Part shown: positions 1 through 44,515 of the stretch, in pieces
How positions within the stretch are numbered: position 1 is the first letter of the stretch
Layout: each line of letters opens with the position of its first letter
From: a virus
DNA length: 44,515 nucleotides
Reading direction: 5' to 3' (one strand)
Virus record (IMG/VR): IMGVR_UViG_3300048026_000781
Span: 1 to 44,515 of that record
Notes under the pieces: model-generated
Seen by the model: only the letters and a program-made list of their open reading frames with translations
What the model was told of the DNA's origin: nothing
The model's database searches: none
Program-made: the position numbers and the translations under genes

Positions 1-2720
1 TCAATACCATCAGTTGTTTGTGGTTTTTGTTCCGTTGTTGCTACTGAAGGAATGTAGTAGTAGAAAGTTCCGGCTTGCACACTTCTTTCATTTCCACCAT
101 AAACTAAATCAGTTCTAACTGCATCTATAATGTATCCTAAATCTCTACTACAACTTGCTTCATTATATTCAAACTCACTCCAAGATGAACTTAGGAATGC
201 GATTGTTTCTTTTTGGATAAATTCTTTGTTTCCAATTAACAAATCAGCTCCAACTAATACCGATGAAGATGGTTGTACAAATGTTTCGTTTTTAATTACT
301 TTAGTTGATAACTTACCAGCATATCTAATTCCATCAACAGTTGGGTCTAACTGAGCCGTTGTTGAAGGAACTCCCTTTTCGGTTGCCGATGATGGGAATA
401 GGTAGTAGAATGAACCAGCATTTACACTTCTTTCATTTCCACCATAATATAAATCAGTTGCTGCTGCATCTATTAGATATCCAACATCTCTTTTACACTT
501 ATCTTCGTTATAATAAACACCACTCCAAGAAGAAGATACATAAGCAATTACTTCATTTTGAATAAATTCTTTATTATCTCTTAATAAGTTCCAAGATGAT
601 GATACTTCATTTGAAGCTGTTACAAATTGTGTGTTCTGAATTAATTTTTGTGAAATCCCACTTGCATACTTAATACCATCTAATGTTGGGTATAATTGTG
701 CATCCACAGTTGGAGATTCTACTCCAGCAACAGTTGCTGAAGATGGGTATTTGTAATAGAATTCACCAGCGGTTCTACTTCTTTCATTTCCACCATATAA
801 GAAGTCAGTTACAACTGCATCTATTATATATCCAGTATCTCTACTACAACTAGCTTCGTTATATTCAAACCCACTCCAAGAAGAGGATATGTATGAAATT
901 ACTTCAGTTTGTATAAACTCTCTATTTTCTAATATAGTTTTGTTACCAGCTATCCTTTCAACTGAAGGTGAAGTTAGTATTTCATTTACAATTATCTTCT
1001 CTGCCAAATCACCAGCATATTCTATACCAGTTGTTGTAGGTTCTAATTCTGATGTAGTAGCGTTTGATGGATATCTATAATAGAAATCTCCAGCATTTAC
1101 ACTTCTTTCATTTCCACCATAAATAATATCAGTAGAAACAGCATCTATAATATGACCTACATCTCTTTTACAAGTTTCCTCATTGTATCCGAATGTACTC
1201 CAAGATGAAGATATGTAAGCAATTGATTCTGATTGAATGAATTCTCTATTACTTCTTAATAATTCCCAAGATGAAGAAGCTTCATTAGATGGATAATTTA
1301 AAGTTACACTTTGTACAATTTTATTAGCTAATCTACCAGCATATCTAATTCCATCAAGTGTTTGGTTCAATTGTGAACCTTGTGCTTGCGATGGGAAATC
1401 ATAGTAGAACTTACCATTAAATACCGATGATGATATTGAACCAAATAATAAATCTTCAGCAGCACCACTTACAATATGTCCTACATCTCTACTACAACTA
1501 GCTTCATTATAATCAAATCCGTTCCAAGACGAAGATATATATGCTATTGTTTCAGATTGTATAAATGGTATATTCGATTTTAATAATGAATATGCTTCTA
1601 ATGTATCAGAATCATTAATTGATGCCGTATATTCAGAAGTTGTTGGTAAAGAACCAGTTCCATCTTGAACGATTCCCATAACAATTCCAAATGATGAACT
1701 TATAGCGTTTAATACCGATACCTCAGTTGTTCCAGTTCCTAATGTTTGATTTGCTGGAGTTACTTTTATATTATTTTCAACATTTTCAGTTAATGTTGGT
1801 ATTGTTAATGTATTTTTTAATACAATTTCTTCAACTAAATCAGATGCGTAAACAATTGCATCGATAGTTTCACCTAATTGAACATTAGTTGCTTTAGATG
1901 GGAATCTATAATAGAATTCCCCAGCAGTTAATGCTCTTTGGTTACCACCATATCTTAAATCAGTTGCAACTGCATCTACTATGAATCCAGTATCTCTACT
2001 ACAACTAACTTCATTGTATTGTAAGTTTGGATATTTAGCGTTTACAAATGCAACAGTTTCGGATTGGATAAATTCTCTATTTAACCTAATCGAATCATAT
2101 ACATAATCAACTTCATTTGATTGTGTAATAAATACACTACCATCTACTAATTCGGTTACCAACCCTTTTACATAATTTATAGCAGTTACGGTTGGGTCTT
2201 TTTGTTGTGATACAGATGGTACACCACCTACGATTGCTGCAGATGGATAATCATAGTAGTATCTTCCGGCGATAGAACTTCTTTCAGTACCACCATATAA
2301 TAAATCAGTTGCAACAGCATCAATGATATACCCAACATCTCGTTTACAAGTTAATTCTGGGTATTCAAAATCACTCCAAGAAGATGATACGAATTCTATT
2401 GTTTCGTTTTGTATAAATTCTCTATTTTCTATCAATAAGTTATAAGATGAAGATACCTCAGCAGATGCAGTTGTATATTCATAATTTCTTACAATGTTTT
2501 GTACTAAGTTACCAGCGTATTTAATAGCAGTTACAGTTTGTTCTAATTGTGAACCAGTTGCATCCGATGGGTATTCATAATAGAACTTAGTATTTACAAC
2601 TGATGCTGAATTTGAATTCCAAATTAAATCTTCAACTGCTCCACTAACAATTAAACCAACATCTCTTCTACACTTTTCTTCATCATATACAAACGTACTC
2701 CAAGAAGAACTCATAAATAA
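1..2720 (-). repeat. Tandem protein-coding repeat array A (8 units)
   Basis: Units of about 325-345 bp recur with the GGNERS-type signature at about 94, 432, 780, 1108, 1436, 1936, 2280 and 2605. The copies at 1436 and 2605 are divergent and lack GGNERS. The step from 1436 to 1936 is longer, with about 170 bp of extra sequence. The array continues past the left edge of the window. Confidence 0.85.
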
Positions 2721-5700
2721 TATAGTTTCTTCTTTGATAAAATCAATATTTTCTTTTACTAAGTTGTAAGCTAATACAGTCTTAGGTGCATCCACATTTG
2801 TAGTGTAATCACTAATAGTTGGTAATGAACCTGTTCCGTTTGTTAAACCATTTATAACTAATCCAAATGATGATGATAATATTTTTGATTGTATCTTATC
2901 TGCTCCACTAGCTGATACATATTGTTCCACATTTCCAACTTTTATTAAGTTATCAATGTTTACATTATTATCAATAATAGTTGGTATTACACCCACTCCA
3001 TTAGTTACTATATTTTCAATTAAACCAGCTCTTTCGTTTACTATTGAAGTTTCAATAGATGAACCAGTAATTGAAGATGTGTATTGATTAGTAGATGTTA
3101 CTTTAATATTTGAATTAACATTACTTACTAATGTTGGTAATGAACCTGTACCATTTGTTATTATATCATTTATTTGTGTAAATGAATCAGTTACAATTTG
3201 TAATTCATCATCGATAGTATATGTACCACTTGCAGTTACATAAGTAGATGTTGTTAAATTCTGAGGAGTATCTAATTCAGATGTTTGGAAATTCTTAGCA
3301 ATAGAAAATGGAATATTTTCAGAACCTAATCTGATAATATCATTTATCATATTAATACTTGCTGATATAATTCCTACCTCAGTTTCACTTGCTGATGTAT
3401 CTAATGTAATTTGAGTTGCATTTGTTACCTTAGTTAAAGAATCTATATTTCTAACTTCATATGGTAACGTACTTACCGAATTTCCATCAGTTCTTTTGAA
3501 CGTATGATTTGATTGTGGTAAGTGTTTTAATGCTCCATTTGATGCGGATACAAATGTGTGTAATGATTGAGGTTCATGCTTAATAGCATCAGTTGATGAT
3601 GATACAAATGTATGTATCGAACCAGATGCACTACCAGCATCACCCACATTAATTGTAAATGTTCCAGTTTGTCTTTCTAAACCATTTGATACAGCCGATA
3701 CGAATGTATGTGGTGTATCATATGATGATGTACCAATATTAATTTCAAAAGTATCAGTAGTTACATTTGATATTTCTAACCATCTTCCAGATGGGTAATC
3801 TACACCAGCTCTTGGATATGATTTACCTACAATATTTCCATCCAATAAACAACTAAATGTTAATGAATTATCAGATAGTTTAATATAATCCCCATTACTA
3901 AATCCATGCCCAGTAATTGTTAAACTAACTAATCCACTTGATGGTATGTATGTTGAGAATGATACCGTATGTTGTGTTGTTCCAACTGAAGTAATTGGAA
4001 TAGATTTTCCAGCATAAGGGTCTGAACCTAATCTTGGGTATGAGTGTGTTGTACTATTACCATCCATATCACAAGTAAATGCTAATGAGGTATTTTCTAA
4101 TACTACACTTCTTCCAACTCCCAATCCATGCTGTCCAACAGTTACAACCATATCACCAGTTAATCCATTGTAATTAGCATCAGTTGGTGTAAAGTATTTG
4201 TTTGGACCCGATGCTCCTACATTAAATGTTAACGTAGTATCAGTTACAGAAGTAATTGGAATAGAACGAACTGCAAATGGGTCAATACCTACTCTAGGAT
4301 AAGATTTAGTAGAATCATTATTATCCATATCACAAGTGAAAGCAAATGATTCAGGTTCCATAACAATACCCTCACCCACACTTAAACTATGAGCTCCAAC
4401 ATTTACAACGAAATCTCCAGTTGCAGGGTCATACGCAGCAGTAGTTGGATTAAAGTTTATATTAGGACCTGATTTACCAACGTTTACACTTATAGTATCC
4501 GATGTTACTGATTGGATACCTAATCTACTATTGTAAGCAGGTTGCCCAGCTGCTGGTAATTTGTGTTCACTTCTATTTCCATCCATATCACAAGTGAATA
4601 CGAATGATTCAGGTTTTAAATATAAACCATTTGATGTAGTTAATGTATGATTTGGAATAGTCATTACAAACTCACCATCAGCAGGATTATATGTTGCTGA
4701 TGTTGGTGTAAATGTTTTTATACCATCATTTATAATACCACCAACCATTTCAAATGAAGAACTAATTTCAGTTATATTACTTCCACTAATTGAAAGTGAA
4801 CCAGTATATTGTTCATTATTATTAAACTTAATAGTATTATTTGTATTAGATATTATTGAAGGAACACCTAATTGAATATTAGTTATCAGCTTATTAACTA
4901 ATACTTTAGCATATTCAATAGCAGTAGTTGTTTCAGTTAATTCTAAAGAAGTTGTTTGAGATGGGTATCTATAATAGTAATCACCAGCTACAATACTTCT
5001 CTCATTACCACCCCATAATAAATCAGTTGCTACTGCATCTATAATATATCCAGTATCTCTTCTACACTTAACTCTATCATAAGTAAAGTATGGATACAAT
5101 TGGTCTATAAATTCAGTTACGTTATGTTGTACTAATTTTTTATTATCTAATATAGTATTATAAGCAGATATCTTTTCAGAACTAGCATTAACTAATAATG
5201 TGTTTTGTACAATTTTGTTAGCTAAACCAGCTGCATGTAATATACCTGTTATTGTTTGGTCTGATTGTGTTGTAGTTGCTTCTGATGGGTATAGATAGTA
5301 GAATTCTCCAGCTACTACACTTCGTTGATTACCACCATATAGAACATCAGTTGCTACTGCATCTATAACATAACCAACATCTCGTTTACATTTAATATCA
5401 TCATATTCAAAATCACTCCAAGAAGAACTCATAAATGAAATTACTTCGTTTTGGATTAAATTTTTGTTATCGAATAATAAACTATGAGCAGTTTGTCTTT
5501 CTATCGAAGCACTTACTAATGTTATATTGTTTATTAATTTATTTGTTAATCGTTGAGCGTATTCGATACCATCAACAGTCTGAGTTAATTGTGAACCAGT
5601 TGCATCTGATGGGTATAAGTAATAAAACTCACCTGCATTAACACTTCTTTCATTACCACCATAAACGAAATCAGTTACAACTGCATCTATGATATATCCA

Positions 5701-8700
5701 GTATCTCTTCTACACTTAGCTTCATTATATTCAAATGTACTCCAAGAAGATGAAAGGAATTGAATTGTTTCCTCTTGAATCAAACTTCTATTTTGAGTAA
5801 CCAATTCAGCAACTTGAAGTGTTTGCAATGATGGTAACGATAATACATTACTTTGTATTATTTCATTAGATAATCTTCTAGCATAATCAATAGCATCAAC
5901 AGTTTGATTTAATTGTGAACCAGTTGCAGATGATGGATTACTATAATAGAAAGATGCCGCTTGTACTGCTCTTTCGTTACCACCATATAATACATCAGTT
6001 GCTGCTGCATCTACGATATGTCCTATATCTCGTCTACATAAACCTTCCGAATAACTGAAATCACTCCAAGAAGATGAAATGTATTCAATAGTTTCATTTT
6101 GGATAAGTAATTTATTATCCAATAATAGGTTATGGGTTGTAGTTGCTTCAGACGAAGCGTTTACAAATTCTATATTCTGAATTAATTTTTGTGTAAGTTT
6201 GCTAGCATACTCAACACCATCCAATGTTTGATTTAATTGAGATGTTTCAGCTTGAGATGGATACTCTAAATAGAATTTACCATTAACTACTGATGCTGAT
6301 GTTGTGTTCCATATTAAATCCTCAGCTGCACCAGATATAATTAAACCAATATCTCTAGCACATTTATCTTCATCATATGAAGCAGTACTCCAAGAAGATG
6401 ATAGATAAGCAAGAGTTTCACTCTGAATGAATGGTATATTATTTCTAATAATTTCATATGCAGCTATTGTTGATTCATCAGTTGATGCTCCACTAGCAGT
6501 ATTATATGTAGTAGCCGTATAAGAACCAGATATACCACTTTTTACAATATCATAAACAATAGATACTGATGATGATATAAATTCAATATTTTCCAATGTA
6601 CCACTTACCGAAGATGAAATGTATTGAGATACATCCGTTACCTTTATAGTATTTTCTACATTTGAAATTTCATTAGGTAAACTACTTACTGAATTTTCAG
6701 TAGTTCTAACAAATGTATGATTTGATTGAGGTAAATGTTTTACTGCCCCATTCGATGCTGATACAAATGTATGAATTGATTGAGGTAGATGTTTTACTGC
6801 TTCATTAGAAGATGATACAAATGTATGGATTGAACCAGAAGCACTCCCAGCATCACCTACATTAATTGTAAACGTACCATCTTGTCTTTCTAATCCATCA
6901 GTTGTAGCTGATACGAAAGTATGAGCTGCTGTATATGGAGAAGAACCAATATTAATATCAAATGTGTTTGTAGTTACATTAGAAATTTCTAACCATCTAC
7001 CTGATGGATAATCTATTCCAGTTCTTGGATAACTCTTTTGAGTTGTATTACCATCTAATACACAAGTGTATGTTAGTGAATTATCAGAAAGTTTAATGTA
7101 ATCACCATTATCAAAATTATGATTAGGGATTGTTATAGTAACATCCCCATTTGATGCGTTATAAGGTGCATCGGTTACAGTATGTGATGTTGTACCAACT
7201 GAAGTAATTACTATTGATTGTTCTGCATAAGGGTCTGAACCACTTCTTGGGTAAGAATGAGTAGTTGCGTTACCATCCATATCACAAGTAAATGCGATAG
7301 ATTCATTTTCTAATACTACACTTCTTCCAACACCTAAACCAAATGATTCAGAAACAGTTAAAATCATATCTCCAGTCAATGCGTTGTAATCAGCATTTGT
7401 TGGAGTAAAGTATTTGTTAGGACCCGATGCTCCTACATTAACCGTCATTGTTGTATCGGTTATTGAAGTAATCTTCATTGAACGACCAGCATAAGGGTCT
7501 ATACCCAATCGAGGGTAAGATTTAACTGATTGGTCATTATCCATATCACAAGTGAATGCGAATGATTCTACATCCATTATAATTCCCTCACCTACACTTA
7601 AACTATGACTTTCAACAGTCATTACGAAATCACCAGTTGATGGGTCATACGAAGCAGTGGTTGGTGTAAATTCTACATTTGGACCGGATTTACCAACGTT
7701 AACACTTATGGTATTATCAGTTACCGAAGTTATCGGTAATTTATTAGTATAAGCAATTTGTCCAATTGATGGTAAATTGTGTTCGGTTTTGTTATTATCC
7801 ATATCACAAGTAAATGTGAATGATTCCGGTCTTAGGTAAATACTATCAGAAACACTATAATTGTGATTTGGGATAGTCATTACGAATTCACCATCAGCAG
7901 GATTGTATGTTGCGGTAGTTGGTGTATAACCAATACCATTTTCTAAAACATCAATAACAATTTCATAAGATGAACTTACACTATTTAGTTCATATTGGGA
8001 TGGTATTATTGAAGATGTAATTTGTGATGTATTTGTTACTTTTATTGAACCAGATGTATTTTCAACAATAGTTGGTAAATTATCTACTCCATTTTTTAAT
8101 ATATCAATTGTAGTTGCAAATGAAGAACTAATTTCAGTTGATTCAATTAAAGAAGCAGTGTATGATAAGTTATATTGTTCTATATCAGATACTTTAATTG
8201 CTTCTGAATTATTAGTTACCACTTCAATTGAACCAATTGATGGTACTTCAACATATCGTTGAGTATCTGATAATGGTAATTCATCTACAATATTAATTAC
8301 ACCACTAGCATTTACATCATTTCCGTTTACATAGAATAATCTATCAGGTGCATCAAATGGAACTATAAATGTTATTGTACCAAAAGTTGAACCATTATTA
8401 GTGATACCCTCATTGTATCTGAATTTTGTATCAGTACTTCTATTAGTTGATATAATAAATGGCTGAGTTTCAATTGATATTGCGTTTACAATATTTAATG
8501 AATTTATTGAGAATGTATATAAATCTCCTCTTTTTAATGTAAGAGTTGGGTCTTTAATACTATCATCAAAGGAACCAGTATCCTCACCTAAAATTTTACC
8601 ATCTACATCATCAAACTTTTGAGTTTGTTTTTTGTTTATACTAAAACTACCATCGTATAATGATACTACTTCAAAGTAAGTAGATGCATCCGATAAACCA

Positions 8701-11700
8701 CTTATATCCAAACTACCGCTAATACCATACTTTATAATATTAGATACAGTTGAAAATGAAGATGATATCTTAGTTACACTTGTTAAGTCAGTTGATATCG
8801 ATGATGTTATTTGTACATCAGTACCAAACTTAATACCTTCTTCAGTATTTTTTACTAAAGTTATATCAGATGGTATAGTAGTACCAATTGTAGTTTTTAC
8901 TAAATTATCTCCGTATGAATTTTTAGGAATTCCTACTGTTGAAATTGGATTACCTTTAGAATCGGTTCCAATAGTTTCTTCAGTTTCTATCGAACTACCA
9001 CTTTCAATTATTTTTATTACAGTATCAAAACTTGATGTTATTAAATTTGTAGTAGAAGATGTTGCAACTTCTAAAGAATCTTTTTGAGAAATACCACTAA
9101 CATTTAATGGATTTTCTAAGTTCCAAATATACTCATCAGTATTACCAGCAATAGAACTAATTACAGAATCAGTACCATATCTAATAATATCTTCGATTAC
9201 ACCAAATGATTGAGAAACAATTTTAACTTCAGAATCAGTTGCAGATATAGAACTTGTTGTTGGTGTAAATGTAGTTGTTCTAATATTACCATCAACGTTA
9301 AGTATCACTTGTGGGGTTTCCAATACAATGGATTGAACTATTGCTTTAGTAAACTCTTTAGTATATCTAATAGCTTCTAATGTTTCTTCTAACTGAGTAG
9401 TATTAGCTATCGATGGATATAAGAAATAATATAATCCTGCTAACTCACTTCGTTCATTACCACCATATAATAAATCAGTTGCTATGTTATCAATAATATA
9501 CCCAGTATCCCTCTTACACTTAACTCTATCATATGAAAAGTTTGGATACTCAGTATCGATATAAGTTACCGTTTCATTTTGTATTAATGAACGATTTTCT
9601 TTTATTAGGTTAATAGCTGCAATTATAGAACCAGATGGAGCTACAAATGTTTCATTGTTGGTTAATTTTTCAGTAATACGTTTTGCATACTTAATACCAT
9701 CTAAAGTTTGTTGTAGTTGACCTGTTGTTCTATCATCTACAATTGCTAAAGATGGGTATTGATGATAAAATTCACCAGCAATAACACTTCGTTCATTTCC
9801 ACCATAATTAATATCAGTTGCAACCGCATCTAATATATATCCGATATCTCGTTTACACTTTTCTTCGTTATACTCAAATTCACTCCAAGATGAAGAAAGA
9901 TATGCAATCGTTTCATTTCTAACAAAATCTTTGTTTTGATATATAACATCATATGCATTATCCAAGTCACTAGGAGCCTCTGAAAACACCTTACCATCTA
10001 ATATATTAATTGCCAACTCACTAGCATATTTAACACCAGTTAATGTTGGGTCTTTTTCGGTTGTTGTTGCGTTTGAAGGGAATTGGTAATAGAATACTCC
10101 ACTACGAATTGATTCTTCATTTCCACCAAATAATAAATCATGTGCTGATGATGAGATTATAAAACCTACATCTCTTTTACAAGTCTCTTGATTATATGGA
10201 TGTTCACTCCAAGAAGAACTTAAATATGCAATTGTTTCATCTTGAATGAATGGTATATTTTCAATTAATAATGTATATGCGTTTTGAACATCAACAGATG
10301 GATTTTCAATCGAACTACTAAAAATAGTAGATGGAAGTGAACCAGTTCCGTTAGCTAAAATATCATATACAAGTGAAAATGATGAACTTACTGATTGAAT
10401 TGTTTTCAATGAAGATGTTACATCAGTTTCATATGGTATTGTATCAGTAAATACATAACCCAATTCAGTACTACTACTAACATCCGGAGAAAAGGTTAAA
10501 CCATTTTCTATGATACTAATTACAGTATCAAAATTCTCTTTTATTTTGTCATTAGTATCAGATTGTACTGCGAATGTTTTATATTGTACAGTATCGGTAG
10601 TTTTTATAGATGCGGAAACATTATCAATTTGTACATATGATGATGTTGCTACATTACCTCTATCTATAATATCTAATGTGATATCAAAGTTTGTATCAAT
10701 AGTAGATACATCTGATGATGATGCTGTTGATACATTTGTGTATTGAGCTTCACCACTTATATTATATAATGATTCAGGACCATACCCACCTTTACCACTT
10801 TTAGCAAGTAGTTTAGGTACATTTGTAATGCCATCCTCAACAATAGAACTTACTAATCTAAAATCAGATTTAACTCTATCAGCTACATCGGTAGTTGAAT
10901 CTTCGGATACAAAATATTGAGGTACATCAATTAAATCGGTTAATCTTCGTCCTTCGAATGTAGTTGGAACTAAATCAGGTATAGATGTTAATCCGTTTTT
11001 AATAGTATCAATAATAATTGAGTAATTATCTTGAACGTTAAAAAATGCGTTAGCATTACCACCACTACCAGTAATAAATCTAGAACCACTAGCATACATA
11101 CCAAAATCACCAAACGATGTGTTTGAGTTTAGAAGTACTGCTTGTCCACCATCTACAACTTTTACCGAATATGCTGAGAAGTTTGTGAAGAAAGATACTA
11201 ACTGAATAAATCCCCTACCTACAACTTGACATCCAACACCATTAGGTGCAATCTGAGTATATGCATCCAATACCATTGAAGCAAGAGGTGAATCAGGATG
11301 TATTCTATTTCCATCAACGTTCAATCCACCACCACCAGCAGGAATATCTTCATATGCTTCTAAGAATGAGTTCTCTTGATTAGATATCATAGAACAATTC
11401 TGAACATATGGGGATGTTGTAATAAATGCGTTAGGAGCAAATGCAACAGCGAATCCTTTTTCAGATACATCAACTGATGGGAATACTCTTAAATTTCCAA
11501 AAGTCATTTCAGATAAGTAGTTACCACTATTTACCCAAAATAAATCTTCGTTTTCATTTTTAGCTAATACCTTAGTTACCCTTAAACCACTTCCCCAAAC
11601 AGTTGTGTTTTTTGGAAGTTCAATTGGATTATCTTCTAAGTATGTACCAGTATCAACCTTAATAGCAAAACCAGTAAATAAAGAACCAGTTGGTAAACCA

Positions 11701-12131
11701 TATCTACCATCGTCTCCATCGGTTGCTATCTTAGCAGCCTTCTTAATTGTTCTTAATGGGAATTGAGGTGTTCTACCATCATTATCATCACTACCATTAG
11801 TAGAAGATACATATAGGGTAGCATCACTTTCACCAAATTCTTTTGCTAATATTCCACCAAATCTTTGTGTATCAACCGATTCATCCGCAAATGATGCGGT
11901 TGCATCTAATCTATCATTTGCATTAGCAAATGATAATGGTCCATCAATTTCTAAAGAACCAGTAATTTGTACCGAACCTGTTATTGTTTGAGGTGTATTT
12001 AAATCACTACCAATATCTATACTTTGTGATACTAAAAGTGAACCAGATATAAAGACAGATTTTTTAACAGAGATGTTCTCTTTAAAAATATTAATTTCTT
12101 CAATCTGCTTTTGTGGTATTAATCTAGCCAT
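1..12131 (-). CDS. Giant repeat-built virion structural protein (3' end outside window)
   Basis: I read an open frame with no stop in every stretch I checked, from the ATG at 12131 to the window edge: at least 4,043 codons. The start overlaps the previous stop (TAATG). Residues about 106-135 (LYVSSTNGSDDNDGRTP) are the entry segment of a right-handed beta-helix/DUF1565-like fold. After that the protein is almost entirely repeats. At least 16 units of about 108 residues carry RDxGYIxDAV and GGNERS, in three clusters (residues about 637-934, 1900-2414 and 3137 onward). Two blocks of about 88-residue units carry FTCDMDGN. These motifs resemble very long structural proteins of cyanophage-type T4-like viruses, where they are virion-associated with no clear role. 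It follows the neck and tail-completion genes, so a baseplate or tail-fibre role is likely. It is Ser/Thr-rich, a possible substrate for the heptosyltransferase in this window. Certain as a gene, moderate on function. Confidence 0.85.
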   Translation of the reverse strand, partial: MARLIPQKQIEEINIFKENISVKKSVFISGSLLVSQSIDIGSDLNTPQTITGSVQITGSLEIDGPLSFANANDRLDATASFADESVDTQRFGGILAKEFGESDATLYVSSTNGSDDNDGRTPQFPLRTIKKAAKIATDGDDGRYGLPTGSLFTGFAIKVDTGTYLEDNPIELPKNTTVWGSGLRVTKVLAKNENEDLFWVNSGNYLSEMTFGNLRVFPSVDVSEKGFAVAFAPNAFITTSPYVQNCSMISNQENSFLEAYEDIPAGGGGLNVDGNRIHPDSPLASMVLDAYTQIAPNGVGCQVVGRGFIQLVSFFTNFSAYSVKVVDGGQAVLLNSNTSFGDFGMYASGSRFITGSGGNANAFFNVQDNYSIIIDTIKNGLTSIPDLVPTTFEGRRLTDLIDVPQYFVSEDSTTDVADRVKSDFRLVSSIVEDGITNVPKLLAKSGKGGYGPESLYNISGEAQYTNVSTASSSDVSTIDTNFDITLDIIDRGNVATSSYVQIDNVSASIKTTDTVQYKTFAVQSDTNDKIKENFDTVISIIENGLTFSPDVSSSTELGYVFTDTIPYETDVTSSLKTIQSVSSSFSLVYDILANGTGSLPSTIFSSSIENPSVDVQNAYTLLIENIPFIQDETIAYLSSSWSEHPYNQETCKRDVGFIISSSAHDLLFGGNEESIRSGVFYYQFPSNATTTEKDPTLTGVKYASELAINILDGKVFSEAPSDLDNAYDVIYQNKDFVRNETIAYLSSSWSEFEYNEEKCKRDIGYILDAVATDINYGGNERSVIAGEFYHQYPSLAIVDDRTTGQLQQTLDGIKYAKRITEKLTNNETFVAPSGSIIAAINLIKENRSLIQNETVTYIDTEYPNFSYDRVKCKRDTGYIIDNIATDLLYGGNERSELAGLYYFLYPSIANTTQLEETLEAIRYTKEFTKAIVQSIVLETPQVILNVDGNIRTTTFTPTTSSISATDSEVKIVSQSFGVIEDIIRYGTDSVISSIAGNTDEYIWNLENPLNVSGISQKDSLEVATSSTTNLITSSFDTVIKIIESGSSIETEETIGTDSKGNPISTVGIPKNSYGDNLVKTTIGTTIPSDITLVKNTEEGIKFGTDVQITSSISTDLTSVTKISSSFSTVSNIIKYGISGSLDISGLSDASTYFEVVSLYDGSFSINKKQTQKFDDVDGKILGEDTGSFDDSIKDPTLTLKRGDLYTFSINSLNIVNAISIETQPFIISTNRSTDTKFRYNEGITNNGSTFGTITFIVPFDAPDRLFYVNGNDVNASGVINIVDELPLSDTQRYVEVPSIGSIEVVTNNSEAIKVSDIEQYNLSYTASLIESTEISSSFATTIDILKNGVDNLPTIVENTSGSIKVTNTSQITSSIIPSQYELNSVSSSYEIVIDVLENGIGYTPTTATYNPADGEFVMTIPNHNYSVSDSIYLRPESFTFTCDMDNNKTEHNLPSIGQIAYTNKLPITSVTDNTISVNVGKSGPNVEFTPTTASYDPSTGDFVMTVESHSLSVGEGIIMDVESFAFTCDMDNDQSVKSYPRLGIDPYAGRSMKITSITDTTMTVNVGASGPNKYFTPTNADYNALTGDMILTVSESFGLGVGRSVVLENESIAFTCDMDGNATTHSYPRSGSDPYAEQSIVITSVGTTSHTVTDAPYNASNGDVTITIPNHNFDNGDYIKLSDNSLTYTCVLDGNTTQKSYPRTGIDYPSGRWLEISNVTTNTFDINIGSSPYTAAHTFVSATTDGLERQDGTFTINVGDAGSASGSIHTFVSSSNEAVKHLPQSIHTFVSASNGAVKHLPQSNHTFVRTTENSVSSLPNEISNVENTIKVTDVSQYISSSVSGTLENIEFISSSVSIVYDIVKSGISGSYTATTYNTASGASTDESTIAAYEIIRNNIPFIQSETLAYLSSSWSTASYDEDKCARDIGLIISGAAEDLIWNTTSASVVNGKFYLEYPSQAETSQLNQTLDGVEYASKLTQKLIQNIEFVNASSEATTTHNLLLDNKLLIQNETIEYISSSWSDFSYSEGLCRRDIGHIVDAAATDVLYGGNERAVQAASFYYSNPSSATGSQLNQTVDAIDYARRLSNEIIQSNVLSLPSLQTLQVAELVTQNRSLIQEETIQFLSSSWSTFEYNEAKCRRDTGYIIDAVVTDFVYGGNERSVNAGEFYYLYPSDATGSQLTQTVDGIEYAQRLTNKLINNITLVSASIERQTAHSLLFDNKNLIQNEVISFMSSSWSDFEYDDIKCKRDVGYVIDAVATDVLYGGNQRSVVAGEFYYLYPSEATTTQSDQTITGILHAAGLANKIVQNTLLVNASSEKISAYNTILDNKKLVQHNVTEFIDQLYPYFTYDRVKCRRDTGYIIDAVATDLLWGGNERSIVAGDYYYRYPSQTTSLELTETTTAIEYAKVLVNKLITNIQLGVPSIISNTNNTIKFNNNEQYTGSLSISGSNITEISSSFEMVGGIINDGIKTFTPTSATYNPADGEFVMTIPNHTLTTSNGLYLKPESFVFTCDMDGNRSEHKLPAAGQPAYNSRLGIQSVTSDTISVNVGKSGPNINFNPTTAAYDPATGDFVVNVGAHSLSVGEGIVMEPESFAFTCDMDNNDSTKSYPRVGIDPFAVRSIPITSVTDTTLTFNVGASGPNKYFTPTDANYNGLTGDMVVTVGQHGLGVGRSVVLENTSLAFTCDMDGNSTTHSYPRLGSDPYAGKSIPITSVGTTQHTVSFSTYIPSSGLVSLTITGHGFSNGDYIKLSDNSLTFSCLLDGNIVGKSYPRAGVDYPSGRWLEISNVTTDTFEINIGTSSYDTPHTFVSAVSNGLERQTGTFTINVGDAGSASGSIHTFVSSSTDAIKHEPQSLHTFVSASNGALKHLPQSNHTFKRTDGNSVSTLPYEVRNIDSLTKVTNATQITLDTSASETEVGIISASINMINDIIRLGSENIPFSIAKNFQTSELDTPQNLTTSTYVTASGTYTIDDELQIVTDSFTQINDIITNGTGSLPTLVSNVNSNIKVTSTNQYTSSITGSSIETSIVNERAGLIENIVTNGVGVIPTIIDNNVNIDNLIKVGNVEQYVSASGADKIQSKILSSSFGLVINGLTNGTGSLPTISDYTTNVDAPKTVLAYNLVKENIDFIKEETILFMSSSWSTFVYDEEKCRRDVGLIVSGAVEDLIWNSNSASVVNTKFYYEYPSDATGSQLEQTVTAIKYAGNLVQNIVRNYEYTTASAEVSSSYNLLIENREFIQNETIEFVSSSWSDFEYPELTCKRDVGYIIDAVATDLLYGGTERSSIAGRYYYDYPSAAIVGGVPSVSQQKDPTVTAINYVKGLVTELVDGSVFITQSNEVDYVYDSIRLNREFIQSETVAFVNAKYPNLQYNEVSCSRDTGFIVDAVATDLRYGGNQRALTAGEFYYRFPSKATNVQLGETIDAIVYASDLVEEIVLKNTLTIPTLTENVENNIKVTPANQTLGTGTTEVSVLNAISSSFGIVMGIVQDGTGSLPTTSEYTASINDSDTLEAYSLLKSNIPFIQSETIAYISSSWNGFDYNEASCSRDVGHIVSGAAEDLLFGSISSSVFNGKFYYDFPSQAQGSQLNQTLDGIRYAGRLANKIVQSVTLNYPSNEASSSWELLRSNREFIQSESIAYISSSWSTFGYNEETCKRDVGHIIDAVSTDIIYGGNERSVNAGDFYYRYPSNATTSELEPTTTGIEYAGDLAEKIIVNEILTSPSVERIAGNKTILENREFIQTEVISYISSSWSGFEYNEASCSRDTGYIIDAVVTDFLYGGNERSRTAGEFYYKYPSSATVAGVESPTVDAQLYPTLDGIKYASGISQKLIQNTQFVTASNEVSSSWNLLRDNKEFIQNEVIAYVSSSWSGVYYNEDKCKRDVGYLIDAAATDLYYGGNERSVNAGSFYYLFPSSATEKGVPSTTAQLDPTVDGIRYAGKLSTKVIKNETFVQPSSSVLVGADLLIGNKEFIQKETIAFLSSSWSEFEYNEASCSRDLGYIIDAVRTDLVYGGNERSVQAGTFYYYIPSVATTEQKPQTTDGI
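3455..4725 (-). repeat. Duplicated block, copy 1 (FTCDMDGN-type repeats)
   Basis: This block of about 1.27 kb matches 6675-7945 almost unit for unit, at an offset of about 3.22 kb. Each copy holds two or three short HTFVSxxxxAxKHxPQS elements and about four units of 262-264 bp. The units carry FTCDMDGN and a following SYPRxGxDPYAGKSI-type segment. The copies have diverged, so the duplication is not recent. Confidence 0.8.
4890..6430 (-). repeat. Tandem protein-coding repeat array B (5 units)
   Basis: Units with the GGNERS-type signature sit at about 5001, 5325, 5650, 5975 and 6295, a period of about 325 bp. The unit at 6295 is the divergent type, as is the last unit of array A near 2605. Array and FTCDMDGN block may therefore have been copied together. 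Confidence 0.8.
6675..7945 (-). repeat. Duplicated block, copy 2 (FTCDMDGN-type repeats)
   Basis: Second copy of the block at 3455-4725. The FTCDMDGN signature recurs at about 7275, 7538 and 7800, with a degenerate unit near 7055, which mirrors 4060, 4324, 4588 and 3842 in copy 1. Confidence 0.8.
9330..10220 (-). repeat. Tandem protein-coding repeat array C (3 units)
   Basis: GGNERS-type units lie at about 9450, 9790 and 10115. This is the array closest to the protein's N-terminus, at residues about 637-934. The third unit has an altered signature (GGNEES). Confidence 0.8.
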
Positions 12132-12517
12132 TATACTATTTCTGTAATTTTACCTTTTATTTCAAAATGAGATTTCACTACATCAGTAGGAACTCTTGTT
12201 ATACTTTCCGTAAAGGTAATTGTTATTGATGTAGAATCAAAAGTTACATCGTAATTTTCTATTTGCTTTACTCCATATAAATATACATCTAAGTAATCTT
12301 TAGAATCTGAAACGATTAAATCTTCATAAACAAATCTATATCCATTTAATACTAATGTAAACAAAGTTTGAGTATCACCATCTAATGATATAGAAGTTGG
12401 TTCTACTTCAAAAATAAAAGTATCTTCAATAACTTCCAATACGAAGTTTTTAAAGAACTCTCTATCTCTTCTTTTGGTAATATTACCTAAATCAATATTT
12501 GGTTTTTTTCTAGCCAT
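12131..12517 (-). CDS. Unknown small structural-region protein, 128 aa
   Basis: I do not recognise the family. The N-terminus is basic (MARKKPNIDLGNITKRRDREF) and the rest alternates hydrophobic and polar residues, as expected of a beta-rich fold, with no Cys, membrane segment or signal peptide. The gene is coupled on both sides: its ATG shares a base with the preceding stop at 12517 and its TAA shares a base with the start of the giant gene. Its place between the sheath stabiliser and the giant structural gene suggests a tail or baseplate part or an assembly factor. That is inferred from position only. Confidence 0.75.
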   Translation of the reverse strand: MARKKPNIDLGNITKRRDREFFKNFVLEVIEDTFIFEVEPTSISLDGDTQTLFTLVLNGYRFVYEDLIVSDSKDYLDVYLYGVKQIENYDVTFDSTSITITFTESITRVPTDVVKSHFEIKGKITEIV

Positions 12518-12891
12518 TATATTACATTTTCTAAATCACCTTCAATTTTAACTTCATCACTTTCTTCAAAACTCCAAGGTTGACCAAAATTAGGGTCATT
12601 TGGATTTTCAATTACAGATGGGAATAAATCTCTAATAAATTTTATATGAAAATCATTATCAACTTGCTCAAATTTATAATCTCTAGGAGCAATATAACCA
12701 CCATTTACAAATACATCAAATCTACTATCAGTTTTTCGTTTAGATTCCAACCTACTATCTAATGTTTTTAACCTACAATTAGTAGCTTTATAAATCCAAT
12801 ATAATTCATGTGTTAAATTCACATATTCCATATTAAATTCTTTAGGTTGATTAACCTCCTTCATTATATTTTTAAGAGTCTTTATGTTCAT
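12517..12891 (-). CDS. Unknown small structural-region protein, 124 aa
   Basis: Not recognised. The first half looks helical and charged (residues 1-50). The second half is mixed, with FDVFVNGGYIAPRDYKFEQ resembling the beta-hairpin style of phage adaptor or baseplate parts, and an acidic C-terminus. The start overlaps the end of the gp15-like gene by 4 bp, and the stop touches the start of the next small gene, so the run from gp13 to the giant gene is probably translationally coupled. A minor tail component is plausible but not shown. Confidence 0.7.
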   Translation of the reverse strand: MNIKTLKNIMKEVNQPKEFNMEYVNLTHELYWIYKATNCRLKTLDSRLESKRKTDSRFDVFVNGGYIAPRDYKFEQVDNDFHIKFIRDLFPSVIENPNDPNFGQPWSFEESDEVKIEGDLENVI

Positions 12892-13952
12892 AGTTGTTCG
12901 TATTTTCCAACAATATCAACTTCATCATCACTATCTAAATCAAATCCTAAAGTATTATTAAATGTGAATATAATTTCGTTATCAGTTCCGTTAAAAGAAT
13001 ATGTATATGTTGTTGCTGGTTTGAATTCTGAATTGATATAAACTCTAAACCAATTTAATGTATCAAATGAACCTATTAATTCAACAGGTAATATTGGTAA
13101 TCTTACATTTGTTAATTTAACAGTTGTAGAATTAGTAAATTCTGCTCTTTGTGAACTTCTAATTGCAACAAAGTCAATTACCGATTGATATTCATTATAT
13201 ATGTTAGGGTTAGTAAATGAAGTACCAGTTAAATCAGTTTCCACACCCCACATAACTTTCTTAGGAGTAAATGATTTTTTAACAGTTGGCTTATCATCAT
13301 AAGTTTCAGGCAATAAATAAGCGTTAGTCACCATTGTAAATGATGTTCTAATTACTCTCTCTGAACCCTCTCCAACTTCCTGTTGATTATCAAATGAATC
13401 AATTCTAGTTCTAAATCTAAAACCATTTTCGGTTCCCCAATACCTATCAGTTGCATACTGAAATTGTTCAACTATGTTGTTCATATGTTCGGTAAAGGAT
13501 GTCCAAATCATTACCTCATATGTTACAGTTACATAATCGGGTACGGAAATTTCATATTGTTCTAAAGCTCTACTTGCTCCAGATTGTAATGAAAATCTCT
13601 CATATCTATTTTTTTGAGAATATTTCCTATAAGCTGGTAATGTGTTGACATCTTTAAATTGAGCCATACCATCTTGCCTATCGATGGAGTTTCTCTTAAA
13701 CATTACTAAAGGTAATTGAATCTTACCCCTTTGGTCTCTTAGATACCCTTTTGTTCTTGCGTTATTCCAACGTTCAGCATTACCATATAATAAAGGAACT
13801 TTAATTTGATTTCCATTTTCTTCCACATTTGGAATAATAGAATCAACCATATATTCAGCAATAGTAGTATCAATATCAATAAGTTTAACACCATTGGTGA
13901 ATTCCTTAGAAATACTAATTTGATTTGCTCTATTTGTTTCTTTCTTATTCAT
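12888..13952 (-). CDS. 15: Tail sheath stabiliser / tail completion protein, gp15-like
   Basis: In T4, gp15 forms the ring ending the contractile tail tube and sheath and joins it to the neck. Shared features, from memory of T4 gp15: IKVPLLYGNAERW early (T4 has IRVPITYASKEHF), the central segment VTYEVMIWTSFTEHMNNIVEQ (T4 IYELSIFTRYEDDMFQIVEQ), and a final strand segment VIRTSFTMVTNAYLLPE (T4 WSLTFEVNGWMYPP). At 354 residues it is longer than T4 gp15 (272). The extra C-terminal part (about 245-354) is beta-rich and may be a separate domain. It starts within the stop of the gp14-like gene, matching the T4 order 13-14-15. Confidence 0.8.
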   Translation of the reverse strand: MNKKETNRANQISISKEFTNGVKLIDIDTTIAEYMVDSIIPNVEENGNQIKVPLLYGNAERWNNARTKGYLRDQRGKIQLPLVMFKRNSIDRQDGMAQFKDVNTLPAYRKYSQKNRYERFSLQSGASRALEQYEISVPDYVTVTYEVMIWTSFTEHMNNIVEQFQYATDRYWGTENGFRFRTRIDSFDNQQEVGEGSERVIRTSFTMVTNAYLLPETYDDKPTVKKSFTPKKVMWGVETDLTGTSFTNPNIYNEYQSVIDFVAIRSSQRAEFTNSTTVKLTNVRLPILPVELIGSFDTLNWFRVYINSEFKPATTYTYSFNGTDNEIIFTFNNTLGFDLDSDDEVDIVGKYEQL

Positions 13953-14407
13953 TAGATAACTCTCATTTCAGTTTGAATAGAACTTCTTCTAGTCATAAAT
14001 GTTGATGCAATGATTGAGAATTTCTCCCCACTCTGTCCACCAATTAATTGGTCCTCTCTTACATTGTTAATTTCAAAGTATGCATCGTTGTGCATTATGA
14101 TATCTCCAATCTCTGGATAGAATTCTTTATCCTTTAATGTAAATCTATTAAATCTAAATTCTACGTTTTGTCCCGAATCAGGCCCAAACCCTTCGTAAGA
14201 TATACTACTATCATCCCTTTCAATTACGGCACTACATTGAGTACCTTGATAATAGGTTTTATTTAGTGATTCCCCATATAGGTTTGTTGAAATATCCTCA
14301 ATAGCAAGTTTGAATAGAACAACAGTTGTTTCAATAACCGCATCTACTAACTCTCTTGAGATTCCTTCAAAGAATCTTATATCTCTATCTAGTGCAAATC
14401 TTGGCAT
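13952..14407 (-). CDS. 14: Neck protein, gp14-like (short)
   Basis: T4 gp14 sits in the neck between portal and tail. The key similarity is FYPEIGDIIMHNDAYFEINNV, corresponding to the conserved PEVGDLIYxP...LFEI segment of T4-type gp14. The N-terminal part (RFFEGISRELVDAVIETTVVLFKL) is helical. At 151 residues it is much shorter than T4 gp14 (256), so the usual internal segments are reduced. The position between gp13-like and gp15-like genes supports the call: 6 bp after gp13, 1-bp overlap with gp15. Confidence 0.65.
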   Translation of the reverse strand: MPRFALDRDIRFFEGISRELVDAVIETTVVLFKLAIEDISTNLYGESLNKTYYQGTQCSAVIERDDSSISYEGFGPDSGQNVEFRFNRFTLKDKEFYPEIGDIIMHNDAYFEINNVREDQLIGGQSGEKFSIIASTFMTRRSSIQTEMRVI

Positions 14408-14413
14408 ATTCTA

Positions 14414-15559
14414 TTATCCGGTATAAATCGATAGTGGAACTTTTCTTAACATCTCTTGTTGATAATTAGATTCATTATTTCTAATCTCAAATTGTGTTTT
14501 TCTACTTAACTCTTCTAAGTTTTCTCTGAGTTGTTCAATCAAAGCATCTTTTTCAGTTTGAGCTTCTGCTCTTAATGCTGCTCCATCTAACGATATTTCT
14601 GAACCAGGAATAGGTACTGAACTATATTTTTCTCTGATTGCTCCTAATAATTCTTTGGTAAGAGCAAGTGTGTATTTTCTAATCCATTGCTTACCCACAT
14701 CGTTTATAAATTGATATGGAATAAAATCATATCCAACATTTGAATAATCAGATACTACATCGGATTGTATGCTTGTAGAATTTTCTACAAATTCTTTTCT
14801 TACAAAATATTCAAAAAACATTCTACCATCAGTTGTTGGTATTGGAAATATTTGTAATTTATTATTTGTTATGTTAAATGAATGAGCTGATTTACGAATT
14901 TCATCGTTAAATTCAATTGCTTGAATTCTAAGTATATCCTCATAAACAGGCATCAATATAAATTGAGCTGCTGGGGAGAATGAACCAAATCCAAACTCAT
15001 CTATTAAGTTAAGAGTACCTTGTCCACTTACTGAATAAGGGTCAAAGAATCTATTGATAGCTGGAGTTGCTTCATGAAACACTTTAACTACATCAATTCT
15101 ATTACCATCTTCAGATGAACTAGCAAATACATTTAAATCGTAATTTTGTACACCAGCTTCTACATTAATATATCCACTTTTTATATCAGTATTACCACCA
15201 GCACCTACCAAAGTTCCATATGCATCAGAAATACCCACCAATGTTGGTAGAAACGAACCTTCTACTAACTTTTGTGAATAATTTCCACCAGTTGGTACTC
15301 CTTTAAGTACATCTAAGTTGTTTCTAATATTAAATTGGTTTACTTGTGCCGCATATTCAGCAGTAGCTTCTTCAAAGCATGAATAAAAACTTTCATCTAC
15401 TAATTCAACGTTTTGTACTGGGTATCCTAATCGTTTTGCACACCAATTAGCTATTTTAGGTGCATCTGATTGGAAGTTTGTATCACTATCAAATGTACCA
15501 AATGGTGTTTGCCCTATTTCAAAGGATGATGAACCCGGATATATGTATTCTACTGCCAT
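14414..15559 (-). CDS. 13: Neck protein, gp13-like
   Basis: T4 gp13 joins the portal vertex to gp14 once the head is filled. The N-terminal segment KRLGYPVQNVELVDESFYSCFEEATAEYAA matches the T4 pattern [30 protein letters not shown] in pieces, and residues about 300-360 (WIRKYTLALTKELLGAIREKY, then ISLDGAALRAEAQTEKDAL) match the T4 C-terminal segment ending in a helix. At 381 residues it is longer than T4 gp13 (309). An AGAGGA-type ribosome binding site lies just upstream of the ATG, and the TTATATTTATA motif is 28 bp upstream of the start. It opens a new transcription unit after the capsid terminator. Confidence 0.88.
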   Translation of the reverse strand: MAVEYIYPGSSSFEIGQTPFGTFDSDTNFQSDAPKIANWCAKRLGYPVQNVELVDESFYSCFEEATAEYAAQVNQFNIRNNLDVLKGVPTGGNYSQKLVEGSFLPTLVGISDAYGTLVGAGGNTDIKSGYINVEAGVQNYDLNVFASSSEDGNRIDVVKVFHEATPAINRFFDPYSVSGQGTLNLIDEFGFGSFSPAAQFILMPVYEDILRIQAIEFNDEIRKSAHSFNITNNKLQIFPIPTTDGRMFFEYFVRKEFVENSTSIQSDVVSDYSNVGYDFIPYQFINDVGKQWIRKYTLALTKELLGAIREKYSSVPIPGSEISLDGAALRAEAQTEKDALIEQLRENLEELSRKTQFEIRNNESNYQQEMLRKVPLSIYTG

Positions 15560-15587
15560 TTACGATTCCTCTATTGTTTAACTCATC

Positions 15588-15598
15588 TATAAATATAA
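15588..15598 (-). promoter_or_regulatory. Candidate phage promoter motif TTATATTTATA upstream of gp13
   Basis: The minus strand reads TTATATTTATAGATGAG, 28 bp before the gp13 ATG. The same core occurs in four other intergenic gaps of this window. It follows a terminator, as expected if a new transcript starts here. Confidence 0.5.
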
Positions 15599-15675
15599 AG
15601 AAAAAGAAGAATAGGTTTTTTAAATATAGAATCTATACATAACTCATTGATTTGTGTTTGTATTCACTATCATAG

Positions 15676-15694
15676 CTGTCTGATAATCAGACAG
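15676..15694. other. Perfect inverted repeat CTGTCTGA-TAA-TCAGACAG
   Basis: Eight perfect pairs close a 3-base loop. It lies 12 bp beyond the T-run of the capsid terminator. It has no T-run of its own, so it could be a second RNA hairpin (3'-end protection or an RNase site) or a dyad protein-binding site. Confidence 0.5.
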
Positions 15695-15705
15695 TTACAA
15701 AGCAT

Positions 15706-15734
15706 AAAAAAGAGGGATAGTTTCCTACCCCTCT
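15706..15734 (-). terminator. Rho-independent terminator after major capsid gene
   Basis: In the minus-strand transcript, a 10-bp stem AGAGGGGTAG/CTATCCCTCT with one G-U pair closes a GAAA tetraloop, followed at once by five or six U residues. It lies 24 bp after the gp23 stop and separates the head genes from the neck/tail genes. Confidence 0.88.
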
Positions 15735-15757
15735 AATTTTATTAACTTAACGTTCTA

Positions 15758-17377
15758 TTAGATAGAAGCTAAATCTTTAACAAAGATACGACCGTAATAT
15801 TCTGGTCTAACCATTTTCTTAGCGTATCTCGTCATAACACCTCTCCTAGGAGTGAAGTTAGTTGGGTCATACACTAATGGAGTCATGATTAATGGTACAT
15901 AAGGTGCGTAAACTGCTCCTGTTTCTAGGAAGTTTGAACCTCTAAATCCTAACAAGATTTCGTTTGAAGTCATGTAAGGGTTTTTGTACACAGTATATCT
16001 ATTAGCAATCGCACCAACAGTAGTTACACCAGCAGCGAAAGATGAAGCATCTTTATCAGCTGATACAGTAAATCCAGGGATAGATTCTAAGATAGTACAT
16101 ACATCAGGAGAAGCAACTACGAAGTTAGCTCCACCTCTTAAAGTCAATTGGTGAATCTTATTAGATACTTTGTTTAATTTAGTACCTAAAGTTTGGAACC
16201 AAGTGTTCTTTTGGTATGCAACAGCTGAGTTACCTTCAGACCATGCACCAGTTGAAGAGTTGTACTCCTCACCGATTGTAGCTGACCAGTATTCAGTAGT
16301 TAATGCGTTAGACTTTAACATATCTAAGATTTCTAAATCAATCTCTAATGAGATGTAATCAGATAACATAGAAGTTAATTCAGCCTCAGCATCAATACTG
16401 TGGTAAGCGTTAAGGTCTTGCGCTAATTCAGGAGTCCATACAGCCTTTAGTTTTCTAGTCTTAGCAACAATTGCTTCAGACTTTAATTCTAAATCAACTT
16501 CAGGAATATCGATAGAAGTACCAACAGTACCAGCAGCACCAGCTACTTGTCCAGCGTTTTTACCATCTTCGAAATCACCTCTTGCGTAATCTGCAGGAAC
16601 TACTGAGTAAGTTAACTCAACGTTTCCAGCTTTAGCAGTTTCTAAACCAGCAGAAGCTGATACGAACATTACTAAGTTGTTACCAGATACACTATGGAAT
16701 TGGTTTAAGTTGTCTGCAATTTCAGCGTTAGCGATATTGAAAGAACGTACACCATCTACATCAGCAGTTGCTGGTTTAGCGAAAGTTGCTTTTGCAATCT
16801 CACCATCAGCGATAGAAGCAGATAAAGCACCATCAAAACCTACATCAGCCCAAGAAGCTGAAGTAAATGTTACTGAAGCTACAGCAGTAGATGCAGTTAC
16901 ATCATTTGCAGTATATCCGAATCTTCCTTCACCATATAAACCATTTACAGCTGAATCAGTAGAACCAACATCAGCACCAGTACCACCGAAAAGTGATTGA
17001 CCAGAGAATGCAGGGTTACCACCTTGAGCAGTACCATATTTAAAATCTAGATAGAATACAAGACCTGAAGGTAAGTTCATTGGTTGTACACTAACGAATT
17101 CTTTAGAAGCAATCTCACCAAAGATTCTTCTTACTAAAGGTAGAGCTACACCACTCCACTCTTCAGAACTTGCGCCAACACCAGTTTGTGTTGCCTCATC
17201 AAGCAATTGTTTTGCTTGGTTTTCGAGCATTACGGCCATTGCGCCTTGCTCTTTTGCGTTTAAACCTTCTAGAAGTCCAGTTGCATCCCACTTACTCTTC
17301 AATTGACGAGTTTCAGACAACATTACTGCCTGTGGGTTCTTTCCTTCCATTAGTTTAGATAAATCAAAATTTGCCAT
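15758..17377 (-). CDS. 23: Major capsid protein, gp23-like
   Basis: It forms the hexamers of the head shell. The segment SSEEWSGVALPLVRRIFGEI followed by KEFVSVQPMNLPSGLVFYLDFKYG (residues about 70-115) is a hallmark of T4-type gp23 in marine phages. At 539 residues it is near T4 gp23 (521). T4 gp23 loses its first 65 residues to the prohead protease. Here AKQLLDE|A puts a candidate site after Glu61; LME|G and LLE|G nearer the N-terminus also fit. The insert at residues about 120-260 is Ala/Ser/Val-rich and probably forms a surface domain. A good AAGGA ribosome binding site precedes the ATG. It follows the scaffold gene by 33 bp and ends at a strong terminator, consistent with very high expression. 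Confidence 0.95.
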   Translation of the reverse strand: MANFDLSKLMEGKNPQAVMLSETRQLKSKWDATGLLEGLNAKEQGAMAVMLENQAKQLLDEATQTGVGASSEEWSGVALPLVRRIFGEIASKEFVSVQPMNLPSGLVFYLDFKYGTAQGGNPAFSGQSLFGGTGADVGSTDSAVNGLYGEGRFGYTANDVTASTAVASVTFTSASWADVGFDGALSASIADGEIAKATFAKPATADVDGVRSFNIANAEIADNLNQFHSVSGNNLVMFVSASAGLETAKAGNVELTYSVVPADYARGDFEDGKNAGQVAGAAGTVGTSIDIPEVDLELKSEAIVAKTRKLKAVWTPELAQDLNAYHSIDAEAELTSMLSDYISLEIDLEILDMLKSNALTTEYWSATIGEEYNSSTGAWSEGNSAVAYQKNTWFQTLGTKLNKVSNKIHQLTLRGGANFVVASPDVCTILESIPGFTVSADKDASSFAAGVTTVGAIANRYTVYKNPYMTSNEILLGFRGSNFLETGAVYAPYVPLIMTPLVYDPTNFTPRRGVMTRYAKKMVRPEYYGRIFVKDLASI

Positions 17378-17410
17378 TTTTATTTTCCTTTTTTAATGTT
17401 TGTTAATTAA

Positions 17411-18607
17411 TTATTTTATGTTAGCCAATTGTTTAAATCTCTCAGCCATCAAGTTTGTGTTTTCAGAAATAATCTCTTTCTTAGGAGCTGTTGAAGAAAC
17501 TGCTTTAGAAGCACCTTCCGATACTACTTTTTTAGTTTTCTTCTGAGTTCCAGTGAAATTCATAGATTCTGCCAACGTTGCGTAAACCAATTTTACCTCT
17601 CTAACAGAACTAGTTCTGTCTAAGTTTTCTACAACTTTAGATTTTTGTTCGTTGGTTAGGTTATAACCTCTGAATAATCTGTTAGCGTACAATAATTTTG
17701 CATTAAGAAGGTTTACTTCGTTGATAGTAGATTGAAGTGTTTTAACAGTTTTCAAAGCTTCTTCTAAATCTGCCTTTAATTCAGCATTTTCTTCTACAGC
17801 TTCTTCTTCCTCTTCGTTTACTTCTTTCTCATCATCTCCATATCCCATCTCTCTTAGGATTTCTTCTAAGTCGATTTCATCATCATCTTCACCTTCTTCA
17901 ATTTCTTCTCCTTCAGATTCTTCACCTTCATTGTGGTGTTCATCTTCGTGAGCTTCAATTTCATCAGATGCGATATCAGATACTTCTTCTTCTTCTTCTG
18001 AATCCAATTCCTCTTCCATAGATTCTTCTTCTTCCGATTCTTCGATTTCTTCTTCTTCAGATTCTTCGATTTCTTCTTCTTCGTCCATACCCATTTCTAA
18101 TTCTTTGATGATAGCTTCTAAATCTAATTCATCCTCTTCTTCCAATTCTTCCTCATCGCCTTCAGAATAAGTTTCTTCAACTTCTTCTTCAGATTCTTCG
18201 ATTTCCTCTTCTTCAGATTCTTCAATAGATTCTTCTTCTTCACCTTCTGCCATTTCATGCTTATCTTCATCAGATTCCTCTTCTTCAGATACAACATCAA
18301 CAGCTTCATCTTCTTCACCTACTTCAGCCGATTCTTTTTCAGAATCTGCACCTAGTTCGATGTGAGCATCACTTGCTTCAGCTGACGGTTCGTTGTTATC
18401 TCCATCACCAATATCACTTGAATCAACTTCCTCTTCCATTGGTTCTTCATCTTCACCTTCCATTTCAGCAGTTAGCTTCTTTGATAGGATAGATTGTAAA
18501 CGTGGAGCGAAAGCTTCTTCTAATGCGATTTTAGCGTTAGCGATAGCAGTTTCTCTTACAGCTTTGGCATCAGCAATTGCTTCTTTTAACAATTTTGAAT
18601 TTGCCAT
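17411..18607 (-). CDS. 22: Prohead scaffold/core protein, gp22-like
   Basis: It makes the internal core on which the shell assembles and is then digested by gp21. The N-terminal helix (residues 1-45, LLKEAIADAKAVRETAI...) and C-terminal helical part (about 285-398) flank an extremely acidic middle, residues about 48-280, built largely of EESEEEE-type runs. At 398 residues it exceeds T4 gp22 (269) because of this insert. The gene directly precedes gp23, as in T4. Its mRNA probably has a leader of about 130 nt starting with a hairpin. No clear Shine-Dalgarno is visible before the ATG. The Glu-rich repeat tract is prone to length changes between relatives. Confidence 0.88.
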   Translation of the reverse strand: MANSKLLKEAIADAKAVRETAIANAKIALEEAFAPRLQSILSKKLTAEMEGEDEEPMEEEVDSSDIGDGDNNEPSAEASDAHIELGADSEKESAEVGEEDEAVDVVSEEEESDEDKHEMAEGEEEESIEESEEEEIEESEEEVEETYSEGDEEELEEEDELDLEAIIKELEMGMDEEEEIEESEEEEIEESEEEESMEEELDSEEEEEVSDIASDEIEAHEDEHHNEGEESEGEEIEEGEDDDEIDLEEILREMGYGDDEKEVNEEEEEAVEENAELKADLEEALKTVKTLQSTINEVNLLNAKLLYANRLFRGYNLTNEQKSKVVENLDRTSSVREVKLVYATLAESMNFTGTQKKTKKVVSEGASKAVSSTAPKKEIISENTNLMAERFKQLANIK

Positions 18608-18715
18608 TTTACTATTATTTTTTAAAAATTTCTGAAGTTATTTGGGAACCCCAATGTAGAATATTGTAAATTGGTCGTTCGGTCACTAAACATTAAAAGT
18701 TAGTATTCATGAACC

Positions 18716-18740
18716 AATAAACCCATAAGAATGGGTTATT
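18716..18740 (-). other. 5'-leader hairpin of the scaffold/capsid transcript
   Basis: The minus strand reads AATAACCCAT-TCTT-ATGGGTTTATT: ten pairs with one bulged base and a 4-base loop. It begins about 2 nt after the candidate promoter element TATCTTTG, so it would lie at the very 5' end of the mRNA, where such stems can protect transcripts. A second small stem (TTGGGGTTCCCAA, near 18640-18655) lies closer to the gene. Confidence 0.5.
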
Positions 18741-18742
18741 AA

Positions 18743-18750
18743 CAAAGATA
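18743..18750 (-). promoter_or_regulatory. Candidate Bacteroidetes-type -7 element upstream of gp22-gp23
   Basis: TATCTTTG on the minus strand fits the Bacteroidetes -7 consensus TAnnTTTG and sits in the 238-bp gap before gp22, downstream of a terminator. The -33 position has only TAGGTTT, not a clean TTTG, so support is partial. The element overlaps a TATATTTAT sequence related to the other candidate promoter motif. Confidence 0.45.
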
Positions 18751-18813
18751 AATATATAAAAATTGAGAAAACCTAAAAAAAATGTAGTATTTTCTTTAGT
18801 TTTTTTATAAGAC

Positions 18814-18841
18814 ATAAAAAAAGGTGGATAAACCACCTTTT
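18814..18841 (-). terminator. Rho-independent terminator before gp22
   Basis: In the minus-strand transcript, AAAAGGTGG pairs with CCACCTTTT around a TTTAT loop, followed by a U-run (stem 18819-18827 with 18833-18841). It starts a few bases after the stop at 18846 and ends the prohead-gene transcript, so gp22-gp23 can have their own promoter. Confidence 0.82.
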
Positions 18842-18845
18842 CTTT

Positions 18846-19739
18846 TTATTTTTTAATCTTACCTTTTTTGATATCCCTTTTCAATTGTTCTACTGCATTT
18901 AATACATCATTAATTGATTGGTCTATTGGTACATTACGATATTTAGCAATCTTTCTAACTGCCATCATTACTATCCTTAATTCTTCGGATGATGGACTTT
19001 CGTTGATTATAGATTCATCTACTTTATATTTGTAGATTACATCACTTCTATCTTTCAATTTTGTTTTACTATTTTGTAAATCATAGTTAGGGTTTGCAGA
19101 AGTTGCTTTAGCAAACTTACCATTCTTTAAGTAAAATGCACCAATACGAGAATTGTTATCATCAGTTACATAGAATACCGAGTTTTTCTTTTTCTTAGAT
19201 AATGCAACGATATCGGTAAGGTTTTTAGCTTTTATAAAATCACTATATCTTTCGTTTACTACCGATTCATTCTTCTTATGAAGTTTAATTGTAAGTTTTT
19301 GATTTGGGTTACCATCCTTACCAGCTAATGCAGATACAAAGTTTAATCTACCTCTTAGGTTTGCCTTTTTAATACTTCTGAATAACTTACCTCCATCCAA
19401 TTCATGTTTGTTAATAAATTCTTCAACAGCCGAACCTCTTGTCCCAGTTAGTGCAGCAATTCCCATTGCCTCCTTACTAGCTGCTTCGTTTACTGATTCT
19501 TCGTTAATTTCAGAAATACATTGTTCACGCATTATCTCTCTTACGATTTTTCTAAGTTGTTCTTTCATCTTTGGTAATCCTTTATGTGTTGTTTTTGCGA
19601 AATCTTCTATTTCCTTTTCACTCATTCTATCAGCTATTCCTTTTATTTCATCCGAAACCTCTGAGGATTTTACTTCACCCCTTTTAAATGCTAATGCCAA
19701 TCCAAATAATTTTTGTTGTTGTTGAGATTGTGCAGGCAT
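18846..19739 (-). CDS. Prohead-region protein with DUF3008-like N-terminus
   Basis: The first 55 residues (MPAQSQQQQKLFGLALAFKRG, then MSEKEIEDFAKTTHKGLP) resemble the short phage family DUF3008, whose members read MPAxSxxQQxFMG...FAxTxHKGLP. The function of that family is not known to me. The remaining 240 residues are Lys-rich. Several hydrophobic-x-Glu sites (for example IINE|S) could be cut by the prohead protease. It lies between the protease-linked core genes and the scaffold gene, 4 bp after its neighbour, so an internal head or core protein is the likely role. No membrane segment or signal peptide. Its stop is followed at once by a terminator. Confidence 0.75.
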   Translation of the reverse strand: MPAQSQQQQKLFGLALAFKRGEVKSSEVSDEIKGIADRMSEKEIEDFAKTTHKGLPKMKEQLRKIVREIMREQCISEINEESVNEAASKEAMGIAALTGTRGSAVEEFINKHELDGGKLFRSIKKANLRGRLNFVSALAGKDGNPNQKLTIKLHKKNESVVNERYSDFIKAKNLTDIVALSKKKKNSVFYVTDDNNSRIGAFYLKNGKFAKATSANPNYDLQNSKTKLKDRSDVIYKYKVDESIINESPSSEELRIVMMAVRKIAKYRNVPIDQSINDVLNAVEQLKRDIKKGKIKK

Positions 19740-19743
19740 CTTA

Positions 19744-21099
19744 TTATATTAAGTTTTTTAAACTTTGGCTTTTAAAACCTCTTTTAGTAGTTCCTTCAAA
19801 TATAGATTGTAGTTTAGCCGCCAATTTCTTACTACCATTCATTTTCAAATCATATGCAATAGCATCTAATGATTCAATTCCATCCCATCCAGATTCTCCA
19901 GTTGCAGAATGTGCTATATCATCAGTACCTTCTGCTGAATCGTAGAACGTAGAAGCATATACACTATTAGCTCTCCACTCATCATATTCATCTGAGAAGA
20001 TATCTTTTGGTTTATTTGGGTCTTGATTAGGGTCTTTAGCAAAATCAGGATTATCTTCTAATACTGAAATTAGTTTTCTTGCTTCAGAATGAAAGTTTGC
20101 ATCAGTTAGAGCTTCAACAGCTGCTTTACTCATTCTACTTTCATATTCTTCTTTACCTAATTTTTGTGGAGTAATTCCCAACTTCTTTGCTTTATCCCTA
20201 ACAACTTTGTTTACTTTAGGATTTCCCGCTCTACCATTAGATGAATCTTTTACAGGTTCATCTTTCGTAGGTTCTTCTTCTGTTTCTGATTCAGATGATT
20301 TATTAAATTTAGCTTTTAATTTATCATATATAGGTTCAAACTTCTCAATTGATAATTCACCTTTAAGTAATTTTTCAACTTCAGGCATCTTCATTATAGC
20401 TTTTGCCATCTTATAAGCTACTTGTGGTTCGAAATCATCATCAGTTAGTGAATACTCATCATTAAAAAGTGCCTCACCATCTATGTTTGTAAATCCAATT
20501 GTGAATTTTCCATTTTGTTCTCCACTTCCTACCGATAACTGAGCAACCTTTTCTGGATTATCGTAATCAGCATCATCATGAGATATTTCAAGAGGTCCTT
20601 CGAATCCACCACCACCACCTGAAGATGAGCGATTCATTGAAAATCCTCTCTTACTTAAATTTAATTCATCATCAAGTGCTTTATCTATCTTATCTAATCT
20701 TTCTGTAGTTTGTTTTGTTGCATCCGAACGTCCTCCGATATCATCATCATCATCGTAAAAATCACCTGTATCTCCATCATAATGGTCAATACCAGTAGAA
20801 TCATCCTTTTCATCATCTTTCCAAAAAGATGTATCATCATATTTAGATGGTTCTGATTTAGAATCAGTAGGTGCATCAGGTGCATCATAACCGGCATCTT
20901 TAGAGAACATATTAGGTTTCTCTTTCTTACCGGCAGAATCACCTCCCTTCTCTGCCTCTTTTTCTTTTTTATCGTGAGTACCAGCTTTTACAGCCGCATC
21001 TCTACTATCTTTTGATTTAAATACAGAAGTTTCACCACTAGCTTTGTTTACAGCGGTAAATGTTTCTTCTTCCTTTAGTAAGTCAGTTAGTTTAATCAT
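19744..21099 (-). CDS. Putative prohead core protein, acidic, 451 aa
   Basis: Not a family I can name. The N-terminus MIKLTDLLKE|E closely resembles the 10-residue capsid-targeting peptide of T4 internal proteins (MKTYQEFIAE|A), with Glu also at position 10. Residues about 20-140 are highly charged and probably disordered, rich in Asp/Lys. A Gly run lies near 155-165. The later part has globular segments (about 190-265 and 300-450). Composition and position between protease and scaffold genes suggest a scaffold-associated or internal head protein, partly removed by gp21. Packaging is inferred from the N-terminus only. Confidence 0.7.
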   Translation of the reverse strand: MIKLTDLLKEEETFTAVNKASGETSVFKSKDSRDAAVKAGTHDKKEKEAEKGGDSAGKKEKPNMFSKDAGYDAPDAPTDSKSEPSKYDDTSFWKDDEKDDSTGIDHYDGDTGDFYDDDDDIGGRSDATKQTTERLDKIDKALDDELNLSKRGFSMNRSSSGGGGGFEGPLEISHDDADYDNPEKVAQLSVGSGEQNGKFTIGFTNIDGEALFNDEYSLTDDDFEPQVAYKMAKAIMKMPEVEKLLKGELSIEKFEPIYDKLKAKFNKSSESETEEEPTKDEPVKDSSNGRAGNPKVNKVVRDKAKKLGITPQKLGKEEYESRMSKAAVEALTDANFHSEARKLISVLEDNPDFAKDPNQDPNKPKDIFSDEYDEWRANSVYASTFYDSAEGTDDIAHSATGESGWDGIESLDAIAYDLKMNGSKKLAAKLQSIFEGTTKRGFKSQSLKNLI

Positions 21100-21103
21100 A
21101 GTA

Positions 21104-21652
21104 TTATTTATTTTTTCCTAAACGTTTTTTTGCTTCATCGATGTCTAAATCAGCCATCTCATAATATCTATTTAGAATATTTCCCATATCCTCATATAAA
21201 GCATTTAATCTTTCATCCATTTGCCTAGCTTCAGTAGAAATCTTGTCAAATGATTTATCCAACTTCTCCAACTCACTCATATTTCTTTTGATAGTTACTT
21301 TATCAAACCAATCATCCGATTCTGAAAGAGTCAATGTTTTAGCTGCTTCTACGATACCTCCTAAAGTTTCTGCTATCTCAACGATATCAGATTTTCTTTG
21401 CATTTGTTCGTTGAAGCTCTTATATGTAGAAATTATTTCTAAGAAGTGTTTCTTTACTTCATTAGATAATGGTTTGTTAGCTTCTAACGATTCAGTCAAA
21501 CTGAATTTACCATCTACAATCTTTACATCGTTTATGTTTGTTTTACGGATATCATTATATCCCTTACTTACGCTCGTACCTTTCTTAGAATCTACTTTAA
21601 ATTCTATTGTGTTTTCGGTAACGTATTTGTATATGTCAAATCCTTTTTTCAT
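21104..21652 (-). CDS. Putative prohead core protein, 182 aa, coiled coil
   Basis: Unrecognised family. Its ATG shares a base with the stop of the protease gene, so translation is probably coupled. Residues about 60-180 are predominantly helical with heptad-like spacing (for example LEKLDKSFDKISTEARQMDERLNAL), which suggests a coiled coil. The N-terminus ends in YVTE|N, a possible prohead-protease site. T4 encodes small core proteins (gp67, gp68) beside its protease gene, and this could be a functional counterpart, though I see no sequence match. Confidence 0.7.
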   Translation of the reverse strand: MKKGFDIYKYVTENTIEFKVDSKKGTSVSKGYNDIRKTNINDVKIVDGKFSLTESLEANKPLSNEVKKHFLEIISTYKSFNEQMQRKSDIVEIAETLGGIVEAAKTLTLSESDDWFDKVTIKRNMSELEKLDKSFDKISTEARQMDERLNALYEDMGNILNRYYEMADLDIDEAKKRLGKNK

Positions 21653-22239
21653 TATGATAATTCCGTTATAATTTCTCTCATTAAATTTTCTGCTTTACAA
21701 AAATCTCCACAAACATCAGTACCAATTTTCTTTACTACCGATTCATTCATAGGAGTCATAAATGCACCATGTGTAGATGGGTTAGAAACAAAATCCCAAC
21801 CAATTAGTTCGAAATCTGAACCTACTTCTACTTTACCTTCTCCAATATTACTAACTGAACCCATACCTCTTGATGAGATACCTAATAGGATACCAGCTCT
21901 TAGTAATTCTTTTAAGATGTTACCAGACGGAGTTGGCAGTATTTCAACTGTACCTACTACATCTTCACCTTCCCAATGAATTTCTCTTATGTTATGAGAA
22001 ACATTCTTTAGGTTAATTACAGAAGAATCAGGGTGGTCTAATTCACCTAATGCTCTTCTCTCTTTAATAAGAGTTTGATAGTTGTTTACCTCTCTCTCTA
22101 ATATTTTTTTTGGGTACACTCTTCCATTTTGGTTTTCTGCACCAGAACGTTGAAGAACTCCCTTAACTAATGTTCTACCAGAAGCATCTTCATTAACGCT
22201 ACCTTTAAACAAATTAGTTTCTATAATTAAATTTTTCAT
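21652..22239 (-). CDS. 21: Prohead core protease, gp21-like
   Basis: A serine protease that matures the prohead by cutting scaffold, capsid and internal proteins after hydrophobic-x-Glu. Diagnostic features: the RVYP motif after the first strand pair (residues 40-43), catalytic His in GELDHPD (His69), catalytic Ser in GISSRGMGS (Ser122 or Ser123), and the following GWDFVSNPSTHGA segment. At 195 residues it is close to T4 gp21 (212). It lies upstream of scaffold and capsid in the same direction as in T4, though three other genes come between it and the terminator before gp22. Confidence 0.92.
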   Translation of the reverse strand: MKNLIIETNLFKGSVNEDASGRTLVKGVLQRSGAENQNGRVYPKKILEREVNNYQTLIKERRALGELDHPDSSVINLKNVSHNIREIHWEGEDVVGTVEILPTPSGNILKELLRAGILLGISSRGMGSVSNIGEGKVEVGSDFELIGWDFVSNPSTHGAFMTPMNESVVKKIGTDVCGDFCKAENLMREIITELS

Positions 22240-22250
22240 TCCGTTCTTTA

Positions 22251-22790
22251 TTATTTAGTTTGTTCAATAATTTTAGTAAACTCAGATTGTACTTTTTCAG
22301 TTAATACGTTTTTAATACCTTCATTAAGTATGATATTAATTACATCTTTTATTTCTAAAACATTATTCAATTTATTATCCATAGTTGGTTTATCCAAAAA
22401 CGTAGTTACCTCAAATTGTAATTCTTTTGATAATGTGCTTTTAAACTCACTAACTACATTAGCTGAAGTGGAACATCCACCACACCCACATCCACAATCG
22501 GAATGAGATTCTTCTACTTTATAAGTTTTACCACCTACTTCAAATTCATCATCACCATCTTTCTTAGCTTTAGTAACAGCAGCACCAAAGGCATTACCTT
22601 CGTTCTTTTCACCCTTACCATCCCAAGCAGCATCAATCTTATTGAAAAAGTTTTTCTTTTCTTCATCAGACATTGATGGAATTGATTTTCCAGCTTTTTC
22701 TAATGCCTTTTTAAAGAATGCTTTATAATTAGCTTCCTCAGCCATAACCGTCTTTAAAGTTTCTTTAATTTGCTCTTTAGTAATATTCAT
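22251..22790 (-). CDS. Putative prohead-region protein with Cys cluster, 179 aa
   Basis: Not recognised. The N-terminal helix ends in TVMAE|E, resembling a targeting peptide followed by a prohead-protease site. A motif DEFEVGGKTYKVEE precedes a tight cysteine cluster SDCGCGCGGCS (Cys99, 101, 103, 106), which could bind metal or form disulfides. The rest is helical (about 110-179). It is 12 bp before the protease gene. A core or internal head protein is the best positional guess. Confidence 0.7.
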   Translation of the reverse strand: MNITKEQIKETLKTVMAEEANYKAFFKKALEKAGKSIPSMSDEEKKNFFNKIDAAWDGKGEKNEGNAFGAAVTKAKKDGDDEFEVGGKTYKVEESHSDCGCGCGGCSTSANVVSEFKSTLSKELQFEVTTFLDKPTMDNKLNNVLEIKDVINIILNEGIKNVLTEKVQSEFTKIIEQTK

Positions 22791-22805
22791 AGTTATGGGT
22801 TCCTA

Positions 22806-23255
22806 TTAAAAGTTTTGTATTGATGTTGCGATACGATTTAATCGTTCTCTGATTTTACTTAGGTTTTTTTGGGTACGTTTCCAATATTGGTCAGATTCTA
22901 ATCCTCCCTCTTTTTTAATCTTGCCATACCAACCTACGAATTTTTCTATCTCTGAAAGTTGTTTGTTAACACCTGAAATTCCTCTACCAATTTTTTGTTT
23001 TGGTGAGGATTCATCTTTTCTTAATTCATGCCAACGATTTTCATCAACTCGTTCATATCCAGTTGATTTAGCTAATTTATCTACAAACTTATCATCATTC
23101 TCCTCATCCTCATCAGTACCATCAGTATCTTTAAATGCATTTGGAGTATTATAACCAGCAATATCACCGGTAGTAGTTGCTTCTTCTAAATCCAACTCAT
23201 CTTGTTCGATTTCAGCTATAAGTTCTTTGATATATTTCTTTAAATTACTTTCCAT
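22806..23255 (-). CDS. Putative prohead-region protein, 149 aa
   Basis: Unnamed. Residues about 26-38 (ATTTGDIAGYNTPNAF) form a motif I have seen recurrently in unassigned proteins of marine T4-like phages. It is preceded by a helix ending in ELIAE|I, which fits both a targeting helix and a prohead-protease site. The middle is acidic (about 42-55) and the C-terminus is helical and basic (QYWKRTQKNLSKIRERL). The start overlaps the end of the preceding gene by 11 bp. Confidence 0.7.
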   Translation of the reverse strand: MESNLKKYIKELIAEIEQDELDLEEATTTGDIAGYNTPNAFKDTDGTDEDEENDDKFVDKLAKSTGYERVDENRWHELRKDESSPKQKIGRGISGVNKQLSEIEKFVGWYGKIKKEGGLESDQYWKRTQKNLSKIRERLNRIATSIQNF

Positions 23256-24123
23256 TAACTTTACTTTTCAACTCTTTAATTAATTCATATGAAATCATTA
23301 ATGATGAAACGTGGTTGTCAGAAACTACTTTACCAATTTTTGTTTTAGATAAAACTGATGCAGTTTCAGCTAATTTAATTTTGGTTACTTTATCGTTTAT
23401 AGATTTACCTAACGATTTAAGTTCAGAAATGATTTTAGGAATTTCTTTTTCAATATAAGATTTAAATCCAGTTGTATTAGATAGATTATTTATATATTCC
23501 TTTAATAAAGTTTTTTGGCTTTCATTTAGATTAGAATACTTCTTATTAAAAGTTTCTACTAATATTTTATATGTAAGTAAACGTAAGTCTTTATCTTGCT
23601 TTTTGTATGATTCAACTACAGCTTCTGATTTTGTTGATGATTCAACTAATTTAGATTGCTTTGATGTAATATTCTCAATTAAAGTAATTTTAGAGTTAAA
23701 TACATCCTTTACATCGTAGTTTTCATAGTTCTTAGATTCAAATACTTTATATATTGAAGCTAATACTTTATAATTTGATATAGGTGAAGATAAGAACTCA
23801 TCCATATTGAATGATTCATTAATCTTTTTAATTAGATTATACTTTTCTCTTTGTAGATTCTTTTGATTGATTCTACTATGAGCTTCATTAATGGTATCAA
23901 TAAACTTCTCAGCTCTTGATTCTGATTTATACTTTTCTTTTAATAGTAAATCGTATAGTCTTAACTCTTTATTCAATTCAGTTTTAGATGAAAAGAACTC
24001 GCTTACTATAGTCTTTGCAGTTTCAGTCGTATCACCATTAAGAACTTCTAAGGTGATTTGTCTCACCAAAAGCTCAAAAAGAATACCAGTATTCTTAAAT
24101 TTTGAATGTTTTACTCTCTTCAT
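23245..24123 (-). CDS. Conserved post-portal protein, 292 aa
   Basis: The opening KHSKFKNTGILFELLVRQIT, followed by ELRLYDLLLKEKYKSESRAEKFID, is a pattern I associate with uncharacterised proteins encoded next to the portal in marine T4-like phages. The protein is almost all helical and Lys/Ser/Asn-rich, with no membrane segment. In T4 the gene after the portal (67) encodes a core protein, so an assembly or core role is plausible. The candidate TTATATTTATA motif lies about 50 bp before its ATG. Confidence 0.75.
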   Translation of the reverse strand: MKRVKHSKFKNTGILFELLVRQITLEVLNGDTTETAKTIVSEFFSSKTELNKELRLYDLLLKEKYKSESRAEKFIDTINEAHSRINQKNLQREKYNLIKKINESFNMDEFLSSPISNYKVLASIYKVFESKNYENYDVKDVFNSKITLIENITSKQSKLVESSTKSEAVVESYKKQDKDLRLLTYKILVETFNKKYSNLNESQKTLLKEYINNLSNTTGFKSYIEKEIPKIISELKSLGKSINDKVTKIKLAETASVLSKTKIGKVVSDNHVSSLMISYELIKELKSKVNGK

Positions 24124-24173
24124 TACGTTTTTTTACCCTATAATAATATATTCCTATACGCAAGTTTTCCGTA

Positions 24174-24184
24174 TATAAATATAA
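24174..24184 (-). promoter_or_regulatory. Candidate phage promoter motif TTATATTTATA
   Basis: The minus strand reads TTATATTTATATACGG in the 69-bp gap after the portal gene, about 50 bp before the next ATG. Same 11-mer as upstream of gp13, the 135-residue protein and the 1326-residue protein. Confidence 0.45.
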
Positions 24185-24192
24185 GTTTTATT

Positions 24193-25965
24193 TTATTTAT
24201 TAAATTTTTCCTCATCTAACAAATTATCATCACTTAAAAAATCTGTTTTTTCGGTTATTACCTTCTTTTTAGGAGATATACCATTAACATATTCTTTAGC
24301 TAATTTGTTAGCTCGTCTACCAACTTTACCTTCAGTTTTCTTTAAGGCTTTTTGATTTTCTTTGGAACCTAAAGGGTCTCTTCCATATGGATGTTTATCT
24401 TTACCATATGTATTTCCTTCTCTAGGTCTACCACCTTTATTTTTCAATTCATTTTTGAGTTCTTCCAATTCACCCTCTACATCAGTTTCTTCAGTTTGCA
24501 TTGCAGGGTCTGAACCTTCATCTTCAATTGAACGATATCTGAATCTATCTTTAAGGTCATTAATCATATTAGTTTTCTGATTATCGATTTCATCTTTGCT
24601 CATATTGAAAATATTTTCATATGCCCATTCTTTTGAAATCATATTCAATTGTTGAATATCAGAAACCAATCTAACTTTTTCACTCCATAAGTTTACCTTT
24701 TCCTGCTCATATATTGTAGATGGATTAACCAAATTCAATTCAAAATCAACCATTTCAGGTCCTTCAATTCCTTGAGCTGATAAATGTACAACTGCTAACT
24801 TAGTAAGTTCGGATACTAAAGTTCTTTGTATTCTTTCGATTGTTCTTGCAAATCTTACATCTTCTGCAGCAAGTGTTGCTTTACCATTTACATTCTCATC
24901 GTATCCCAAATATGCTTTTGGAATCTTTAGAGCTGCAAACATTTTATTCTTTAAGTAATCAATATCTTCAATAGCTGTATATTGTAGTCCTCCCAATGTA
25001 TCTATTTCGGTTCCACTATCACCACCCCTAACAGGTAAGAAGAAATCTTCAGTTAAGTTTTGAATATTATACTTTAGATTATAATCACCAGTATTTTTAT
25101 CCATAAATGGAACTTTCTTCATTTTGTTGATAATCTTTTGCATATAGTTATCAACCTCAGTTGGTGGAATATTACCAATATCAATTTTGAAAACTCTCTT
25201 ATCAGGTGCTCTCATGATTCTATGAATTAACATAGCATCTTCCATAAGAGAAACTTGCTTCCAAATCCTTCTACCATTTTCAATCATTGCCTTACCATAA
25301 GGTAGGAAGTTTGTATCCGATAATAATCTGAAGTGAACTATCTCATAGTTTTCGTATTCACCTTTACCAATTGGGTCGTGATTTACTTTAAACTTTACAT
25401 AGTTAGGATTGGTTGGGTCGGTATTCTCTAATCTTTCAGTTTCGTAAACTGGAAGTGGTTGTACATTTATGATTCCTTTACCTGGAGCTATTTCCATAGC
25501 TAAAAAGAAATCACCATACTTAACCATATTACGAGTCCATGCCCATAAGTTAAATTCTAAGTTTAGAATATCATAGAAAAGGTTTTCTAATAATTCTTTT
25601 ACTTTTTCGTTTTGAGTTTTGATTTGAATAACATCACCAAATTCATTTTTTAATGTTGATTCATCTGAGTATATATCTAATGCTGATGATATGATAGGGT
25701 CATTATCCATTGCATCATAATCTCTAAATAATTCTCTACGAACTTGGTGGTATGCCATTGATTGAGCTGCCATCTGGTCTCCATAGAATGAACGTTGTAA
25801 CTTAGTGTATCTATCTCTTAAATTCATTAAGTTAGTACTACCTTGCTGTCTATCATCCGTATCCTTAATAGTTCTCTTACCATCCTTACCAACGACTACT
25901 ACCGCTTGGGATGAAAAAAGTTTACTTAACTTATTAAAAAATGAACTATTTTGCTGTTCTGCCAT
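24193..25965 (-). CDS. 20: Portal vertex protein, gp20-like
   Basis: The portal dodecamer at one capsid vertex is the channel for DNA entry and exit and the dock for the terminase. Diagnostic segments: MDNDPIISSALDIYSDESTL (residues about 80-100), LRLLSDTNFLPYGKAMIENGRRIWKQ-type sequence in pieces (about 212-238), IHRIMRAPDKRVFKIDIGN, and RGGDSGTEIDTLGG. At 590 residues it is longer than T4 gp20 (524). The extra C-terminal part, residues about 490-590, is charged, with GGRPREGNTYGKDKHPYG, and is probably flexible. It follows the terminase and one small gene. gp18 and gp19, between them in T4, are absent here. Confidence 0.94.
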   Translation of the reverse strand: MAEQQNSSFFNKLSKLFSSQAVVVVGKDGKRTIKDTDDRQQGSTNLMNLRDRYTKLQRSFYGDQMAAQSMAYHQVRRELFRDYDAMDNDPIISSALDIYSDESTLKNEFGDVIQIKTQNEKVKELLENLFYDILNLEFNLWAWTRNMVKYGDFFLAMEIAPGKGIINVQPLPVYETERLENTDPTNPNYVKFKVNHDPIGKGEYENYEIVHFRLLSDTNFLPYGKAMIENGRRIWKQVSLMEDAMLIHRIMRAPDKRVFKIDIGNIPPTEVDNYMQKIINKMKKVPFMDKNTGDYNLKYNIQNLTEDFFLPVRGGDSGTEIDTLGGLQYTAIEDIDYLKNKMFAALKIPKAYLGYDENVNGKATLAAEDVRFARTIERIQRTLVSELTKLAVVHLSAQGIEGPEMVDFELNLVNPSTIYEQEKVNLWSEKVRLVSDIQQLNMISKEWAYENIFNMSKDEIDNQKTNMINDLKDRFRYRSIEDEGSDPAMQTEETDVEGELEELKNELKNKGGRPREGNTYGKDKHPYGRDPLGSKENQKALKKTEGKVGRRANKLAKEYVNGISPKKKVITEKTDFLSDDNLLDEEKFNK

Positions 25966-26029
25966 TTTATCTTTGTTTATTTAATAATCTCCCTAATATA
26001 CGAAAAATTATTAATATATCCTAATTTAT

Positions 26030-26437
26030 TTACCACGCTTTACAACTCCAATATCTAGCTCCAGTTCTTGGACCAGGACTATCACAATTATGTCTAGCTC
26101 TAAAAGCCTTTTTTCTATCTGGATTTGATTTCTTTATTTTCATAGTTTTCTCACCAGCTTTCTTAGCCGATGTTCCACCATGTCCAAAGTTTACCTTTAC
26201 AACATTTCCCTTTGGGTTTTTTACATACACTTTAAACTTCTTAACATCACCTCTCATTGGTTTATTTAGCTTGACATCTCTACCTTGATATTCAGCTTCG
26301 TTTACATCAGGCTTATATTCTTTTATAAATTCTAAGAATTCTACCAAATCATCGTGGTTTTCTACATCATATTCAAAGATATCATCTTTAAATTGGTTTG
26401 TAAAATCTTCAAAAAGTTCTTTAGTTGTGTTTTCCAT
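26030..26437 (-). CDS. Small basic protein with C-terminal CxxRYWSCKxW motif
   Basis: I choose the ATG at 26437 (135 aa, starting MENTTKELFEDF). A longer reading from 26467 would translate the candidate promoter motif into MLYLYSIRF. The N-terminal 45 residues are acidic and helical. The C-terminal half is basic and ends in FRARHNCDSPGPRTGARYWSCKAW. Similar endings (RRKSFRARHxC...ARYWSCKxW) recur in marine phage proteins, alone or fused, without known function to me. Two Cys and one His could bind metal or nucleic acid. It lies between terminase and portal, so a head-assembly or DNA-associated role is possible. Confidence 0.75.
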   Translation of the reverse strand: MENTTKELFEDFTNQFKDDIFEYDVENHDDLVEFLEFIKEYKPDVNEAEYQGRDVKLNKPMRGDVKKFKVYVKNPKGNVVKVNFGHGGTSAKKAGEKTMKIKKSNPDRKKAFRARHNCDSPGPRTGARYWSCKAW

Positions 26438-26453
26438 AATAAATCTTATACTA

Positions 26454-26464
26454 TATAAATATAA
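26454..26464 (-). promoter_or_regulatory. Candidate phage promoter motif TTATATTTATA
   Basis: The minus strand reads TTATATTTATATAGTAT, 17 bp before the chosen ATG at 26437 and just after the terminase stop. Its presence argues against the longer upstream start for the next gene. Confidence 0.5.
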
Positions 26465-26474
26465 CAAAATTGAT

Positions 26475-28055
26475 TTATAACCAATTTGTTAGGTCCTCAT
26501 GGGTACCATCACCGATATCCATTTTCCAAGGATTATCCTCGCTATCATTACCACCATATATACCAGTATAAGTATGAGATGAAATACTGTTAATTGCTTG
26601 TTTGGTTAAATCAACACCCTCTTGTCTTAATCTAAGAGCAGTATCCCTTACCCACAATCCTATTGCAAGAGCCATAACTAAATCATCATTATAACCCCTC
26701 ATAGCTTCAGCTCTACCATTATTCCATATAAAGGTAAACATTTCATCTATTGTTCTTACTGAACGTATTGTTATTGATTTGTCTCTAATGTATTCTTCTA
26801 ATTTGGAAATAATCAAAGGTCTTGTTCTTGAAGTAGTTGAAAATCCTGCTACTTGATTTCTATCTTGTGAACGATATTTATTACTAAACTGATTTCCAGC
26901 ATCTACATATTTTATATCCTTCTCAGTATAATACAAATTTCCATAATTTCTATCAATAACTTGTTGTATAGCAGCCCAACCAATATTTGCGTTTTCAATT
27001 ACTAATAACGCTTGATTATATTCAGTTGATAATGCTACTAAGAAGTTTCCAAAATCTTTAGTATCCAACTTACCCTTATATTCAGCTACTTGATTAGATG
27101 CAACTACATCTATTACATGAGCCGTAGAGAAATCCGAAGAATCACCTCGGGCAACATCCGCTACAACTATGTATGATTTACTATAATCAGCAAATTCCCA
27201 TTTCCAAAGATTACCATCGAATCCAGTTTTCTCAATAGGGTCTTGTACATAAGTTTCTTTGTAAAATTGAAGTATTTGTGGGTCAATAACCGAATCACCA
27301 GAAGATACAAAATCACAATCACATTCTTGTGCGGCTCCTTTTGGTCCTAATAATCTTTCTTGTTCATCTCTCCAACTTTGGTCTCTTTCTGGGTGAACTG
27401 TCCAATGTAATCTAATTGTATTGAAATCGTTTCTACCTTCTTCTGCACCTACCCAAGTTTTATGATACCAATTACCCACACCATTTGGAGTTGATAATAC
27501 AATTGCGTTACCCCCCGTAGATAATGTAGATTGTGCCGATACCCATATTTCTTCAATCTTATCAATAAATGCCGCTTCATCAAATACCAATAAAGATAGT
27601 GCTTCAGAACGTCCTGCATCTCCAGCAGCTGAAGTTGCCTTTATCTGAGAACCATTTGAGTATCTAAGAGATAGTTTGTTATCTTCTACTGTTTCTAATT
27701 TTAACCAAGATGGTAAATACTGATTCATCACCCTAACCTTCGTTACAAGGTTCTTAGCAACCTCTTGCTTAGTTGCTATAACCAAAACATTAAAGTCTTG
27801 ATTGAATAGCATTTTCCACAAAGAGAATCCTGCAGTTAATGTTGAGATACCAGTTTGCCTTGATTTTAGAATGATATTATATCTATGGTCTTTGAAGTCA
27901 ACTAATGTTTCTTCTTGAAATGGATATAATTGAAAAGGTATCTTACCCCTAACAGGGTGTTGAATCATACAATACTTTTTCATAAAATAAATTGGGTCAG
28001 AAGCACACTTCTGATATTCCAATTTTATTATATCTTTCAATGATTGCTTAGCCAT
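26475..28055 (-). CDS. 17: Terminase large subunit, gp17-like
   Basis: The ATP-driven DNA-packaging motor and headful nuclease. Walker A is SRQTGIST (residues 65-72), Walker B LLVFDE (155-160), with a coupling motif near STPNG (188-192). The RNase H-like nuclease has acidic residues in VVADVARGDSSDFS (Asp300), LLVIENANIGW (Glu354) and GYNDDLVMA (Asp457/458). At 526 residues it is somewhat shorter than T4 gp17 (610), mainly at the N-terminus. It starts 3 bp after the preceding gene. I could not identify the small terminase subunit (gp16) in the window. Confidence 0.96.
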   Translation of the reverse strand: MAKQSLKDIIKLEYQKCASDPIYFMKKYCMIQHPVRGKIPFQLYPFQEETLVDFKDHRYNIILKSRQTGISTLTAGFSLWKMLFNQDFNVLVIATKQEVAKNLVTKVRVMNQYLPSWLKLETVEDNKLSLRYSNGSQIKATSAAGDAGRSEALSLLVFDEAAFIDKIEEIWVSAQSTLSTGGNAIVLSTPNGVGNWYHKTWVGAEEGRNDFNTIRLHWTVHPERDQSWRDEQERLLGPKGAAQECDCDFVSSGDSVIDPQILQFYKETYVQDPIEKTGFDGNLWKWEFADYSKSYIVVADVARGDSSDFSTAHVIDVVASNQVAEYKGKLDTKDFGNFLVALSTEYNQALLVIENANIGWAAIQQVIDRNYGNLYYTEKDIKYVDAGNQFSNKYRSQDRNQVAGFSTTSRTRPLIISKLEEYIRDKSITIRSVRTIDEMFTFIWNNGRAEAMRGYNDDLVMALAIGLWVRDTALRLRQEGVDLTKQAINSISSHTYTGIYGGNDSEDNPWKMDIGDGTHEDLTNWL

Positions 28056-28058
28056 AAA

Positions 28059-28751
28059 TTATTTCTTTTTTCCTATCTTCCAATACATACCAGCACTAAC
28101 AAATGGTACTAATTGTGAGGTGTTAGAATTATTCTGAATACCTAAACCTAATTGATATAAATTATTCTTTTTACTTTTTAAGATTAATCCTCCACCAACA
28201 TTACTAATAACATCGGTTTTATTAAACCCACCATTTATACCCCAATAGAATTCATTCTTTGGTAATTCTTTTACAATTGTTGTGTTATACACAGTTGGAA
28301 TTTGGAAGAACCAATCCACATCTCTTGATTGGATTTGGTTTTGTGAAATGATATCAGTTAAAATACCATATCCTAAAGTTGGAGCTGGTTTCTTTCCTAA
28401 TGAATCAGTAACACCCTTTGGAAAATCATATGTAAGATTAAGTGTATCTTTTACTTCATATCTTGCAAAGTAATCTTCTATTATTTTTAAAGTATCAATA
28501 TCCATAGGAACTTCAACTTCAACAGTTTCAGTTACTACTTTAGTAATATACTTTGGTACATATGTTGGAACCTTAACTGTTTTCTCTACAACAATAGTAT
28601 CAACTTTTTGTTCTAACAGTTCGTAATCTTTACCACCTACGTTTACTATTTCTTTTTCTTCTTCTTCACCACCACAACCTCTAAGTAACAATACTACACA
28701 TAGTACCATTATTAGTATAGTCTTTAAATCAAATTTGTTTAACCAATTCAT
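28059..28751 (-). CDS. Membrane-anchored protein of unknown function, 230 aa
   Basis: One hydrophobic segment (residues about 10-24, LKTILIMVLCVVLLL) is followed by RGCGG and an acidic linker. LLRGC is only a loose lipobox, so lipidation is uncertain. Residues about 45-85 are Val/Thr/Lys-rich (VEKTVKVPTYVPKYITKVVTETVEVEVP) and may be extended. The C-terminal 70 residues look beta-rich and end in SAGMYWKIGKKK. It would be inner-membrane anchored with the bulk outside the cytoplasm. A spanin-like or superinfection-exclusion role is conceivable, but nothing proves it. It overlaps the previous gene by 23 bp and ends 3 bp before the terminase. Confidence 0.7.
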   Translation of the reverse strand: MNWLNKFDLKTILIMVLCVVLLLRGCGGEEEEKEIVNVGGKDYELLEQKVDTIVVEKTVKVPTYVPKYITKVVTETVEVEVPMDIDTLKIIEDYFARYEVKDTLNLTYDFPKGVTDSLGKKPAPTLGYGILTDIISQNQIQSRDVDWFFQIPTVYNTTIVKELPKNEFYWGINGGFNKTDVISNVGGGLILKSKKNNLYQLGLGIQNNSNTSQLVPFVSAGMYWKIGKKK

Positions 28752-29409
28752 AATTCTTATCCTTTAATTTCTCATATGCAATATTGCGCTTTTCGATAAC
28801 ATCAGTAAGTTCTTTTTTACCATTATCTATATCAGCTTCTATCTGAGCTTTTAAAGTTTGAACATCATCATTCGATTGCCATTGTTCTACTGAACCATCA
28901 TCATTTACATATTCGTGAATGTTAGATACTTCTTTAAGAGCTTGATTCCATTTTTCTAAAACATCAGTACCATATGCAGCCATATTAGAATATATTCTAT
29001 ACTCTTCATATTCCTTCCATAATCCATCTTGCTTTATAACTAACTCCCGTCGTGCTAAACAACCAGCACAATATCCAGTTTTAGAAATTAGAGTTTTATC
29101 TGATTTTGAGAACTTTCCACTAACATCACATTCATCGGATTTACATTGGTGCGCTTTTTCAATGTGCTTTCGTAATTCAGATAATACGTTTGACATTTTA
29201 GATGATTTTACTTTTCCAAAATCTTTTTGTTCCCAAACGTTACCATCGGAATCACTCCATATATCACCAACCTTACGTTTAGTTTTAGTTTCTTTGATAT
29301 CAGAAAATCCGATTTGAGTATTTTTTTCGTACTCACCAGTTCGTACCATATCTGCCAACTTTCTACGAGTTGGGTGCATGAACTTTCTATTAAATTTTTT
29401 ATCAGCCAT
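28729..29409 (-). CDS. Conserved phage protein with putative zinc site, 226 aa
   Basis: I recognise the pattern RKVGDIWSDSDGNVWEQKDFGKVK and TGYCAGCLARRE from unassigned proteins encoded near the terminase in marine T4-like phages; no function is known to me. Two cysteine pairs (CKSDEC near residue 90, CAGC near 116) probably hold a zinc ion. The C-terminal third is a long charged helix. The position just upstream of gp17 is where T4 has its small terminase gene 16, but I see no gp16 sequence signature, so I do not make that call. The preceding 41-bp gap holds an AT-rich CTTATATATA, a weak form of the candidate promoter. Confidence 0.7.
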   Translation of the reverse strand: MADKKFNRKFMHPTRRKLADMVRTGEYEKNTQIGFSDIKETKTKRKVGDIWSDSDGNVWEQKDFGKVKSSKMSNVLSELRKHIEKAHQCKSDECDVSGKFSKSDKTLISKTGYCAGCLARRELVIKQDGLWKEYEEYRIYSNMAAYGTDVLEKWNQALKEVSNIHEYVNDDGSVEQWQSNDDVQTLKAQIEADIDNGKKELTDVIEKRNIAYEKLKDKNYELVKQI

Positions 29410-29450
29410 AACCTATTATATATTCATATATATAAGTATTGGATTTTTTA

Positions 29451-32400
29451 CTATTCGTAAAATAAACCGAGTATCTGATTGAGTGGAGCGAATGTTCCAG
29501 TAAGTTTGAAAGTCTTACCACCATACACAAATACGATACCCTCATTAGGAACTATCTTATCAGTACCACCAATAGCATTCAACCTTTGTAGTTCCATTTT
29601 AAGTTTGTTAATTTTCTTAACATCACCTGATTTCTTAACATCTTTGATTGTTTTATCCAATCTCTTTTTCATATCCCTAACTGCTTTATCAGGGTTAGCT
29701 GCTAATACTGAACTCATAAATGAAAGTATATCTGCTCCGATACCTAAGAAGATATCTTCGAATGGTCTAATATTATCTTTAGCCATTTTAGCGTGGTCAT
29801 TCTTATCAATTCCCTTTGCCCATTCCATTGTTTTTACATCAGATAAATTCTTCTTATCTAATCTAAATGATTTATCGTAGAATGCCCATCTCTTAACTAA
29901 TCCCATTAGAGTTTTGTTATCTAACTTAGTTGGAGATTTCTTATTTACAAAATCCATCCAAAAAGCTTGATGATAATCAGCGATTCCATCGTTATCTTTT
30001 AATTTGAATTTAGATTGTAATTTTGATATTTTAGAATTATAAGAACCTTTTAGTTTTCTTAAATCTTTTGATTTGGGTAATTGATTAATTGGAGGACCAG
30101 AAATAGTATATGCTGATTGTACATCAGCATTTACTTGTTTAATCATTCCTGCAAGTGTTCTTGCAGCTTCTTGATTTTCTCCAATGGCAATACCATCAGC
30201 GTTGAATTCCATAGTCCCATGAAATACGAGTAGTGCTTGGCCATAAGGTATTACATTTACTGAAGTTGGATAAATAACTTCTAAGTTCATAAAACATGCA
30301 CCACCTTTAAAGATTTTCTCTCTTTGTTTTTCAGAAAGTGATTTTATAGCTTTTGATAAATCATTCATAGCAAAGTTATATGCCTTTTCCAATTCACCTC
30401 TACCAGCAAACTTGATAGCTACACCTTTGATATCTAAAGCGTTTTCACCTTTGTTCTTTAAGTGTCCTTTGTTTCTCGCAGCAACTAATCTTCCATCTCT
30501 CCAACTAACTGCCAATGCTTGACCATCTGTCTTTTCTCTAGCTAAATCTAAGTTTCCTTCTAATGCTTTATTTACAATATCTTTAAGTTGTCCAAAAGTT
30601 AAGTTGATTTCAGTATCGAATGGATGATTCATATGTCCATATGCCCCACCTTCCATAATCAATCCTTCTTTAACATATTCTACCCACTCATCAGAACCAA
30701 CTGGTTTTAGTGAATCTTTTAACTTACTTACTTTTACATTTTTAGTTTTATATGTTACTTTTCTAAAAGTAGACTCTTTATCCCTACCTTTACCCTTACC
30801 ACGTATTCTATCTGCTTTTGGAAAATCCAATTGTTCAAATCCTAATTGGTCATACCAATATTCAGGTCTACCACTATTTTTACCTAACTTTCGTTTTTTC
30901 CCATCAGGTAAATACCCCGTTTCAGGTTCTCCAGAATCTACCTGAGATTCTTCAATACCACCACTTAAAGCATATGGTTCGTTATATTTCAACTTTTTCT
31001 TTTCTCTAACCGGCTCATACCCTTTTTTCTTAGTATCCTTTTCTTTGTTTTGATGACCTGGTGTTTTTTCATCATCATCAAAATCAATTGTATCTGGTTC
31101 TGCTATTGAACCTCTCTTTGCGTATGGTGAATATGCGTGATGTTTATTAAAATCTTTTTCAGCTTCAGATGATGGGTTTCCACTTTTTACAGGTTTCATC
31201 TTATCAGTAACTTTAGTTGGTAATGATTCGAATTTATATTTAGGGTCTGATGTTTTAAAATCATCTTTTCTCATTATGGTTTTAGCGATTACTTTATTCG
31301 CTTGTTTCATAAATGGAATATTGAGATTTGTTCTATTATCCTTTGCTACAACTTGATTGTACTGATTGAGAAAATTTACAAATTCTTTTTTATTCTTACC
31401 CAATCGTTTAAAGAACCCAATCAATTCTGCGTTTGAAACTTCTTTCCCATTTCTAGGGTCATTTAACCTATCGAAGAAATGTTTACCAGTAAGAACTACA
31501 TCAACTGGATTTAGTTGTTTATCTGCAAATTTATCAATCTTTTTTAAATCACCCATTGGGATTTCGTTGATTGATGATTCATTAGCTTTTGTTTTTGAAT
31601 AAGTTGGTTTTTTACCTTTTGTTTTATTACCACCCTTTTTAGAATCACCAGCTTTCTTTTGGTCAGCTCGTTTTCTATTAACAAATGATGCTCTACCTTT
31701 AGGTCCTAACTTAGCTGCTTTCTCTTTTGATAAACAAGCTGCATAAGCATCTCCCTTTTCTCCATCACCACACTTACCTAACTTCTTACCAGTGGAACTG
31801 TATCTATCCCAACCACCACCTTTGGTAGAACCAGTCTTTCCTTTACCAAACCACTTTCGTAAATCCTCAGTTAGCTCTTCTTTAGTTAAATCTTCTCTTA
31901 GTGGTTTCATACCATTTGCAACCCTAACTTTATTTAACTTCTTAATAATATCTTTTTGTTTTTGTGATTTTGGCATTGCCTTTAATGCTTTAGTAGTTAA
32001 TTGATAAATTAAAGTTCTATCAGCAGAAGATAATTCTTCATTAACACGTTTCCAATCTGCTAAAGCCTCTTTATCGTATTCTTTTTTCTGAGAATCCCAT
32101 CCACAATTATGACAGAAATACTTCTCACTATCATCAGATTCGATTTCCCAAGAATGATTACATTTTTCACAACTAATCTCTTCTCCCGAAAATTCAACTA
32201 AAACATCCTCTTCTATAATTCTAACTTTTAAAAGTGGTTTACCATTTATAGTAATATCACCTTTTTCGTTTTTTCCAATTGTTTTAACTACAATACGTTT
32301 ATTTTTAAACTTACCACCTAATACAGTATCACCTATATTAATTGGAATCGTAATATCTTCTTTTACAATATTTGTATTTGGGTCTTTTACTTTCTTAGTT

Positions 32401-33431
32401 TTCTTAGCCTCAACTTCATCTTCTTTATTATCTAATGAATCTAATACAGAATATCCAACTAACGTAGCTAATCTAGTAACATGCTTAAACCATAATCTAT
32501 ATGCCTGTGAGCCATAGAAATCTTTTTGGTTAGTTGCAGTTGTTTTACCAATTACACCTGCTGGAAATGGAGTTACTGCTTTTACAGGTCCATTCGGATA
32601 AATTGGATGTGGGTCTATATCAGTATCATCATCACTCATAATTTGTGATAAAACAGTATATCCTATTTTTTCTGCTCTTTTTTGAGAAACTCTATCAAAT
32701 GAACTGAATGATGGGAATAAGTAATTAGGTCCATCATCAACTTCTTGAGCACCACGTATTTGAGATGCTTCTTTGATTAAATCAATATTTTGAATTAACC
32801 AATCTTCTATAATTTCATTAGATATATTGATTTCCTCATTTAAAGTATTTGTTATAAAATCAAATACACTTTTATTAAATTTTGGATATGCTCTTTTTGA
32901 AAAGAAATCTTTCTTATCTTCATCTGAACCTGATTTTAATCCATTACGAACTTCAGTTCCACTTATAGGATTAGATTGTTGGGGAGCGATATAAACATAT
33001 CCCTTATCTTCATATCCTTCGAAATCTAAGTTATCTTTATAAGGTGTAAAGAACTTACCACCTAATCTACTTGCATCCTTCTTACCAACAACTGTGATAA
33101 ATGCCGTAGTATCTTTATCGAATTTTTTAAGTACCTCAGTTGGTACATATGGATTTTTTACTTGAACAATTACGTTTTTTGGAATACCAAACATTTTGTT
33201 CATAATCATCACCTTTTCTCTAAAGTTAAATGGTGATTTGTTATTATCGGTTTTATTTGATGTACCAATGTACACATTTTTCTTACCGAACTTATTTACT
33301 AAATGCTTGTAGGTAGCATAATGACCCTTATGAAAAGGTTGAAAGCGGCCAGCGTAAACTACAACTTTGTTGTCTACACTGTCCGCTTCCAATAATATAC
33401 TCTCTACTAAAAAGTTAGATAAATCATTCAT
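29451..33431 (-). CDS. Multidomain enzyme fusion: NMNAT-like + zinc ribbon + ligase-like nucleotidyltransferase
   Basis: A 1326-residue fusion. Residues 21-200: HxGH-type nucleotidyltransferase, with GRFQPFHKGH (HxGH at 34-37) and ISGTEVR (156-162), as in NMNAT/NadR adenylyltransferases. Residues 420-445: zinc ribbon with Cys421, 424, 440, 443. Residues 530-610: Lys/Gly-rich GGGWDRYSSTGKKLGKC motif. Residues 645-730: HFFDRLNDPRNGKEV region common in marine phages. Residues 925-1326: covalent-nucleotidyltransferase-like fold with KTDG (967-970, candidate adenylated Lys), FMNLEV (1047), EGIVF (1297) and FKLTG (1308), the motif order of ATP-dependent ligases. The N-terminus MNDLSNFLVE|S resembles T4 capsid-targeting peptides, and IME|G at 925-928 sits right before the ligase-like part. 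It could be an internal head protein cut into enzymes, but that is inference. Confidence 0.85.
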   Translation of the reverse strand: MNDLSNFLVESILLEADSVDNKVVVYAGRFQPFHKGHYATYKHLVNKFGKKNVYIGTSNKTDNNKSPFNFREKVMIMNKMFGIPKNVIVQVKNPYVPTEVLKKFDKDTTAFITVVGKKDASRLGGKFFTPYKDNLDFEGYEDKGYVYIAPQQSNPISGTEVRNGLKSGSDEDKKDFFSKRAYPKFNKSVFDFITNTLNEEINISNEIIEDWLIQNIDLIKEASQIRGAQEVDDGPNYLFPSFSSFDRVSQKRAEKIGYTVLSQIMSDDDTDIDPHPIYPNGPVKAVTPFPAGVIGKTTATNQKDFYGSQAYRLWFKHVTRLATLVGYSVLDSLDNKEDEVEAKKTKKVKDPNTNIVKEDITIPINIGDTVLGGKFKNKRIVVKTIGKNEKGDITINGKPLLKVRIIEEDVLVEFSGEEISCEKCNHSWEIESDDSEKYFCHNCGWDSQKKEYDKEALADWKRVNEELSSADRTLIYQLTTKALKAMPKSQKQKDIIKKLNKVRVANGMKPLREDLTKEELTEDLRKWFGKGKTGSTKGGGWDRYSSTGKKLGKCGDGEKGDAYAACLSKEKAAKLGPKGRASFVNRKRADQKKAGDSKKGGNKTKGKKPTYSKTKANESSINEIPMGDLKKIDKFADKQLNPVDVVLTGKHFFDRLNDPRNGKEVSNAELIGFFKRLGKNKKEFVNFLNQYNQVVAKDNRTNLNIPFMKQANKVIAKTIMRKDDFKTSDPKYKFESLPTKVTDKMKPVKSGNPSSEAEKDFNKHHAYSPYAKRGSIAEPDTIDFDDDEKTPGHQNKEKDTKKKGYEPVREKKKLKYNEPYALSGGIEESQVDSGEPETGYLPDGKKRKLGKNSGRPEYWYDQLGFEQLDFPKADRIRGKGKGRDKESTFRKVTYKTKNVKVSKLKDSLKPVGSDEWVEYVKEGLIMEGGAYGHMNHPFDTEINLTFGQLKDIVNKALEGNLDLAREKTDGQALAVSWRDGRLVAARNKGHLKNKGENALDIKGVAIKFAGRGELEKAYNFAMNDLSKAIKSLSEKQREKIFKGGACFMNLEVIYPTSVNVIPYGQALLVFHGTMEFNADGIAIGENQEAARTLAGMIKQVNADVQSAYTISGPPINQLPKSKDLRKLKGSYNSKISKLQSKFKLKDNDGIADYHQAFWMDFVNKKSPTKLDNKTLMGLVKRWAFYDKSFRLDKKNLSDVKTMEWAKGIDKNDHAKMAKDNIRPFEDIFLGIGADILSFMSSVLAANPDKAVRDMKKRLDKTIKDVKKSGDVKKINKLKMELQRLNAIGGTDKIVPNEGIVFVYGGKTFKLTGTFAPLNQILGLFYE

Positions 33432-33458
33432 TGTAATAGTACTATTTACTTTGTACTA

Positions 33459-33469
33459 TATAAATATAA
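33459..33469 (-). promoter_or_regulatory. Candidate phage promoter motif TTATATTTATA
   Basis: The minus strand reads TTATATTTATATAGTAC, 27 bp before the ATG of the 1326-residue gene, in a 42-bp gap. Confidence 0.5.
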
Positions 33470-33473
33470 GAAT

Positions 33474-33830
33474 TTATTCTTTTACAACTTCCATTTGTTG
33501 AGCTTGTTCTGCCATCTTTTCTTTTACACTTGGGTCAAATGTAATTGTACCCTTTTGTAAATCAAGCTGTCCTCTTGGGAAATCCTTTTCAAGATCTGCA
33601 ACTAATCCCCTTAGAGCTTCGTTCTTTTCTTTAAAATCGGTTTCTGCTTGTTCTAAACCTTCTTCAAGTTTAACCATTTCATCTTCCAACTCTTTTCTTC
33701 TTAAATAAAGTTGTCCGAACACATTCACCATCTGAGTGATTTCATCATTAGATTGTTTGATTGGATTTATTACATCCTCTCCTAGTTCTCTTGTAACTAA
33801 TTCGATTTTTTGAATTTCTTCGTTTGCCAT
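33474..33830 (-). CDS. Small coiled-coil protein, paralogue of 38387-38659
   Basis: 118 residues, mostly a charged helix with heptad spacing (QLYLRRKELEDEMVKLEEGL), then a short beta-like ending FPRGQLDLQKGTITFDP. The related gene at 38387-38659 has the same layout and ending (YPNGQIDLEAGTISF), so the two are paralogues. Function unknown: a trimeric coiled-coil connector or chaperone would fit, but nothing shows it. The gene lies directly downstream of the sugar-kinase gene, with its own candidate promoter motif 34 bp upstream. Confidence 0.75.
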   Translation of the reverse strand: MANEEIQKIELVTRELGEDVINPIKQSNDEITQMVNVFGQLYLRRKELEDEMVKLEEGLEQAETDFKEKNEALRGLVADLEKDFPRGQLDLQKGTITFDPSVKEKMAEQAQQMEVVKE

Positions 33831-33864
33831 AATATTTTAATTAAAATTGTTTTTTGAATTCATA

Positions 33865-33874
33865 TATAAATATA
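33865..33874 (-). promoter_or_regulatory. Candidate phage promoter motif TATATTTATA
   Basis: The minus strand reads GTATATTTATATATGAA, 34 bp before the ATG of the 118-residue gene, in a 50-bp gap after the glycosylation operon. It matches the other sites except for the first base. Confidence 0.45.
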
Positions 33875-33880
33875 CATAAA

Positions 33881-34627
33881 TTATGTTTTCGTAATAATTG
33901 TTACTCCTCGTTTTTGTACTACTTGCGAAGCGCAATCATTTCCGAATGTTATTGATTCATTTACATTAGAGCTTTCCAAATACTTTATAGTGAATCCTGC
34001 TACAAAAGTATCACCTGCTCCAGATATATCCATAATCTCAACTTGTTTAGTTGGATACATAACACCATTATGTTTACATCCATCTTTATCAAGTGTGATT
34101 ATAAGCTTTTCAACTATCCACTCATTATTATTAATGAATGATTCGTTATTTAAATATTCAGTTCTATTTAATTTAATAAATTTTAAATCCCTACACCATT
34201 CACCTAATTTCTTTTTAGTATCACATATTGTGTTTGGGTGATTATATGCTATATGAGCGATATCATCATCATTTAAAAATCCTTTGTTATAATCTGATAT
34301 AACTACCATATCATAATCCCAATAATTATTTGGTAATTTACTTCTATCAAGCCTATCTACGTTATCACCTTCATCGACTCTTAACAATAATGTATTTGAT
34401 GATTCATGTACATAACGTGTCTTTGTTATAGTTGATGTATGTGTTATTATATCAACATCAACACCCAACGATTCCAAATTGGATTGTACGTTCAGTGCCA
34501 TTCCACCATTATATCGTTCATTAATTGGATTAAAAACAGGAGCAGGTCCTTCGGGTGAAAGACGTGGAGTATTTCCATAGATAAAAATATCCATACAACT
34601 CTCTCCTATTAAAAGTACTTTACTCAT
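33881..34627 (-). CDS. PfkB-family sugar kinase, like heptose-7-phosphate kinase (HldE domain I)
   Basis: It probably phosphorylates C1 of a sugar phosphate as HldE/RfaE domain I does on D-glycero-D-manno-heptose 7-phosphate. Features: GESCMDIFIYGNTPRLSPEGPAPVF in two parts (residues 8-32), where HldE has GDxMLDxYxxGxxxRISPEAPVPV; YNGGMALNVQSNLESLG (39-55); SDYNKGFL (111-118, HldE DYxKGxL); and catalytic DISGAGDTF (200-208, Asp206). At 248 residues it is shorter than the HldE kinase domain (about 320), with trimmed loops. Overlaps the nucleotidyltransferase gene by 8 bp, mirroring the two halves of HldE as separate genes. The substrate is inferred; a related sugar phosphate is possible. Confidence 0.82.
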   Translation of the reverse strand: MSKVLLIGESCMDIFIYGNTPRLSPEGPAPVFNPINERYNGGMALNVQSNLESLGVDVDIITHTSTITKTRYVHESSNTLLLRVDEGDNVDRLDRSKLPNNYWDYDMVVISDYNKGFLNDDDIAHIAYNHPNTICDTKKKLGEWCRDLKFIKLNRTEYLNNESFINNNEWIVEKLIITLDKDGCKHNGVMYPTKQVEIMDISGAGDTFVAGFTIKYLESSNVNESITFGNDCASQVVQKRGVTIITKT

Positions 34628-35012
34628 TTGTTAATATTTTCGTTGTACTAAAATCTTCCATTCTATTAAAGTAAACCATTGATTTACTATACGATTCACC
34701 AACTATATTTTTATCTTTATAATCAGAGCCAATAACAAAAACATCTGGTTGATATCGTTTAATAGCCTCTTCCAACATTAACTCAGAATCGAATATTATA
34801 ACTTTACTCACTCCTTTAATTCGTTCTAAATTATACTTACGTTCTTCCTCTGAATGAAATGGTCTATCATCTCCCTTTAGTTCTTTTACTCGTTTATCAG
34901 AATCAATTCCAATAACAACTAACTCACCAAATGTAGATGCGAACTCAATCATTTTAAAATGAGCATGATGTAAAACATCGAAACACCCATTCATCCAAAC
35001 TTTCTTCATCAT
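34620..35012 (-). CDS. Sugar nucleotidyltransferase, like HldE domain II (ADP-heptose synthase)
   Basis: Likely joins the kinase product to a nucleotide; HldE domain II uses heptose 1-phosphate and ATP to give ADP-heptose. Seen: WMNGCFDVLHHAHFKMI (residues 6-22), IDSDKRVKELKGDDRPF (about 37-53), PDVFVIGSDYKDKNIVGE (about 88-105) and FSTTKIL near the C-terminus, all matching the RfaE-II layout. One oddity: the HxGH nucleotide-binding motif reads HHAH, with Ala for Gly. At 130 residues it is the usual single-domain length. Overlaps the heptosyltransferase gene by 4 bp and the kinase gene by 8 bp. A glycerol-3-phosphate or other cytidylyltransferase is the alternative, less likely beside an HldE-like kinase. 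Confidence 0.82.
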   Translation of the reverse strand: MMKKVWMNGCFDVLHHAHFKMIEFASTFGELVVIGIDSDKRVKELKGDDRPFHSEEERKYNLERIKGVSKVIIFDSELMLEEAIKRYQPDVFVIGSDYKDKNIVGESYSKSMVYFNRMEDFSTTKILTNE

Positions 35013-36157
35013 AGAAATTTTTCTAATTCTTTTATTACACTTTCCGATGTGATACCTTTAGTACATTCAAATTGTCTATTTGTACCCTTATGGTCTGGAC
35101 ACCAATTCCAATCACCTGCATCTAATTTTAATCTATTGAAACATCCACCACACTTATCATTAGGTGGTGTGATTCTAACACACTCTTTCATTTCAGCCCA
35201 ATCATATGAGAATCCACTTATCAAAACTGTCTTTGTTCCCAATGCCCAACTTAACCAACTTAATCCACTACCAATACCAATAAATGCTTTTGATTTTCTC
35301 ATTTCATCCATAACCGATTCTAATGGTCCTTCTGGGTGTTTTATAATACCTGTTGGGTGTTTGTTTCCCATATAGTTATCCCCTTCCTTAGATAGTAGTT
35401 TAACTGTATATCCTTTATTGTTTAACCAATCTACTACATCTTGCCAACCATTTGGATTATTCCAATATTTAGATTGAGCAGTTCCGTGTATTGCTATTGT
35501 GATTAGTTTATTATCTTTAGTAACTTTCGATGTTGGTAATAATGGCTTTATTTCTTTATATTCTAACCCCAATATATCAGAACCCATTTTTTGCATTGTT
35601 TGAGTTTTGAAATCGTTTGGATTTTTTAATTCATTTACACTACCATCATCATTATAGAACAAACCTACATTATACATTGCATATAGATTTTGTACAGTAG
35701 AACCCGGTTTAACAAATTCAAAGTGAGGATATTGTTCCTCAAACATATTATTGTGAAATGTTGAAACAATTAGTTCACAATTATGCTTCTTTCTGAATTC
35801 TTCAAAATATGGAAACCATGCTAATGTATCTCCCAAAGCTTTTGAACCCATTGATATAAAAACTCTCTTACCAAATGGATTAAAATCATGTTCATAAAAT
35901 ACATCATCATTTCTAAGTACTCTAACTTTCCAATCTATACAATATTCTATATTAGATTTGGCCCAATTATTATTTCCAATTTTAGTTTCAAATCGTATTG
36001 TGTTTGTAGATTTATCTATAAATTGTACTTTATATTCTTCATTAATTGTTCCTGTTATTTCAACGAAAGGTCCATTTACAAAATGAGTAAATACTTTATT
36101 TTGTACATCTACAATATTATTTTTATTTTTTGTTAAGTTGGTGTATATCATTTCCAA
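35009..36157 (-). CDS. Protein O-heptosyltransferase, TibC/Aah (BAHT) type
   Basis: This family transfers heptose from ADP-heptose to Ser on strand-loop-strand repeats of autotransporter adhesins such as TibA and AIDA-I. Seen: N-terminal beta domain (residues about 25-95), then HDFNPFGKRVFISMGSKALGD (90-110; Asp110 in the conserved GDT is the expected catalytic position), WFPYFEEFRKKHNCELI, DILGLEYKEIKP (194-205), HGTAQSKYWN (224-233), and IGIGSGLSWLSWALGTKTV (293-311). The C-terminal four-Cys finger (Cys336, 339, 353, 365 in KCGGCF...GDWNWCP...RQFECTK) is the family's iron-binding signature. Length 382, usual for the family. No autotransporter is encoded here, so the natural substrate would be a phage beta-structured protein or a host surface protein. 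Confidence 0.87.
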   Translation of the reverse strand: MEMIYTNLTKNKNNIVDVQNKVFTHFVNGPFVEITGTINEEYKVQFIDKSTNTIRFETKIGNNNWAKSNIEYCIDWKVRVLRNDDVFYEHDFNPFGKRVFISMGSKALGDTLAWFPYFEEFRKKHNCELIVSTFHNNMFEEQYPHFEFVKPGSTVQNLYAMYNVGLFYNDDGSVNELKNPNDFKTQTMQKMGSDILGLEYKEIKPLLPTSKVTKDNKLITIAIHGTAQSKYWNNPNGWQDVVDWLNNKGYTVKLLSKEGDNYMGNKHPTGIIKHPEGPLESVMDEMRKSKAFIGIGSGLSWLSWALGTKTVLISGFSYDWAEMKECVRITPPNDKCGGCFNRLKLDAGDWNWCPDHKGTNRQFECTKGITSESVIKELEKFL

Positions 36158-38316
36158 GTCTTATTTGTTAAATCCAATAATGAAAATCCTTCGGCTTGAT
36201 TTGAATACATTTTATTTGTTGTATATCTAAGTCTTGGATGATGATAGAATACATGATTATACCATAAATCAGCAACATCCCATTCACAATCTTTTATTCT
36301 ATCCATATACCATTGTTTATCTCTATTTGGTATCAGATAAGCATGTGCTAAGTCTTGGTTATGAGCTGTTTTACTAAATAACTCATCTATGTTTTCTTTT
36401 GAATTAGATGGATTGTTAGCAAATGAAATAAATGGAACATTATCCCTTTCTGAGATAAAACATGCTTTATGTACTATTTCAACAAACTCCATCAACCCAC
36501 TATCAATATAAGCATCAGCTTCAAAAATTAAAGTATAATCGTAATCAGGATTTATAGTTTCCAATGCAAATCGGTGAGCCATATAGCAACCATAATGTCC
36601 ACCAGTTATCCAACCCAATCCAGCACCAGGTGAAAGTTCTCCAGGTGTATTTGTTGGTGATATGTGTTGAGGTCTCCTACAATGTTCTACTGGAGGGAAA
36701 TCGGTATAAGGTGTATTTACAATTGCCTCATAATCCATCCCGTATAATTCCAATTGTTTTAATGATTCTTGACTTATACGTTCTCTTAAATCATCTGGTC
36801 GAGTCATTAAATGTTTAATTTGTATTTTTGGCTTCTTACGAACAAAACTATGATTATCAATTAAAAATTGCTTATAAAAGAAATCATTTGGAGCGTAGGT
36901 AGAACCTTCAAAAACAAAGTAATCATCACCGGTTATGAATCCACCCGGCTTTACTTTATGATACCATCGTTTGATATCACTCATTACCGAATCATAACCA
37001 TGACCCGCATCAATCATTATAAAATCAATAGAATCATTTTGGAATTGATTTGATGCATTTTCTGAGGTATCCTTTATAGCGTTGAATGTACCAAAGTTAT
37101 CACTCATTATTGTATTTTCTACAAACTCACCATAAATATCCCCACCATAAGAATCAACTATATTTATATGTAATTTTTCATCATAACTACCTTTCCAAGT
37201 ATCAACAACAGTAAAATTTACATTCTTCTTAGATTCTCTTATTTTTGTTGCCATATGATTGGATGATTTTCCTAACCAACTACCAACTTCTACAAATACC
37301 TCACCACCCTTAGCGTTCCTTACAAATCTATCATATAAACTTTCATAGGAAAACCAACCTGGTATTTCATTAAATTGAGGTTCTAATAATTCTATTATTG
37401 TTTTTTTAGTATTTAGAATATCATCATCAATATAAGTAACCAATTCATTAGAATCATATGTATCTAAATAGGTATGTAATTTTCTGAATATACATTGTAA
37501 TCCATATCCCAATGCTTCTTTAATTGATAATGGATTTAACTCCAACTTAGAACTAAAGTAAAACATATCAGATGCTTTATAGAATTTATCCACATCACTA
37601 CGTTCACCCCAAACTATACAATTATCAGGCTTATGCTCCATTATAGGTCCCCAATATGATTCAAAGTTCATAGCTTGGTTTCCAACAAAATGGAATTTGA
37701 TTTTATACTTTTCTAAAATTCTAGCTACTTTAAATATTTCACCTTGATTCTTACCTTGCGTAAATAACCCAACCATAAGAACATGCTTCCATTCAGTATC
37801 AAATCCTAACTCATTTTGAATTTCTATTTTGTTGAATGTTTGCTTCTCTATTGGATATTCCCATACCTTAGTATCAACACCCAAATGTTCAAACTTTCGT
37901 CTACTCCATTCGGATACTAAAACATATCTATCGGGTTGATAACGAATTTCGTCTGGATTTGTTGCAGAACCATGCGTTGATGCTACAATATTATACTTAC
38001 GTGATTTTACCCATAACTTATCTAATATATCGTAAGATAAAAAGTGTTCTGGTATTTCAGTAAAATGTATGATGTTTGGTTTGATAGATTTTATCAAATC
38101 AACAATTTCAGATTTATCATCTCCCAATGTATGTAGTTTAACCAAATTATTAATTTGGTCTTTTTGAACTACAAATACTCCACCACTGTGGTTGTTTACC
38201 TCAATTACTTCAATATCAAAATCATCTCTAAAGATTTCGATTTGCTTTAATAGATATTGTGGCATTCCACCAGTAGATAGGTGTGATGATATATATAACA
38301 GTTTCTTCTTTGACAT
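36148..38316 (-). CDS. Glycosyltransferase-methyltransferase-glycosyltransferase fusion, 722 aa
   Basis: Three domains. Residues 1-312: GT-B glycosyltransferase like GT4, with SSHLSTGGMPQYLL near the start, the MVGLFTQGKNQ linker into the second half (181-191), and an EX7E donor motif in SSKLELNPLSIKEALGYG (255-272). Residues 320-505: class I SAM methyltransferase (FVEVGSWLGKSS, 341-352; FIMIDAGHGYDSV, 432-444). Residues 510-722: a GT25-like transferase, with GLGWITGGHYGCYMAHRFA (566-584) and the acidic LIFEADAYID (596-605). GT25 enzymes add hexoses to LPS or collagen-like proteins. It leads the operon and overlaps the heptosyltransferase by 10 bp, so it may extend or decorate the heptose. 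Domain order is clear, substrates unknown. Confidence 0.83.
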   Translation of the reverse strand: MSKKKLLYISSHLSTGGMPQYLLKQIEIFRDDFDIEVIEVNNHSGGVFVVQKDQINNLVKLHTLGDDKSEIVDLIKSIKPNIIHFTEIPEHFLSYDILDKLWVKSRKYNIVASTHGSATNPDEIRYQPDRYVLVSEWSRRKFEHLGVDTKVWEYPIEKQTFNKIEIQNELGFDTEWKHVLMVGLFTQGKNQGEIFKVARILEKYKIKFHFVGNQAMNFESYWGPIMEHKPDNCIVWGERSDVDKFYKASDMFYFSSKLELNPLSIKEALGYGLQCIFRKLHTYLDTYDSNELVTYIDDDILNTKKTIIELLEPQFNEIPGWFSYESLYDRFVRNAKGGEVFVEVGSWLGKSSNHMATKIRESKKNVNFTVVDTWKGSYDEKLHINIVDSYGGDIYGEFVENTIMSDNFGTFNAIKDTSENASNQFQNDSIDFIMIDAGHGYDSVMSDIKRWYHKVKPGGFITGDDYFVFEGSTYAPNDFFYKQFLIDNHSFVRKKPKIQIKHLMTRPDDLRERISQESLKQLELYGMDYEAIVNTPYTDFPPVEHCRRPQHISPTNTPGELSPGAGLGWITGGHYGCYMAHRFALETINPDYDYTLIFEADAYIDSGLMEFVEIVHKACFISERDNVPFISFANNPSNSKENIDELFSKTAHNQDLAHAYLIPNRDKQWYMDRIKDCEWDVADLWYNHVFYHHPRLRYTTNKMYSNQAEGFSLLDLTNKTWK

Positions 38317-38349
38317 AGATAAATTGAGTGTATAAGTTACACTTCTTTA

Positions 38350-38381
38350 CAAAGATACAAAAAATATTTTAATTTACCAAA
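38350..38381 (-). promoter_or_regulatory. Bacteroidetes-type promoter of the glycosylation operon
   Basis: On the minus strand TTTG (38381-38378), a 20-bp spacer and TATCTTTG (38357-38350) match the known Bacteroidetes consensus TTTG ... TAnnTTTG with suitable spacing. It lies wholly in the 70-bp gap before the 722-residue gene, so an early-style host-RNA-polymerase promoter is plausible. Confidence 0.6.
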
Positions 38382-38386
38382 TCTTT

Positions 38387-38659
38387 TTAGAAAGAAATAG
38401 TTCCAGCTTCTAAATCAATTTGTCCATTTGGATATTTCTTATCCAACTCAGCCAATTCACTATCCATTGTACTCAATGAAGTATCCAATTTATTACCAAA
38501 CTCAATTTCCTTTTCATTTAATTCTTTGAGTTGTTTTTCAATTTCTCTTCTTCTAACAGCAACTTGACCTAATGCAATTACCATACTATTTTGCTCATCT
38601 TGAATTGATTTTAGTTTATCAATTACTGATTTATCTAATGCTTCTGTAGTTTGTTCCAT
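38387..38659 (-). CDS. Small coiled-coil protein, paralogue of 33474-33830
   Basis: 90 residues: charged heptad-type helix (VAVRRREIEKQLKELNEKEI, residues about 34-53) and a conserved ending KKYPNGQIDLEAGTISF. This aligns with the 118-residue protein at 33474-33830 (RRKELEDEM...FPRGQLDLQKGTITF), which has about 20 extra C-terminal residues. It follows the tail-fibre gene by 53 bp, with CTTATATATA 18 bp upstream, a weak form of the phage promoter motif. Function unknown; a fibre-associated chaperone or connector is a positional guess. Confidence 0.72.
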   Translation of the reverse strand: MEQTTEALDKSVIDKLKSIQDEQNSMVIALGQVAVRRREIEKQLKELNEKEIEFGNKLDTSLSTMDSELAELDKKYPNGQIDLEAGTISF

Positions 38660-38712
38660 AACTTTTAGTTTATTATCTATATATAAGTATATATGTTTTC
38701 AATTAAACGAAA

Positions 38713-41700
38713 TTATTTAGAACCACTTATTTGTGCTTCCAACTCCAATACCTTATCACTCAGTTCTTGAATTGCTTTAATCATTGGTGAAATTAATTCA
38801 CTATAAGCCATATTCCAATTTTGATTATCTTTTTGTACAATTGAACTCGATTCTTTTGGTATAATCTCATCCACTTCTTGTGCAATTAATCCATAGTGAT
38901 ATGGTGAATTATTATCATCGTTTAACCAATGATATTTAACTGGATTTAATCTATTAATAAATGATAATCCTAAATCGGATTCTAAAATATTTTTCTTTAG
39001 ATTTGCATCAGATGCTGTATTTAAAGCATTAACAGAATAAATAGTTGTCCATCTATTTGATGAACCACCTAATGTGTATTTTTCGGTTATTGTTGGTATT
39101 ATAGCCCCATTAGTTGATATTGCAGTTTGAAATGTATTGAAAAGTGGTGTTCCTTGGAAGAATGCTGTTCCACCTTGAACTCTAAATAATTCACCACCTC
39201 CAAAGTTCTTTGCTAATCTCTTTGCTTGAACAAATGTATCAGCATTTGTTACTACTTGAATACCACCCGCTTGTATTTCTACAAAGTTTGAAGGAAGTTC
39301 AAATGATAATGATGTATCTAAACTACCACCAAATGCTTGTAAAACACCAGTTGTAGATGTAGGATTATTTGTGTTATTTGCATATTGTACTGTTGCTGAT
39401 ACATATGAATTTGTAGTGGTACCATTAGATGAAGTATTCTGTCTATATCCAGCAGTTGTACCTATTTGAACAGAATATCGTAGTGAAGCTGCGGTTGTTG
39501 CAGTTGTACAATTTATAGTTACACTTTTATTAGGTTGAGCCAAAGATACTCCATCATTACCTTGCGCACCATTTTGAGTTGTTGAAACAAAAGTCCAACC
39601 AGTTGTTGTTACGTTATGTGATAAGATATCATTCGATATGTAGTTATATACACCAGCAACTGAGAATGTATATACATCAGCTCCTTCTAATAACTCAATC
39701 TTATTAACCAATTGTAAAGAAATAGAATCTCCATCTTTTACATATACTTTACTTTCACCTTCAACTAATTCAGTTGTTTTTATCTCTTCGTTATTATCTA
39801 ACCAAAATCCATGCGAATCTGATACTTCAATAACTTTATCACCTATTGTAAGTTTATATATTTCAGTTGTTGTTCTTCTTTTAATTGCATCTATGGTAAA
39901 TTCACCAAACTTATCTATTCCCGTATGTGAATCCAATTTATCATTCCAGTTCCAAGATAATATCTTATCTCCTATTTTAGCATCTTTAGCTAAAATATAA
40001 GAACCATCAGATAATGTAATTTTAGTATTTCCAACTACGGATGAAATTTCTGAAGAAAGACTTCCTCCTCCACCTCCACCACTTGGTGGTACATAAGTAC
40101 CAGTATAGTAGTTACCTACACCATCAGTATCACTTCTTGCTTCAGAAGTTTGTGCTATTTTAGTTCTACCAATAACTGCATTATTATCATTAGTATCGAC
40201 AACCTCTACATACAAATATGCTATTTGTCTTATTGCAGTTGGACCTGATGTATTACCATGTGTTTGCCCAGTGAATGTTGGTAAATAATTTGGATATGAA
40301 GTTGTTTGTGATATTCTTGTTGTAGGTGACTTTAATGTCAACATTGGTACATCTAATGTTAATGAAATATCCCCAACACTAACAGCAGTTGTAGCCGTTC
40401 CAGCATTTGTATTACCACCAACACTAAACCCACTAAATGCAAAAGTTGCACTATTAATTTGCTGTGCACTAAGACTAGATGGACTATCGGGAGTTGCATG
40501 TGTGGTGTTTGAAAATTCCATATCAAAACCAGCACTACCCGCCGTATCAGTTAAGTTTGCTTTAGTTCCAATAACTACTTTTTTCTCACTACCATCAAAA
40601 AATTGAAGTTCAGGTATATTTGGTTCAAATACTATTTCTGAATTATCATCTCTTAATGCCTTTGTATCTACATCAATTACCCAATCTCCAATTCTACCAC
40701 TATCAGCGTTTATAATACCACCAATAGAAGCATTTGATGCGGAAACGTTTCCATTTACATCAACACTAAATTTTGCACCTTCACCATCTAAAGGTACACT
40801 TATTGAACCCCCTACAATAGCCGATTGTTCAATTGTACCACCATTTAAATCACCACTAAATTGAACAAATTCACCATTGTATCTTAAAAAGTCACCAGAT
40901 GGACTTCTTAATGAAAAGTGTGGTATTTCAGATGCTGATGGGAATCCTAAAAATGCTCCCCTATTATCATAACCAGCAGATGGTTGTCCAATTGATATAA
41001 ATGGTTTATTAGTACCAGTTGATGAACCAGATGTTGATAATCGTATAGCATCTCCAGTTATAATACGTTCGGATAACGAACCTGCAGTTACAGTACCAAC
41101 ACTCGTAGCAGTTAAATCTTCAGTCCCTTTATGTATAGTATATAAGATAAATTGACGGGTGGTTGGATTATCACCATCCTCAGATAAAACCCAGTCTACA
41201 CCAGTTTGGTTGAATATTTCAGTTTCTATTTGAGAGTCTGTACCTGTATCTAAAAAGTTATCCCCACTTATGTTTGCTAATTTTATTGCAACCGATTCGG
41301 AGATGTATGTACCCACATTTACGTTTTTAGCATATACATATGCATTTGTATGTGGAGCAAAATCAGGTGTACCTAACCAATTTACATCAGAAAATGAAGC
41401 TGTATTAGAAACAGTCATCCAACTTAGTGGTGTAGTTGTATTAGCTTCAAATGCTTGGATATAATTTGTTCCATCTGCCCATATTATATCAGCCTTTGTA
41501 GAACCCTTACCACCTGCACTTAAATCATATGATGATGTTAAGTATGTTTGAAAATCAACAGATGATGAATCTGCGTATATAGCAGGTCCCTCTATTGTAA
41601 ATACTGCAGCATCACTAGCACCATTGGGAGAAGTCCCAGTGTAATCCATTCCATTTAAAATATGAGTAGTTGTAATTTGACCATATACAGTTACAGTAGA

Positions 41701-44515
41701 ACCACTACCAAATGGGTCAGGAGTTCTACTGAATACACGTTGCATAGCTGAAGGTGGATTTCCACCAGAATTACCCATTGAGTAGTAAGGATATTCAGAA
41801 GGAATATCACCAAAGCTAGGAGTAGGTGCGTGATAAAGCCATTGACTTAGACCACTATAAATTATCGATGAAGTAAAATAAAATTCTGCATCTATTAAAT
41901 CACCAATAGAATAATCAGTTTCATAAAATAAACCACTTTTATCAACTTCCCATCCACCAATATTTGTTTTAACATTATCACCAGCTAAAGATAAACTTGC
42001 AGTTCCTTCATCAAATCCTATAAAGATACCATCACTTTCAAAACCTTGTGGGTTTTGTCCTATTGATATGAATGGATTTGCGTTTGAATTTCCAGCATCT
42101 GCATTTAATGCTATAACAGGAGATGAACCAGAGGCACCTACATTAATTGTTTGGTCTGCATATACATCAGTTGCAAAAAGAATATCAGTTGCTACAGAAG
42201 TAAATTCTGCTCCAAATGAATCCCAATAAGTAGTATAACTACCACCAGTTACAGGTGTAGAAGCGGCATCTGATGTATATGTTTGTTTAGCCATATAATA
42301 GGAACCATCAGTTCCCTTTACAACATCAATTCTTGCAGTTGTTTTATAATACTCTACACCAACTGCCCATTCACCTCTATATACTATACCAGCACTTGTA
42401 CCTGGTGCTCCAGGACTTCCATCGGTACCATCGGTTCCATCAGTACCATCAGTACCATCGGTTCTTTGTGCATAAACCACAGGAGTTGACCAAGTAGTTG
42501 TTGCTGCAGTTTCAGTAGGTGCTCCACTAAATAAACCATTTGCTGCATAAACCTCATCACCATTAGATACTAAAGCTGGTACAGTTGTAGACCAGTTTGT
42601 TGGTGGAGTTAATGTAGATGTTGTAAAGTTGTAACTACCACCAGTATTTCCAGCACTACTATTTAATCGATAAATGGTAGTTTCTGCAACAGCAGTACCC
42701 TCTACCTGATATGGTGTTCCCCAAGTAAAGTTGGTAGCCCCAACTGCCTTTGTACCTTGAACTGCCCATAATAAATTAGTACCAGATGGTGGAGAATCAC
42801 TCCAACCAGTTGGTACACCAGATGATGGAGATGGAGTTGTTGGTTGTGTTGCGTTTCGAATGAATATGATGTTTACACTTGCACCAGTCTCTCCATCGGT
42901 ACCATCAGTACCAGCTTTTGTTTTAGTTAAAGTTTGTGTGGTATCTGATGTAAACGCAACTCCTGAATTCCGTTTACCACTAATCGTATAGGTTATTACT
43001 ACTTGGTCGGTAGTCATATCAGTAGCATCACCAACAGTTGCTGTATCCGTACCATTACCAGTTATACCACCCAACGTTGCCGTACCTGTATTGCTTACTG
43101 TTATGTTATATTCACCATCACCAGGAGAAGCCGTTACATACGATAACGAACCCGTTCCTTCAAATACTTTAATAGTAGTACCACTATTAGTCAACACTGG
43201 ATTTGAACCATCTGAATCGGATGCAACTGAATGTGCTTGGTTTGTATTTATTACAGTTATTGCATCAATTCCATCTGCACCATCTGAAATAATGTAATAA
43301 GTTTCAGTAATTGTATTTGTTTGTCCAGTAGCAGGGTCAGTAAATACTGCGGTTAATACAGTATCTTTTGTTACTACTGCTGTATTAATCAATGGAATTG
43401 ATGTACCATCTCCATCATCTGCAGTAATTGTAATATTTGTAGTATCACCGAATGGTGTTGAAACTTGCATCGAATCTACACCACCACTAAACGATGGAGT
43501 TATTAATACACTCTGAGTATATTCAGTTCCAGATGTATCGAAGAACGATGCAGTTGCCGATAACCCATTTGGTAAAAATGAATTATCCGATGGATTTCTA
43601 GTTGATTTTAAGTTTGATGAAATAAATGAACCTCCACCTAAACCATCAGTTACATCTAATAATGCAATTGTATCTAAAACGCTATCATCGGATGAATCTC
43701 TTAACTCTAATATTAGAGTACCATTAATAGCTGCTGCTCCAATTGTTGGATTATATTCATCACCAGTAATACCACTCATCGATGCGTTTAACAATGATGA
43801 ATCATCTTTGTAAAGTTTTATATCACCAGATGATATATCACTTAATCCACTTACTGATGATTCTTGAACTTGTAATACAATATTACCACTATTATTTTTT
43901 ATTTGAGTACCACCTGATGTAGGGGTAATCATATATTGTGGAGTAGTATCTGAACCGGGTTTAACAGAAACTATCGTTATAGTATCACTAGCTACTTCAC
44001 TTTGATTTCCCTCAGATACACCAACTCTAATTGTTTGTGGAGTTGCAGAATATGTAGATGGAATTGTCCAACTAAATGTATCTTGATTAGCCGAATCACC
44101 ATCTATGTAAGTAGTTTCATCATTAAAACCATCTCCCGTAAACTTAAAGTATGCATCGGTAAAGTTTTGTGAATCAGCCGTTAACGTTATTGTACCACTT
44201 GGCGATGGGGTTGTACCATCAGCCGCATATGATATTACGTTAGCATCTGCACTAAGTTGTACTACAAATGCAGGTGTACCGGCTACTCCCTCTTTTGCTT
44301 TAGTTAATGTTTGTGTAGTATCTATTACAAAATCATCACCATTAAATCTCTTACCTACTATTTCATAATTGATTGAAACTGCATCAGTACCAGTTACCAT
44401 TAAAGAGTGGTCACCAACTAATGCATCATTTGTGGAATCTGATATAGAACCTATTGTAATTGTTGAAGATGGTGATTGTGATGTATTAATTTTCCATGTA
44501 CCTGCCGAAGTACCA
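38713..44515 (-). CDS. Tail-fibre/adhesin with Ig-like repeats, Hint domain and S74 chaperone (5' end outside window)
   Basis: Open through the right window edge: 38 more codons precede the Met at 44400, so that Met is probably internal. The visible 1,933 residues start with Thr/Ser-rich Ig-like repeats (repeated SGKRxxG...TQTLTKxKxG unit), then a collagen-like GTDGTDGTDGTDGSPGAPG stretch (near 42390-42460) and receptor-binding-type beta segments. A Gly6 linker leads into a Hint domain (40041-39613). The C-terminal 98 residues form an S74 intramolecular chaperone: SDANLKKN holds the self-cleavage Ser and Lys, and YGLIAQEVDEIIP is typical. S74 domains fold fibre trimers and then cut themselves off. 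This protein likely binds the host surface and may be a substrate of the glycosylation operon downstream. Confidence 0.9.
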   Translation of the reverse strand, partial: GTSAGTWKINTSQSPSSTITIGSISDSTNDALVGDHSLMVTGTDAVSINYEIVGKRFNGDDFVIDTTQTLTKAKEGVAGTPAFVVQLSADANVISYAADGTTPSPSGTITLTADSQNFTDAYFKFTGDGFNDETTYIDGDSANQDTFSWTIPSTYSATPQTIRVGVSEGNQSEVASDTITIVSVKPGSDTTPQYMITPTSGGTQIKNNSGNIVLQVQESSVSGLSDISSGDIKLYKDDSSLLNASMSGITGDEYNPTIGAAAINGTLILELRDSSDDSVLDTIALLDVTDGLGGGSFISSNLKSTRNPSDNSFLPNGLSATASFFDTSGTEYTQSVLITPSFSGGVDSMQVSTPFGDTTNITITADDGDGTSIPLINTAVVTKDTVLTAVFTDPATGQTNTITETYYIISDGADGIDAITVINTNQAHSVASDSDGSNPVLTNSGTTIKVFEGTGSLSYVTASPGDGEYNITVSNTGTATLGGITGNGTDTATVGDATDMTTDQVVITYTISGKRNSGVAFTSDTTQTLTKTKAGTDGTDGETGASVNIIFIRNATQPTTPSPSSGVPTGWSDSPPSGTNLLWAVQGTKAVGATNFTWGTPYQVEGTAVAETTIYRLNSSAGNTGGSYNFTTSTLTPPTNWSTTVPALVSNGDEVYAANGLFSGAPTETAATTTWSTPVVYAQRTDGTDGTDGTDGTDGSPGAPGTSAGIVYRGEWAVGVEYYKTTARIDVVKGTDGSYYMAKQTYTSDAASTPVTGGSYTTYWDSFGAEFTSVATDILFATDVYADQTINVGASGSSPVIALNADAGNSNANPFISIGQNPQGFESDGIFIGFDEGTASLSLAGDNVKTNIGGWEVDKSGLFYETDYSIGDLIDAEFYFTSSIIYSGLSQWLYHAPTPSFGDIPSEYPYYSMGNSGGNPPSAMQRVFSRTPDPFGSGSTVTVYGQITTTHILNGMDYTGTSPNGASDAAVFTIEGPAIYADSSSVDFQTYLTSSYDLSAGGKGSTKADIIWADGTNYIQAFEANTTTPLSWMTVSNTASFSDVNWLGTPDFAPHTNAYVYAKNVNVGTYISESVAIKLANISGDNFLDTGTDSQIETEIFNQTGVDWVLSEDGDNPTTRQFILYTIHKGTEDLTATSVGTVTAGSLSERIITGDAIRLSTSGSSTGTNKPFISIGQPSAGYDNRGAFLGFPSASEIPHFSLRSPSGDFLRYNGEFVQFSGDLNGGTIEQSAIVGGSISVPLDGEGAKFSVDVNGNVSASNASIGGIINADSGRIGDWVIDVDTKALRDDNSEIVFEPNIPELQFFDGSEKKVVIGTKANLTDTAGSAGFDMEFSNTTHATPDSPSSLSAQQINSATFAFSGFSVGGNTNAGTATTAVSVGDISLTLDVPMLTLKSPTTRISQTTSYPNYLPTFTGQTHGNTSGPTAIRQIAYLYVEVVDTNDNNAVIGRTKIAQTSEARSDTDGVGNYYTGTYVPPSGGGGGGSLSSEISSVVGNTKITLSDGSYILAKDAKIGDKILSWNWNDKLDSHTGIDKFGEFTIDAIKRRTTTEIYKLTIGDKVIEVSDSHGFWLDNNEEIKTTELVEGESKVYVKDGDSISLQLVNKIELLEGADVYTFSVAGVYNYISNDILSHNVTTTGWTFVSTTQNGAQGNDGVSLAQPNKSVTINCTTATTAASLRYSVQIGTTAGYRQNTSSNGTTTNSYVSATVQYANNTNNPTSTTGVLQAFGGSLDTSLSFELPSNFVEIQAGGIQVVTNADTFVQAKRLAKNFGGGELFRVQGGTAFFQGTPLFNTFQTAISTNGAIIPTITEKYTLGGSSNRWTTIYSVNALNTASDANLKKNILESDLGLSFINRLNPVKYHWLNDDNNSPYHYGLIAQEVDEIIPKESSSIVQKDNQNWNMAYSELISPMIKAIQELSDKVLELEAQISGSK
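38716..39009 (-). other. Peptidase S74 (endosialidase-type) chaperone domain
   Basis: Self-cleavage is expected between Ser (39012-39010) and Asp (39009-39007) in ASDANLKKN, with Lys five residues later completing the dyad. YGLIAQEV and the C-terminal coiled coil (ELSDKVLELEAQI) are typical. It releases a 98-residue peptide after fibre folding. Confidence 0.85.
39613..40041 (-). other. Hint (intein-like) domain inside the tail fibre
   Basis: 143 residues with block A VVGNTKITLSDG preceded by Ser at the nucleophile position, DAKIGDKILSW, block B VSDSHGF with the conserved His, and a C-terminus VYTFSVAG...ISNDILSHN ending in His-Asn. There is no homing-endonuclease insert. The residue after Asn is Val, not Cys/Ser/Thr, so ordinary splicing should fail; cleavage-type activity, as in bacterial intein-like domains, is possible. 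Confidence 0.82.

Follow-up and report, generated by a model that had tools for sequence, protein, structure and literature searches.

Why does a large phage carry, in one block beside a tail fibre, genes predicted to make an activated heptose and to transfer sugars to protein? The window that raises this question is a 44,515-base IMG/VR fragment of a large uncultured phage. Its structural module is encoded on the minus strand, and so is the cassette, where the open reading frames of four genes overlap tightly from 33881 to 38316, as the first-pass annotation had described. Its closest relatives share this arrangement of genes, which puts the cassette far beyond what chance would produce. The features of the window are as follows.

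3-12131, minus strand, tail fibre of 4043 aa
15758-17377, minus strand, major capsid protein
21652-22239, minus strand, head protease
24193-25965, minus strand, portal
26475-28055, minus strand, terminase
33474..33830, minus strand, small coiled-coil protein on the far side of the cassette from the S74 fibre
33881..34627, minus strand, HldE-I/HldA-like heptose-7-phosphate kinase, 248 aa (TIGR02198, predicted fold)
34620..35012, minus strand, HldE-II-like heptose-1-phosphate nucleotidyltransferase, or HENase (TIGR02199, PHROG 7878)
35009..36151, minus strand, predicted TibC/Aah-family (BAHT) O-heptosyltransferase, 380 aa from the ATG at 36151 (TIGR04414, PDB match)
36148..38316, minus strand, GT4/methyltransferase/GT25-like fusion, 722 aa (Pfam)
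38387..38659, minus strand, small coiled-coil protein on the fibre side of the cassette, a paralogue of 33474-33830 (about 36% mutual identity)
38713-44514, minus strand, S74 tail fibre of 1933 aa or more, its frame still open where the window ends (PF13884, 5e-14)

The transferase (35009-36157 as first annotated) scored 274.7 bits (E 1e-81) against TIGR04414, hepto_Aah_TibC, well above the curated cut-off of 200, and only 25 bits against LPS heptosyltransferase I. A phmmer search of the PDB matched TibC only (4rap/4rb4, E 2e-48). Residues D110, T226, K230, R283 and W301 (382-aa numbering) align with D110, T226, K230, R286 and W305 of TibC, and C336, C339, C353 and C365 align with TibC C339/C342/C358/C370, all of them positions whose importance is known from mutagenesis or structure (PMC4358343). 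The proposed family and its intact four-cysteine finger thus both withstood the profile search and alignment, and the cysteines of the predicted iron finger are conserved throughout the phage transferases aligned: across 24 phage sequences these functional residues and the four cysteines are invariant, R283 excepted. This arginine, equivalent to the adenine-contacting Arg286 of TibC, is kept in the window clade and is not kept in distant phages, which may therefore use another donor nucleotide. Against TIGR04414, relatives from distant phages and from bacteria other than Acetobacter score 262-320 bits. Assembly as a dodecamer and transfer of heptose to Ser are further marks of BAHT enzymes. 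Judged by family membership, the phage enzyme should attach seven-carbon sugars to proteins; TibC itself modifies serine and uses ADP-D,D-heptose as donor (PMC4358343). The TTG start at 36157 (382 aa) is probably wrong, because homologues begin two codons later at the ATG at 36151, where start and upstream stop codon share the letters ATGA.

These scores also bear on a different reading of the cassette, in which it alters the LPS or capsule of the host for superinfection exclusion and the TibC-like enzyme is an ordinary GT9 LPS heptosyltransferase. Polysaccharide building is the usual role of GT4 enzymes. Pelagimyophage rfaE and glycosyltransferase genes and the glycosyltransferase clusters of jumbo cyanophages have been read in this way (PMC7029224, PMC7824862). 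However, an ordinary LPS heptosyltransferase was rejected on its far lower profile score, the cysteines of the iron finger are specific to BAHT enzymes and invariant, and a role in LPS would leave the link to Gly-Thr/Ser-Ser proteins described below unexplained. We give this reading a slim chance and continue with protein O-glycosylation.

The gene upstream of the transferase encodes a fusion of two glycosyltransferases around a methyltransferase, and Pfam recovered this architecture with a weak match to the third domain: a GT4 domain at about residues 1-311 (PF00534, 1e-10), a Methyltransf_24/TylF-like domain at about 342-466 (PF13578, 9e-17) and a GT-A/GT25-like domain at about 480-722 (Glyco_transf_25, PF01755, 0.003). 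A sequence search of the PDB with the fusion protein gave no match. For the low-confidence model of the C-terminal domain (pLDDT 66), Foldseek ranked highest the collagen galactosyltransferase COLGALT1, R655 of mimivirus and the capsid glycosyltransferase of PBCV-1, with E from 2e-4 to 7e-4, a weak resemblance in fold (TM about 0.43) to enzymes of which two belong to viruses of eukaryotes, unlike the phage here.

The two downstream genes resemble the two halves of HldE, as was first proposed from their translations. The kinase (33881-34627) has rfaE_dom_I (TIGR02198) as its best family at 119 bits (E 2e-34), below the cut-off of 345, with the next-best kinase family at 3e-12. It is a compact PfkB fold with an SGAGDT motif, and for its predicted model (pLDDT 90) the top PDB fold matches are all HldA (E 3e-17), followed by the next fold at 2e-12. 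The nucleotidyltransferase (34620-35012) is best matched by rfaE_dom_II (TIGR02199; 97.7 bits, E 5e-28, below the cut-off of 181.5), and the next single-function family is glycerol-3-phosphate cytidylyltransferase at 1e-17. In the alignment it carries an arginine at STT-5, five residues before STT, which has been linked to ATP/CTP/UTP promiscuity (PMC11461863). The residue points to the use of CTP or of mixed nucleotides; accordingly, either ADP-heptose or another NDP-heptose may serve as donor.

The upstream isomerase and phosphatase steps had been assigned to the host, and this remains plausible because gmhA and a TIGR01656 phosphatase are also missing from window-clade relatives of 253-271 kb. 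Among the TibC records, gmhA was found in 1 of 16, a 343-kb record, and the TIGR01656 phosphatase in none of 14. The joining of donor synthesis to a dedicated transferase holds for the cassette of the window; across relatives the donor genes are optional. Both are absent from window-clade members L012, L013, L014, L015 and L025, HldE-II had no match in the isolated Microcystis phage Mel-JY01, and HENase genes also occur without TibC. We set aside HENase co-occurrence as support for the system, the enrichment in TibC phages being only mild (10/22 versus 4/23 control records).

The finding concerns a broad family and not a single phage. At least 122 IMG/VR stretches encode TibC relatives, the best 80 of which were taken further, and INPHARED holds four such records, including Mel-JY01. 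A survey for the same gene set found that the order of fibre, coiled coil, fusion, TibC, HldE-II, HldE-I and coiled coil recurs in the nearest relatives of the window, with some members lacking the donor genes. In distant phages the TibC domain mostly lies within a single polypeptide of 700-1226 aa that also contains GT4 or methyltransferase domains. When 70 sequences were placed in a tree, phage TibC formed many deep lineages; the genes of Methylobacter and Polaromonas fell within this phage group, and the Acetobacter BAHTs stood apart.

An autotransporter gene, the usual if not strictly defining partner of a BAHT, did not appear among the TibC neighbours examined. These neighbours are tail fibres and glycosyltransferases or, in bacteria, short proteins with GTS repeats. 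TibC adjoins short secreted GTS/GSS-repeat proteins in two Methylobacter, in Polaromonas and in one gammaproteobacterium; for the nearest bacterial TibC genes, those of Methylobacter and Polaromonas, the partner is a small secreted GTSGTSGTA protein and not an autotransporter. The acceptors known for BAHT enzymes are beta-helical autotransporters rather than Gly-Thr-Ser repeats, a point against the proposal made below.

Which protein would receive the sugar? The fibre adjoining the cassette was the initial candidate, and two of its attractions stand: the S74 fibre (38713-44514) is next to the cassette in the window and in its clade, and it is 24% Ser/Thr. Besides its S74 chaperone and a Hint-like insert, it has about 11 Gly-X-Y triplets and only two short GTD-type tracts, GTDGTDGETGAS and GTDGTDGTDGTDGSPGAPGTS, few compared with the hundreds in the recurrent partner fibres. 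It was therefore rejected as sole acceptor, the repeat link holding elsewhere, and is a possible but not favoured target. That the true target is this fibre or the 4043-aa fibre, instead of the repeat fibres, has in our view a small probability, given how constant a partner the Gly-Thr/Ser-Ser repeat is across distant lineages; both kinds of fibre could also be modified.

The favoured acceptors are these repeat fibres. In distant phages the genes next to or near TibC encode tail fibres with hundreds of Gly-(Ser/Thr)-(Ser/Asn) triplets and a Ser/Thr content of up to 51% of the protein. Among 3717 pooled triplets, GTS (1261), GSS (1205) and GTN (527) were counted, and the X position of the pooled tracts is Thr in 51%, Ser in 39% and Pro in about 2%. 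We found repeats in 19 of the 21 TibC records examined: 16 match a five-fold repeat DNA pattern (the reversed-pattern control matched 0), three more match a wider pattern permitting Asn (GTN type), and the two without repeats are fragments, one 18 kb long and the other 27 kb. The window clade has repeat-fibre ORFs of 1510, 2798 and 3163 aa or more, of which 468-1197 residues belong to Gly-Thr-Ser tracts. Some 45-50 kb separate these ORFs from the cassette and put them beyond the limits of the window, which counts against the pairing: one record has the fibre at about 36-44 kb and TibC at 92 kb, and another has them at 135-139 kb and near 87 kb. The deposited annotation of Mel-JY01 overlooks a plus-strand ORF (2-3049, 1016 aa or more) with GSSGTSGTR repeats, which is followed closely by a structural gene and then by the TibC fusion.

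The association is statistical as well as positional, in phages and in bacteria. When contigs of at least 26 kb were chosen by repeat DNA alone and TibC was called at E 6e-63 or better, 23 of 50 carried TibC, one of which was already known from the TibC search. TibC was found on 0 of 39 contigs with collagen-like GPX repeats (Fisher p 1.6e-7 for 23/50 versus 0/39, uncorrected for the relatedness of contigs, and large phage lineages share ancestry) and on 0 of 25 contigs picked with a random 15-mer, with the positive control detected. TibC was present on 22 of the 39 contigs that had 60 or more residues of true repeat, versus 1 of the 11 that had fewer; the other 17 long-repeat contigs have no TibC on the fragment. 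Of 22 contigs carrying both, 15 have the repeat no more than 10 kb away from TibC, versus 7.0 expected under uniform placement of one repeat cluster (P about 1e-4).

Could shared descent be the cause, with a single wide group of large aquatic phages happening to carry both genes? The contig counts are uncorrected for relatedness, which speaks for this reading. However, the TibC tree has many deep, separate lineages, proximity within contigs exceeds expectation, and phage ancestry does not explain adjacency in distant phages and in Methylobacter, Polaromonas and the gammaproteobacterium. The chance that shared descent accounts for the pattern is slimmer still than that of an LPS role. Because TibC travels with repeat fibres across many unrelated phages, we consider these fibres probably sugar-coated by the phage system.

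What the sequences show is the identity of the genes, their conserved residues and overlapping order, and the association of TibC with Gly-Thr/Ser-Ser proteins; from these we infer heptose transfer, its serine site, the role of the fusion and a benefit to the virion. The kinase and nucleotidyltransferase would convert host-derived heptose phosphate to NDP-heptose, and the TibC-type enzyme would transfer the heptose to serines of the Gly-Thr/Ser-Ser repeats in giant fibres encoded elsewhere in the genome. Lengthening or methylation of the glycan, or action at further sites, is the probable role of the fusion protein, and the product would be a stiff, protease-resistant, sugar-coated rod. We regard such a phage O-glycosylation system as the probable function of the cassette.

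The pooled tracts have hardly any of the proline that marks collagen-like Gly-X-Y repeats, and true collagen was ruled out by near-absent Pro together with the lack of TibC in GPX-repeat phages. Without proline, a triplet repeat would not be expected to give a stable collagen helix; we speculate that glycosylation could stabilise a helix of this kind. The wider claim, that TibC enzymes of phages and some bacteria heptose-coat Gly-Thr/Ser-Ser proteins as a widespread, unrecognised class, possibly with a proline-free, glycan-stabilised collagen-like fibre shaft, is tentative, and we place it just short of an even chance.

The system would give the glycosyltransferases of large phages, usually filed as LPS or DNA modifiers, a specific enzyme-acceptor pair that is testable with the isolated phage Mel-JY01. 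It also suggests a possible use for viral NDP-heptose enzymes, whose role had been left open, and would bring viral fibres and a new repeat acceptor into the range of a family described for autotransporter adhesins of bacteria.

The first-pass annotation knew of no described phage system that heptosylates its own virion. Mycobacteriophages already offer a precedent for phage-encoded virion glycosylation in general. Our literature search, which covered few subscription journals, found no description of a phage TibC, phage heptosylation or GTSGTSGTS repeats, nor any publication that links a phage TibC-type enzyme with genes for a heptose donor and with repeat fibres. Work on NDP-heptose synthesis across kingdoms and in viruses (Tang 2024 Science, via PMC11461863) obtained ADP-heptose in vitro with HldE-type enzymes of viral origin; as related there, no viral phosphatase was found, as here, and no viral use of the sugar was identified, whereas here a protein heptosyltransferase lies in the same cluster. 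That phage enzymes glycosylate mycobacteriophage virion proteins is established (Freeman 2023, as cited in PMC12619734 and PMC12363180). By these accounts that system likewise relies on phage-encoded glycosyltransferases, but it modifies capsid and tail tube with other enzymes, whereas the one proposed here combines the TibC family, heptose donor genes and repeat fibres. The phage enzyme belongs to the same family as the BAHTs TibC and Aah (PMC4358343) and retains their catalytic Asp, their contacts to ADP-heptose and the four cysteines of the iron finger. It differs in being phage-encoded and often fused behind GT4 or methyltransferase domains, in having a Gly-Thr/Ser-Ser repeat fibre and no autotransporter as partner, and, in the window clade, in having donor-synthesis genes in the same cluster. 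The setting and the probable acceptor are new, and the known systems that come closest are the BAHT enzymes of bacteria and the glycosylation of mycobacteriophage virions.

Small paralogous coiled-coil genes, 38387-38659 and 33474-33830, lie one on each side of the glycosylation cassette, in close relatives too; this arrangement suggests a duplication, or that the cassette was inserted between copies of a small coiled-coil gene. Two larger genes of the window also have domains of note:

29451-33431, minus strand, 1326-aa protein with an NMN/cytidylyltransferase-like N-terminal domain and a KTDG motif in its C-terminal part
38713-44514, minus strand, S74 tail fibre with an internal Hint/intein-like domain (Pfam Intein_splicing; ~residues 1480-1600 of the 1895-aa ORF)

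The KTDG motif lies within a strongly conserved stretch and recalls nucleic-acid ligases; compared with relatives, both ends of this protein are conserved and the middle is variable. The Hint/intein-like domain (E 0.002, under the family cut-off) precedes the S74 region, ends in SHN and has no obvious N-terminal Cys.

In some phages, a second, shorter TibC-like copy adjoins the first (sequence stretches L330/L344 of G079 and L338/L345/L346 of G070), and a stop codon interrupts one of the G070 pieces. A phage gmhA-like isomerase (L083; E 1.9e-56) is encoded on the 343-kb contig to which L066 belongs, together with TibC and an HldE-II-like gene. Microcystis phage Mel-JY01 (L082, PP395634.1) has a giant repeat ORF:

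2-3049, plus strand, GSSGTSGTR-repeat ORF that continues over the record start

The deposited annotation calls other hypothetical genes, partly antisense, across this ORF.

GTS/GSS-repeat proteins, small and secreted or lipoprotein-like, also adjoin stand-alone TibC genes at four bacterial loci:

L347, 5929-6780
L348, 5941-6780
L349, 8133-8441, minus strand
L353, 8291-8875, minus strand

Stand-alone bacterial TibC and a small GTS/GSS-repeat protein form a pair without earlier description.
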